Assembly (NCBI GenBank): GCA_963681505.1
Contig: OY811975.1
Span: forward strand, 10,428,230-10,492,229
Length of the DNA stretch: 64,000 bases
Origin: Eunapius fragilis
Taxonomy: Eukaryota; Porifera; Demospongiae; Spongillida; Spongillidae
Reading direction: 5' to 3'
The notes beneath the pieces are model-generated. The model searched no databases. It saw only the letters and a program-made list of their open reading frames with translations, and was not told the origin of the DNA. Position 1 is the first letter of the stretch. Each line of letters opens with the position of its first letter. The position numbers were made by a program, and so were the translations under genes. Below are positions 1-64,000 of the stretch, piece by piece.

Positions 1-2492
1 CTTCCAGCCCATACCAAGCCATAGGTACTTTTATCCGAATTGAAGGTAACTTGGATACGATTCGCTCCCTAATTGTTTTGGCCATTTCTCTATCCTTATC
101 TTCCGGTGTTTTGGCATTAATGGGAAATATCAAATTATTGAGGTCTTCTCCATTATAAATTAGGTCTAAAATGTTAGGATCCAGCAAAGCCCTCAATTTT
201 TGGTTCTTCTCCTCAATTGATTCTGTGAACTTAGATTCTTCATCTCGATGTGTTCCTATGACAATGATAAGAGGGGTGTGAGTATTTTGAGTGCACATTG
301 ATCTTAGGCAGTGCTGAAGAATTTGCTCATGGGACAGAGATGATATATACGGTTTACCAAAAGATTTTCCATTTATTTCATAGTACTCAACAGTAGGGTG
401 GTGCGATAGAGCTTCTGACAAATTTAGTACAAAGATAGTCACCGCCAGTGTGTTTTGAATGAAAAAAGGAAGGATATCATGGTACTGCGGTTGACCCCCG
501 CAGTCGATAAACTGGATCCAATTGACACCAAACCGTTTCTTTTTACACAAATCTATTAAAAAGAAATGACAACAAAGTGACCTGCATTTTAAAATCCCAA
601 ATATCATTTACCAGATTGTTGTATGTGATGAATCAGCTCATCTTCAATGGCTGCAGTCTTGATCTGTTGGATGCTGCTATTTTTCGTGGTGTGTAAATCA
701 GTAGGCATGAGGTCAGGATGACCAACAGTGGCTCCATCACTGTGTGCATTATTAACAGTTATCACAGGGAGACTGCTGATGAAATCAGCAATTGACGGCG
801 CCATGGGCACACCCTCTTTGATGGCCCCCCCCATTATACTGAGTAGCATTTGGTTGTCTTCAATCACAATCCAGTCATTACTATTGTGTGTACCACCATC
901 ACCCACACCAACTCGTGAGAATGTGATGGCACGAACAGGGTTGTCAGCCAGCCCTGTACTGACACGTTGCTTTGGAGGGTCCTTTTTCAGTAGGAGGTGT
1001 TTGAGATGTGTCTTTCCTACACCAGATGCTCCAAGGACAAGACACTTAATCACTGATGTTTCCACATACCCCTTCTTCATGGCCTCATCGTAAAGCCTTG
1101 ATACGAGGTATTTCATTAATACACCAATAGATACATTGCACATGCATATGCACACATGAACATACATATTTACAAATGCACAGACATGGTCACACATACA
1201 CAATCCTAAATAGCCCAATGTGCCGCAAAACAACTTGGGCCAGCTATGTGAGTGCACGTACATGTATATGAACAACATATGTACCTTTTTGCTCTGAATG
1301 TAGCCAGACCTGCAGATACTAGTAGTTAAGTACAACTTTATTGCTCCATATCTTACCTTCTACTGTAATCCTCAATACACGCTGACTGACTCCATCAACC
1401 AGCAAGACCTTTCCTCCTGGCAATTGGAGTGTGTCAGCTCCATCAATCAGAAAGAGCTTTTTACCTGGCAATTGAAGTGTGTCTGCATAGGAGCACTCAA
1501 ATGGCATGTCTCCAACCCAATGCCACTTCTGATCAGTGTGTGAAAAGGCATAGATGGCAGAGGTCTTCTTTTCACCGACTCCTCTTCCCCCTATCGCTAG
1601 AAGCACACCATCAACCATGCATACAGATGAGCCAGAGTATGGAACATCTGGAAGCTTCCTCCAGGCAGAAGGCTGACAGGGGTGTGTTGAAGTCTGCGGA
1701 ATGGTACATAGTTGTGTATATGTGTGTTTGCATGTGCACCATGAGTGTGTGAGTGTATGCAGACATCTAAGTAGCTGTTTAGGGTGGGTTCACTGCAGTT
1801 CTGTTGCAACATACAATTAATGAGCCCAGGGACCTATACTAGCCAGAGTTCAAGGTCATTTATATTGCATGCAGCTATGCATACTCAATGGTCAGACTCA
1901 CCAGGTCACTGATATTTATGCACCAAACAGCTGTGTCCATTCCCCATCCTCCCATTACAAAGACCACCCCTTCATGGACCACCGCAGACATGGCTCCACA
2001 TTGCTGAGGAAGTGGTGGCCCAAAGTGCCAGCTCTGTGTGTTACCATCAAACACCTGAACATCATTTAAACGCCTCCCAGCATTACTCCATCCTCCCATA
2101 ACAACCAGACCACCTTCATTAACACTAACTACACAGGAAAACTCACACCCTACTAGCATCTCAGACATGGTGGTCCATCTTCCTTCTTTCCATACCATCA
2201 CCTTTTTACTACACACGCCATCCTTCAAACCTCCTACAGCTAATAAATACATCGCCTTTTCACACACACCTTCCTTCGAATCTCCTACAGCTTCTAAACC
2301 CACACCTAGTCTGGCTCCTACATCAACATCATCAGTGTATTTCTTCATCCTGCTCAGCTCGTAAACAGCTTTACCTCGTCCCCAAACCACCGTACCCTCT
2401 TCCCCCACCTCCACCAGACCTCCTCCATATTCGCTTCTATCACCTTGCTCAGGTACTTTAGAGCAGGTTTCAAATTGCAACGTCAAATTCAT
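1..2492 (-). CDS. Kelch-Roc GTPase gene, copy A (5' part, runs off left edge)
   Basis: Spliced gene on the minus strand. Proposed exons: 2492-1902, 1693-1357, a 25-nt micro-exon 1309-1285, 1096-612, and 552 to beyond position 1; all junctions keep phase and use GT/AG. Exons 1-2 encode Kelch-like propeller repeats (GG doublets and conserved Trp, e.g. VVMGGWSNAG and LLAIGGRGVG). Exon 4 has the Roc P-loop GASGVGKT. Exon 5 has the G3 motif DCGGQ and G4-like motif THRDE, then the start of a COR-type region. Such ROCO proteins are GTP-regulated cytosolic signalling or scaffold proteins; a kinase domain, if any, would lie off the window. The ATG at 2490-2492 opens the Kelch ORF. Compared with copy B, exon 1 is 33 nt longer and exon 2 contains a 48-nt tandem duplication. 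No stop interrupts the visible part, so this may be the functional copy. The micro-exon is inferred from phase only. Confidence 0.75.
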
Positions 2493-2569
2493 TCAGCTTA
2501 AATAAATGGAGAAAATTGGTTATCATTTAATTCACAGACACTACTTAAGTTTAAGGACAAACTGCATAC

Positions 2570-2622
<53 letters not shown>

Positions 2623-3084
2623 CAAAACACACACATGCACACAAATTCACATGACAATAACAACATAACTGATGTTAAACACTAGTAGTCAAAAATGAAA
2701 AGACCATTTATAATTATATGTCCATGCATCCAGCTACCTTGGAATAGCTCTTGATTTCAATTCATTTGACTTTATGTGTAAAAAGTGCTACATACACATG
2801 TGTAGAACACATATACAGATGGCTAACAAACAGCAGGCAAGTTAGCCTTCCACAAACATAATTGGGTAGTCCAGTTTCGCTAGCCCCACTCCCGTGTGTA
2901 GCTGAACGAAATATATAATGTAGGCCTTCTTGGTGGATATTGCAATAGACGGTGTTTAAAATGCACTATTCAAGGCATCAGTTAATTGTACTCTACTGCC
3001 GTGTATTTAGCCTCTGTCTGAAATCTTTTGTGTTATATTTATTGTGATATGCATGCATTAATTCTTTCGATTATTTGTGACACC
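2493..3084. other. upstream flank of copy A with (CA)n microsatellite
   Basis: No gene seen. The first 200-250 bp resemble the upstream flank of copy B (45921-46130), so the gene duplication included the promoter-proximal region. A (CA)n tract lies at about 2573-2634. Confidence 0.6.
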
Positions 3085-3940
3085 TACAGATTTTCATGCA
3101 GATGGGTTTGCTTAAGGTGATCGTAACAGATTGTGGAACAGAATTCAAAAATGAACTGATGGAGCTACTGTGTATTGATCAGAGATTTGCCACAGCATAC
3201 CAGTCTCAGATTTGAATATGCATTGCTTCATACATGCTTGTAACTTGTCACCACACAGGTACTGGTATCATTTCTCTATGCCGATAAATTAGTTAAAACC
3301 TATGTGATTCAACTGTACTAGGCTTTTTTACAAGGACGTATCCGTTTTGATTATAATAATCCAATGGAAGGAATAATATTGAATGAAGATTAAGATTTCA
3401 TCATTCAAATGATGCATAGATGTAGAGAGATATCTTGTGTACAGTGCAGTATATAGCTATGCCTTCCTGTAAAATTAATAAACTATGCCTTATTGTAAAT
3501 TAATTCAATGTTTCTACATTTCAATGAATAGTTCTAGGGCAACTCATGATTCATTAGATGCAAATAGATACTAATGTTTACATATATAAGTATGCTAACA
3601 CATTGCATGTGATACATTCATAATTTCAAACTTTCTTATTCAATATTATTACAAGCCAATGGTTTTATTTAATGACAGACACTAGCAGAATACAAATGCT
3701 AATTGACACTAATAAGCATACAATTAAGTTAATAAACTATGCTTGCAGAGCCAAGCTCAATGTCTGCCACAAATGAATGGTGGACAGGGTGAAACATTGA
3801 AGATTTTGAACCTCTAATGCATATGATAGCTGAGCAGAGGAGGGTAAAACTCAACCTATATCTGAGCCAGAATAAGGTTGTACTGTAACGAAGGCGTCTT
3901 ATTTATGGGATCATTTATGCAATTCTTTTATAAATTGTAG
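3085..3940 (+). pseudogene. integrase relic, 5' portion
   Basis: At about 3095-3205 the plus strand translates to an integrase-core segment around the second catalytic Asp (VIVTDCGTEFKNELM, then ATAYQ). At about 3755-3820 the following PQMNGGQGETLK block appears, matching the region just before the catalytic Glu. The two blocks are separated by about 550 bp of AT-rich DNA, perhaps an insertion. There are many stops, so this is dead. The relic appears to resume at 4140-4216 and, beyond the inserted LTR element, at 9074. The style (TDxGTEFKNE) resembles gypsy/GIN-type integrases; assignment is by motif recall only. Confidence 0.5.
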
Positions 3941-4216
3941 TTGCAATTGGATCCATACCACCGATGTTGAGAAAACCAACGGTTTAGTATAGTACTTTAA
4001 TCAGACTCTCCAATAATGATTGTGCACTGAAATTTATTTGGATACAGTTTTGAATACATTATACTTTATAATCCTCTAGAAACACTGAAGGCAACTCTTC
4101 CTATCCACATATAGATACTTATAAAAGGTACACATGAGAATGGTTATAAAACAATATTGAGAAAGCACAAATCAAATTAGGATAAGAGAAAAAGAGAGAA
4201 AGAGGTGGCAAGATGG

Positions 4217-4399
4217 TGTGACAAGGTGACGAACCTTGCGCTGAACTTACTTTCATGCATAGCTGAATAGGTAGAGTGACCTATATTCAAGAGGGTGTTA
4301 TGACGCTTGCATTTATACTGTGTATAAATATACGAGTAACTGGTAAAAATCAAGAGTTCTGAAACTGAACTTAGAGGGGTAGGGCTACGCTCTATCACA
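4217..4399 (+). repeat. 5' LTR of Gmr1-like element
   Basis: 183 bp, starting TGTGACAAGG and ending CTCTATCACA. A TATAAATA box lies at about 4323-4330, a plausible promoter for the element's transcript. It matches the 3' LTR almost exactly. Confidence 0.9.
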
Positions 4400-4401
4400 T
4401 T

Positions 4402-4419
4402 TGGTGTCAGAAGCGGGAT
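4402..4419 (+). other. primer binding site (tRNA-Leu type)
   Basis: TGGTGTCAGAAGCGGGAT starts 2 bp after the LTR. It reads as the complement of a tRNA 3' end (CCA plus acceptor stem) of the Leu type used by many gypsy elements. The exact tRNA would need a search of the host tRNA set. Confidence 0.75.
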
Positions 4420-4496
4420 CTGATCGTCGGGAAGTCTGCCCGACTGTACTACGGCGTCAAAGGGGAACGGCTGGCCTGATCATCCTTATACGGTGG

Positions 4497-5639
4497 ATGA
4501 CAACACGCTCAGGGAGGAGCTACAAAGTATCAGATATGGCAGAAGCACTTGAGTCAGCGTTAAAGGCGTTGGCGGACGATAGAAAGAGGAGAGAAGAGGA
4601 GATAGCGGCTGAAAGGCGTATGCGAGAAGAAGAAAGGGCTGTTTGTGAGCAAGAATGGATAACGGAGCGAAGACGGCTTCAGGGAGAAAGAGATGCCAGA
4701 GAGGAGGAAATGCAGAGGCGAATGGAGATACTAGTCAGGCTAGTAGAGAGACCCAGAGACGAGGAAGGAATCGGGCGCGGAAAACCCGAGCTGAGCATTA
4801 AATTGGTCCCTCTCTCGGAAAAGGACGATATCGAGGCATATCTTATCACTTTTGAGAGGATCATAGTCGCTCACAAGGTGGACAAGGAACGTTGGCCTCA
4901 ATACTTGGCACCTCAGCTAACAGGAAAGGCTCAGCTGGCGTTTGCTGCTCTTCCAACAGTGGATGCAGATGACTACGAAGCAATCAAGAATGCTATTCTA
5001 GTCCGGTACGATATTAACGAGGAAGCGTATCGCAGACGGTTCCAATCTACAGTTCGGAGCGACGGAGAGACGAATAGAGAACTGGCCGTTAAGTTGATGG
5101 AACTACAACGGAAATGGCAAAAGGGCTGCACGTCGAAGGAGGACTTGCAAGAAATTGTCGGCAAGGAACAATTCTACAAGACTTTGGGGAATACCGAAAA
5201 GAAACTTCGCGTTATGGAGCGTAGTCCAAAGACCTGCGTTGAAGCAGGTGAATTTGCCGACGAATATGAACAGGCGCGATTGCAGGAGCCAGGACAGGAG
5301 AAGATCTTAACACAAGATCCACGAAAGAAGTCGACGCAGGAGGTGCCGTATGCGAAAATGCGGTTTCTGCGGTCTAATAGGGCACTCGACGGAGGAGTGT
5401 CGCAAAAGGCTTTCGGCTTCGCAGCAGTCCGGAAAAGAGAAAGAGAGAACAATGCGCTGCTACCATTGCGGAAAAGTAGAGCACATGTCATGGAGTTGTC
5501 CAGAAAAAAGAGCTTTACTCTGCCAGGGGCGAAGATGTCAGAAAGTAAAAGATACAAGTCTGAACCGTTCTGGATCGGTGGAAGGCCAGACAGTGAAGAA
5601 TATATTGCTGGACACAGCTTGCTCCCGAACCATGGTTAA
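4497..5639 (+). CDS. gag: Gag capsid with SCAN-like fold (Gmr1-like element)
   Basis: Structural protein that would assemble the retrotransposon particle. The first ATG in frame is 4497; the frame is open from 4401 but that stretch is the PBS. An N-terminal charged, Glu/Arg-rich segment looks like a coiled coil (about residues 15-85). The capsid-like region follows: FERIIVAHKVDKERWPQYLA, then LTGKAQLAFAALP, and a block with RRRFQS, KEDLQEIVGKEQFYKTL and CVEAGEFADEYEQAR. This pattern (RFR, EQFL, WV, LAE) is that of the SCAN domain, which is thought to derive from Gmr1-like capsids. The true reading leaves this frame near 5350, where the zinc knuckles continue in frame +1; downstream residues to 5639 are probably not native. 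Confidence 0.8.
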   Translation: MTTRSGRSYKVSDMAEALESALKALADDRKRREEEIAAERRMREEERAVCEQEWITERRRLQGERDAREEEMQRRMEILVRLVERPRDEEGIGRGKPELSIKLVPLSEKDDIEAYLITFERIIVAHKVDKERWPQYLAPQLTGKAQLAFAALPTVDADDYEAIKNAILVRYDINEEAYRRRFQSTVRSDGETNRELAVKLMELQRKWQKGCTSKEDLQEIVGKEQFYKTLGNTEKKLRVMERSPKTCVEAGEFADEYEQARLQEPGQEKILTQDPRKKSTQEVPYAKMRFLRSNRALDGGVSQKAFGFAAVRKRERENNALLPLRKSRAHVMELSRKKSFTLPGAKMSESKRYKSEPFWIGGRPDSEEYIAGHSLLPNHG

Positions 5640-6048
5640 AAAGCGATGGATACCGCAGGAGAGAATGTTGGAAGGGAAAATGGTGTCCGTACGATGTGCG
5701 CACGGGGATACTGAACTGTACCCATTAGCAGATATCAGGATAGAAGTGGATGGCACCCCGATTCGAGTAGAGGCGGCCGTGGCGGATACTTTACCTGTTG
5801 ATGTCTTACTGGGGACGGATGTTAAGCAGTTGAGTAATCTGCTTGGAAGGAGTGTTCCGAGAAACATCACTGATAAAGTTGCAGGTGGAGATGGAATGGT
5901 AGTAGTAACAAGAGCAAGGGCTAGACAAGAACTGGAAGAAGAGATTTTTAGAAGGGGAAAAGAAGTACAGTCAGGTGTACGGTCCAAGGTGCTAAACGAG
6001 GATTCACCACCCGCAGATGCAGATCATGGGTTGGCTTCAGCTCACTAG
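5350..6048 (+). CDS. Nucleocapsid zinc knuckles plus aspartic protease
   Basis: Continues gag in the +1 frame. Two CX2CX4HX4C zinc knuckles at the start (CGFCGLIGHSTEEC and CYHCGKVEHMSWSC) bind RNA. A retropepsin-like segment follows: LLDTACSRTMV, where DTAC is in place of the usual DTG/DSG, then the flap and PVDVLLGTDV, the ILG-like element. The shift from gag is either programmed +1 frameshifting or a one-base lesion. The ORF ends in a single TAG (6046-6048), after which the integrase follows in the same frame, so this stop could be read through or be a mutation. The Cys in the active-site triplet is unusual. Confidence 0.75.
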   Translation: MRKCGFCGLIGHSTEECRKRLSASQQSGKEKERTMRCYHCGKVEHMSWSCPEKRALLCQGRRCQKVKDTSLNRSGSVEGQTVKNILLDTACSRTMVKKRWIPQERMLEGKMVSVRCAHGDTELYPLADIRIEVDGTPIRVEAAVADTLPVDVLLGTDVKQLSNLLGRSVPRNITDKVAGGDGMVVVTRARARQELEEEIFRRGKEVQSGVRSKVLNEDSPPADADHGLASAH

Positions 6049-7407
6049 CAGAAGGCGGAGCAGTTGGTGGCTTCCCATCAGAAGGCAACGTTGGATGACG
6101 ATGGAACTTTGGAACCTCAAGTACCAGATATTACAATGGAGGAGATGAAAAGACTCCAGGAGCAGGACATATCGCTGACTAGAGCTAGCGAAGTAGCTGA
6201 GTCAGAGGAAACGGAGAGTATGTTCTTCAAGAGAGGAGGCCTGTTGTACAGACGGTGGACACCAGCAGGATGCGGAGTAGAAAGGGAGATTGAACAGTTA
6301 ATATTGCCAGAGAAATGCAGAAGGACCGTACTGAAGCTGGCACACGAGATTCCTATTGCGGGGCATCTCGGAAGTGAAAAGACCAGGCAACGTTTACTGA
6401 GGAGGTTCTACTTGCCAGGAGTCTTCAAGGATGTTGAAGAATTTTGTAGGAGCTGCCCTACATGCCAGAAAACTTCCCAGCATAGGGTGAGTAAAGCACC
6501 CTTAATTCCGCTACCTATCATTTCGGAACCGTTCAGTCGGATAGCAATGGATATTGTGGGACCTTTACCCAGGAGCAAGTCGGGAAATCGCTATGTTCTG
6601 GTCATATGCGATTATGCCACACGATACCCGGAAGCGATTCCTCTTCGAAGCATCGATGCCGAACACATCACGGAGGAATTGATCAAAGTGTTTGCACGAG
6701 TGGGAGTACCTCGGGAAATTCTTACAGATCAGGGTAGCAATTTCACATCTCAGTTGCTAGCTGAACTGTATCGATTGCTGCATGTCCATCCAATTCGGAC
6801 AAGTCCCTACCACCCCCAGACAGATGGCTTGGTGGAACGTTTTAATAAGATCTTGAAGGAGATGTTAAGGAAGACAGTGACAGATGGTGGAAAGGATTGG
6901 GATCGAATGATACCCTATCTCCTGTTCGCATATAGAGAAGTGCCACAATCCTCGACAGGGTTTTCTCCATTTGAATTACTTTATGGTCGAGATGTAAGAG
7001 GACCCCTGGATGTCCTAAAAGAAACATGGGAGGCAGGAGCAAGAAGTTATGAGACAGTTCTGAGTTTTGTATTGGAGACGCAAGAAAGGCTGAAGGCGAT
7101 GGCTGACCTGGTGAAGGAGAACTTGGAGAAGGCCCAAGAAAAGCAGAAACACTGGTACGATAAGGGGGCAAGAGTTCGGCAGTTTGAGGTGGGAGATCCT
7201 GTACTGGTGTTGTTACCAACAACAACAGACAAACTCTTAGCACAGTGGCAAGGACCCTATTTAGTGGTGAAGCGAGAGGGCAAGGTGACATATCAAATTG
7301 ACATGCATGACCGCAGGAAAAGGCGGAGAGTGTTCCATGTCAACATGTTGAAAGCGTTTCAGGTGAGGAAACCAGATGAAGGAGTAACTACATGGAAGAG
7401 GTGGTGA
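6049..7407 (+). CDS. Integrase (precedes RT)
   Basis: DNA strand-transfer enzyme that inserts the cDNA. The frame is that of the protease ORF, reopened after one TAG; the first ATG-type start is not obvious, and numbering here begins at 6064. It has an HHCC zinc-binding head (H94, H101, C131, C134) and an RNase-H-fold core with D163, D222 and E258, i.e. the canonical D,D(35)E spacing (TDQGSNF and YHPQTDGLVERF). A GPY/F module lies at about residues 385-435 (QGPYLVV, VFHVNMLKAF). It ends at TGA 7405-7407, overlapping the RT frame by 16 bp in the -1 register. All catalytic residues are present. Confidence 0.9.
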   Translation, partial: QKAEQLVASHQKATLDDDGTLEPQVPDITMEEMKRLQEQDISLTRASEVAESEETESMFFKRGGLLYRRWTPAGCGVEREIEQLILPEKCRRTVLKLAHEIPIAGHLGSEKTRQRLLRRFYLPGVFKDVEEFCRSCPTCQKTSQHRVSKAPLIPLPIISEPFSRIAMDIVGPLPRSKSGNRYVLVICDYATRYPEAIPLRSIDAEHITEELIKVFARVGVPREILTDQGSNFTSQLLAELYRLLHVHPIRTSPYHPQTDGLVERFNKILKEMLRKTVTDGGKDWDRMIPYLLFAYREVPQSSTGFSPFELLYGRDVRGPLDVLKETWEAGARSYETVLSFVLETQERLKAMADLVKENLEKAQEKQKHWYDKGARVRQFEVGDPVLVLLPTTTDKLLAQWQGPYLVVKREGKVTYQIDMHDRRKRRRVFHVNMLKAFQVRKPDEGVTTWKRW

Positions 7408-8648
7408 TGGAAGAAGACTCAGATGTACAATTCTGGGATAAGGAGGTACGAGAACCTACATATACTTTTGGAGAACAGCTAGATGAGGTGAAGCGAAAAC
7501 AATTGCTGACATTGTTGGGGAAACACAAGGTTTTCAGCAAGAAGCCAGGGCGGACGAACATGCGGGAGCATCATATAGAGACGGGTGATGTAAGGCCAGT
7601 TCGGTTGCCGGCATATCGGCTACCTCATGCCTACAGAGAAGATGTAGCTAAGGAGCTGAAGGAGATGGAGGAAAGCGGAATAATTGAACCGTCAGCAAGT
7701 GAGTGGTCTTCACCGATCGTGATGGTGAAAAAGAAAGATGGAAGTCTGAGAATGTGCATAGACTACAGACGATTGAATGCAGTGACGGAGGTGGAAGCAT
7801 ACCCGATGCCCAGAGTAGACGAGCTAATTGATCGATTGGGCAAAGCCAGGTTCATTTCAACGTTGGACCTTACGAAGGGTTATTGGCAGATGCCAGTGGC
7901 TGTTCAGGATCGCCACAAGACAGCGTTTGTCACTCCAGGAGGGCTTTTTCAGTTCAGGGTTATGCCCTTTGGTCTTAGTGGAGCGCCAGCATCGTTCCAG
8001 AGACTAATGAACCAGCTGATAAAGGGTTGTCAAGAGTTTGCTGCGGTTTATCTCGATGACCTGGTCATTTTCAGCACTACTTGGGAAGATCACCTAAAGC
8101 AATTGGGGGAGATTCTAAACCGTATAGGAGAAGCTGGGTTGACGGTTAAGGTTGACAAGTGTCAGTTCGGTATGAAGCAATGTGTCTACCTGGGACATGC
8201 AGTTGGAAACGGTATGATCCAACCAGAAGTAAGCAAGGTCGAGGCGGTGCAATCGTTTGCCAGATTGGAAACTAAGACTCAAGTGAGAGGCTCCTTGGGC
8301 TTAACCGGCTACTACCGGAGATTCATCCCGGATTATGCAACAGTGGCAGCACCGTTGACTGACTTAACTCGGAAGTCTGCACCAAACATAGTGCAGTGGA
8401 GTGAGGCATGTAACAATGCTTTTAAAGAGCTAAAGGACCGATTATGTGGAAGTTCTATTCTGAGTAGTCCAGACTTTTTAAAGCCATTCATTTTACAGAC
8501 AGATGCTTCAGACAGGAGAGCAGGAGCGGTTTTAAGTCAGATCGGAGAAGATGGGGAGGAGCACCCGGTGGGATACTACAGCAGAAAGTTCCAGCCAAGA
8601 GAAGAGCGTTATTCAACGGTGGAGAAGGAGTGCTTGGCTATAAAGTAA
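7392..8648 (+). CDS. Reverse transcriptase plus N-terminal RNase H
   Basis: Copies element RNA to DNA. The RT palm motifs are intact: SSPIVMVKKKDGSLRMCIDY, TLDLTKGYWQ, FRVMPFGLSGAPASFQRLM and the catalytic YLDD (residues 220-223). RNase H begins near LQTDASDRRAGAVLSQ (catalytic Asp about 373) and TVEKECLAIK (Glu). A TAA at 8646-8648 stops the frame inside RNase H. The remainder, 8649-8862, reads on with a further frameshift in a G4A7 run (about 8680-8690): QTDHRSLEWL, then NADILSR. So RNase H is broken twice although the LTRs are nearly identical. Entry to this frame probably needs -1 slippage from the integrase ORF. Confidence 0.88.
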   Translation: MEEVVMEEDSDVQFWDKEVREPTYTFGEQLDEVKRKQLLTLLGKHKVFSKKPGRTNMREHHIETGDVRPVRLPAYRLPHAYREDVAKELKEMEESGIIEPSASEWSSPIVMVKKKDGSLRMCIDYRRLNAVTEVEAYPMPRVDELIDRLGKARFISTLDLTKGYWQMPVAVQDRHKTAFVTPGGLFQFRVMPFGLSGAPASFQRLMNQLIKGCQEFAAVYLDDLVIFSTTWEDHLKQLGEILNRIGEAGLTVKVDKCQFGMKQCVYLGHAVGNGMIQPEVSKVEAVQSFARLETKTQVRGSLGLTGYYRRFIPDYATVAAPLTDLTRKSAPNIVQWSEACNNAFKELKDRLCGSSILSSPDFLKPFILQTDASDRRAGAVLSQIGEDGEEHPVGYYSRKFQPREERYSTVEKECLAIK

Positions 8649-8862
8649 GCTATCAGCGCATTTCGGATGTACTTATTGGGGAAAAAAATTCATGATCCAA
8701 ACAGATCATCGCTCTTTGGAATGGCTTGATCGATTAAAGGAGAGCAACCCGCGTCTGTGTCGTTGGAGTTTATCGCTCCAGCCCTACCAATATGAAGTGG
8801 TACACAGATCGGGAAAGATGAATATGAATGCGGATATTCTGTCCAGAGCAGCAACAACCTAG
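8649..8862 (+). pseudogene. RNase H C-terminal remnant
   Basis: Continues the RNase H after the TAA at 8646. The catalytic TDH segment (QTDHRSLEWL) and the terminal NADILSR motif are visible, but only after a +1 shift at the homopolymer near 8685. It ends at a TAG about 25 bp before the 3' LTR. Without repair the element cannot make complete RNase H. Confidence 0.75.
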
Positions 8863-8877
8863 TTTGTTGCTGGAGTA

Positions 8878-8888
8878 GGGAGGTGGAA
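8878..8888 (+). other. polypurine tract of Gmr1-like element
   Basis: GGGAGGTGGAA lies directly before the 3' LTR, in the position expected for priming plus-strand DNA. Confidence 0.65.
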
Positions 8889-9073
8889 TGTGACAAGGTG
8901 ACGAACCTTGCGCTGAACTTACTTTCATGCATAGCTGAATAGGTAGAGTGACCTATATTCAAGAGGGTGTTATGACGCTTGCATTGATACTGTGTATAAA
9001 TATACGAGTAACTGGTAAAAATCAAGAGTTCTGAAACTGTGAACTTAGAGGGGTAGGGCTACGCTCTATCACA
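8889..9073 (+). repeat. 3' LTR of Gmr1-like element
   Basis: 185 bp, near-identical to 4217-4399 apart from about one substitution (TTTATAC versus TTGATAC) and a 2-bp insertion (CTGTGAAC). Confidence 0.9.
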
Positions 9074-9530
9074 GATGCATTACACATGTGGGATCCACCA
9101 TTCATCATAACAAATAGCTTTGGAAAGGGTCTATAGTCCCTCACATTAGTTGAAAACTATCGGAGGTCATTAAGAGTGTAGATAGTGTTCACCTTAAACC
9201 ATACCTTTCATTAACCACATCAGATTGCCATTCTGATAAATATGAGAACAGTTCAAATGATGATTTTGGTGTATCTGTCAATATGGAAATGATGGTTCTA
9301 AAGGAAAGGATGGTTCTAGAGGAGATGATGGTTCTGAAGGTCTAAAAAAGAGTGGTCTTCAAAAAAAAGATAAATGTTTTGAACCGTTAGTAACAATTCC
9401 CAGTTGTCAAGCAAGTGCTATATCATGTAAGTGCAAGAAAAGTGGAAATAAATGCTTATTTTCTTGTCTCTCCATGCACTCATGTTCGAATTGCAAATAT
9501 CCTTCTAAGATCCAAATACATTGTTAAACT
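9074..9530 (+). pseudogene. integrase relic, 3' portion (GPY/F module and Cys-rich tail)
   Basis: Starts at the target duplication. It reads ALHMWDPPFIITNSFGKGL, a decayed GPY/F-type integrase C-terminus, then in another frame SVDSVHLKPY, the usual end of the module. Near 9420-9530 a Cys-rich tail (CKCKKSGNKC, SCSNC) resembles tails of some invertebrate transposon proteins. Together with 4190-4216 (RKRGGKM just before the LTR element) it shows that the Gmr1-like element landed inside this older gene. Several frameshifts and stops are present. Confidence 0.5.
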
Positions 9531-9804
9531 GTGATGTGCCTAACATAAAGGTGGGTACCTCCCCACCTAACCACTGGCAGAGTTGTTTTGGAGTAGCCCT
9601 TATAACAGAAGAGAACAGTTGTGTGATGACATCATTCGTGCTAGCCAAAGGAGAATGCATATCCAAATGTTGGGGGTCTCCAGAATTCTCTGTGCAGTAA
9701 CTTTTAGCATGGAAACCAGGTTAGAAGAAATTTATGCAAATTTTGCTTTTCAACAGGAACCAGAGCACTGTAGGACAGGGGCAGAGGAAGGGGGGAGGGT
9801 ACAA
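9531..9804. other. unassigned stretch
   Basis: No recognisable gene. It ends with a purine-rich tract (9785-9800) directly before the LTR at 9805, which looks like a PPT although this should be the 5' end of the next element. Confidence 0.4.
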
Positions 9805-10035
9805 TGTATTGTGTTGTTAGAACTGTAGTGTAGGTCTGGGAACTAGTGTGTGTCAGTGCGCTTGCACATATGCGCATATTATATTTTTGTGGTGTCCTCG
9901 TGTGTGTGTGTGTGACATATATTAATAACATGTGCATTAATTAGTGTGTGTCACGCGAGTATTTGTATCAGTATCGATGTGCCTTGCTCTCCAAGTTGTT
10001 ATATCCTTTGTAATCATGTCGACTGGCTTGTAACA
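9805..10035 (+). repeat. 5' LTR of old gypsy element
   Basis: About 231 bp from TGTATTGTG to CTTGTAACA, containing a GT-rich stretch. The first 100 bp match 18804-18912 with many differences. A PBS-like TGGTGTCAGGAGTGG (tRNA-Leu type) begins at 10038. Confidence 0.65.
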
Positions 10036-10037
10036 TA

Positions 10038-10324
10038 TGGTGTCAGGAGTGGTCAAAATGGATATTCTGTTACCAGAAATACAGGGGTTGCGATTTGAAC
10101 TTGTAGCAAAGGCAAAGGAGTGGGACCAGGCTTTGCAGTTGGTGATACTTCCTACTTTACTATGTGGCAAGTTACTTGATCACTATGTAAGTCTCAGTGA
10201 TGACGATAAGAAATATGCGGAAACATTGAAGATGGCGTTGATGAGGCACATTACTAGTACTGTACAAAGACAATGGGAAAACACCATGCTGGTTAGACTA
10301 AAAATAAATGTTGGTATGATTTAA
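10038..10324 (+). pseudogene. partial gag of old gypsy element
   Basis: The ORF contains ELVAKAKEWDQALQLVILPT then LLCGKLLDHYVSLSDDDKKY, the usual N-terminal gag pattern of K02A2.6-like elements (W, LPTLL, G, LS). It stops at 10322-10324. No capsid C-terminus, zinc knuckle or protease follows before the next insertion, so most of gag is lost. Confidence 0.6.
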
Positions 10325-10616
10325 TGCATGATTTTCCTGAATGTCCACACAGGGGTACAATTCTACACGTGGGTGTACTGCAAAAAAAAGGTTTTGCCGT
10401 TCAGTTGAAGGGATTTAGTTACACTGAATGCTAACGATAGGATTAGCAACGTTCCATGGGGGTTGATAGTTCGATAAACATGACACGGTCTCGAAGCCAT
10501 GGCGTACACAGAGGGGAAGGGGGGGAGGGGGTCGGGTCGATGGGTTTGAACGACCCCCCCCCCCCCCCCTCCACTCCCCAAAGTGAGGTCACCTTCTCCA
10601 TTGCGTAAGTATATTA
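10325..10616. other. unassigned; G-rich and C-rich runs
   Basis: No gene seen. Contains a G-rich tract (about 10513-10530) and a C-run (about 10553-10570). Confidence 0.5.
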
Positions 10617-10749
10617 CAGGGGCGGATACGGGGCCTGAAGGGTACTCTCCCACCGGCTCGGGCCTGATGCGTATACCCCCCCCCCCGCTTTTCATATCGC
10701 GGGTCTAACCTGTCAACTCCCCTTTTCTAAAATCCTGTATCCACCCCTG
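10617..10749. mobile_element. short hAT-like MITE
   Basis: About 133 bp with inverted ends CAGGGGCGGATAC and GTATCCACCCCTG, one mismatch across 13 bp. The CAGGGGCGGAT end is typical of hAT-type MITEs. No clean 8-bp duplication could be seen. It ends 14 bp before the nested LTR element. Confidence 0.6.
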
Positions 10750-10763
10750 CCGTATGATGCATG

Positions 10764-10855
10764 TGTAGTACTTATGTATTGATTGATATATCGTGTGTAT
10801 GATGTAATCGGTGGGCACGTGAGCGAGACAGGTTTTTGTGATTAACGCTATTACA
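10764..10855 (+). repeat. 5' LTR (92 bp)
   Basis: Starts TGTAGTACTT and ends CGCTATTACA. Exceptionally short for an LTR. No canonical TATAAA box is seen inside. Confidence 0.9.
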
Positions 10856-10856
10856 T

Positions 10857-10872
10857 TGGTAGCAGAGAATGG
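10857..10872 (+). other. primer binding site overlapping the gag start
   Basis: TGGTAGCAGAGAATGG matches the complement of the initiator tRNA-Met 3' end at 15 of 16 positions (from recalled tRNA sequence). Its ATG at 10869-10871 is also the gag start codon. Confidence 0.75.
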
Positions 10873-12908
10873 CGTCTTCGACTCACACAAGTCTACCGAA
10901 GCCATTCGCATCGGGAAATGTACAAGAATGGCTTACGCGTTTCGACATTTGTAGCGATGCGAACGGCTGGGATGAGAAGGTGAGGGCTGTGAAGTTGCCG
11001 ACTCTTTTAGAAGGAGAAGCTCTCGCCACGTGGCTCGACCTTAGCGGTGACGAAAGAAAGGACTACGGAACTGTTAAGGAAAAGCTCACTGCCGCGATGG
11101 TATCAACTACCTTCACAACGCTAGAGCAGTTCCACCAAAGAAGGCTGGCTCCCGGTGAAGCATTATCTCTTTTCGTTCACGAACTAAAACTACTGTTGAA
11201 TCAGGCAATGCCCAACCTCGAAGCTCGTGCTCGTGAGCAACTATTGTTGCACCAATTCCTAGCTGGCTTGCCTAGTGCAGTTAGCAGACAACTTCGCGCT
11301 ACGGGAGATGCTAAAGAATTGGCGTCCACGCTTGAACGTGCTAAATTGTTGATGTCTTTAGAAGAGGAACAACCAGTCGCGAGTGTGTCACAGTCTCAAC
11401 GTGATCGTGTGGTAACGGAACTTCAAGGCCAAGTACTTGCCCTTACAGAGCAGGTAGCAGCACTGAAACATCTGGGAAGCAGGCGCAGTGATGAGCACAC
11501 AAGGTCGGTCCAGTGTTTCAAATGTGGGAAGTTTGGGCACATTCAGCGTTTCTGTAGAAGCAGATTTAATCAGAAACTCCAACGGGATGATTGCAGGGGG
11601 CAACAGTCATCCCAACAAACAACAGTAAGCCCACTGGATTGTGTTGTCGTAGCATCAATTAGGAGTGAGGGGTCGATAATGGAAGGTAAAATAGCTGGGG
11701 TATCTACTGAAATAATGCTGGACTCTGGTTCATCGGTCTCACTTTTACGTCAAGAACTAGTTTCCCGTCTTAAAGGAATTACCAGACAACAGCCACCACA
11801 GAAGCTAAAGTTAGTAACAGCCAGTGGAGAGGCACTACCAATCGTGGACTATGTAGAAGCCACCGTGGTCCTTGGAAACGCAGAGATGAAGCACCATTTT
11901 GTTGTGGTCAAAAACCTTATCACTCCTGTCATCGTAGGAGTCGATTTTCTACAGGATAAAGGTCTTATTTTAGATTTCACAACCACTCCAGTCACTGTTA
12001 CTCCAGCCGGAAAGAAAAGGAGTAATGAGAACTGCAAGCAAAAGAGTTGCTACATCCCACTAGAGTTGGCACCCATCTGGGAAGCTGAGAAGCAGAGAAG
12101 AATAACATTCTGTGCTGCACTATCGGTGGTAGATGACAATAAGGAAGACATTGAGGGGTGTGCCATTCCCATATTTGATGATCGGGCAAATTTTGAATTT
12201 CCAGAATTCATTAAACCTTGCTTCAACTCTACAGTACATGAGTTCAGGGATCTATTCATCAAGACACCAGGTACAACTAATATCACATGCCACAAAATCA
12301 CCACGAATGGACCACCAGTTCGAGTTCCGCCTCGGAGAATACCAGCGCACTACAGAACAGAAGTTGAGAGCCAGATCCAGCACATGCTCCAGAAAGGAAT
12401 AATTGAAGAGAGTAGTAGTTCGTGGATGGCACCAGCTGTCTATGCAAGGAAGAAATCAGGGGAATTACGTATCTGCGTGGATTATCGGGAACTGAATAAA
12501 CGAACTCACAAAGATGCTTACCCATTGCCGCTTGTGGATGAAGTCCAGGATCGTCTTTCAGGTTCAGTAATTTTTAGCAAGTTGGACCTGCAAAGTGGCT
12601 ACTGGCAAGTTCCAGTACATGATGCTGATCAGGAGAAAACTGCTTTCTGCCCAGGTCCAGGGATGGGTTTGTTTCAGTTTACCAGGATGCCCTTTGGTCT
12701 AAGTGGAGCTCCAAGTTCATTTCAACGTCTAATGAATATCATCATGCGAGGTCTGCCGTTTGTCTCAACTTATATCGATGACGTTTTAATCCACTCGGAC
12801 AGTGAGGAGGTGCATAAAGGTCACTTGCAGGAGGCTTTTAGAAGATTAAGAAAAGCTGGATTAACACTGCGGGGTGTCAAATTGGGATGTCACAAGTATC
12901 ATACCTAG
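10869..12908 (+). CDS. gag-pol: Gag-protease-reverse transcriptase polyprotein
   Basis: Begins at the ATG inside the PBS. Gag-like region about residues 1-170 (VKLPTLLEGEALATWLDLSG). A single CX2CX4HX4C zinc knuckle lies at 216-229 (CFKCGKFGHIQRFC). The aspartic protease has DSGSSVSLL at 285-293 and VIVGVDFLQDKG as the second element. The RT has ELRICVDYRELN, KLDLQSGYWQVPV, RMPFGLSGAPSSFQRLM and the catalytic YIDD at about 635-638. The frame ends shortly after, in the thumb (GVKLGCHKYHT). The next ORF overlaps by 22 bp in another frame and restores the usual sequence (SYLGHVFSGKG). This is probably an indel rather than programmed shifting, because the join falls inside RT. Confidence 0.9.
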   Translation: MASSTHTSLPKPFASGNVQEWLTRFDICSDANGWDEKVRAVKLPTLLEGEALATWLDLSGDERKDYGTVKEKLTAAMVSTTFTTLEQFHQRRLAPGEALSLFVHELKLLLNQAMPNLEARAREQLLLHQFLAGLPSAVSRQLRATGDAKELASTLERAKLLMSLEEEQPVASVSQSQRDRVVTELQGQVLALTEQVAALKHLGSRRSDEHTRSVQCFKCGKFGHIQRFCRSRFNQKLQRDDCRGQQSSQQTTVSPLDCVVVASIRSEGSIMEGKIAGVSTEIMLDSGSSVSLLRQELVSRLKGITRQQPPQKLKLVTASGEALPIVDYVEATVVLGNAEMKHHFVVVKNLITPVIVGVDFLQDKGLILDFTTTPVTVTPAGKKRSNENCKQKSCYIPLELAPIWEAEKQRRITFCAALSVVDDNKEDIEGCAIPIFDDRANFEFPEFIKPCFNSTVHEFRDLFIKTPGTTNITCHKITTNGPPVRVPPRRIPAHYRTEVESQIQHMLQKGIIEESSSSWMAPAVYARKKSGELRICVDYRELNKRTHKDAYPLPLVDEVQDRLSGSVIFSKLDLQSGYWQVPVHDADQEKTAFCPGPGMGLFQFTRMPFGLSGAPSSFQRLMNIIMRGLPFVSTYIDDVLIHSDSEEVHKGHLQEAFRRLRKAGLTLRGVKLGCHKYHT

Positions 12909-15109
12909 GGCATGTATTTTCAGGAAAAGGTATGTCTCCTGATGACAGCAAAATTCGGGCAGTAACAGAGTGGCCTAAACCAGTAGATGCAGGAGATGTA
13001 CGACAGTTTCTGGGGCTCGCTTCTTATTACCGTCGATACATAAAGGGTTTTGCTGATCTTGCTGCCCCACTCCATCAGTTAACACACAACGATGCTGAGT
13101 TTAAGTGGACAGATCATTGCAACAAGGCATTTGAGTCACTAAAATGCCGGTTAACTGAAGCTCCTGTTCTGGCTTTTCCTCGGTTTGATAGACAAGCAGG
13201 TACAATGATTTTGCAGACTGATGCAAGCGGTGTGGGACTAGGCGCAGTATTAGAGCAAGAAGGGCATGTAATTGGCTATGCTAGTCGCACGCTGTCAAGA
13301 TCAGAGTCCAATTACAGTGTTATACAGAGAGAGTGTCTGGCCATAGTGTGGGGGATGAAGCAGTTCCGTCATTACCTTTTAGGGCGACCATTCCAGTTAA
13401 TGACTGACCATGCACCACTACAATGGCTGGCCCAACAGAAATCAGAAGGTCTTCTTTGTCGATGGTCTCTTGCTATTCAGGAATATGACTTCTCCATTGT
13501 GTACCATAAAGGATTGTCAAATGGTAACGCTGATGCTTTGTCACGAAGGAAGGATACTGCAACTCTCACTGTTCACTCAGCTCTCACCACTCTTCATTTA
13601 GGTATGACGATTGAGGATGTCAGACAGGCACAGAAGAAGGATGCAATAATACAGAAGTTGAAAAATGCACTAGAAATGTCACAACGCCCACAGGCAAAAC
13701 AGGAATGGAGACAGCAACCGTTAAAAAGGTATCTACAACTTTGGTCACAGTTGGTCATTCATGAGAATGTGTTGTGTAGGAAGTACAGGCCAGGTCCTAC
13801 CTGTGAACCTATCATGGTACCAGTGCTGCCTACGGCTATGCATGACCAAGTATTGAAAGACTGTCATGATGCATCATCGGCAGGTCACATGGGAGCACAA
13901 AAGACACTCGAACGAGTACGCCAAGAAGCATACTGGATAAATATGGCTCGTGACGTAGAAAAGCATTGCAGGGAATGTGAAGTGTGTCAAAAGTCTAAGC
14001 TCACGAAACCAACTCAGGCACCACTTGTGAATGTTCCGATAGGTAGACCATGGCAGATGGTTGCCATTGACATTCTACAAGTACCCCTGTCTAACAGAAA
14101 CAACCGCTACCTGCTTGTAGTGCAAGATTATTTCACAAAGTGGCCGGAGGCGATCCCCATACCTGACCAGACAGCTGAAAGGATTTCGAAGGAAATGGTT
14201 AAGCTGTTTTGCACTTATGGAATCCCAGACATTGTTCATTCTGACCAGGGGCAGAATTTTGAGAGCACCATTTTTCGTCAAATCCTAGAAGCATTTGGCA
14301 TTAAAAAGAGTCACACATCTGCCTACCACCCGGAGGGGGATGGAATGGTCGAACGGCTGAATAGATCATTGCTGCAGTTACTCAGGACCTATGCACAAAG
14401 GCAGGATGATTGGGAGAAGAACTTACCCTTGGTGCTATATGCTTATCGATCAGCTACGCACAGTTCGACTGGGACATCACCCTTTGTCCTAATGTATGGT
14501 CGGCAGCCAAAATCTAGCACATTTTCTTCATTCACTGGTTATGACGCACTGCAGTATCAAGGAACTCTTCGAGCAAAACTAGCTGAACTCCAGGATCTTG
14601 TAGAGGCACATATTGTGGAGACTGCACAATGCCAAAAAGGAAATTATGACCAGAATTCAGCAGAACGAAGTTTTAAAGTTGGAGATTTAGTGTGGCTGTC
14701 CATTCCAACAGCAGGAAAGCTAGACCCACGATGGGAAGGAAAGTGGAAAGTGAAAAGTAAGAAGCCGCCAGTTACTATGGAGATCACAGATGGTAAAAGG
14801 ACTAAAGTCGTACATGTAAATCGTCTACAACCTCGTATCCAACCATCAGGGAAAGAAGATGTGCAAAGTGGTGCACAGCATATGCAGCCACGTCACCCTA
14901 TGGACTGGAAAGCTCCACTTGTTGAGCACTTTGTTGTTGAGAGTCCACTTCCAGTAGCAAATCCACCGGCACCACCCATGCAACCAGGGCCTCCACCACC
15001 TCCTCTACAAGTGCCACCACTGCCTCCACAAGAGCAACCAGGCACAATTGAACTGGCCACTAGAAGGTATCCAGAGAGAAACAGACGTCAACCTGATAGG
15101 TTGCATTAG
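12887..15109 (+). CDS. pol: RT thumb-RNase H-integrase polyprotein part
   Basis: Continues pol. RNase H has LQTDASGVGLGAVLEQ (D112), QRECLAI (E149), MTDHAPLQWL (D174) and NADALSRR. Integrase has the HHCC head (HDASSAGH, then HCRECEVCQK) and a D,D(35)E core (AIDILQV, HSDQGQNF, YHPEGDGMVERLN), then a GPY/F-like module (PRWEGKWKVKSK, VHVNRLQPR). A Pro-rich C-terminal tail ends RRYPERNRRQPDRLH before the TAG. All catalytic residues are present. Length is usual for gypsy pol. It would be joined to the preceding ORF except for the frame change at about 12890. Confidence 0.9.
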   Translation: MSQVSYLGHVFSGKGMSPDDSKIRAVTEWPKPVDAGDVRQFLGLASYYRRYIKGFADLAAPLHQLTHNDAEFKWTDHCNKAFESLKCRLTEAPVLAFPRFDRQAGTMILQTDASGVGLGAVLEQEGHVIGYASRTLSRSESNYSVIQRECLAIVWGMKQFRHYLLGRPFQLMTDHAPLQWLAQQKSEGLLCRWSLAIQEYDFSIVYHKGLSNGNADALSRRKDTATLTVHSALTTLHLGMTIEDVRQAQKKDAIIQKLKNALEMSQRPQAKQEWRQQPLKRYLQLWSQLVIHENVLCRKYRPGPTCEPIMVPVLPTAMHDQVLKDCHDASSAGHMGAQKTLERVRQEAYWINMARDVEKHCRECEVCQKSKLTKPTQAPLVNVPIGRPWQMVAIDILQVPLSNRNNRYLLVVQDYFTKWPEAIPIPDQTAERISKEMVKLFCTYGIPDIVHSDQGQNFESTIFRQILEAFGIKKSHTSAYHPEGDGMVERLNRSLLQLLRTYAQRQDDWEKNLPLVLYAYRSATHSSTGTSPFVLMYGRQPKSSTFSSFTGYDALQYQGTLRAKLAELQDLVEAHIVETAQCQKGNYDQNSAERSFKVGDLVWLSIPTAGKLDPRWEGKWKVKSKKPPVTMEITDGKRTKVVHVNRLQPRIQPSGKEDVQSGAQHMQPRHPMDWKAPLVEHFVVESPLPVANPPAPPMQPGPPPPPLQVPPLPPQEQPGTIELATRRYPERNRRQPDRLH

Positions 15110-15148
15110 TCAAAGCTCGAGACGAGCTTTAGAACAGAGAGGGAAGAA

Positions 15149-15240
15149 TGTAGTACTTATGTATTGATTGATATATCGTGTGTATGATGTAATCGGTGGG
15201 CACGTGAGCGAGACAGGTTTTTGTGATTAACGCTATTACA
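15149..15240 (+). repeat. 3' LTR (92 bp)
   Basis: Identical by eye to 10764-10855; preceded by the purine-rich GAACAGAGAGGGAAGAA. Confidence 0.9.
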
Positions 15241-15248
15241 CATGTATG

Positions 15249-16123
15249 CGTGCCGGATTAACTGAGGCGCAGGTGGCACAAAAGCGCCAGGCCCACTGAA
15301 GGTAGGGGCCCACTCAGCCCTTCTTACAGTCCAATCACATAATTAGTACAATGTTATAATGCATGAAGCTCAACAATCATGTCAATACAAATGTCCTGCA
15401 TGGACGTCATCCCCAGGGTATACATTAATCCAATTAAGCATTCCCTTCAGGTTGTACAGGTGCTGCTGACGCCTATATCGCATTCGAATAGCTTCACTTT
15501 GAGGCGAGGATTTAGGACCGGAAAAAAAAAAAGAATTATACACTCAGTTGGCATGGGAACTAATTTCGGTCCAAGCTCTGTACAACACATATGCACAGAC
15601 AGGAGCTGTTTAAATGGCAAAGGTTAATAACTTCATTGTACACCGCAGTAGACAACATCATGCAGAATAATAGACATTGTATTTTGTACCAGCGGGTGAC
15701 AAGTTAAATCTCAAATTTTATTGCGGTAGGAAATAAGTTCTGTTTTTCCTCAACCAGCTATTTTGTTTCAATTCTCAGTATAGAACCTCGTCAAAATGAC
15801 TTTTCTAATTAGCCAAAGTAAAAGTACGCAGCTTGCATCAATTCTTAATTGTTTATGTGTCTATTCAAATACAAATTATTACATGCATGCAAATGCATGG
15901 CGATTCAAAAGTATGGGATGATTTTTATGCCAAAGGATGTTAATAGCATTAATCAGTTGCAGTACAAAAATTTCAAATGCATGTGAGTCAGACGTGTACT
16001 TTATATTCCTCAACGCAACCCATGTGGTAAGTAGAATGGCCACTCTCGCACTCACTTTTGCTGTCCCCAGGGCCCACTAGATTTAAATTGTGCCAGGCTC
16101 ATTAAATGGTTAATCCGCCATTG
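15249..16123. mobile_element. hAT-like MITE abutting the LTR
   Basis: 875 bp flanked by an exact 8-bp duplication CATGTATG (15241-15248 / 16124-16131), the hAT target-site length. Inverted ends share CGGATTAAC (CGTGCCGGATTAAC versus CAATGGCGGATTAACC), and subterminal GGCCCAC and GTGCCA motifs recur in inverse. No transposase ORF. The left duplication coincides with the target duplication of the neighbouring LTR element. Confidence 0.75.
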
Positions 16124-16194
16124 CATGTATGGTCACCTATTAACCAAATTCGACCCCCCTCTTCCTGAAGGCTGTGTACCCGATTGAAGCTTTG

Positions 16195-17425
16195 TTAGAA
16201 ATAGCCATTCGTCCATGAAACATATATTAGTCCCAACAAGAAATCTGTTGGGGTCATAGCTCTTGAAATGTAACAGACTGAAAGTACTTTACTATTTCTC
16301 TGTTTCTGTAGAAGAACACCACCCAGGCCAAATGAGGATGCATCTGATGATACAACTGTAGGAAGATTGGGACCATATAAAGCCAGCAATGGTGAAGTAC
16401 TAAGCAGCCTTTTTATTTCCTTGAAAGCTCTTTGCTGGTCCGTTCCCCACATCCATGAATTTTTTTCTCGTAGCAGGTCTCTAAGTGGTTTTGTTTCCTG
16501 GGCAATAGGAGGTGAGAATTTACTCAACTGGTTAACTATCCCAAGAAACCATCTAATATCTCCAACTTCCTTTGGTTCTGGAAACTGAGTGATGGCCTCA
16601 ATCTTTTCTGGATCTGAATTGATCCCCTTATTGCTCACAACTGGACCCAGGAATCGTATCTCTGTCTTCGAAAATTCACACTTACTTGCATTCAGTGTAA
16701 GTCCAGCTGAGAGTAGACATTGGAGAACTTGATCTAATCTTCTGTCGTGATCCAATTGTGTTTTTGCCGAAGACCAAGATGTCATCAATTAAGCACACCA
16801 CTCCATCCATATCACCAAGAATCATAGACATTCACTTCTAAAACTATCAGGGGCTGATGTTATGCCAATTAAAGCAGAAATGCCCAAATGGAGTTATAAA
16901 TGTTGTCAACAAGGCTGAATCACGAGCCAATGGGATCTGCCAAAACCCTGGATTGGCATCTAATTTAGAGAACAGTTGTGCTCCAGTGAGTTGCATTAAG
17001 ATTTGGTCAACAACTGGCAGAGGATGATTTTCTCTGTACACATTCTCATTTTGTCTTCGGTACTCTACCACCTCTGCACACCAATTGGTTGGTTCTTCTA
17101 CACTTGATATTACCCCATGTTCTTCCATCCGTTTCAACTCAGCTTTGACTTTAAGTAGTAAAGGTATGGCTACCCTTCGTGGTGTTGTGATAGCAAATGG
17201 TGTGGCTCCCTCTTTCATCTGTATCTTGTATTCTGGTCCCAGTATTCCTAATTCTTTGGACAACTTGGGATATTTCTGTTGTACTGCTGCTGTACCCACA
17301 AAGTTCACTCGCTGTAAGAAGCTTAGAGATTCGATAGCAGGTCTTCCAAGTAGTGGTGTTTGCAGTTCAGGAAGGACATATATCTCTTGCTTGACTTCTT
17401 TTCTTCCATGCTGTAGGGTTCCTTA
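16195..17425 (-). pseudogene. inverted protease-RT-RNase H segment of old gypsy element
   Basis: Read on the minus strand from 17425 it gives a protease tail (LLGRPAIE), then RT fingers/palm (GVISSVEEPTNW, FSKLDANPGFWQIPL), then after frame changes the thumb and connection (LTLNASKCEFSKTEIRFLG, GIVNQLSKFSP) and the RNase H start (VVSSDASSFGLGGVLLQ, YISRAMTP). The catalytic YxDD block (near 16780-16850) is damaged. Orientation is opposite to the rest of the element. Both this block and the plus-strand block at 17466 retain the YxSRxM motif, so it is not a simple in-place inversion; two copies may have contributed. Confidence 0.7.
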
Positions 17426-17465
17426 GAAACAGCCCCTCATCTCATACATCCTCCTTGATGGAAGT

Positions 17466-18400
17466 GAACATCGATAACATATGCCTCTCGTACTATGCCC
17501 AGTTGGAATAAGAGGCCCTGTCCTTGATTTTTGGTATCAAGAAATTTCATATTTACCTCTATGGCTGTTCATTCGCCCTAGTTACAGATCACAAACCATT
17601 GTTGTGCATTTTGGGTCTTAAACAGGAAATTCCAGAACTTGCTGCTGCCAGATGGACCCTCATACTAGCAGCCTATAATTACAAGATTGAGTTTCGCCCT
17701 ACACAAGAACATGGAAATGTGGGTGAACTGTCAAGGTTACCAGTGTGTGTCACCAGAAGTGACAACACTGTCAATTCATCGAATGTTCACAAATTGAAGC
17801 CTTACCAGTGTTGGCAGAGAGCAGTTAGTGTTAATGGTCCTCAATTTGTATCAGATGAATTTGCCTTGTTTTTGAAGCAGGACAGAGTCAAGCATATCCG
17901 GTGTGCCCCATACCACCCCTCCCTCCAATGGGATGGTGGAACGGTTTGTGCAAACCTTCAAGACAGCTATAAAAGTGAATGGAGCGAATTCAAGGAATCT
18001 GTCCCAAAAGTCAAATAGCTTCCTGCTCTTATCATAATACACCACATACTACCACCAATGAGGAGTACATTGTTATTGGGATGGAGACAGATTGTTTTTG
18101 GGATGGAGACTGTGATCCTTAATGGATTTGTTTATACCCGGTGTAGATAAGACTGTTTTTTATCACCAGGCTCAGCAGAAAAAAGACCATGATGCTGGAG
18201 CCAGATTCAGAGTGTGTTTGGTTGGAGAACAGATTCTAGCTAATTATCCCAGGAATAAGACATGGAAAGAAGGTGTGGTCGTGGAAAGAGTTGCCCAACC
18301 TCTTATGTGGTACAAATGCAAGGAGGATAGGTGTTGTGGAAGAGGCATATTGACCACATTAAGCCACTCACATGTGCATCATCATTGCCACCAGTGAGAC
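17466..18400 (+). pseudogene. RNase H and integrase remnants of old gypsy element
   Basis: RNase H C-terminal half: ALSLIFGIKKFHIYLYG, FALVTDHKPLLCILG and GELSRLPV. An integrase core fragment follows (VNGPQFVSDEFALFLKQ, CAPYHPSLQWDGG), with the zinc head and first catalytic Asp missing by deletion. At 18122-18350 a further fragment (ARFRVCLVGEQILANYPRN) matches the integrase C-terminal module. Several frameshifts are present; no function is expected. Confidence 0.65.
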
Positions 18401-18803
18401 CATCACAAGCAGCTCAACAGGGCAAACCTTCCCCATACCCTGCCTGGTATGGCGGAAGTACCAACAGTTAACCTGGCTAATCCTTGACAGGACACAACTG
18501 AAGGTGCTGTCCCTCTGTCTGAAACTACGCTCACACTCAAGGTGTAGTTCCCTCCTCGTTGTACACCTCAACTCCAAACTTAGAAGAAAGTGAACCTATG
18601 GTAGTATCTAGTAATCCCAACACACCTAGCCAAAGGGGTGGTCAAGCAAGAATGCCTCCTGTCCCATCATTCCTCAATGGATCCTCCTACCCTACCCCAA
18701 GTACCTCAACAATTAACCACAGGAGCACTTACACCTCCGCATCGTTATCCAGCAAGGAACCGACAACCACCTAACAGATTCTGATCTTAAGGAGGGGAGG
18801 TAA
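18401..18803 (+). pseudogene. Pro-rich pol tail and purine tract of old gypsy element
   Basis: Reads in patches as a Pro/Ser/Thr-rich pol tail ending YPARNRQPPNRF and a stop near 18780, the same terminal style as the nested element (YPERNRRQPDR). GGAGGGGAGG (18791-18800) is the polypurine tract before the LTR. Confidence 0.5.
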
Positions 18804-18912
18804 TGTAGTGCATTGGATTGTTAATTAGAACTGTTAGGTAGGTCTGGGAACTAGTGTGTGCCAGTGTGCTGGCACATATTTTTTTGTGTGTGTCCTCGTG
18901 TGTGCATGTAAA
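18804..18912 (+). repeat. 3' LTR remnant of old gypsy element
   Basis: Matches the first part of 9805-10035, then diverges or is truncated after CCTCGTGTGTG. Confidence 0.6.
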
Positions 18913-19984
18913 TTGCTGTGTTGCCATCATAATAACTTTACAACTGAACATTGATATGGGACACTACGAAGGCATTAGCACCCCACCCCCCCCCCACCCC
19001 CCCACCCCCGTATTGGTAGTTGTACATTGTTGGGTTACCTAGGAGTGTCAGCAATAAATATCACCGCAAATTGTATCGAACTTTGGCTCAGCTGGGAACA
19101 AGGGAGTAGTTTTTCCAAATGTACTCTTTCATTCCCAGCCCAGTTGAAGTTCGATAGCGAGACATCAAGACATGTGTCCTGATCGGCACACTGGGCAATG
19201 TTCAATATTCGCATGACTTGTCGTTGCACTATAACAATGGACTTGATGCATATAGGGATGAGGAATTCTATTGGACATTTGGAGGCAACCATCAACGTGA
19301 TGAGTAACCTGATAGCAGGGTCATTCTATGGCAGATCAACCGATAGACATGCTATTTTTCCACCACCCCCACTCAGATTTGAGTTATAGTTTGCACATCT
19401 ATTTAGTATATTAGGGAATGTACGGCCACCAATTATCACATCTGTGTCTTTATCATATCTTGAGAATCTTGATTATTAATTATTTATTTGTTTTTTACCC
19501 TTTCATCTTTAAAATTCATATCCCTTGAGCCATTGGTCACAGAGTACAGTGCAAGGTATCATTGAGAAGCCAAAACCATGGCAAATTATACTACTGAGTT
19601 ATATTAATTATTTCATGAAGTTTATTAACCATTAAATTGTAACACAAAGTTTGGCAGCTCATGGCTATGAAGGGACAAGCTTGTATTAAAATGTTTTATT
19701 TTTCCAGTAAAGCTTTATCATCATAGAGTATAAAATGTTATAAATTGGACTGGCTAATCATATTTACAAAAAACTATAAATGTTTAAAGTACAAGCATTT
19801 CGTTTTGTATGCACCTTGGTGAGATGCTACATATGGCTTCATCCTTTATATGGTGCATTATCAAAACTAATGTTTCAAATTTGATTTCCCAGCCAAAAAT
19901 AATCAGTTAACGTAAAGGTCTTAACAATGTTACATTCCTAAAACTTATATAAAGGCAAATGTCAGGCCTACATAAAAAAAGGTA
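18913..19984. other. unassigned AT-rich stretch
   Basis: No gene recognised. C-run near 18983-19008. Confidence 0.4.
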
Positions 19985-20431
19985 CAAGCTGTTTGAGCCT
20001 TTGTCAATGATCTATGTGAAATAGTGTATCCTCTGGAACTGGGTGGGTCAATGGTGTAAAGGATGTCACTTTCCTCAATCCAGCATGTATCATCACTTTC
20101 AGGAAACAAATTTGTTCATACCACCCCTGGGGTGCATGAACCTGATTAGTAAATCTCCAAACTCTTTAGAGATATCATTGACTGAACCATACCACACTTT
20201 TTTATCGTACATAAATGCTACATAGTTGCCTTTGACTACATCAGAGATGTCAATTTGCAACGCCTCCACAATGCTGACTACTCTGGCCCTTGGTCCTGAC
20301 AAAACTTCATGCACTGCCAAAGTAGTTGTGGAGAGTGGAACATATCTATGATAGCTCTGAGTACCCTTGAGAGTGTGGCTTATGATGCGCCATTCAAAAA
20401 GCAATGTAGAGTACTGCCACCAACTAATCAA
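19985..20431 (-). pseudogene. fragment of a repeated invertebrate protein (C-terminal domain)
   Basis: Minus-strand ORF from 20431: VVKGNYVAFMYDKKVWYGSV then ISKEFGDLLIRFMHPRGG. After a frame change near 20100 it continues PESDDTCWIEESDILYTIDP. I recall this pattern (V-G-x-[YF]-V-A-x-x-Y-D-x-x-W-[YF]-x-G, FMHP, CW, ILxxIxPP) at the C-terminus of multicopy, transposon-associated invertebrate proteins. No function is assigned. The frameshift suggests a pseudogene. Confidence 0.4.
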
Positions 20432-21610
20432 ATATAACTACTCAGGATATAAGCTGTGTATAATGATCACTTCACATCAGAAAGAACACTCACACAAGAC
20501 CCCCCCCCCCTCCCCCCTTAAATAGTTGTATTTTTCCATTACAAAGTGCAGCAACAGGTCAGGTCTCATGAATAGGGTTCTTCACTTCACTTCATTTGCC
20601 TCCATTCAGTGTAGGGACAAACCAAAGCATGAACCTAATTCATGGTCTCATGTAAGGCTTCACACTTTATTGTGTTCACATTAAAACCACAGCATTTCAT
20701 TGCTGCCATGGAGTGCTCTATGTCAATAACCTTTGTCATTTGAAGTCATTTGAAATACTCAATAACCAAATAATTAGCCACTTCTATTTTGATTTTAAAT
20801 AACTCTATGATGATACAACCTTATGATGTATTATCTCTTACACTGCGAGACTCTGTCCCTTTTACTGGGATGTACCCCAAAAATAGAAATTCATGTTCTG
20901 GTTAATTAACCACCCAAATTATTAATTCAAGTATGTGTTTAGATTGTTTGATGCTTCAACTTCTCAAATATACCTTGCGTTAAATTATGTGACTAATCAT
21001 TACAGAGATATTAGTAGTCAAAGATTTAGGGTAATGAAATAAAAAAAACAATTATCACACCAAATCTTGAAATCCGATAAAGATTGTAAGGAGATAATTG
21101 ATGAGGTTACTTTCCCAGTCGTGGTAAACATATATACCCAATTTCATCCAAATATGAGACTGTGTGGTGTTATTGACCGGGTGATCTGCCATAAAATGAC
21201 CCAGCATCTGAATATCTAAATAACAGTTTTAACTACTATCGCATTGCTAATCTTATGCGTAAAGGTCCAGCTATGTACAACCATATTCAGATGAAAATAT
21301 TATGGGTAAACTTGTTCACGGTTTACACATGCACCCTACCAGTTGACTATAGGCAACTACTTAAAACCCAAGTAAGTACTGAAAGCTACAATATGATACA
21401 CAAAGATTCACGAACATGGGTTCCAACCCATTAAAGAACGTACCAAATGAAAGGTTGCGTGCTTGCAGTTGAAGATATACATCGATAGCTGAAGGACTGG
21501 ACGCAAAGATTGTCATGCATGCGCACTGTATAATATTTTGACATGTTCAGCTGTGGTCGTAATTGGAAGTAAGGGGAAGGATATTATATTGGCATTAAAC
21601 CAGATATCGA
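20432..21610. other. unassigned AT-rich stretch
   Basis: No gene or clear repeat seen apart from a C-run at about 20500-20515. Confidence 0.4.
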
Positions 21611-21629
21611 TACGAAGTTGCCTTGATTA

Positions 21630-22120
21630 TCCATAGCATCAACAGACATAGGAGAAAACTTCATTCAGAGCTAATGTACCGGGCGTCCTCTAGGGTACAT
21701 TTTGTATATCGGGGTGTACAGATAATAAATTTATTCACGTTCTGCCAGTTTGACATCCCTTTTACATTTGACGGCGCATGTTCGTTGTACAAGCCTTTTG
21801 AGCTAAATTGACAAGGTCTAATTCTATATCTCTGGTCCCCAGTGAGTCAGAGCGTCAAAGTGACGCTATACTCGATCGCAATACACATGGTTAGTATAGA
21901 AAATTAGATAGTAACCAAGCGCATATCGCAATCAAATAGCGTACCACGGGAAATAAATTAGACCTTGGCAATTTCGGGCCAAGCTCCAAAGGACCTTTAG
22001 AACGAGCAAGCACAGTCACATGTAAAAGGGAAGTTAAACTGGTGAACGTGAATAAATTTACACCGCAGTATACAAATGTGCCCCCGGTAGGACGCCCAGC
22101 ACATTAGACATTCAAATACA
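21630..22120. repeat. foldback element
   Basis: Inverted arms of about 190-240 bp: the left arm (GGGCGTCCTCTAGGG, TTTATTCACGTTCTGCCAGT, AAGGTCTAATT) is read back on the right (AATTAGACCTTGG, TGAATAAATTTACACC, GGACGCCCAGC). Related, less complete copies lie at 23.3 and 26.5 kb. Confidence 0.6.
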
Positions 22121-22258
22121 TGCACAGTGCCCGCTCGTTTATACGGAAAAGTATCAGCTCGAATATACAGAAATAAGCCCTATTCATCAAGAGCTAGGAA
22201 AACTGCCAGTGTTCTTTGCCCTAAGCTATATCTATACCACTAAAGTGAAACATACATA

Positions 22259-22795
22259 TTTACCACTAATTACATTCCCCGTGGTGTAGCAAACAAACTA
22301 AGTGCTATGCAATTGAATTTTATGAGACAACTTACTAGCAACGCCCTATTTTTGAGCTAGTTGGTTTAGTACTTGCACATTTCGCACATTTACAACGTAT
22401 TTCATACGTATGTAGCTAATGTGTGCATGCATGCAAGTTTGATCATGCATGAACCTGCACTGCATCGTATCTGCACGCAGGTCAGTGCGTTAACTGAGTC
22501 TGCATTACTAACGACATTCATTAATTACATTCCCCCCATGCCAATGTGGTGTAGCAAACAAACTAAGTATGCAATTGAATTTTAAGGGACAGCTTTATAG
22601 CGATGCCTTTTCTTTGCGCTAGTTGGTGTAGTGTACCTGAAAGACTAACACATTTCGCACATTTCATACGTGCATGCAGCTCATGTGTGCATGCATGCAT
22701 GCATGCTTGATCATGAACATGTAGTGGGAATTAATCCATAGTACAATGCCCTGCACTGCTTCGTATCTGCAGGTCAGTGAGTCTGCTGTATACCT
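22259..22795 (+). repeat. tandem duplication of about 265 bp
   Basis: 22259-22513 is repeated as 22514-22795 with divergence: both contain GTGGTGTAGCAAACAAACTA, GCAATTGAATTTTA, ACATTTCGCACATTT and CGTATCTGCA in order. Runs of GCATGCAT occur in both. Non-coding. Confidence 0.7.
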
Positions 22796-23289
22796 TCCAT
22801 CATTATTGATGGCTATATGGTGTATGGCAAGTGATCAGCATGGTTGGCAGTACACTTTTCTATTGTGGGTACACCAACCCTGAGGTCATTAAATCAGTAT
22901 TAGAATACTTAACAAACTCTCAATGCGTTAATTCCAAAGTGCTACCAACATGATAATGTATAATGAAATCTGCATTCACGCAAACACTGTACATGTATAT
23001 ACATGGACAATTTGCCTAGCTCCTTATGAATATGCCTTATTTTCCGTATAATCAAGCTGATACTTTTCTGTATAAACAAGCGGGCACAGTATGGAGTAGT
23101 AATTGCTACCAGGAACCCGTCTTAAAAATACACCAGCCCCCACAGTCATAGATTAAAATGCCGCTATCGATCTTGGAACCTCAAGAAGGGCTCTCCCCGA
23201 TTTATGCTTGGTTCCCAGACTCCATACATTTTTTTATTATGGCACGGTTTATAATGTGTGGACATTTTTAAAAAGCAAGTATCCATACA
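22796..23289. other. unassigned stretch
   Basis: No gene seen; short segments (e.g. ACGGTTTATAATGTGTGG) recur in the neighbouring foldback repeats. Confidence 0.35.
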
Positions 23290-23900
23290 TGGAGTAAATC
23301 ATAGCAATTCTTAATGCCTATTGTAGCAGGGGTACATCATTTGTCTTTTGCAGTGAATACAGCAAATAAATTCATTCATGCCAGTTTTAACAAATATAAA
23401 ACTTTGATATCTGATGGTGCATACTCGTTGTACATGCAGGTCTTTTGGAGCATGGCCTGAAAGTACCAAGCTCTTTTTTTTTTTTTCCCGTCCCACATCA
23501 GTGTGTCAAAGTGAATTAAACAATATTCGTTCCCTGGTTTGTGTCTCTCATACTCCAAACATTTCCATTTTTTAAATGGCACGTTATATGTGTCAACATC
23601 AGTTTTAAATTACCATACATGGAGTCATAGTGATTGTTGAATGTATCAGGAACCTTGTGGTATATCAGCCCACTGCAGTGATGCTATCCATCATACATAT
23701 GGAGTCTGAAAGATTTATATCATAAATCAGGGAAAACCCTTGTTGAGGTCTCCAACAATCCATGCATGATAGCATCACTGTTGCAGGCTGATGTATTTAA
23801 CCCTACCACAAGATTCCTGATACGTTCAACAATCACTACTACATGTACATATACATTTCTATTAATATGACACATTAGATAATGTGTGGATCAGTGTGGC
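23290..23900. repeat. foldback repeat copy
   Basis: The arm at 23580-23700 (GTGATTGTTGAATGTATCAG, GTGATGCTATCCATCAT) is inverted at 23755-23880 (ATGATAGCATCACTG, CCTGATACGTTCAACAATCA). It shares long segments with 26470-27690 (GGAGCATGGCCTGAAAG, TCAGTGTGTCAAAGT), so it is an interspersed family. Confidence 0.6.
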
Positions 23901-24078
23901 CACAGAAGATATGCGATAGTATGTCGATCCCATACTATCGTGATCGACGATTCCTTTGATCGCAGCAACACATAGTCATCAGGTGTGGATGTGTTTGTGT
24001 TATTGCGTTTCTAAAGTGTGTATTAATAGTGTGTAAAACACTCCAATTCCTAAATGCAAACCTGTTGTGAATTTGTGT

Positions 24079-24087
24079 GTGTGTGTG

Positions 24088-24123
<36 letters not shown>
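24079..24123 (+). repeat. (GT)n microsatellite
   Basis: Near-perfect GT dinucleotide run. Confidence 0.9.
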
Positions 24124-24125
<2 letters not shown>

Positions 24126-24139
24126 ACGCACGCGCATGT

Positions 24140-24855
24140 ACACACACTGTCATTCAAATGCATTTCAATATGCAATCCTTAGTTCAATAACATAACCAAT
24201 GCTTATCACTGCTGTTTGCGGCTGGACACAATTCAGATAATTGGCTAATACGGTATACCTTTTGAATAGTGTAAAATAATTTACTTTTTAGAGCTCATTA
24301 TAAATTGTACTTTTTGTGACAAACATTTCGTGCTTTTTTCAAGTCATAGCTTTGAGATGATTTGATATTTCGTACTCCCTATCATCGCACTAAGGAAAAT
24401 CTCCAACGCGCACAGCCTACAATATTACTCGAATCATTATGCATCGTTTTTATACGCCCATGTGATGGAGGCGGTAACTGAGAGGGGGTACTTTGATCGT
24501 GTGTAGCAAAGACAGCGACAATAGAATGTAGGTCAGCGAGTTACGACATCAACAAGACAGATTAAGAAGCATATTTATAACAATTAGAACAAGCCACAGT
24601 TTTGTTTTACCAACCTACGCAGTGTGTGTATTTTTGGAATAATCGGTGCGGTTTAATTGAATGGAGCATCACTACATTAACAAAGCTCAGGAGTGATGCA
24701 GGGTGTGTGGTCGCTTGCTTGTGGCACCTGATAAGAAACCAAAGCGTTCAAATCAATGCACAAGGTTTGCAGCAGATTTACACTTGGTATTCCATTAACA
24801 ACATTCACCCATGCATTCAAATTCTGCAAACAAGTTATGAGGGTGGTATTGATAG
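24140..24855. other. unassigned stretch
   Basis: No gene recognised. Confidence 0.35.
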
Positions 24856-25735
24856 CTGAAATGAGGGTACAGGTGGCTGAGATGAGACTAGTACTGGTGG
24901 CTGAGATGAGGCTGGTACTGGTGGCTGAGATGAGGCTGGTACTGGTGGCTGAGATGAGGCTGGTACTGGTGGCTGAAATGAGGCTGGTATTGGTGGTGGA
25001 GATGACAGGTGGCTGAGATGAGGCTGGTACTGGCTGAGATAAGACTGGTACAGGTGGTTGAGATGAGACTGGTACCATGGGTGCCCCCAGCTTTTCTGGA
25101 AGGGGGGGGGGGGGGGGGGGGGGCCAGGATAGGGCAAGGGGGCGCCATTTGACAGCCACGAATATGTTGTCCGCTTTCGGTGGATTCAACCAGCGAGGGG
25201 AGGGGGTTGCTGTCCGCTTTCAACTGATTCAACCAGCGGGGTGGGTGCTGTCTGTCTGCTTTCGGCTGATTCAACCAGCGGGGGGGGCTGTTCGCATTTG
25301 ACTGATTCAACCAGCGGGGCGGGGAGGGGGGGGGGGTGCTGTCCACTTTCAACCAGCGGGGTGGGGGTGGGGGGTGGAGGGGGGTGCTGTCTGTCTGCTT
25401 TCGGCCGATTCAACCAGCAAGGTGGCGGGAGGGGGGGGGGTGCTGTCCGCTTTCAGCCAATTCAGCCAGTGGGGGTGCACATGTATGTAAACATTTATTA
25501 CAAGGGAAGGGGGGGGGGGGGGGGGGCACCATTCAGTCCTGAAGGGGGAGGGGTCATGCCCATCCCTGGGGACACCCATGGGTACAGGGTCCCTGAGATG
25601 AGGCTGGTACTGGTGGTCAAGATGAGACTGCTACAGGTGGCTGAGACTCATGAGGCTGGTACTGGTGGCTGAGATAAGACTGGTACTGGTGCCTGAGATG
25701 AGGCTGGTACTAGTGGCCAAGATGAGATGGTAGTA
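24856..25735 (+). repeat. 24-bp minisatellite, interrupted by a MITE
   Basis: Unit of the type GCTGAGATGAGGCTGGTACT plus GGTG (24 bp), running 24856-25075 and resuming 25581-25735; the gap is the MITE at 25076-25580. The period is a multiple of three, so long spurious ORFs appear on both strands. Confidence 0.85.
25076..25580 (+). mobile_element. G-rich MITE, copy 1
   Basis: Ends CATGGGTGCCCCC and GGGGACACCCATG are inverted. GGTAC flanks both sides (25071-25075 / 25581-25585), though GGTAC also belongs to the host minisatellite. The interior has a long G-run (about 25101-25121) and tandem blocks with GCTGATTCAACCAGCGGGG. A shorter copy in opposite orientation lies at 34430-34711. Confidence 0.7.
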
Positions 25736-26469
25736 AGACATAAGTACGATCCAACAGTTACTCTGAACTATGAATGAACAACTGCTGTTCATTGCCCTAC
25801 ATAACGCGCCGCCAATCCCACATTAGTATACAACGATACTCCCGGTATTTCTTGCTAACTTTTAGTACATTTGTTCGCCGTCAGAAAAGAAGTGTGGCAA
25901 CAAACCATAACCATTGCAAATATCTATTAGTACCTTTAGTTCCCTTTAAGAACCAACTTTTATTTCTGATTTCCTATTGTCGCAGGCGTGGAGAATCGCT
26001 TCTGTATCGAAGAGGTACGCAAAGACTAATCCACTTTCAGGGTCCGTAGCTTGCTGTAGCAAGTTGACTACGCCTCGTGGTTTGCGACACAAATAGTGTT
26101 CCTTTCCTTGTACTGTGTTAAAATGGCGATTAGTCCATCGGTGATTTTGAGTGAGCTCACGTTCCAAAGGTCTTCGGTTGTCAAGGTCGTTGTTAAGGGC
26201 ATGACATAATCATTTCAATTTTTCGGAAAACGAATCTAGTGTCCACAAAACATTGGGCCGCACAAACACCAGTGTTATGTTACTGTTACTGCTATTCAAT
26301 TAAATGGTCTACACCCACAATGTGTACACAGAGCGCAACCCTGATTACTGGCGTGTAAACTGTGCTAACGAAAGGTTAGATGGATAAGGTTTTGCTATGA
26401 ACACCAACAGTTGCCAAGATATCTGGGGTGAACACATTAAAAATACCGCTTATGTGCTTATTTCCAAGC
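25736..26469. other. unassigned stretch
   Basis: No gene recognised; small ORFs only. Confidence 0.35.
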
Positions 26470-27140
26470 CGTGACTGTACATGGAGCAAGTCATAGCAAT
26501 TCTGGGGTACATCATTTGTCTTTCGCAGTGAATACAGCAAAATTAACAGATATAAATCTTTGATTTGTCCAAGCAGATCCTTTGGAGCATGGCCTGAAAG
26601 CGCCAAGCTCTATTAAAAAATTTCCCGTACCACGTCAGTGTGTCAAAGTATATTCGATCACGATACACATGCGTGATTACTGTATAATATTATCAATCGC
26701 TTTGACGCTCTGGCTTGGGACCAGAGAAAAAGAACTAAAGCTTGTCAGTTTCAGGCCAAGCTCTATGCAAAGGACTTGTACGACGAGCATGCACCGCGTC
26801 ATATGTAAAAAGTATGTGAAACTGGCAGAATGTGTTTTCTGCCGCGGTAGACAACAATGCACCCCGTGGAGGTCGTCCGGTATTATAATGTGTCAGTACC
26901 ATAATGGAAGGGTCTTAAAAATACACATCAGCCCACCAATGCAGTGACAGTCATAGATTAAGATGCTACCTGGTCTATCATGGGACTGCTGGAGAACTTT
27001 ACAAGGCTCTCCCGGGTTTGTGTCTCTCAGACTCCAAACATTTCTATTAAGGCACGTTATATGTGTCAACATCACCATACATAGAGTAGTGATTGTTGAA
27101 TGTACAGTACATGTACCCTTATATCAACCCCTCTGTAACA

Positions 27141-27184
<44 letters not shown>

Positions 27185-27690
27185 GATATAGGGGTAAAGT
27201 GGATGTGGTAAAATATACTCTATTCATAGGATGATAGGTTAAAGTTTTGTGTTCCTAGTGATACCATAGATAAGTATTATATCTAATCGTTAATGAGATT
27301 CACTTTGCAGCGTATGGACATGTAGTATTCCTTTAATAACTGCTGGGAGGATCAACAGGTGTGTTGTTGACATAAACCACCTTTTAATGAAATTCCTTCA
27401 GAAAGTGAATCTCATTAGTGGTGGGTTGATGTGATTGCTAGGAACACAAAAACCCTAGCCTAGCATCACTATGAATAGAGAGGTTGATATGAGGGTAGGT
27501 TGATATAAGGGTACAGACACTGTATCAGGAATTAACCTTGTGGTATACGGTCTTAAAAATACATTAGCCCGCCGCAGTCCTAGATTTAGATGCTATCCAT
27601 CATGAATGCATGGATTGTTGGAGACCTCAACAATGGCACTTCCTGGTTTATGATGATAAAATCTTTCAGACTCCATACAATAGCATGCAC
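26470..27690. repeat. interspersed foldback-family copy split by a TA-flanked MITE
   Basis: 26470-27104 and 27523-27690 are the two halves of a copy related to 23290-23900 (TCCAAACATTTCTATT, GTGATTGTTGAATGTA, then TATCAGGAATTAACCTTGTG, GATGCTATCCATCATG). The element 27105-27522 sits exactly between them. Confidence 0.65.
27105..27522. mobile_element. Tc1/mariner-like MITE with long G-run
   Basis: 418 bp, starting CAGTACATGTACCCTTATAT and ending ATATAAGGGTACAGACACTG. TA is duplicated (27103-27104 / 27523-27524), and the related repeat at 23.6 kb has the uninterrupted GAATGTATCAGG, i.e. the empty site. Most of the element folds back on itself (CTCTATTCATA / TATGAATAGAG, GAGATTCACTTT / AAAGTGAATCTC). 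The left arm contains about 41 consecutive G (27142-27182). No ORF. TA target and CAGT ends suggest Tc1/mariner. Confidence 0.75.
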
Positions 27691-28302
27691 TTAAACCCGC
27701 CCTTATCAAAAAGGGCTCGTGTTTAAACTATCGCTCTCCGTAACTCAGTCAATATTTCAACACAAAGAAAGCACTCCTAAAGATTTTGAAATTTTAAAAA
27801 GGTACGCGCGGAAGCGTTCATTCACGATGGAGATGCGCTCGTTAAACGACTGAGCCATTTTCTTCGACAGGGGCAGTAGGAGGAGGGGCGAAAGGTTTAC
27901 GCAAACATACAAAACCAGATGAACGCCACCTTTATAAAGTTATTCCCGTCCCGCATTGTATTAATTCGTGGACAGCGGGTTATGTCCGAGGGAGAGGGGG
28001 GGTGGGGGGGGGGGAGGCGAGATAAAAAAAATTGGGACAAAATCTGCTCCGGCACTGCCGGACATCCTCTCTATCCTTCCGCCAACATTCAGATACCATG
28101 ATCGGCTCTGGCTGGCTAAAACACTATAATATATAGATTTATATAATTAGTAACTTGCAACGCTAAACGCGCGCGGATACTTTGGGACTGCTCACCTCAA
28201 TCACTTGTTTCCCACCGCTCTTGTTGCGGGTCACCTCAGTGCAATAGCTTCGAACGATGTAGCTTAGCCGAAAAGGCAGAAGTCAGGCGGTATCCAGGAT
28301 TT
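27691..28302. other. unassigned stretch
   Basis: No gene recognised. G-rich patch near 27990-28015. Confidence 0.35.
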
Positions 28303-28629
28303 TATAGAGCTCTTTCATGGTCACATGACGCGTGGGCTTTATTTTATTGTCCGCCATATTGGTGCTCGGTTTACTATGGAAATATATGGGCTTATGCTCG
28401 GTTTTGGTACTTTTGATACGTATAACTCGCGCTCCGAGGGCACAAGTAAAAATCACAAATGTTAGCCATGTGTTAGACCGCAATAATATATATTTAAACG
28501 ACACTCTGAAGTAATGTTACGTACCAAAACTAAGCATAAGCCCATACTTCTCCATTGTAAACGAGCACCAATATGGCGGACTAATTAGAATATGAATGCT
28601 ATTAAGTCACGCGATGAAAGAGCTCTATA
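28303..28629. mobile_element. MITE with about 100-bp inverted ends
   Basis: TATAGAGCTCTTTCATGGTC and, inverted at the right, GCGATGAAAGAGCTCTATA. Farther in, GTCCGCCATATTGGTGCTCG pairs with CGAGCACCAATATGGCGGAC, and GGGCTTATGCTCGGTTTTGG with CCAAAACTAAGCATAAGCCC. TA at both edges could be the target duplication. Non-coding. Confidence 0.7.
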
Positions 28630-28753
28630 GGGGAGTTTCTAACCTGTTATTAATTGCATAATATCTTGGTAATTACAGATAATTCCCGGCCCTACGCCCT
28701 CTACGTTATTACATCACTGCACGTTCGAAATAGGCGGTTATAGGCCAATAGTA

Positions 28754-28990
28754 AAGGCTGGTTCACAATATGACACAAGAGCCCGCGATGCGACGCGATT
28801 GTTGTCGCAGGAATAGAAAAAAAATTCTATCCTGCGACGCGATGCGACGTCGCAGCGATAAACCACACCTACACCACGCCCCATACTGGTACGTTATTAA
28901 AAATTGATGGCCGAGTCCAGAATAGAACTTTTTTTCATCCATCAGTCGCGACGCATCGCGGGCTCTTGCGTCATATTGTGAACCAGCCTT
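28754..28990. mobile_element. MITE with about 37-bp terminal inverted repeats
   Basis: AAGGCTGGTTCACAATATGA at the left is inverted at the right (TCATATTGTGAACCAGCCTT), followed inward by CAAGAGCCCGCGATGCG. The middle has repeated GCGATGCGACG motifs. No ORF and no certain target duplication. Confidence 0.75.
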
Positions 28991-29538
28991 AACGTGCATG
29001 CCACCGATGATATGCTGCGACGTTTATAACTCTTTTAATGCCAAGTGCATGTATACATGCATTCTCACTCGATCAGTTGAGCAGTTTTCACAACCATTAT
29101 TACACTAACAACGGGTTAATCCATTATACAACCATGCACTCTTACATTCTAGTACAGATGACAATAAATGGTGACCAGGGGAGTTTTGAAAATATCTCCC
29201 GAGGGGTACCTGTCCCGGGGGTTAAGCCATACAAGCTAGCTAGTCCACGGCAGGGTGTAATCAAATAAAAGCGGGGTGTTTAAAAGCTAGTCTCGTACCC
29301 AGACCCAGATTCCCAACAGCTGCGGATGGATTTACATCACCGCTACGTGGAAAGTAGGTTTGGCTCATAGGTCGAACTTTTTTGTTCTGTGGATCCTGAA
29401 TGTTACGCAATCTTTGTGTCGTCACATAAATTTGTTGTCGTCATAAACTAATTACCCCGTTGCCATAAACGTTGCAGAATGAATGCGGTTTGCGGATATC
29501 TGTGTCGGACTCCAAACAAAGAAGAACGTTGGGAACGC

Positions 29539-29624
29539 AGTGTTCTAGTAGTCTGGGGACCCGACTGATGGCTGTACTATCAGATAGTACAGCCATCAGT
29601 CGGGTCCCCAGACTAGTGTTCTAG
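29539..29624. mobile_element. 66-bp palindrome with 10-bp target duplication
   Basis: Arms 29549-29581 and 29583-29615 are perfect inverted repeats of 33 bp around one base. AGTGTTCTAG occurs directly on both sides (29539-29548 / 29615-29624; the last A of the arm doubles as the first base). It behaves like a minimal palindromic insertion; a 9-10 bp duplication fits Mutator-like elements. A related inverted motif (TAGTCTCGTACCCAGACC) lies at about 29287. Confidence 0.75.
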
Positions 29625-30032
29625 TGCATGCACCGCGCACATTGTTAGATTGCTCTGTGAGTTGGGAAGTACATGCAGGCAACTGTATATGCCACGGGAT
29701 GCGCAAGCCTCAATAAACTGCTGGTTAGCATCGAAAGCAGTCTAAAGACCTTGTAACCTCGCCGACCCTCTGCAACAGACACTTGGTTGCGTCTGAAATG
29801 CCATGCAGTAGCACAACGGCAACCGCCGAGGGCAGTTCGTTCAGCAAAAAGAGGAAGATTGTCGTTGATCCGCTGCAAACGTAGGTGAAAGTGAGTAAGT
29901 GCACCATGTAGCTCTCATACCAGCCATTAAAGGACGGTGTACTTTGCAGGTTCTTGGTACTCACCCCGACTACGAGAAGCAGTATACCCTAACCCCATCA
30001 CAATTAGAGCCTAACAACCACAGCAGGCATGG

Positions 30033-31190
30033 ATGCCTTTACATCTCCCTCATCATCAGCACTTGAAGGATGAAAAAAAGCTCAGCGATATGGTAGACAT
30101 TTTGCACGAGCGTCACAAGTATGTTCCAATGATGAGAACAACAGAGTTCTTTGATATTGCTGGACCCAGTGGTTGCATGGGAGTCGAGGAGATCAACATA
30201 TGCCACTTCCACCACATACTACTTGGTGGTGATCAATTCACTGTAACGAGAGTCTGTGGCAGCCAAAGTGCACGTAAGAAAATGAACAATGGAAGGGGCT
30301 GTTTGGAAGGTTTAATTCCAGTTATTGAGGACTGGCATACAAAAATGTGTGCAATGAAGGTATGTACTATCTTAATCTGGTAATGCCACAGTGCAGCTGC
30401 AAGTCACTTATGTGAAGGCTTGTCTGGGGTTATGAATAATCCACTGATTATCAATCTAGGTTTTGTGGAGAAGGCTCTACAAGACCTTGTCTGGACGGGA
30501 TGGTGACACACTATACCAGCTATGAAACTTGATAAACAGAAGAAGTGTGGTAACAGATGTCACCAAAGATATGAACGTATGTGAGGAATTCCTCGAAATC
30601 ATTGTCACCTCACAGCAGCTTTGCAAGTGCTAAGAGCTCAAGATTTAGTAAAACCTTGCCACGTGACCAACTTAATACTAGTCTTGATGCTCTCCTTGAG
30701 ATTGTTGTGAGCGGATTTATTAACCTAGCCTTCCCTTCAACCACAAGCAGATCATTTCTTTGAATATGCCAAAGAAGCATTGTCCCTTGGAATGCTAATA
30801 TTGGAATTTAAGATGCAATAAAGGAGGGGGATGGCATACGTGTCCTACGCTGTTGGAAGTATTTTTTCCTTCTTTTTCGTTCTACAGGACACATGAACTA
30901 CTACTGTATTGAGGCACTAAACCTCCTGGCTCAGTACTACTACACCCTTCCTCCCCAGTTAGCAGAGCAGATGCTATGGGGGCGATTTTAATACTCATGG
31001 AAGGATTGGGAAAAACATCTCATATGATCTTCATATCCAGGAGCACCTAAATCGTATGTGCAAAGATGCAGTCAACCATCTAGGGGCTAATAAAACCCCG
31101 CAAGCTATAGTAAGAGTTGGTAAAGCATTGGGTCCACTAACAGATATTCTGGAGCAGTTTGATCGCTCGGTGGGAATACATGTGTCAGGG
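30033..31190 (+). pseudogene. DUF6589-family relic
   Basis: Ordered fragments in changing frames: HKYVPMMRTTEFF, LLGGDQFTVTRVCGSQSARK, LIPVIEDWHTKMCAMK (30100-30360); MWRRLYKTLSGRDGDTLYQL (about 30465-30525); FEYAKEALSLGMLILEFKDA, then GHMNYYCIEALNLLAQYYYT and LPPQLAEQMLWGRF (30753-30990); NRMCKDAVNHLGANKTPQAI and VGKALGPLTDILEQFD (31050-31163). This is the layout I know for DUF6589, a conserved domain of unknown function that is multicopy in many invertebrates and fungi. At least four frame changes or stops make it dead. Intron remnants cannot be excluded between the first two blocks. Confidence 0.65.
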
Positions 31191-31444
31191 TCACACACTT
31201 GTCGTTCCAATTCACATTATTGTGGAAGAGCTAAGAAAACGTAATGTGTTTGATGAGATACTGGGTTGCAACCATCATAACTTCAACTACTTCCGCTGCA
31301 ATCAAATGATCACTCGGATTGATAGAAAAAGGCTAGACATTTGGATGGGACAAACTATCTCTCATTCTCAATGAATGAAGTGTTTCGTTGTTCAGTACCG
31401 GTACTGCATTAAAATACTTGACAATGTTAATGTTATAATTAATT

Positions 31445-32045
31445 TTAATGATATAATTCAACAGGAAATGTCGAACAAAAACAGTTGCTGCATGCACAAT
31501 TCCTAGCACATCTATCACAACATGCACAACACCTGGGACTAATCACAGAGAAATCCATTTCAAAGTATGCTGCCAGAAAATGCCTACGACACATTCCATC
31601 ACTTTTACAATAATCTTTCATGTCTTTACATATGTCCGGAGAACTTAGATCTCTACATCTTACAAAAAGGAGTGCACTGGATGCATTGCCACTTCGTCCT
31701 GCTCGTCCACACTCCTGCATGTAGGCCTCCAAATTAGAAGCTGGACCCCAATGGATGATTTGACTGACCTCATGACAGTCTAATCCCATGCCAAATGCTA
31801 TGATACAGATCAAAACTCGAAGAGGGGTGTCACTTTTGCAAAAAGAAGTAATTATGCAATCCTGAACCAGTTACACTGGTATACATATCAACCAGTCTAA
31901 ACCTTGAAACGTTAGGTGCCCCAATAGGTTCAGTGAATTCATTCTTTAACTGATTTAGAAAAAGCTGGTATAGGATTGAGCAATCTTCAATACGCCTACA
32001 GAAAATCATCTTACAGGACACAGGTCTTACAAGACACAGGTGCAT
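31445..32045 (-). pseudogene. RecQ-like DNA helicase C-terminal fragment
   Basis: Read from 32045 on the minus strand: PVSCKMIFCRRIEDCSILYQ and FRLVDMYTS, then after a frame change near 31830 the helicase motifs V/VI: AFGMGLDCHEVSQIIHWGPA and YMQECGRAGRSG (Arg finger region). A Cys-rich RecQ zinc-binding segment follows (DYCKSDGMCRR, CCACCDRC). The DEAH/ATPase half is absent upstream, where a minisatellite begins. It converges on the DUF6589 relic from the opposite strand. Confidence 0.7.
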
Positions 32046-32389
32046 GCTGTGGTAAAACCTGGAGGCTTGTGGTAAAGTGGGAGGATGTTGGTGTGTAAAC
32101 GTTTTCAGATTGGTCTAGTTTAGAACCATATTAGCCATCAAGGTTTTCCCATAAAATGATGATGGCGTTTATTAAGGAGAGAGGAGTTAGTGAGTTTCAA
32201 TGAAGAGTGTCGGGAGGGAGGGACGGGTGCAATTTGAGTGCGGATTCGGAGAGGGAGTGAAAAGTTGAAGGGCGTAGCCTTTGGCCCTCCCATAACCCAA
32301 AGCCCAAAAGAGTATATCCTAACCGTCGCAACTCTACTACTGTTAGGGAAGGTCTAAATCACAAACATATCATACCTGTAGATTTTTGT
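32046..32389. other. unassigned stretch
   Basis: No gene recognised between the helicase fragment and the minisatellite. Confidence 0.35.
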
Positions 32390-32878
32390 GTGTAATGCAC
32401 CCTCCCCACCTCACCTACCCACCCACCTCACCTTCACCCTCCCACCTCATCTCCTCACCCTTCGACCTCACCTCCTCACCCTTCCACCCTACCTTGCCAC
32501 CCTCCCACCTCCCACCTCACCTTCCCACCCTCCCACATCTCCTCACCCTCCCACCTTATCTCCCACCTCACCTCCCCACCCTCCCACCTCACCTCCCCAC
32601 CCTCCCACCTCACCTCCCCACCCTCCCACCTCACCTCCCCACCCTCCCACCTCACCTCCCCACCCTCCCACCTCACCTCCCCACCCTCCCACCTCACCTC
32701 CCCACCCTCCCACCTCACCTCCCCACCCTCCCACCTCACCTCCCCACCCTCCCACCTCACCTCCCCACCCTCCCACCTCACCTCCCCACCCTCCCACCTC
32801 ACCTCCCCACCCTACCACCTCACCTCCCCACCCTCCCACCTCACCTCCCCACCCTCCCACCTCACCTCCCCACCCTTC
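32390..32878 (+). repeat. 21-bp minisatellite
   Basis: Unit CCTCACCTCCCCACCCTCCC plus A (21 bp), nearly perfect from about 32560 to 32875 with degenerate copies before. Because 21 is a multiple of three, several frames stay open; none is a credible gene. Confidence 0.9.
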
Positions 32879-34429
32879 TACTGGTTACATGGAAGGTAAC
32901 TTCTTTTGCTTGTTACTTAGTTGGCCCACATAACATAGTCAGGACAAGAGAGAGACTTGCCATATAAATGTTTAGCTACAGCACTCAGTGATTTCTTGCA
33001 CTTTAAAGAAGGGCGTGGTGTGTGTTATTAAACTGTTATGCACGCACATTGTGTATTATGTTTGAGCCAAGTGTACATTTGTGTAATACACATACATATA
33101 TGCATGAACATGTCAATGTTGTGTGTGGGATGTATATACATAGAAAAACCTATGCAAGGGTAAGTAGTATTTCCGCGCAATTGAAGTAGCGTACATGTAG
33201 GCATATTCCTAGCTAGTACAATGGTAAACTGTGTGTCACACCTACACTGTAAGTCCAGTCATTGTACTCATATAATTGTTAGAATAGCATTATGGAAAAC
33301 AATGCACTTAAAAATAAGAAAACTTGAAAAAGTGTGTTCAATCATCTTGCCAAATCTTGCGTATTCTCTCCTCTTTGTAATGTTACATTCTCTGTACTAC
33401 TGGAGTGTGGGGAGGGGTGTTCTAACCAGGGTAGAGGGTGGGAGGGGCCTGTTAATCTTCCCTCTAACATGGCCACGCCTCCCATTTTGTTGTACATATG
33501 AAGACATGGTTTGTGGTGAGGTGTGTAACATTACATACACACATGCAATATACCAGTATGAGCCAAGTGTGTATGTTTGTGTAGTACACATACATATGTC
33601 TCTGTGAACATTTACAGCTGCATGTTACCAATACCAATGTTGCCATTAATTTTGTTTTTGGGAGGTGGAGAGGTGATGGAGTGGAGGTGGTAATGATTTT
33701 TATATTCATGGTTGTGCATTGGGATAAAAATCAGATTGTATATTTACACCAAGGCTATCATTATGTAACTATGTACACCATCACTGCACCTTATCACTTG
33801 GTGCAATGTACACTGTGTACACAGAGATGGATTCACCACAGGAAGCCAAGTAGGTTGTTTGTTCACCCCCAGAACATCTATGTAAGCTGATAAGATCTGT
33901 CAAACCACTACATGTATTTTAACTTTTGTTGTCGAACCCAACATTCAAAAAAATTAGTCTGAAGGCCCCTAGTTGTAAGGAAAAGAATATTTTTGGATAG
34001 TTTAACTATCGCCTAGACATATGGCGTTGTTGTCTGCCTTATATCTATCGTGGACACTAACCTGTATGCTTTCAAAGTGACTCGGTTCTATGTTTTTCGG
34101 TTACGAAGCGTAGTGGAGGACACTTTTTTTCCTAGACAATGAAGAGCTGCTTTGGATACGCTTTTAAACGTCATTTGGTACAATTAGGAGGCCACAATGG
34201 ATACCGTGTCGGCAGTTAGCTTAGTTCTTGTGCAAAACTCACCGACGGTTTTTACCTCTTTCGAGGGCTTACATAGATCATTGTAGTTTATTAATGTCTG
34301 GGTACGAGTAATCAATACCCGGACGGGAACGGAAAAGAAGGTAGTCTATTTGGCTCACGTGACGTATATTGTGGCGTAAAATAATATTAACTAAATGGTG
34401 TAACTGAGACCCAAATAATGCTTAAGTAT
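32879..34429. other. unassigned stretch
   Basis: No gene recognised. 33670-33760 (GGTGGAG, then CATTGGG, AATCAGATTGTA, ACACCAAGGC) resembles 35560-35640, suggesting a diverged dispersed repeat. Confidence 0.4.
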
Positions 34430-34711
34430 CATGGGCGTCCCCCCCGGGGGGGGGGGGGGGGGGGGGGGGGGCAGGGGAGGCCATGGCCCCCTCCTTCGGG
34501 ACTGAATGGCGCCCCCCACCCCCTGTAATAAAAGTTTACATACATGCGCATCCCCCACTGGCTGAATTGGCTGAAAGCGGACAGCACCCACCGCCCACTG
34601 GTTGAATCTGCCGAAAGCGGACAACGTATTCGCGGCTGTCAAATGGCGCCTCCTTGCCCTATCCTGGCCCCCCCCCCCCCCCCCCTTCCAGAAAAGCTGG
34701 GGGCGCCCATG
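34430..34711 (-). mobile_element. G-rich MITE, copy 2 (inverted relative to copy 1)
   Basis: Ends CATGGGCGTCCCC and GGGGGCGCCCATG. Flanked by AGTAT / CGTAT (4 of 5 match). The interior matches copy 1 in reverse (GCTGAATTGGCTGAAAGCGG, CCTTGCCCTATCCTGGCCCC, TTCCAGAAAAGCTGGGGG). Confidence 0.7.
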
Positions 34712-35058
34712 CGTATGGCCAAATGTTAGGTGTTTGGGCCTGTGCACGACCAATATTTGGGTCCGCAGTCGAGATCCAAAGAAGTTAGTGTCTGTTTCGA
34801 CGCTAGCATAATATATTACTGCAGGAATTGATTCAAACACTACCTGTCTGATCCAGTTGAGCATGTCTATACTGTTTTTAAACTCTGAATCCTTGTCAGG
34901 AAAAAGTGTCCTGTTTCCGGTAGCGATCTTGTCCGCTCGACTCTAAACAAACGTAGGTCCTCAGAGGAAGTAGTTGCAAGACTGCCATGGCTTCAAACAT
35001 TGTCTAAGGAGTTGAACTACATAGTACACCGGTATTTGTGGCAATTGGTACCGTCGGC

Positions 35059-35405
35059 CAGGGGCGGCGGAGGGTATATAAGATTGGGGGGGCTTCCAAA
35101 AGCGAGGATAATTAAATTCATGAATTTCAATGGGGGCATTTGTTCACCATATTTCTTTCGTCGGCGGGGGGGGGGGGGGGGGGGGGGGGCGGTAAGAAAT
35201 TGCATCGAGCCGTCTTCTATGGCGACAGCTCTAAACTTTTCAGGTTGTCATTAATTTATATAAATTCATAACGGTGTATACGCGAGCGATCTCGCAGGCG
35301 AAGAATAACAATTTTACTGTCGTTTGGTTAGGAGGGGCTGAGCCCCCCTAATGTCATTATTGGGGGGCTCGAGACCCCCCAGCCCCCCCACTTCCGCCGC
35401 CACTG
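35059..35405. mobile_element. hAT-like MITE
   Basis: About 347 bp with inverted ends CAGGGGCGGCGGAGG and, at the right, CTTCCGCCGCCACTG. The CAGxGGCGGxGGA end is hAT-like. Subterminal GGGGGGC tracts pair. Flanks CGTCGGC / CGTCCCG are only partly alike, so the duplication is decayed or absent. Contains a G-run at about 35166-35189. Confidence 0.65.
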
Positions 35406-36463
35406 CGTCCCGACTAATTTTCCAAAAAGTGAGTTCGACAAAATAGGCCAAAAAAGTATTCGATTCTCATGGATGCGGTGTTAAAATGGACAATCTATAT
35501 CTATCTGATGTATGACACACAAGGTTATGTCCTCCTTACACACATACACACATGGTGGGAGGGTGGGGAGGGTGGTGGAGTAGATTTGAGGTTGTACATT
35601 GGTCTAAATAATCAGATTGTACATAACACCAAGGCACATGACTTCCCTGTAGACCCACCTAACATGTAACACCTCTTTGGTTATGTTATTATGTACAATG
35701 ATCACATTACCACACACATACCTGCCTTCAGTATCTTTTAATTAAACAGAAATAACTGTACGTGTTCTTAGCCTGAACTTAACCTCGACAGTGCCATCAG
35801 TTACCCTGGAGGGTTCCTTACGGTAAGGGAGGATATTTAACGTGTTCATGCCGCATGCTAGCTAGCAGCAGATTATTTGACGGCCCCATCGTTACCACTA
35901 TAGTATAACTTAGCAATTTACGACTATGGCCTATGCTGTTAGAGAAATGAGTTTTACAACATCATACGTATTCCATTATTCTGTCAGAGTTCTGCGTGGC
36001 AGCCTTTGGAAGTAGCAGAAAAGTAAGCAATATGTCTCCCTCGTGCATGGTACCGTGGCTAGCGGACCACCATGGCTGACACATGACCAGCTAGCCATGG
36101 TGGCTATAGCTGCACGCTACTTAACCTGTGGCATTATTTGTATACACCCCAACTGTCAGAGATAATTATGGCTTAGCTATTAATTTCGATCCGTACAGCT
36201 GTCAATGCGTATCGCCAAAATCTAACAATCACACTGTATGTTAGTGCAAACAATTGATCAGTACGTTGTAATATGTATTGTACATGTATACATTATCAGT
36301 ACTCGTCGGTGTTGAGCAAACTCTTTGTTAAAGGAGACAGTGATTTTACATTTAACATCACAACTACACGTGAATGGCTAATCAACTAATATTCTAAACT
36401 GACTTTATTTTCCACACCACCTCCCCCTTCCACGATATCACACACATCTCATGCAATCCCCAG
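35406..36463. other. unassigned stretch upstream of the p53-like exons
   Basis: No certain gene. A 51-nt segment 35772-35822, bounded by TTCTTAG and GTAAGG, would encode PELNLDSAISYPGGFLT, whose YPG..F resembles the start of the p53 DNA-binding domain; this is a weak guess. The exon with the KSxxCTYS..L block was not found. Confidence 0.25.
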
Positions 36464-37152
36464 GGACCCCTCCTGAATCATCATGTGTAATCCGAGCCAC
36501 GTGCTATTACGAGCAAAGTGCGAAGCCAGTGCTCTGTTGCGCAAAGCATCGCGACTCATTGGTGGCAGCCTACAGCAGCATGCCACACCCAGAGCTCTTC
36601 ATGCGAGCAAACCACACAGATGCCGTTAAAAGCAAAGATGATTTGTCTGGGCACATGTCAGTTTGTGTTCCAGGTAAGTTCCGATATGCATCTCTCTCCA
36701 GCGGCATGTAAATTCATGGTCTCCTTATAGTGAAGAAGAACGTAACATACAAGTTCCCTCATGTTACACATCAGATGTGACGAAAGTTGGTGAGGTTCAA
36801 GTTATCTTCACTTTGGAGAGTGTCAGGTGAGTTTACATCAACCCAAACAGTTATACCCAGAAGAGGATCAAATGGCTTCCTTTCTTCAGTGTACTTTTAG
36901 GACGGTGTGTGGTCAATGTGAGGGTGTGTGCATCCTCAGGAAGGGACAGAGTCATTAAAGAAACAGTAATGAAACAACCTCATGGAAAGAAGAGGAGTGA
37001 GTCATTAAACATTTTGCATGCTCCTGCTCGTGCTCCTGTATAATTAACAGCATCTTTATGTAGAGGCCTCAGACATTGGAGTGGATACTGAAGCTGCACC
37101 GTATGGTTCACGTGGTGGAAAGATGTCTCTCACCATCTATGTCTGTTCCTAG
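36464..37152 (+). pseudogene. p53-family DNA-binding-domain exons (one frameshift; may be gene or pseudogene)
   Basis: Three exons with good splice sites: 36464-36673 (CCCCAG| ... |GTAAGT), 36731-36826 (TTATAG| ... |GTGAGT) and 36890-36996 (TTCTTCAG| ... |GTGAGT), plus a possible fourth 37064-37152. Exon one gives TPPESSCVIRATCYYEQSAK, then LCCAKH (Cys and His at zinc-ligand positions 176/179 of human p53) and LSGHMSVCVP (like TGRxSVxVPY). Exon two gives VTYKF and, one frame over, SCYTSDVTKVGEVQVIFTLE. Exon three gives LGRCVVNVRVCASSGRDR, matching the loop with Arg273, Cys275, Arg280 and Asp281. The family is a nuclear transcription factor. Exon phases agree except for one missing base in exon two. 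The fourth zinc ligand (Cys242) reads Asp and Arg248 is lost. N-terminal exons and a clear tetramerisation domain were not found. The 3' end lies close to an LTR at 37316. Confidence 0.65.
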
Positions 37153-37315
37153 TGTTGTGATAGTGCAGAAGATGACCCACCTGTGCATACCACCTCCTTT
37201 TAGGCATCTCCTCGGCTTCACAACCTCATCAGAAAAGTCGCAATGTGCTTGGATGATGGATTTCAACCTATACATCTTAAAACAATTACATTCAAATCAA
37301 ACTGTTACATGTTTG

Positions 37316-37487
37316 TGTAACAAGTATTGTATTACCAGTAAAAGGGTCTTACACGAGACTGACTGACTCATACATAAAGACATACAGGGTATTATATAGT
37401 CTCAGAAAATTCTAGAATGTTCTAGCAGGCTTCTTCTTGCATGACTTGCAATTAGCAGTAGATGTGTTAATAATGACCTCCGTTACA
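37316..37487 (-). repeat. 3' LTR of truncated gypsy element
   Basis: 172 bp on the minus strand, TGTAACGGAGG to CTTGTTACA, with TATATAA inside. Its identity as an LTR rests on position after the pol tail and purine tract; no partner copy exists in the window. Confidence 0.55.
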
Positions 37488-37886
37488 TAATTCCCCACCC
37501 CCCCCCACCCCCCCCCCCCCCCCCTCCAAGCCTTGCGTCCCTGCAAGGTTAATGGCCATTATCTCTGTATCTCAATGGTGGTTGTCGGTTTCTGGGAGGA
37601 TCCCTTCTCAGTGGCTCTGGTGGTGCTAGATCAGGATCAGCGTCTTGTAACGCAACATTGGGGTCATTAAGGACATCAGAGCCCTGCACTTCTATTATGT
37701 CATCCTCATGACCGACTTCCTGTTGTGTTGCATCTTGGTCCTGCTCTACATACGCAAGGGCTTGGAGGAGCTTGCTTCACTGTTTGTGTGCGCTTGGATG
37801 GCAGGCTAATCAGGGTTGCTGTAGCACAGCTTCAGCCAATTTCTATGAACAATTTGACACTTGGCTCCACCTATTATTTGTATTTT

Positions 37887-39276
37887 TTAATTTGCAGAGC
37901 TCAGTTTGTCAACAACTGTATAAGGTCCTCGCCAAAGGGAGGCCAATTTTCTAGTTGTACCTGTTTTCACAGCTGGGACATACAACCGCACTCTATCTCC
38001 TACTTGCAGTTGACCTTCCCCAGTGCTTAGCTTATCAGCTCCTTGTTTTTGGCGTTGGTGAGCAACATCCAGGTGTTTACGTACCGAAGCGAATGCGGCT
38101 TGAAGTGACTGTTGCAATCTTTGGACATATCTTGGCAACTCCTTCTGTTCCTCTCCTTGCCCCAACATCACATCGATTGGCAGTGTGGGTGAGCGACCAA
38201 ACATGACCAGGAAGGGGGTGTATCCTGTAGAATCATGGATAGCAGTACAATATGCATTTTGTATATGCTCATCACAATCTCTTTGATGGTCAGCAATAAC
38301 CTTTGCTAGCATTGATTCAAGAGTACGATTGAACCGTTCTACCTGGCCATTTCCCTCTGGGTGGTATGCTGTGGTTTGTATTTATGCCCAGTGTTGCACA
38401 AAGAGATTTAATTACCTCACTCACAAGGTTGGCCCCCTGATCACTGTGTAGATATTGTGGTACCCCATAACAGCACACAATCTCATTCACTAACACTTTA
38501 GCTAAAGTGACACTGTCAGTTTTGGCCAAAGGAAAGGCTTCTACTTCTACCCATTTGGTGAAGAGATCGGTCACTACAAGGATGTATTTATGTCCACAGG
38601 AAGAGGTAGGCAAGGGGCCCATAATATCCCATGACAGCTTTTCAAATGGATAGTTGCTCTTGATGGTACTGATAGGCAAATGCTGTTTAGAGACTGGATT
38701 GTTCCTCTTCTGACAACGATCACACTGCTGTACAGCATTCATTACATCAAGGTCACACCCAGGCCAGTAGAAACGCTCTCTCAGTTTTTCTAGAGTTTTG
38801 TGAACACCCAAATGCCCTGACTTGTCATGCAACTGCTCAATGACAAGTGGCCGTAAGGTAACTGTTACTACTACTTGAGGGGGGTGGCTACCGCCAATCA
38901 AGTGACGACACAAAACACCATCATTCATTAAGTACCTGTTCTTCCCTCTCTTATCTGTCAACTCCCCATTTTTTAGTGCCTCGATGATCTGAGAAGTGTA
39001 CACATCTCTGACCTGTTCTTGCCTTAGCTTCTCTGTGTCTTCAATGCATGTTATTCCACACACCTCTCTCACCCTATCACCATGAAACAGGGACTGTGGG
39101 GGATCCTCCGTACCTTGTGGTCTTCGTGACAGGCCATCAGCATTCCCATTAGTTCTGCCTGGTCTGTACAGCACCTTCATATCAAACTGCTGCAGGAAAA
39201 GAAGCCATCTAGTTATACGCCCCCCTGTGTCCTTGAGACCCTGGAGAGAGGTTAGTGGGTTATGGTCGGTAAACAA
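37887..39276 (-). pseudogene. RNase H end and integrase of truncated gypsy element
   Basis: From 39276: LFTDHNPLTSLQG and NADGLSRRP (RNase H), then an integrase HHCC head (HDKSGHLGVHK, CDRCQKRN) and core (SWDIMGPLP, HSDQGANLVS). The frame breaks at about 38315, just where the Glu-containing YHPEGNGQVERF should be, and resumes from 38312 (MLAKVIADHQRDCDEHIQ, FMSARSPTLP-like TPFLVMFGRSPTLPIDV) to the GPY module (LWRGPYTVVDKL). The active-site region is split by the frameshift. Confidence 0.8.
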
Positions 39277-39313
39277 GGTGAAGGTTCGGCCATACAGGTA
39301 TGGGTAAAATTCT

Positions 39314-40137
39314 TTAACAGCTGCAACGACTGCATGCTAAAGCTTCCCTCTCCACAGTTGAATAATTACGATCAGCCTTATTCAACTGACGACTCCAGTA
39401 AGATATGACCCTCTCAACACCATTGATTTTCTGACTAAGGACACTGCCTACTGCAAACTCTGAAGCATCAGTTGCTAGGATGAATGGTTGCTCAAAGCAA
39501 GGGTAGGCCAAAATTGGTGACGTTGTGAGCTTTTGCTTCAATAGTGAAAATGCATCGTCGCATTCATTACTCCACTTGTAGCCTCCAGCTGTTTTTCGAG
39601 AGAGTTTGTGGAGGGGTTCAGCAATAGCAGAATAGCCTTCAATGAATCGCCGATAGTAGTTTGCTAAACCAAGGAAATGGCGCAGTTCTTTGATGTTGTG
39701 GGGAGCAGGATACATCGAGACAGCTCTCAATTTTTCTGGATCAGCTTGGACTCCTTGCTGGGAGACAATGTGCCCCAGGTAGCATATCTGGTTTTGAGCA
39801 AAATGGCACTTGCTATAGGCTTAAGTCTAAGTCCTGCTGCAGCCAAATGTTCAAGAAAAGTTTGCAACCGTTCCAAATGTTGCGGAAAAGTGGCACTAAA
39901 CACAATGATATCATCAATGTATATCAGGCACTGTTCATATGTCAACCCAGCCAGAACACACTCCATAAGTCTTTGAAATGTTGCTGGGGCATTGGTGAGC
40001 CCAAAAGGCATTACGTTAAACTCATAGTGCCCACCCTGTGTTGAGAACGCAGTCTTCTCCTTGTCCAGATCTGCCATTTCAACTTGCCAATACCCCGATG
40101 CTAAGTCAAGAGTAGAAAAGAATTGAGAGCTGTCACG
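39314..40137 (-). pseudogene. RT palm/thumb and RNase H start of truncated gypsy element
   Basis: From 40137: FSTLDLASGYWQVEM, FNVMPFGLTNAPATFQRLME and the catalytic block CLIYIDDIIVFS. A frameshift near 39815 separates the connection and RNase H start (HFLGLANYYRRFIEGYS, LATDASEFAVGSVLSQ, STVEREALA), and another near 39337 follows. The RT fingers with the first motifs are missing. Confidence 0.8.
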
Positions 40138-40383
40138 AAAATATTGGTTTCCCCCCCCCCAAAAAAAAAATTGGTCCCCCCGGACCAATTTTTATGAAAA
40201 AATCGGTCCCCCCCGGACTAATTTTGTCTGAAATATTTGGTCCGCGCATGCATATTTTGGTCCCCCCCTTTAGACACGTGTTTTTGTGAAGTGATCAGCG
40301 GCGATCGGATGAGGAAGCAAAAGAATGTATAAAAATAAGAGAAAAAGGGCTAGAGATGGTACGATACTATATGCATAGGCCTT
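40138..40383. repeat. palindromic GGTCCCCCC-rich repeat
   Basis: Contains repeated TTGGTCC(C)n and an inverted pair AAAATTGGTCC / GGACCAATTTTT around 40170-40194. It may mark the insertion or deletion that truncated the neighbouring RT. Confidence 0.5.
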
Positions 40384-41710
40384 TTGGTTGTAGATGTACG
40401 ACTCAGTGCACGTTCATGCTCGTATTGTTTAGATGACGATGGCAATGACTTTAAACGAAAGAAAACTAAGGGAGAAAAGCTGCTGATTAGATGGAAAGGA
40501 CCATATACAATTGTTAAGCTTCTTGGCCGTGGTACCTACATGCTGTCTGATGCCGATTCAAACACAGTGCGAGCAATTGCGAGCCACATCAACCCGTTCA
40601 TTTCAGAATCGGGAAGTGATAGTGCAAAAGCCTCTGTTGAATTGGAACGTGAAGTGATTGATGTGGTCAAACACTATTGTTCTTGTGAATGGGAGCAGTT
40701 GAATTCATCACATCTTCTTCGATTGTGGAGAACTGGTACAAGTGAATTTCACTATGAAGCTAAGGAGGATGATGAAGCATTCGATGTAAGTGAAATGCAT
40801 GCATTCTTTATACATATATATTAACGTTTATTGTTATTCATTTTAGGAGATATTACCAGATTTAAAGCTAAAGGATGGAGAATTTGCAAGGACACTAGAG
40901 TGGCATTATGGATAAATACAGAACATGCTTTGGTGGAGTACAGCTGTGAGAAGTATGTGGAGGTGATTTTGTAATCATAAGTGACGATTTATGTGATGAA
41001 TTTGAGGCATTTAAGAAGAAGGTATACTCCTATGTGAGCATACAACATTGTCAAAGCAGTAGAGTTAATTTATGTTTGGTGTACAGCTGATGGTGGGGAA
41101 CTCTGAAGCCACTCCATGTATTGGGAAGCGTATACTATCTAATGTCTTGATTCATTTTGCCAGTGGGTGTGCATGTGCTAAACGAAGATTGTTCTCTAGC
41201 AAAGATGAATATAGCTTGAAGAAAATTGTGGAAAGTTAAGATCAAACTTCAAGACACCCAGATGATGTGATAGAGGAAATTGCTGAAGATGGTCCAAAGA
41301 CATCTACTATCACATACTTGCCACCATGTGATGAGTGGCAAAGAAGTCTATGCCAAAGGCTTGGCATGACGTTTATTAGAAGGAATATTACTCACATTCT
41401 TCAACCTAAAGAATATAGCATTTCCCACCAGCCTGCTGCAACAGTAAGAATTCAAGGAGATGGTAACTGCTCTTTTAGAGCTTTGGCATTTGTTATAACT
41501 GGCTCCCAAGATGAGCTATTGCAACATCATACATGCAGCACAATGCTGAAAATTTGTCATGCTACCTTAATGCTCATGAAACAATGGACGAGTATCTAGC
41601 AAGAACAGACATGCACAGTTCATCTGTCTGGGCTACGGAAGTTGAAATTTTTGCAGTGTCCAATATGTTACTATCTAATAGTTCAAAATCTTTAACAGTT
41701 ACTACTAAAT
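40384..41710 (+). pseudogene. integrase C-terminal module followed by OTU-protease-like domain
   Basis: First part (about 40440-40630): KTKGEKLLIRWKGPYTIVKL, RGTYMLSDADSN, ASHINPFI, an integrase GPY/F module. After intervening acidic sequence, 41267-41650 gives an OTU cysteine-protease signature, TVRIQGDGNCSFRALAFVIT (D-G-N-C with the nucleophilic Cys), and after a frame change near 41540 NLSCYLNAHETMDEYL and SSSVWATEVEIFAVSNML (the W-x-T-x-x-E-I segment). OTU enzymes cleave ubiquitin chains. The canonical catalytic His was not located. Frameshifts suggest a relic. Such integrase-OTU adjacency is known to me from multicopy invertebrate sequences. Confidence 0.6.
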
Positions 41711-41888
41711 GATTAATATGCACAGTCTGGCTAGTGATTGCTATTAACGTTCCTTCCTTAAACATATTTAGAACGGATTTCTCTTGCAAGTTTACTATTC
41801 GTACCATCCAATGCTTGCACCAATTTACTCCAAGTTGCCTCTTGGTCATTCTCCAACCACCACTGCAGCATGGCCCTCTTACGGTCCT

Positions 41889-44800
41889 TTATATTGTGTA
41901 GCCTATCGTCACTTTTTTTTTATTAGCACTCACAACACCTCCATCAGATTCAGCATGACTTTGTTTTTTATTAGCACTCACAACACCTCCATCAGATTCA
42001 GCATGACTTTGTTTTTTATTAGCACTCACAACACCTCCATCAGATTCAGCATGACTTTGTTTTTTATTATCACCCACACGTGTCTCATTACCTTTGTATT
42101 TTTGCAGTGTGATCTCTTCATACGTTTTCTTTCTGTTAGCACTTCCATTATCTTTAGATATTTCCTGAGCAATCTCTTCGTTAGCACCTTCATGCCACTC
42201 TTTACCTCCATCACATCCATCACATGCTACGTACTTTATTATGTTGGCACTATCATTATCTTTACTATTTAGCTGTATGATCAGGTCACCCTTTTTCTTT
42301 TTTTTAGCATTTTCATGAAGTTCTTCATCAAATTCATATCTGTGTTTTCTGTTAGCATTTTCATGACTGACTGCTTCATACTTTTGCTTACTAATAACTC
42401 TCTCATCCAGTTCTTCATTTGTATCATATTCAGCATACCTTTGTTTTCTGCTAGCATTCTCATGCAGCTTTTCACTTCTGTCATTCTCATCACACCACCA
42501 TATCAACTGGTCCTGACTTAGTTCTCCACATTGAGTTGGCAGGATTGTACATTTCCATCTGTATACAGTATGTCCTCCAGATGACTCTGTGCACACCACC
42601 TCAGCCAGATGGCTAAGTTCAGAGGCACATCTGTCCCCTGTACACACAAAGGCATCTTCAAAGTTGATGTCATTATATTTGAGTGAATTGCACGCTTCCT
42701 TGATGGTACTGTGAACACAATCTTTTACCCTTCTGCAGATGTTACTTGATATATTGATTGATCTGATGTGTACTTTAATATAGGAGAACATGTCAACAAG
42801 GGTAATAATATCTGTAGTGCTTTTCTGTTCAAACAACATGCAGTTGCGGTACATGCATAATGGCCTGTCTTTTTCCATACATAACCTCCATGGAGATGGG
42901 TTGCTTGGAGAAAGAAGGTGAGCCACAAGGCAGCAAAACAGACCATTAGGTGTGTATCCCTGAGTGGGCCTGATTACTAGAGAGACAGTCTGTTGAAGAT
43001 ACTTGGAGACCTGGGTAGAGTTCAGGTGTGGCAACAGAGCAGGCATCAAGTATTTCCCACGTCCTATTTCAGCTGCCACGTGAAGATGCACAAACAACTT
43101 TGCTAAATCTTGAGGAGTGAACAAACCAACTATGTAATGGGATGAAAACTCCCTCAAGAGCTCCACAGAAATAATTCCACGGTCCCTGAATGCTACATAA
43201 TTACCATCAGCTGCTACACTACTGTCTGGGTCTTCTTTTAGTCCATGATGCCGTTCCACTAGTTCACTCACCTTGGTAAGGACCACCTGGGGATCACAGA
43301 ACACTGCCTGGGGAAGAACCTCTGGGTAATATAAGAAAACATTGTGGTGTATAAGATGGTGCAAGGCAGCAGAGAACACCTCTCCCTGGATGTGTAACCT
43401 CTCAGCACATGCTTTGCACTCTACAAGGCTCAGCACTCCACCGTGAGAGGACCTCTGAAGCTCAACTTCCAGCCCATATCAAGCCACAGGTACTTTTATC
43501 CGAATTGAAGGTAACCTGGACATGATTCGCTCCCTAATTGTTTTGGCCATTTTTCTATCCTTATCTTCCGGTGTTTTAGCATTAATGGGAAATATCAAAT
43601 TATTGAGGTCTTCTCCATTATAAATTATGTCTAAAATGTTAGGATCCAGCAAAGCCCTCAGTTTTTGGTTCTTCTCCTCAATTGATTCTGTAAATTTAGA
43701 TTCTTCATCTCGATGTGTTCCTATGACAATCATGAGAGGGGTGTGAGTATTTGGAGTGCACATTGATCCTAAGCAGTGCTGAAGAATTTCCTCATGGGAC
43801 AGAGATGATACATACGGTTTACCAAAAGATTTTCCATTTATTTCATAGTACTCAACAGTGGGGTGGTGCGATAGGGCTTCTGACAAATTTAGTACAAAGA
43901 TAGTCACCGCCAGTGTGTTTTGAATGAAAAAAGGAAGGATATCATGGTACTGCGGTTGACCCCCGCAGTCGATAAACTGGATCCAATTAACACCAAACTG
44001 CTTCGTTTTACACAAATCTATTAAAAAGAAATGACAACAAAGTGACCTGCATTTTAAAACCCCAAATATCATTTACCAGATTGTTGTATGTGATGAATCA
44101 GCTCATCCTCAATGGCTGCAGTCCTGATCTGTTGGATGCTGGTATTTTTCGTGGTGTTGACATCAGTACATGTACGTATGAGGTCAGGATGACCAACAGT
44201 GGCTCCATCACTGTGTGCATTGTTAACAGTTATCGCAGGGAGACCGCTGATCAAATCAGCAATTGACGGGACCATGGGCACACCCTCTTTGATGGTCCCC
44301 CCCATCATACTGAGTAGTGTTTGGTGGTCTTCAATCACAATCCAGTCATCACTATTGTGTGTACCCCCACCACCCACACCAACTCGTGAGAATGTGATGG
44401 CACGAACAGGGTTGTCAGCCAGCCCTGTACTGACACGTTGCTTTGGAGGGTCCTTTTTCAGTAGGAGGCGTTTGAGATGTGTCTTTCCTACACCAGATGC
44501 TCCAAGGACAAGACACTTAATCACTGATGTTTCCACATACCCCTTCTTCATGGCCTCATCGTAAAGCCTTGATACGAGGTATTTTATTAATACACCAATA
44601 TATACATTGCACATGCATATGCACACATAAACATACATATTCACAAATGCACAGACATGGTCACACATACACAATCCTAAATAGCCCAATGTGCCGCAAA
44701 ACAACTTGGGCCAGCTAAGTGAGTGCATGTACATATATACTTATGTACACATGCACAGATACATAGCTAATCTATGAACATAATGTGTGTACCTTTTTGC

Positions 44801-45920
44801 TCTGAGTGTACCCAGACCTGCAGATACTAGTAGTTATAAGTACAGCTTCATTGCTCCATTTCTTACCTTGCACAGTAATCCTCAATACACGCTGACTGAC
44901 CCCATCAACCAGCAAGAGTTTTCCTCCTGGCAATTGAAGTGTGTCTGCATAGGAGCACTCAAATGGCATGTCTCCAACCCAATGCCACTTCTGATCAGTA
45001 TGTGAAAAGGCATAGATGGCAGAGGTCTTCATTTCACCAACTCCTCTTCCCCCTATGGCTAGAAGCACATCATCAACTATGCATACAGATGAGCCAGAGT
45101 ATGGAACATCTGGAAGCTTCCTCCAGGCAGAATGCTGACGGGCGTGTGTTGAAGTCTGTGGAATGGTACATAGTTGTGTATAAGAGTGTTTGCATGTGCA
45201 CCATGAGTGTGTAAGTGTATGCAGACATCTAAGTAGCTGTTTGGGGTGGGTTCACTGCAGGTCTATTACAACATGCAATTAATGCGCCCAGGGACTTATA
45301 TTAACCAGAGTTTAGGTCATATACATTGCATGCAGCTATACTTACACAATGGTCAGACTCACCAGGTCACTGATATTTATGCACCAGACAGCTGTGTCCA
45401 TTCCCCATCCTCCCATCACAAAGAGCACCTCTCCATGGACCACCGCAGACATGGCTCCACATTGCTGAGGAAGTGGTGGCCCAAAGTGCCAGGTCTGTGT
45501 GTTACCACCAAACACCTGAACATCATTTAAACGCCTCCCAGCATCACTCCATCCTCCCATAACCACCAGACCACCTTCATTGACACTAACTACACAGGAC
45601 AACTCACACCCTACTAGCATCTCAGACATGGTGGTCCATTTTCCTTCTTTCCATACCATCACCTTTTTACTACACACGCCATCCTTCAAACCTCCTACAG
45701 CTAATAAACCACTGCCAGATACAGCCAATCTGGCTCCTACATCAACATTCCCAGTGTATCTCTTCCACTTATCCATCTTGTTCAGCCTGTAAACAACTTT
45801 ACCTCGTCCCCAAACCACCGTACCCTCCTCCCCCACCTCCACCAGACCTCCTCCATATTCGCTTCTATCACCTTGCTCAGTTACATTACAGCATGTTTCG
45901 AATTCCAATGTCAAATTCAT
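41889..45920 (-). CDS. Kelch-Roc-COR gene, copy B, with in-frame stop
   Basis: Same exon plan as copy A: 45920-45363, 45155-44867, 44817-44793 (25 nt), 44567-44077, and a long exon from 44017. The Roc P-loop GASGVGKT, G3 DCGGQ and G4-like THRDE are present. The last exon carries the frame into a COR-like region (VFLYYPEVL, VVLTKVSELVERHHGL, LFTPQDLAKLFVHLHV) and ends at TAA 41889-41891. The tail is Lys/Glu/Asn-rich with a 16-residue tandem repeat (QSHAESDGGVVSANKK). A TGA at 43479-43481 replaces the Trp codon of copy A (VPMAWYGLE versus VPVA-stop-YGLE). If real, it ends the protein after Roc; the downstream frame is otherwise fully open, so the stop is recent, polymorphic or an error. Confidence 0.75.
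41925..42070 (-). repeat. 48-bp coding tandem repeat in copy B tail
   Basis: About three nearly exact copies of a 48-bp unit encoding QSHAESDGGVVSANKK. It is in frame, so unit number can vary without breaking the ORF. Confidence 0.8.
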
Positions 45921-46130
45921 TCAACTGGAATAAATGGAAAATAAAGGTTATTCACAAGCAATACTTAGTGGAAAACTAGATAGCACATGCCCAATGGCCT
46001 ACCTACACACACACATGCACTAACAACATCACTGAATGGTACACAGCTAATGTTAAACACGCTTGGAAACGTCAAAAATTAATATGATCAATTATAACAT
46101 TAAATCAAGTATCCATCCAGCCAGTATAGT
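43466..46130. repeat. segmental duplication partner of 1-2740
   Basis: Collinear with the left end of the window (position 1 matches 43466), same orientation, covering exons, introns and about 200 bp upstream. Visible differences are scattered substitutions plus the 33-nt and 48-nt indels and microsatellite length. Confidence 0.85.
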
Positions 46131-46785
46131 ATACATCTATAACCCTCATTATATAGATGACAACTAACTAAAACATTCTCTAAGAGAAAATAGGATTTGA
46201 AGGCAATGGTGGTGTAAAAAGCAAGAAAACAAGGGTCTGTAATAGTAAGGGAAAATGTCACAGTTCTATATTAACCCTCGACCAGCGCTAATTAATATTC
46301 ATGACGCATGACGTTACGCGGAGGGTTTTTAAATAGAATTGTTCAAATTCGAGTGTACAGACGCTTGCGGGCGTTTCTCCTACGCGATGCTTCCGATGGT
46401 GCTTTTTTTTCTGGCGTGAGTCGAGAAGTGTTTTTTCTAAACGATTTGTGGAATTTGAGCGCTAGGGATGTAGTTACGCATCGCTGACGAACTTTGAGTG
46501 AGCGTGTTTGGAATAGTGAAGCGATGCTCACTCTCAAAGGAGCCATCATACCGCAGATATGTACGGTAAGTGTTCACACTAGCTTTCGTGTGTAATTACA
46601 AGCATTTACTTTTAGTTTTTTCTCAACCCCGTTGATTGTATAGGCAGCTGGAAAGCTAGAAGGTTCCTCGTACATCCAGCTGCTAATTAGAACTGGTGAC
46701 TCAAATAAGCATCGCTATTACAGGTAAGAGAAAGGGATGTAATGTATGTACTTCCGTTGCACAATGGTGCAACCATGCTACAACT

Positions 46786-48892
46786 ATGTTCCCTCCTCGC
46801 ACCCCAACCATGTTCCCCCCTTACGTCACAACCATGTTCCCCCCTTACGTCACAACCATGTTCCCCCCTTACGTCACAACCATGTTCCCCCCTTACGTCA
46901 CAACCATGTTCCCCCCTTACGTCACAACCATGTTCCCCCCTTGTGCCACAACCATGTTCCTCCCTTGTGCCACAACCATGTTCTCCCCTTGTCCCACAAC
47001 CATGTTCCCCCCTTACGTCACAACCATGTTCCTCCCTTGTGCCACAACCATGTTCCTCCCTTGTGCCCAACCATGTTCTCCCCTTGTCCCACAACCATGT
47101 TCCCCCCTTACGTCACAACCATGTTCCCACCGTACGTCACAACCATGTTCCCCCCTTGTGCCACAACCATGTTCCTCCCTTGTGCCACAAACATGTTCTC
47201 CCCTTGTCCCACAACCATGTTCCTCCCTTACGTCACAACCATGTTCCCCCCTTATGTCACAACCATGTTCCCCCCTTACGTCACAACAATGTTCCCCCCT
47301 TACGTCACAACCATGTTCCCCCCTTGTGCCACAACCATGTTCCTCCCTTGTGCCACAAACATGTTCTCCCCTTGTCCCACAACCATGTTCCTCCCTTACG
47401 TCACAACCCTGTTCCCCCCTTACGTCACAACCATGTTCCCCCCTTACGTCACAACAATGTTCCCCCCTTACGTCACAACCATGTTCCCCCCTTGTGCCAC
47501 AACCATGTTCCCCCCTTGTGCCACAACCATGTTCTCCCCTTGTGCCACAACCATGTTCCCCCCTTGTGCCACAACCATGTTCCCCCCTTACGTCACAACC
47601 ATGTTCCCCCCTTACGTCACAATGATGTTCCCCCCTTACGTCACAACAATGTTCCCCCCTTACGTCACAACCATGTTCCCCCCTTGTGCCACAACCATGT
47701 TCCTCCCTTGTGCCACAAACATGTTCTCCCCTTGTCCCACAACCATGTTCCTCCCTTACGTCACAACCCTGTTCCCCCCTTACGTCACAACCATGTTCCC
47801 CCCTTACGTCACAACAATGTTCCCCCCTTACGTCACAACCATGTTCCCCCCTTGTGCCACAACCATGTTCCCCCCTTGTGCCACAACCATGTTCTCCCCT
47901 TGTGCCACAACCATGTTCCCCCCTTGTGCCACAACCATGTTCCCCCCTTACGTCACAACCATGTTCCCCCCTTACGTCACAACGATGTTCCCCCCTTACG
48001 TCACAACCATGTTCCCCCCTTGTGCCACAACCATGTTTCTCCCTTGTGCCACAACCATGTTCTCCCCTTGTGCCACAACCATGTTCCTCCCTTGTGCCAC
48101 AACCATGTTCTCCCCTTGTCCCACAACCATGTTCCCCCCTTACGTCACAACCATGTTCCCCCCTTACGTCACAACCATGTTCCCCCCTTGTGCCACAACC
48201 ATGTTCCTCCCTTGTGCCACAAACATGTTCTCCCCTTGTCCCACAACCATGTTCCTCCCTTACGTCACAACCCTGTTCCCCCCTTACGTCACAACCATGT
48301 TCCCCCCTTACGTCACAACAATGTTCCCCCCTTACGTCACAACCATGTTCCCCCCTTGTGCCACAACCATGTTCCCCCCTTGTGCCACAACCATGTTCCC
48401 CCCTTACGTCACAACCATGTTCCCCCCTTACGTCACAACGATGTTCCCCCCTTACGTCACAACCATGTTCCCCCCTTGTGCCACAACCATGTTTCTCCCT
48501 TGTGCCACAACCATGTTCTCCCCTTGTGCCACAACCATGTTCCTCCCTTGTGCCACAACCATGTTCTCCCCTTGTCCCACAACCATGTTCCCCCCTTACG
48601 TCACAACCATGTTCCCACCGTACGTCACAACCATGTTCCCCTCTTGTGCCACAACCATGTTCCTCCCTTGTGCCACAACCATGTTCCTCCCTTGTGCCAC
48701 AAACATGTTCTCCCCTTGTCCCACAACCATGTTCCTCCCTTACGTCACAACCATGTTCCCCCCTTACGTCACAACCATGTTCCCCCCTTACGTCACAACC
48801 ATGTTCCCCCCTTACGTCACAACCATGTTCTCCCCTTGTGCCACAACCATGTTCCCATCTTACGTCACAAACATGTTCCCCCTTGTGCCACA
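46786..48892 (+). repeat. 24-bp minisatellite array (about 87 units)
   Basis: Unit CCATGTTCCCCCCTTACGTC plus ACAA (24 bp), with three main variants: CCTTACGTCA, CCTTGTGCCA and CCTTGTCCCA. Higher-order repetition is clear; e.g. the block with CACAAACATG and CAACCCTG recurs after 360 bp (15 units). The period is a multiple of three and no variant creates a stop, so three plus frames and one minus frame stay open for up to 2.3 kb. TTACGTCA is a CRE-like octamer. Confidence 0.95.
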
Positions 48893-48942
48893 CAATTGTG
48901 CAGAGTGAACTCAGGGATTCTACCACCAGCACTTTTAGCAAA

Positions 48943-49158
48943 TTACCTGCTCCATTGCACACACAACCACCTCTTTTCCATTACTACATCCTCTATAGCA
49001 GTTACGACATCCTCTACAGCAACTATGTAACATCCATTCATTATCATATCCATCATTTGCATTGCCTTATTCATCTCTCCAGGTAGCGCCTTGATGACTT
49101 CATCATCAAAAAAGCCATCAAATTCGTCATCGCTACAGTCACTATCTATGACCTCCAT
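48943..49158 (-). CDS. short acidic ORF, possible piggyBac transposase N-terminal remnant
   Basis: 72 codons from ATG 49158, starting MEVIDSDCSDDEFDGFFDDE and then EVIKALPGEMNKAMQMMDMI. Acidic Ser/Asp-rich starts are common in piggyBac-type transposases, and position and orientation fit the right end of the element. No catalytic core exists. It may equally be a chance ORF. Confidence 0.3.
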   Translation of the reverse strand: MEVIDSDCSDDEFDGFFDDEVIKALPGEMNKAMQMMDMIMNGCYIVAVEDVVTAIEDVVMEKRWLCVQWSR

Positions 49159-49515
49159 GTATTGGAGGAGACCCAGGAAGGGACCTGCATCTGATAATCG
49201 CGCTACTTTACACCCAAGATAGAAGCCACACTATGCATAGAATTCAATTTTAGTTGTGTAAACAAACCTCGCGCAGCTGCAATTGCTTACACACGCCCGC
49301 GCTACGCGTTTATATTATGCCATCCCGCTTGGCCACTATAGTGGCCTTCCGCAATGCGCAAGCGCTCGCGTACGGCCACTATAGTGGCCCTCCGCTGTTC
49401 GAGGGTTAAGCACACGAACATAGTATAGACTATAAACGGGCTAAATATAGGACTATGATGTTTTCCCTTACTATTACAGGCACGCTTTTTACACCACCGT
49501 TGCCTTAAAATCCTA

Positions 49516-50282
49516 TATCTCACCAACTTTCTAATAGAGAATGTTTTTACTTACTTGATTCATACATCTTTTCTCATATTTAATTATACGTCTTACACTG
49601 AACCGTATAATCGATTGTAAATTATTTGCTACTGCTCCTGTAGTTTTCTGGTTTGGTATCGACAATTCTAACTTGATAATGCCTTATGTAATGATACGAG
49701 TAGTGGCGTTTCCATATCTAACAATACAATGAAAAAATTTACCATCGACTATTTGATCACAGAAGGCATTCTTCCGGCCTATTCTGAAGTTATTGGTGAA
49801 ATTTCCATTCTTGAAATGTGTTCCTATCCCAAGTTATGCGTGGTCAAGAAGAAGGAGGATAATTCCGGGACTGGGTACGAGGACGGGCAGTACCTTTTTT
49901 TCTACAACCACGCGACATAGAAGTATGGTACAGATATATGGGCTTGTATGTGTGCAATAGAGCAGTACCAGCATGCTATGAAAAAGTAAAAAGACTTGGC
50001 TACCATAACGAACAGGGTCATAGCTTTATACTTAAGTTGCAATAGATATTTAGGTAGCCAAAAACACGTACATCATGAGTGAGAGTTTATCCTATATTAG
50101 CGGGATGGTTTAACATCAGTTGCAAGCCCATTCGTGAACGAATAATAACTACACACTACAATGCAGCGCTAAGGTCTCCCTCGACCTAACACGTAGACAT
50201 GCGCAAGAATTGTTTGTGTACCGTTGATTCAAATTACCGTAAACGCGCGCGTGTCAAAAACCAGCCCAATTCACCAACGACG

Positions 50283-50324
<42 letters not shown>

Positions 50325-51305
50325 GGAGGTACTAATAATAGCAGCAGTGAGCTTACCTCGTCTCCGATTAGTCATGCAGGACCCGATATTCCTGACCGAA
50401 GATTTCGACAACAACTGCCAGTAATGTACACAAGGGGGCGTAGGTGGAATGAGTTTCATTGCTGATGGGAATGAATTCCTTTTCGTAATCCGTCACGTCA
50501 GGGTTACAAATGAATATAAGTGACGTTCGCGGCAGGGCAGTCGAATTGCTGTGGTATGTGTTGGAATGGAATACTTTGGTCCCGATTATAATTGTATGGG
50601 GTTACGAAATCGATACGGTTAATTGGTTATATCTGGACCACGGCGGCCCTCCGCCCTTGCTGGTTGATGAATTTGCAAAGATTTCAACCTATACATCGTT
50701 TTAAAAACAATTGCAACTGCTACATGTTCGCATATTCATTCCATGCTTATAACTACACTCTCTCTTTTACACGTGCAATCATGCAGATGGTGGTCTAATA
50801 GAAAAATTCAAATTCTTTGAAGTTAATTTAATTTGTAACCTTGGTTGATATGAAACTCAATACCTTGCTATAGAAGGGATGAAACAAGCCCCAATGTTGA
50901 TCCCCCCACCCCACACCCAAAATGGTGCTACTAATAGAGTATACCCCTGAGAATGTGGCCTCCATTAGAGTATGGTGTCAAGTCATCTCTTGAGTAACAA
51001 ATACGACATGGGAAGGTAAAGGAACGCAGTGTAAGCCAAGCAAATTGGAAGGACACCTTACACCCATGGGGGTGACCAGCTAAACCTTGTTCATGCGATA
51101 CCATTAGCCACCATTTAATGGTTGTGAGGAATTTCTGATGGCTCAAGAGATTGTGTAATAAGGCTTGGTATGGGTTAGTGGGTTTTTTATTTAAAAAGTT
51201 GCAATAGTATTCTAAATTCATAGGCTTGACCAGGAGTTCTTTATACCCAGGGTGCCAGAATACTCCTTCATCAGGGCCATCTATCAGTCCCCTTCAGATG
51301 CAGAG
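49516..51305. other. unassigned stretch with a 39-bp G-run
   Basis: No gene recognised. Uninterrupted G-run at about 50285-50323. A 63-codon ORF at 49729-49920 has no recognised motif. Confidence 0.4.
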
Positions 51306-51418
51306 GTGACATGTGACCTGTGATGTGGTGACATGTGACCTGTGATGTGGTGACATGTGACCTGTGATGTGGTGACATGTGACCTGTGATGAGGTGACAT
51401 GTGACCTCTGATGTAATG
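51306..51418 (+). repeat. 22-bp minisatellite
   Basis: About five copies of GTGACATGTGACCTGTGATG plus TG. Confidence 0.9.
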
Positions 51419-51420
51419 GC

Positions 51421-51798
51421 ATGTCATTATTGGTTGCGAAATCCCCTGATTACACTTTCATAATAATAATAATTATTATTCACTCTTTCACACCCATGAG
51501 CAAACCAAGAAAAGGGAATATGGACAACGCATTCGAGATGTTGAACATGGTGTCTTTACACCCCTTGTTTTTTCGCATGGGGAGAGAAGCTTCCACTTTT
51601 TACAAACAGTTAGCCGACCTACTATCCGAAAAACAAGACAAGGCATTTTCCCTTATTATGGGCTGGCTGATATGTCGTCTGTCTTTTGCCATACTGCGCA
51701 GTACTATCATGTGCCTGCGAGGAAGCAGGTCTTCTTACCACCACCCAGTTTATTGTGATCTGGTCCTAGCAGTACATGAGGGAATAGTCTCATTATAG
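51421..51798 (+). pseudogene. fragment of a repeated invertebrate element protein
   Basis: ORF with MGREASTFYKQLADLLSEKQ, then FSLIMGWLICRLSFAILRST and IMCLRGSRSSYHHP. I recall this arrangement at the C-terminal end of multicopy, RT-associated invertebrate proteins (RLSFxLLRSxIMCxRGxRSS). No catalytic domain lies in the window. The proper start is unknown. Function not assigned. Confidence 0.4.
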
Positions 51799-52559
51799 GC
51801 TGGTTTTGATCATATATGTTAGTGTGTGTATTTATTGTTATTGTACTTAGTAATAATGACTTTATTTTTATTTTTCTTTTTAAGTATTACTACAATACAT
51901 ACACATGGGTACAATCTTAAACATAGCCTATAGTTAATGTTAATTCAAAATACATCTGGTGATGATGGCAGTGGCATTGGCCCTCACTAGATGGCGGTTG
52001 AGTCTGTTAGATTTTTTTTTTTCTTTTCTCTTGTATCTTGTATTATTATTTCAGTACCATGTGAATAACTGATCTTTCAGACTCTTATGTGCAAGTGAAC
52101 ACCTGCTTGAAATTGTGTATGCTAGCTCTTAACATGGATGGCATCAATCACCGCATGCAAATGTTTTTCATCGACTACCTATCACTCAGTGTGGTCTAAT
52201 GGAACATCACATATGAGGTGTGAGCATGTGTGTACATGACCTGGTCTGGGGACCACAAAACTAGATAGGCCACACCTACAAGCCACACCTACATGCTAAG
52301 CCACACCTACATGCATTATCAAATCTTCATGACAAATGTAATAATAATTATGACAATACTGGAGGGAGGGTGTCAGTGGGTACGTGAGGGAGGTGAGAAG
52401 TGACCAGATGTGAGGGAGGGTAGTGGAGGTGGGTGTGGCAAAGGGGATGATGAAGGAGGTTGTGTGAGCGGTAATAGTCTGAGCCCCCCGGGAGACGTGG
52501 TGGGTCTGGGGCGAGGCGTTGTAGACGAGAGAGGTGAAGAAAGCCTGGAGGGAAGGAAG
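51799..52559. other. unassigned stretch
   Basis: No gene recognised; short repeats of AGCCACACCTACATGC near 52270-52315. Confidence 0.35.
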
Positions 52560-52745
52560 GATCACGATGGCCCCTCCCACTTAGGTACCTCATGGCTCCT
52601 CCCACTTAGACATCTCATGGCCCCTCCCACTTAGGCATCTCATGGCCCCTCCCACTTAGGTTCCTCATTGCCACTCCCACCTCATGGACCGCCCCACCTA
52701 GGTACCTCATGGCCCCTCCCACCTCATGGCCCCTCCCACATACAT
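52560..52745 (+). repeat. degenerate minisatellite of about 25 bp
   Basis: Units of the type ATGGCCCCTCCCACTTAGG plus TACCTC, six to eight copies with variation. Confidence 0.8.
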
Positions 52746-53866
52746 ACATGGTGCCTGAGGATGTTCTGCAATATTTTCGACGTCTTCCCCCGGACTGCGG
52801 CCTCTGATAACCTTGGGGATGGGGAGGAGGAGGGGTGGGGCCAATAACAGTGTGGGCCACATGGTCCGTTGTAGGGGAAGACCCCTCCCCCTCAGGCCCT
52901 TCAAGGAGGTTTTCCAATGACCTGGAGCATAGGTGACATGACCACAAGTATCACCATGACAACAAGCATACTTGGCAGCAGTTATGGTCACACCCTCTTC
53001 CCGAAGAGCGTCTGCAAAACTTAGGGGCGTGCATTTTGTGAATACATGTAGCGGTAATTCAGTAACTGCGTATATAATGCACCTTCAAAGATAAAGGTTG
53101 CTTTCAGCCATGCAGCGGTCCAGGTCGTAGACCTTGAGGAAGCGTAACAGCCCTATGCGGCCGTATCAAAAGGCATACTTATTGAAATATTGAAAAAGTG
53201 GCGTAATGCCTTAGCAACCACCCTTGACAACCAACAACCTTATTACCACTACGTGTTCAATATTTAAAGGCCATACATGCCATACATATGAAGTACCTTT
53301 GTTCTAGTAGAAGCCACATGGCCTAGTTTTCTCTCCACGGCCCGGCCAGTTTTTGACGAACGCATCGACTTCAACGTACTTTTTCGACCACGTGACAAAT
53401 TCTGCTCCCCAGTTGGAAGCACAGAAGAAAAGGATAAAGAAGGTACTTACAACGTATACTATGGAACTGTAGCCATACTTTTCTTCGCGATGGTATACGC
53501 ATGATGATGTGAAGTATATGTACATGTATACTGTGGTTTGAGCTCTGGGAACTATTTATAATACATGTGCGTATGGGCTGGAGGGTGTACCATTCAGATC
53601 AATGTCCTAGCCATCATCAAGCAGCCTCCTGTTTTAGACATCCTCCTCTTAGTGTCTCCCTCATTGAGACTGCATCCCCCCGGTATCTTTACCTACAATA
53701 CTGAGGTGTGCCTACCCATATGTTATGGGGAGGTAGTGACTACTATTTTGACCCCAATCCAGTGGCTGTTCCTGTTCTCAACATTCTAAGTGGAAATAGG
53801 CTGGGGCAATTTTAGCATAATGGGTATAAATAAATGTGAAACCATTAGTAGTAGCTTCTCTTCTAC
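52746..53866. other. mostly unassigned; possible unrecognised exon 53593-53700
   Basis: 53593-53700, preceded by CCATTCAG and followed by GTGTGC, would read INVLAIIKQPPVLDILLLVS, a coding-like but unrecognised string. On the minus strand near 52990, DALREEGVTITAAKYACCHG also looks coding-like. Neither could be assigned. Confidence 0.2.
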
Positions 53867-54560
53867 TCCCCTCCTCCTCACCTCCCCTGTATTTCCTCTC
53901 CTCTCTCCCCTCTCCTCCCTCCCCTCCTCCTTCCCTCTCCTCCCTTCCTCCCCTCCCTGCCCTCTCCTTCCCCCTCCCCTCTCTCCCCTCTCCTCCCTCC
54001 CCTCTCCTCCTTGCCTCTCCCCCTCCTCCCCTCCCTCTCCTCTCCTCCACTCCCCTCCCTCCCCTCTTCTCCCTCCCATCTCTTCCCTCCCTCTCTCCCT
54101 ACCCTCTACCCTCCCCCGCTTCTCCCTCCCATCCCCCTCCTCCCTGCCTCTCCCCCCTCTCCTCCCTCCACTCTCATCTCCTCCACTCCCCTCCCTCCCC
54201 TTCTCCCTCCCATCTCCTCTCCTCCCTCCCTCTCTCTCCTCTCCTCCGTCCCTCCATCCCTCCCTCTCTTCTCCTCCCTCCCTCCCTCTCCTCTCCTCCC
54301 CTCCCTCTCCTCTCCTCCCTCCCCTCTCTTCCCTCCCCTGTCCTCCCACCTCTCCCTCTCCTCCCTCCTCTCATCCTTCCCTCCCTCTCCTCCCTGCCCT
54401 ACCTCCTCTCTCCCCTCCCCTTTCTCCCTCCTCTCCCCCTCCTCACTCCTCCCTCTCCTCTGCTCCTCCTCTCCTCTGCTCCTCCCTCCTCTCTCCCTCC
54501 CTCCCTCCTCCCCTCTCCTCACTCTCCTTCTTCCTCCCCTCCCTTCTCCCTCCCCTCCTT
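53867..54560 (+). repeat. polypyrimidine tract of about 700 bp
   Basis: Almost uninterrupted C/T (CTCCCTCCCCTCTCCTCC types). It creates long Pro/Ser/Leu ORFs on the plus strand and Gly/Glu/Arg ORFs on the minus strand, all low complexity. Confidence 0.95.
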
Positions 54561-54944
54561 AATAATTCTGTTTACACTTATAACTACACTGTCAAAGTAC
54601 TGCTCATACACGTCACAAGTACAGTCCTATTTTGAATCAGCACCTACATGTAATGGCACTTCCAGTGGGTGCCGTCAGGGGATGTATACTTATGGTAACT
54701 CTGAACATTGATAGAATGCCTTCCTTTTCTTACGTATAGCCACCAGAAGGCTTCCATAGACTCCGCAACGTTTCTGGAGCTGGTCAAAGTGGTGTTACAT
54801 CTAGGCTATGTGACCGAACAAAGCAACAGAAGCCGCATTATGCAAAGCAAAGCCGTTTATTGTGTGATGAAAAAAAAGTATGATTGCATCTGAATAGTGT
54901 TTCTGTACAGTGTAGTTTACGATGCGGCATACCAACCCAGAGCC
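54561..54944 (+). other. possible unrecognised exon near 54740-54890
   Basis: After TTCTTACGTATAG (ending about 54740) the plus strand reads HQKASIDSATFLELVKVVLH then LGYVTEQSNRS, which looks coding-like; no family recognised. Confidence 0.2.
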
Positions 54945-55314
54945 GGCGGAAGGTCTAAATTTCAACCCAGGCAAGAAGAGGAAGCTTTTTAAGTATGTGT
55001 CATGAAACTAGGTTGTTTTTTTAATAGTACGTATAGCTAGCCGTATATTTATTTATTTATTTAAGATTAAAAGATAAACCTTAATTGAGACACTAGGAGT
55101 CAATAAACTGGAAGATAGCTAGCTAACATGGCCATGGCCCTTACATTATTTGGCTCTCTCCAGGACGATGCTGAGCCTACCGTACAGAGCCGATCGCGAC
55201 ACAGCCGAAGACTTGGAACGAGCCGTGCTTATTTAATTTACTTTTTAAGCCCAAAAACCTACCCAGGCAATTGCCTTGGTTGCCTGCTGCGCTCCGCCGG
55301 CCATGCTGAACCGT
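54945..55314. mobile_element. possible MITE
   Basis: Ends CAGAGCCGGCGGAAGG and, inverted, CTCCGCCGGCCATGCTG share GCCGGCGGA. No target duplication of standard length is visible. Confidence 0.35.
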
Positions 55315-56012
55315 CTTGAGAATTTGTCTGTGCTTGGTACGATATCCGTATATAAATTGGCTACGCGTTATTAAGGGTTGCGATATGAAGAGTGCGCATA
55401 TAGTCTCTACTACGACAATACACCAGTTAAATGGGAGGGATCAACTGGTATTTGATGTTAAATGAACAAGATGCAGCTCTCTCAAAAAACACCATATCAA
55501 TGAGGCCATGGCGCATCTAGCCGCAATGGCTTACGGTATTGTCTAATTATGGACCCTTTTGTCCAGCCATATGTATACAGGGCACGATAAAAATAACTAC
55601 AAGTTATTAATTTGTATTACGATGCCCATGGATTACATCAGCTGGTAAGCGCCATTTTTTTTCAGCAGTGAATTCTATTATGGCCAACAGAGGACCTTGT
55701 TCACTTTTAAATTGTTAGGAAGGAACATATTAAGAGAAATAAATTATATTCAGCTGTCATAAAATACTAGAATGTATGAAGAGTAGTAATCCAATGGCGC
55801 AACTAGAAATATCTTTATGTGTCAATAATTATTCTTTGTGGAATATTGTAATGAGGTCAAAAAAATAGCACATTGCATACTTGTCTATGGGAAGCACTAT
55901 TTTGCTTTTTGGAAGCGAAAAGTTCAATATAAAGGGATACATTTTTTACTGATTTGATGAACTGTGATACTGATTGAGATAGATCCGTTGGCGCAAGTGT
56001 TGTATCACCTAG
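55315..56012. other. unassigned AT-rich stretch
   Basis: No gene recognised. Confidence 0.35.
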
Positions 56013-56551
56013 GGTCTGTGTGCCTTTCCGCCATTTCGATTATTCTGTTAATGGCACTCTTGTTTGTCCATTTTATTGCCATTCCTTGATCTTTCGTTTT
56101 ATGACATAATCACATTTTGCCAGATAATCGCCTCAATTTCGATGGCAGCTTGGATTGGGAAGTCGAGAATTCGAACGATTGCATCAAATTGGTTCAATTA
56201 TTGGTTTTGTCAAATTTAAATACTTTTTAAAATCGAAAATTTGATATTTTGGTATGGAACCGAAGTGTGTCCGGAATGGAATCGGGCTTTCTAATAACTA
56301 CGAAGCCACGCCTATATCCCGGTTGTCGTTCTATATTTACGGCGGGTTCCGGGCTATCTAGCGCTCCGCAAGACTACACGCGAGTGAGAACTATAGAGCC
56401 TGAATTATTCTTCATCTAGTTACAGACACGCATGTCTGCGGCACCCACATTTCGTATGGGTGAGCTTGGCCAATGAACTTTACCTTCCCTCGGCCTCATA
56501 TAAACTTAGAGCAGAGACGCGCGCGCGCACGCACACACACACGCGCACACA

Positions 56552-56603
<52 letters not shown>

Positions 56604-59600
56604 GCACGCATACACACACATGCAAGCAGACGCACGCACGTACTCCAACTGGCGTGGATCTTTATGTGTCGTGAATACGATTAACAAACACCGATCGAAC
56701 CGCGGCTTCTATTTAGCAAACGCGCGTATTAGGATAGAGCCAGCGAATACCTATACAACGTAATAACTCTTCATGAATACAGATTTCAGTTGTTAGGTAA
56801 AGCTTAATTTATTACCGTTAGCGCACGACACACAGTAAACAGGCACATCCCTTCTGTAATGATAGCGATACCATTATTTGAGATGTCGAAGTAATTAACG
56901 GTTAGCAGACAGTATATGTGGCCTCTATAAATTTTAGTAAGGATACGCTTAGAAAGCTAAGACAGCAAGATATTAATGCATTATCTTTACCCTCATTCGA
57001 TCGGACATAAAGTATATATATTTCGTATTATGACTTTTATATATTTGTCTAGCTTGTTTTAAGTACATCATTAACAGTAGCAAAGGATATGTCATATGCA
57101 AAAGGTACTATCCACCCCTTGTTGTTATATATCTATAGTGACGTACACAGGTATCATGCACCACTATTATAACAAAAGAGGGTGCATAGTAAATGAAGCA
57201 TGCAGACGACTCGCAAGATATTGCTTTGAATGTGCAGAGTTTGGCGTTTTAATTTCGTGGAAGCGCATGAAAGAAAGAAGGGGACGGCGTGACAAGAACG
57301 GTTTCGCAAACGATCCAGAAAGCAAGAAGTCTTATAATGGCCCGGTGCCTTCAATCTTTCGCAAGTTACTATCTAGGGGTCTGTGGTAGAACAGAATCTA
57401 GTGGTCACTTAAAACAATAAAGGTAGGTAATGTTGCGCTCCCACACACTGCTGCATGCATTTTAAAAATGAGTGGAACAATGTATGAGGTCGAGGCAGCG
57501 AAAATGGACATGTTATTAAAGTTTCCTGGAAGGAGCATCAAGTCCACGGGTGCAATAATAATGTACGCGCAATTAATAATTCAGAACCCGTAACTCCATG
57601 ATGGACAGACTAATTTACAGTGCGTAAAAAGAATTTGTAGAGGATATAGGTGTCTCTTTGAATATGAAATAATTTGAAAGCTTGAAATAATATATGCTAT
57701 AGGTTCCTTTTCGCTGCCTCGACCCCATGTATAAAGTTTAACATAGTAATTACATGAAATCTTGTAATCTATGCCTGTCAGTGATCCTCGTTTGGGGGTG
57801 AGTGTGTATGCATAATTATCCAACTTTCAACCCTTAATATCAGCAACGTTACTACACAGAACCATGTACAAAGCATCTCACACATGACAATGCACATGCA
57901 ACATGCCTTGAAACCTGACCGGCTGTAAGAGGTCATTAACTTAAAAAAAAATAAACAATTGATTGCTTAAAATTTTAACAACCGATTGAAGCGGTTGTTT
58001 AGCTAAAGAAAACCGGTTTAGGCGACTGTTTAATTCTCTCGATCAGTTAACCGGAGCTCAGGCACAACAGGTTTCAAGCCTTGTATGCGACCTACTGCCT
58101 TAGAAAGTATATTGTGATAGTCACATTTATTCTTCTTTCATATAAAATGGCAAAAGAGAACTCAATAGTTCATCTTATTTTTATTATTATTAATAAAACA
58201 TGAAATACATTCATGTAATACACACAACAAGGTCATACAATGGCCCTGGAGTTGGTCAAGTTCAATCTACCATAGATCTGGTTTGTTGTGATAGATTTAG
58301 GCTGTCCTAGTCAATTGGCTAGTCTACCTGCAAGTCTAGAGAGTCTATGCTGAGCTTCAGGTTCCCAGCTCTACCACCAAAGGGATGCAAACCCAACCTA
58401 ACTTTCCACCGGCATTTTGCATCATATATTTAATGCTGCTTCAAAACCGAAAATGAGATAGCTTGTGGCATAATATTATTCTACATGTATGTTATGTGCA
58501 AATTAATCTTAACAACTGATTCGTAATCCCGTACACGTGTTTGCTTCCAAGGTACAGTATTTAGTGTATCTGATCAACCACGTTAACGTTCTATACCTAG
58601 TATTGTATAAGCCTCCAAAAAGTGGTCATTGTCCACACTGTTCGGACATGAAAAATTTGATTTCCCACAGCATGTATAAAATATGCATTCTACTGGGTGT
58701 CTATGGAGAGCTGGGTACCATAACGCATACAAATGAACAATGGGTTAAATCCCTGCATGGCCACTGGTTAGGGTTGTGGTGGTCTAATGGATGGGTTTGA
58801 AATGACAAAAATGAATCCTATGTCACTCCCTTCTCACCCCCCTCTCTAACTCTCTTTCCCCTCTCTCCCCCTCTCTCCCTTTCTCTCTTTCTCCCTCTCT
58901 CCCTCCCTCTCTCCCTCCCTCCTCCATCTCACCCTCCCTCCCTCTCTCTCTCTTTCCACCCTCTCTCTCGTGTCTCTCTCTATCATGACTCAGGTCTATC
59001 CCAGCTTGTTACCTTTTGGCACTGGTTTGATGCCAGTGCTATTCCTTGATAGGAATGCCTATTGTTTTGTAGCCCTTACCACTGAGAAACAACCCATTGG
59101 TAATATATGTGTATAAGGTATAGTACTCACCAATCTGAAATTACTCTCACAAACATCATGTGGCTTGTCTGCATAAAATAAAACTGAAGCTAATACAAAA
59201 TTATCTTGCTTGGCCAGTATATTGGCCAACCATGTATTTGTATAATACATGCATTGCAATAGTGTATCAAGTGTTTTGATAATCTATTCATCCACCAAGA
59301 CCCCTAGCTAGTTACTAGTAACTTACAAAAGATTGAAGGTACCGGGCCTTTCAGTAAGACCTCTTGCTTTCTGGATCGCCGTTCTTGTCACGCAGCCCCT
59401 TCTTTCTTTCATGCGCTTCCACGAAATTTAAATGCCACGCTCTGCACATTCAAAGCAATATCTTGCGAGTCGTCTGCTTTCATTTACTATGCACCCTCTT
59501 TTGTTATGTTTATTATAATAGTGGTGCATGATACCTGTGTACGTCACTATAGATATATAACAACAAGGGGTGCATAGTACCTTTTGCATATAACATATCC

Positions 59601-60659
59601 ATTGCTACCATTAATGATATACTTAAACCAATGCAAGCTAGACAAATAAGTAAAGGTCATAATACGAAATATAATTTATGTCCGATCGAATGAGGGTAAC
59701 GAGTCTTGCTGTCTTAGCTTTCTAAGCGTATGCAGTTTCACTAATGATATATTCGCCGTTGGGATATATATACTAAAATTTATAGAGGCCACATATACTG
59801 TCTGCTAACCGTTAATTTCACGACGTCGACATCTCGGTATCGCTATCATTACATAAGCAGAAGGGATGTGCCTGTTTACTGTGTGTCGTGCGCTAACGGT
59901 AATAAATCAAGCTTTACCTAACAACTGAAATCTGTATTCGTGAAGAGTTATTACGTTGTATAGGTATTCGCTGGCTCTATCCTAATACGCGCGTTTGCTA
60001 AATAGAAGCTGCGGGCCGATCGGAATCTTGTTAATTGTATTCACGACACTTAAAGATCCACGCGCAGTTGGAGTGTGTACGTGCGTGCGTCTGCGTGCAT
60101 GTGTGTGTGTGCGTGTGTATGTGTGTGTGTGTAGGTGTGGGTGTGCATGCGTGCGCGCGCGCGCGTCTGTGCTATAAGCTGTTTATGAGGCCGGAGGAAG
60201 GTCAAGTTCATTGGCCAAGCTCGCCCATACGAAATGTGGGGCCGCCGACATGCTAAAGGAAGAATAATTCAGGCTGTATAGTTTCTCACCCGTATAGTCT
60301 CGCGGTACTAGAACCCACAGTAAATATGCAGCTAGGCTATAGAACGGCAACCGGGATATAGGTGTGGCTTCGTAGTTATTAGAAAGCCCGATTCCATTCC
60401 GGACACACTTCGATTCCATACCAAAATTTCAAATGTTCGATTTAAAAAATATTTATATTTGACAAAACCAATAATTGAACCAATTTGACGCAATCGTTCA
60501 AATTCTCGACTTTCCAATCCAAGCTGCCATCGAAATTGAGGCGAATATCTGGCAAATTGTGATTATGTCATTAAACGAAAGATCGAAAAATGGCAATAAA
60601 ATGGACAAACAAGAGTGCCATTAATAGAGTAATCGAAATGGCGGAAAGGCACACAGACC
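56013..60659. mobile_element. 4.6-kb foldback element with arms of about 1.35 kb
   Basis: Left arm 56013-57400 and right arm 59330-60659 are inverted copies. Outer ends are GGTCTGTGTGCCTTTCCGCC and its inverse. Both arms have a microsatellite at the same depth ((CA)n about 56519-56603; (GT)n about 60080-60175) and the same inner block (AAGGTACTAT / ATAGTACCTT). The spacer 57401-59329 has no recognised gene. Arms differ by numerous substitutions and small indels. No clear target duplication. A 97-codon ORF (57096-57389) in the left arm (ARYCFECAEFGVLISWKRMK) is not preserved cleanly on the right. Confidence 0.8.
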
Positions 60660-61150
60660 TGTGTGGTCCGTGTATATTTCCGCCATTCCTAAATTTCATT
60701 GGTTTCAATTTTTTCAGAAATTGAAAATTTGCTTTTTCTTCCAATATTTCATTGTTTCATGAAATTTAATTCATGCAGGTAAGCAATTCCGCCTGTATTC
60801 TTCTTGATAGATCTCAATATTTGAATTAATGCACTGTATGTTGGTCCGTGTACTTTTAGAGCACTCCGCGTCCCAATCAGTAAAAATATTTGGAATATGA
60901 TTTTCTATCACGAAATTGATGCAAACATCTCATTACTGGACATTTCGGCCATTTGAAGTTAGTCATTCGGAATATACGTCACCGCGCATATAAATATCTA
61001 AACTCCTAAACTTCAAATGGCCGAAACCTCAAACTGGTTTGAATTTTTACTTCCTTGTACGATTCGGACTAAATTCTATCCCCTCATTCCCAGTTGCCTT
61101 ATTTATAATTTTACTTGGTTTTCGCTTTAAAACTCTAAACTTCTAAACTC
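60660..61150. other. unassigned AT-rich stretch
   Basis: No gene recognised. Confidence 0.35.
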
Positions 61151-61407
61151 CCGATACTCAACGGTTCAAATGTTTAGAAATTTAGGTTTTTAGTTGTAAA
61201 CTCCACGGTTCAAATGTTTAGAAATTTAGTCAACGGTTCAAATGTTTAGAAATTTAGGTTTTTAGTTGTAAACTCAACGGTTCAAATGTTTAGAAATTTA
61301 GGTTTTTATAGTTGTAAACTCAACGGTTCAGATGTTTAGAAGTTTAGGTTTTTAGTTGTAAACTCAACGGTTCAGATGTTTAGAAATTTAGGTTTTTTGT
61401 TGTAACT
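61151..61407 (+). repeat. minisatellite of about 44 bp
   Basis: Five to six copies containing AACGGTTCAAATGTTTAGAA and ATTTAGGTTTTTAGTTGTA; one copy has an internal deletion. Confidence 0.9.
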
Positions 61408-61851
61408 CGCTTATATATCCATCGTCCAAGCCTCGGTTAGTGACTTAGAGAGTTTTCATTACTTTTGGTGCAAAAATCAAATTTGGTCGAGTTCAATCCC
61501 CGAAGATGTTAAATCTGTTTATGTATATGGTTATCCATATCCTCGTCTGTCCGGTTCCAGGAACCCACGTCGCTGAAGTTAATTGGGCTGACGCTTTGTG
61601 AGAATAATAAAGAAGTACGCAAGCCTGAGCTAAACGGTTACGTGCCAGGTATACGCGGGCTTCAAAGTTAGCGCCAGTGGCATCTTAGCATTTTGTTGGT
61701 GCAGGCGCACACTGATGGCTGCTATGCACATATGCATCCCTGTGTCAGTTTTTCCAGAAAACGTGTGGGTGGGTGTATCTGTGCATGTGTGTACATGTAC
61801 ATGTACAGGTTTGCATTTGCAAATGCAGCCAGCATTATGGTGTGTAATGGT

Positions 61852-61909
<58 letters not shown>
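61852..61909 (+). repeat. (GT)n microsatellite
   Basis: Near-perfect GT run of about 58 bp. Confidence 0.9.
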
Positions 61910-61910
<1 letters not shown>

Positions 61911-63531
61911 ACTATGTGTGTGCAATGGGTTCATGTATTTGTGGCTGTATTTGATTGGCTTACCTTTTGGACTGTGGCCACACCCTCTTACATATTATGC
62001 TATCAGCTTGCTTTAAAAAAACTCTTCCTTTACCATTAGTACCTCCCTCTCTGGCCCCTCCTCCTCATGAATGAGGACATCAGTAGAAGATAGCTGCAGT
62101 GTTCCATGATGACCACACCCACCCAGCCCTCAAAAATACTGTGGTTTGAGGAAATCTAATCTGGCCATGGTAGGTATAGCACGTTCCAATGCTCTCTAAG
62201 GCAATTTCATTGGCTTACTGACTAAAATTCAAGCAAATGGATGCTTAATGCAGCTCATCCAGAATGGATGGGTTGTTGGTATCTGACACTGTGGAAGCTG
62301 GATAGTCAATTAAGTAGATAAAGGGGTGCTGTAGTAACGTATCTGGTTTTGTCGGATGATCTGCCTTAACTGGACGGGTGTCCTCCACCCTTTATTTTTT
62401 TTAAAGGTTTGCTTTCAAAGTGATCAGTAGTGATGTGTAACAAGCACTTATCCTCTTTTTCAGTTAGAGCCTCAGTCACCTGCTGAGTGCAGAAATTCTC
62501 CTAGAGTGGTCCTCCTCCAGGGATGGCACTGTGCACAGATGGTTTGGTCTGCAACTCCCAGATGGATAAACAACCTTGCTTGTATAGTACCTGCATTAGA
62601 CCTTTAGCAGTAGTCAACTAGCTGCCACACACCCCTGCAATTGTTGCACGTGAAAATCTATTCCATTTGATGTATACTATATCTACCCTCCAGAGGATTG
62701 TTCCAGTTGTAGCCATTACCACTTGTCTTTGACATGCTTTTGGGCTTAGACTACTAACCTAGTTTGTCTATAATCTCATCACTTCTCGTTCCCATGACCA
62801 TAAATATCTAAATATCAAACCTAATTTCCTGCACAGCCATGCCAGAGATTATATTAGGGGATTGGAAGCTGATCGTGCACGTTTCGCTGTACCTATGCAC
62901 AGAATATTCGAGGTAGTTTTAATATTAATCACACCTCTGAATTTATGGATTTTTGGTGAAAGACCATTGGGATTTGGAGTTGTCTCTCTTACAAAGTAAG
63001 CCAAAAAGTTTACTGTAACTTGATCAACAAATAAATGTAGCTCTATGAATATGATTTGACAATGCAATCTTTTTATGTTAGCCAAATTCATATCTGCTAT
63101 TTCTTTTGCTTCACACTTGTGAAAGGATGCTATTTTTTTTTACTTCACACTAGTGAAAGGATGGTATTTTTTCCCTGGGTAACTGCTCGTTACCTGTTAA
63201 AGCTTTAGTTTCTTTTTTGTGCTTTAAATGTCTTGCATTGTGTGTTGATGAAGGTTTTAACTTTTAAGAGTGATCCTTGCCAATGTTTTGCTGCAAGATC
63301 CTGAAAACATGATTTGGTACACAGGACACAGCTTGAAGTTGTGTTGTGTGGTTACTGTAATGCAGCGTGAAACTGACACCAATATTTTAGTACGGTCAAA
63401 ACCCATGCATATGCCAATATACATTTTGGGTCACGTTTATGGTTTGAAATTAATTTTGTTTTCATGCATGGGTGGATCAAACTTTAGGCTAGGAAGAATT
63501 CCACAGTACACAGACCAGCTAAAGTGAAAGC
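61910..63531. other. unassigned stretch
   Basis: No gene recognised. A near-duplicate of about 20 bp (CTTCACACTAGTGAAAGGAT) occurs at 63110-63130 and 63143-63163. Confidence 0.35.
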
Positions 63532-63900
63532 CTATGACTGCTTGAAAGGCTTTCTGCTGCACTTGTGGTGATCAGGGCAGATAGTGCACATGAGATGACA
63601 GTGTGTACAACAGAACTCCTCCGCAGGACCATTGCGTCCATCTATACATTTTAATTCATAAAAATATGCCACTGTTACTTGTAATCTTGGACACAAGCAG
63701 CTACCAAGATCGAGGTTCTGAGGGAGACCACTGGCCCCTCCCACTGGGATGTTCATTTTTTGTTCACAGGTAGGACACTTGAACACTTGTTGGGAACCAC
63801 TTTTCTCTATCACAGAATGTAGTCATACTGACAGAAGGAGTGCAGACATACACGTAGTAGAATTCTTGGATGACTGCGATAACAACGTGGTATACCTATC
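63532..63900 (-). pseudogene. RING/TRIM-like gene fragment with frame break
   Basis: Minus-strand reading from about 63890 gives HPRILLRVCLHSFCQ (RING C-x-H-x-x-C part). After a frame change near 63815 it gives VIEKSGSQQVFKCPTCEQ and GGASGLPQNLDL, the end of a TRIM-type RING (CPTC ... GxxxLPxNxxL). A B-box-like Cys/His cluster follows (CCTHCHLMCTICPDHHKC). TRIM-type proteins are usually E3 ubiquitin ligases. The Cys expected three residues after the FC pair (FCxxC) is not visible, and the frame shift makes a pseudogene likely. An intron between the halves is possible but no clean splice sites were seen. The gene start is beyond 63900. Confidence 0.5.
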
Positions 63901-64000
63901 CTGCCCAGCCCCTCTCCCCACTCATTTACCTGCTATGGAATTCATTTGTCTCCATGGCTAAGCATATGGAATTTCTGCTGAACTATAAAATATCGTGCTC

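Follow-up and report, generated by a model that had tools for sequence, protein, structure and literature searches.

A candidate relaxed member of a multiply duplicated p53-derived subfamily in a sponge genome

The gene at 36161-37320 (+) of the window, a 64,000-nucleotide stretch corresponding to C5:10428230-10492229, is probably a relaxed member of a lineage-specific, multiply duplicated subfamily that derives from p53 and whose zinc site is altered. It is homologous to p53, has an open spliced frame and shares a CYTSD motif with further copies in the searched genome (219 Mb in 24 contigs), and one pair of these copies, on contigs C3 and C2, is under purifying selection. The window copy itself seems to lie between weakly functional and dying, the chances of the two being nearly even.

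Gene structure

Manual and scripted modelling yielded a seven-exon model (36161-36235, 36300-36369, 36464-36673, 36736-36826, 36890-36996, 37064-37140 and 37204-37320, + strand) of 248 codons that is stop-free up to its TAA and in which the phases agree. Every junction is GT-AG, with GTGAAT and GTCTGT as weak donors. A first-pass annotation had recognised three spliced segments, all of which are present; it had missed the two upstream exons, 36161-36235 and 36300-36369. The first of these (exon N, DNYGLAINFDPYSCQCVSPKSNNHT) encodes the strands with which the p53 DNA-binding domain opens. It follows an AG before 36160, ends in phase 0 at a GTATGT donor and can be aligned to L002, the sister copy on contig C7; its start is tentative, and its open frame contains no Met.

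The exon 5-equivalent (36300-36369, YSSVLSKLFVKGDSDFTFNITT) begins at the residue that corresponds to human Tyr126. The exon 6-equivalent (36464-36673) reads TPPESSCVIRATCYYEQ...CCAKH...SVCVP and retains the zinc ligands Cys176 (36538-36540) and His179 (36547-36549), and the exon 7-equivalent (36736-36826, EERNIQVPSCYTSDVTKVGEVQVIFTLESV; tandem acceptor 36736 or 36739) contains the CYTSD motif (36762-36776, +), in which Cys238 is retained, Asp stands at the Cys242 position and the Arg248 loop is shortened. Arg273, Arg280, Asp281 and Arg282 are retained in the exon 8-equivalent (36890-36996, VLLGRCVVNVRVCASSGRDR...), the GRDR exon of the earlier reading, whose start is now moved to 36890. The exon 9-equivalent (37064-37140) carries a basic KKRKASD followed by an SLTIY strand where the tetramerisation strand would sit, and its donor (GTCTGT/GTTTGT) has the same position in all paralogues modelled. 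The exon 10-equivalent (37204-37320, ASPRLHNLIRKVAMCLDD...) has a helix-like end and the stop TAA at 37318-37320. Because this seventh exon has counterparts in paralogues, the TAG at 37150-37152, formerly read as the 3' end, is probably intronic. Compared with the introns of human TP53, the junctions at the codons corresponding to 125/126, 261, 307 and 331/332 appear to match in place and phase; the one after SVCVP departs from intron 6 of the human gene, whose intron 5 has no counterpart here.

Exon 7 carries a frame offset. Read from an acceptor at 36731 (TATAG), the exon hits a stop; tandem AAG/AAG acceptors, 5 and 8 bases past that point, leave the frame open and read EERNIQVPSCYTSDV or one residue fewer. 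Because the tandem acceptor maintains an open frame, the missing base that had been postulated here is not required. At the same site the C3 copies and L004 (on C2) read TVITYSYPCYTSD or AVITYSYPCYTSD, so the spliced window form is without the strand-like stretch before CYTSD; its retention in the C3 and C2 copies and its loss from the window frame count against our main reading. The offset is also present in L002 and therefore probably predates the split of the two sister copies, about 0.25 dN / 0.41 dS ago. L002 is out of frame with the same acceptor, and an open path there needs a shifted donor.

The ends of the protein are less conventional. A search for N-terminal exons had been suggested, and none was recognised in the 8.2 kb that precede the window gene; such an exon may have diverged or may lie farther away. 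With regard to an N-terminal transactivation domain, an acidic AKWY..DD..LIPE stretch lies upstream of both L008 (on C3) and L004 and has no clear counterpart in those 8.2 kb. Behind the DNA-binding domain, an SLTI strand and a helix-like [AV]SP.LHN.I stretch are conserved in the four copies aligned, in what we take to be the place of the human tetramerisation domain. The tetramerisation domain (PF07710) gave no Pfam match, and a PDB profile search gave no p53 chain for it. A C-terminal SAM domain, as in p63/p73 proteins of the SAM-bearing type, was likewise without a Pfam match in the window, L008 or L004 models, for which further exons are possible.

Relationship to p53

On sequence evidence the window gene is a p53 relative by descent. 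In the HMM search proposed by the first-pass annotation, the 213-residue spliced version that ends at the TAG at 37150-37152 scored 70.9 bits (E 1.7e-19) against Pfam P53 (PF00870, cut-off 27 bits), with a match spanning positions 18-190 of the 193 in the profile; with E allowed up to 10, no other Pfam family matched this protein. Among PDB entries it matches 7pc6 best, the DNA-binding domain of the Alvinella pompejana p53 homologue, which it resembles over the whole domain (E 7.5e-16, 36% identity). With 7pc6 (worm p53) as sole query, a purpose-written spliced protein-to-DNA aligner recovered the first five exons with identical inner splice sites, whether or not frame jumps were allowed. When 124 overlapping 2-kb tiles of the window were aligned on both strands, the two gene-holding tiles scored 77.2, and none of the remaining 122 scored above 30.8. 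The core-domain peptides reported earlier lie where they had been placed and follow the p53 order.

Unrelated open stretches might resemble p53 by chance, and two of the three parts of the 213-residue protein are indeed weak when scored singly against P53 (18.0 and 16.5 bits, with 29.9 for the third). However, the spliced score stands well above that of every other tile, and the same exon order recurs in nine more loci (L002, L004, L006-L012). We regard chance resemblance as refuted on these two grounds and leave it a vanishingly small probability.

Zinc site and DNA contacts

In p53, Arg248 is a key DNA contact and Cys242 is zinc-holding. We compared these positions in a seven-row alignment of the window, L008, L004, C13, 7pc6, p63 and a p53 mutant, using human numbering. 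Cys176, His179, Cys238, Ser241, Arg273, Arg280, Asp281 and Arg282 are invariant, and every row except that of C13, which begins later, has a Lys at the Lys120 place (six of seven). The window, C3 and C2 proteins all have Asp at position 242. Of the site formed by Cys176-His179-Cys238-Cys242, the window gene therefore has three ligands with Asp as the fourth, as read from the sequence. Its Arg248 loop (L3) is two residues shorter than that of 7pc6 and contains no Arg248; by alignment, Arg273 and Arg280 are present among the DNA contacts and Arg248 is missing. Because position 242 holds Asp and not Cys, we call the gene p53-derived and not an ordinary p53.

The Asp at 242 and the loss of Arg248 had both been noted in the first pass and are borne out by this alignment. 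They extend well past the window gene: CYTSD occurs at 13 of the 16 loci L001-L016, though seven of the 13 are near-identical and amount to few independent events. The remaining three loci are fragments without that exon, and Arg248 is missing in every examined copy that has it. Since both changes are common to these loci, including the selected C3-C2 pair, they are not private decay of the window copy. The earlier description of a decayed or highly divergent paralogue is accordingly upheld as to divergence, given the P53 score, but not as to the reasons offered for decay, since these features are shared and the exon 7 offset is spliceable.

Copies elsewhere in the genome

One window exon used as genome query matched 17 places, itself included, at E up to 10, the last of which (C12:3443906, E 7.4) is unconvincing. 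The 213-residue query gave 33 genome matches and a C3 protein query gave 70 exon matches, part of which were fetched (C20:3543205 was among those left out). The copies form three subfamilies. Subfamily A is made up of six copies on C3 and one on C11; subfamily B consists of four partly broken C2 copies (L004, L005, L013 and L016); and subfamily C groups the window gene and L002 with seven partial stretches (L003, L014, L015, L026, L040, L042 and L043) that resemble fragments within the loci fetched. The six C3 copies have 238 codons each and no stop, L004 has 231 if its acceptor is shifted, and the end is missing from the C11 copy. L008 and L004 score 93.4 and 70.1 bits against Pfam P53.

The copies retain introns. 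The C3 copies are 95-99% identical over the ~3 kb fetched, and two C3 regions compared across 9.9 kb show 96-98% identity over ~9 kb; the C11 copy shares ~1.4 kb. Carriage of the C3 copies by a transposon is unsupported, in that the two regions share ~9 kb and the C11 copy amounts to ~1.4 kb between direct repeats. The direct repeats around the truncated C11 copy (L054 683-1520, 2894-3883 and 5392-6369) are each ~1 kb long, and a frame near that copy is, we presume, hAT-like.

A gene on contig C13 (L056) is the single p53 gene found with an ordinary zinc motif (CPKH...CMTSC; P53 89.7 bits). It shares the P53 domain with the window gene at 26% identity, whereas its zinc motif is intact. The Alvinella protein as genome query matched two weak places, one being the C13 gene; no p53-like model was obtained at the second. 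Four places on C9 have two C13-type exons each, and in each of the two that were aligned (L061) just two exons fit well. Two pairs of such two-exon pieces, at C9:5654768-5657403 and 5803527-5806162, lie 149 kb apart.

Selection and phylogeny

We estimated dN/dS by the Nei-Gojobori method with 1000 bootstraps. The C3-C2 pair L008-L004 gave 0.197 (bootstrap 0.13-0.29), and window-L002 gave 0.605 (0.42-0.86), reaching 1 in 0.2% of bootstraps. The window-L008 value of 0.288 is one in which synonymous change is close to saturation, and the five comparisons of L008 with the other C3 copies, each resting on 2 to 13 changes, give values from 0.17 to 0.72. By these estimates purifying selection is clear on the C3-C2 pair and weak on the window copy and its sister L002, and on account of the one C3-C2 pair the A/B lineage looks functional.

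Exons N to 9 contain eight indels between the window gene and L002, seven of them with a length divisible by three. Outside exons this holds for two of 13, a count that includes two alignment ends, and the two indels of exon 10, of 11 and 1 bases, are not multiples of three. The 219 codons compared contain zero stops. Neutral simulations with 154 changes produced a mean of 4.4 stops and were stop-free in 0.4% of runs, and those with 77 changes produced a mean of 2.7 stops and were stop-free in 6.8%. Polarising the changes assigned 8 synonymous and 21 non-synonymous ones to the window branch, and 14 and 34 to the L002 branch; these near-neutral ratios suggest that constraint is weak on both branches. 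A tree of 16 rows (12 of the 13 CYTSD loci, with L013 omitted, plus C13, Alvinella, p63 and p53) grouped the 12 CYTSD rows at 100/99 against the other four and joined the window gene to L002 at 96/95. Placements are unsure owing to the long branches of C13, L002 and p53, about which the program issued a warning.

A retroelement at the 3' end

The gene was described as lying beside a dead retroelement, and this holds: Ty3-like pol remains (37887-39820, -), broken into several frames, run to ~39.8 kb behind the LTR of a repeated Ty3-like element (37316-37488, -; about 172 bp, end approximate). From motifs, we take the pol remains to comprise a reverse-transcriptase end, RNase H and integrase. 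The stretch 37330-37890 has at least 41 genome matches, some in pairs 4.4 to 4.9 kb apart. In five fetched element edges, of which a single C6 element supplied two, the flanks differ up to TGTAACAAG; because the edges diverge before it, the LTR start is set at 37316. This is 164 bp past 37152, close to the 160 bp given in the first pass, but the LTR overlaps the end of the seventh exon. It begins two bases ahead of the gene's stop codon, so that TAA starts at the third base of the LTR. A second LTR was looked for and not found.

Status of the window copy

Several signs point to relaxed constraint on the window copy: the dN/dS of 0.61, the near-neutral polarised changes, the lack of a recognised N-terminal exon in the 8.2 kb upstream and the seven fragment-like stretches of the same subfamily. 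Together with the LTR start at 37316, they would also fit a recently dead pseudogene, in which the exon 7 offset, the absent N-terminal exon and the 3' LTR would mark loss and the open frame through the shifted acceptor would be luck or inheritance. Against this stand 248 codons without a stop, indels that stay in frame across exons N to 9 with one exception, and an offset that, being common to L002, is probably older than the divergence of the two. We put the pseudogene slightly below an even chance. Full function, with the tandem acceptor as a normal splice site and fast evolution reflecting a changed role, seems rather unlikely: all junctions are GT-AG (two with weak donors) and window-L002 dN/dS seldom reaches 1 in bootstraps, but neither an N-terminal exon nor a start codon was identified, and L002 loses the frame with the same acceptor and needs a shifted donor.

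In our preferred reading, that of a relaxed member of a p53-derived subfamily, the proteins of the subfamily retain the DNA-binding domain of p53, three of its zinc ligands and the Lys120-like, Arg273, Arg280, Asp281 and Arg282 contacts, with Asp at the position of the fourth ligand, a shorter L3 loop and no Arg248. Asp242 may take the place of Cys as zinc ligand, and the proteins may bind p53-like sites via the major groove while lacking the Arg that reaches the minor groove. Copies may oligomerise through their conserved C-terminal strand and helix. The window copy, with no N-terminal exon recognised, would make at most a truncated protein, one that modulates its relatives or competes with them; the copy would be under relaxed constraint and may be disappearing. 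More speculatively, and on balance doubtfully, an early-branching animal lineage may have amplified a p53 with a Cys-His-Cys-Asp site and no minor-groove Arg into at least 13 loci that would co-regulate with the one ordinary p53 found or compete with it, with the window copy as an N-terminally truncated, natural counterpart of dominant-negative p53.

Comparison with known systems

The Alvinella domain (7PC6) and the window gene both have Cys176, His179, Cys238, Arg273 and Arg280. Excerpts of its description report that 7PC6 retains Cys242, Arg248 and Arg249 (PMC8901663), unlike the window gene with its Asp at 242, shorter L3 loop and missing Arg248. According to excerpts of a survey, all of its remote holozoan p53 homologues are positively charged at 248 and 273 and have Cys176 as well as Cys238 (PMC6981761). 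As far as those excerpts go, the homologues of choanoflagellates and their relatives share both cysteines with the window gene, whereas every examined copy here that has the exon lacks Arg248. The same excerpts give two p53 paralogues in Monosiga and three in Salpingoeca (PMC6981761). Elephant TP53 is described in excerpts of two reports as having about 20 copies in one genome, 19 of them retrogenes (PMC5061548, PMC9108310); while the elephant copies are, on those accounts, mostly retrogenes, the copies here have introns and two C3 copies lie in ~9 kb of duplicated DNA. Recovery of p53 loci from sponges is mentioned in an excerpted study (PMC7531772), and among the open-licence papers listed we found no report of a sponge or multi-copy invertebrate p53 expansion.

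If a p53-derived subfamily under purifying selection lacks Arg248 and Cys242, the fold would be maintainable in another way, and such a subfamily would be a natural test of which parts p53 can do without. An expansion of p53 copies outside mammals would also be relevant to work on cancer resistance.

Surroundings of the gene

Rfam and tRNA scans of the window were both empty. An inverted repeat at 36040-36110 (CCATGGCTAGC...GCTAGCCATGG-like), just 5' of exon N and also near L002, is possibly a small DNA transposon. More Ty3-like retroelement frames, with domain names that we assign presumptively, occur at 4383-8648, 10863-15109 and 16195-18018. Two similar blocks at 604-2492 and 41889-45920 (-) each hold a P-loop (GASGVGKT) protein and a second frame, an apparent duplicated gene pair; we take the P-loop protein to be Roc/COR-like and the second frame to be Kelch-like. 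Long tandem repeats at 46687-49086 and 53786-54711, open in several frames, are probably simple repeats. Elsewhere in the genome, long COX1-like stretches with stops at C9:9623639-9627660 and 9672719-9676564 (L019-L021) are probably nuclear copies of mitochondrial DNA.
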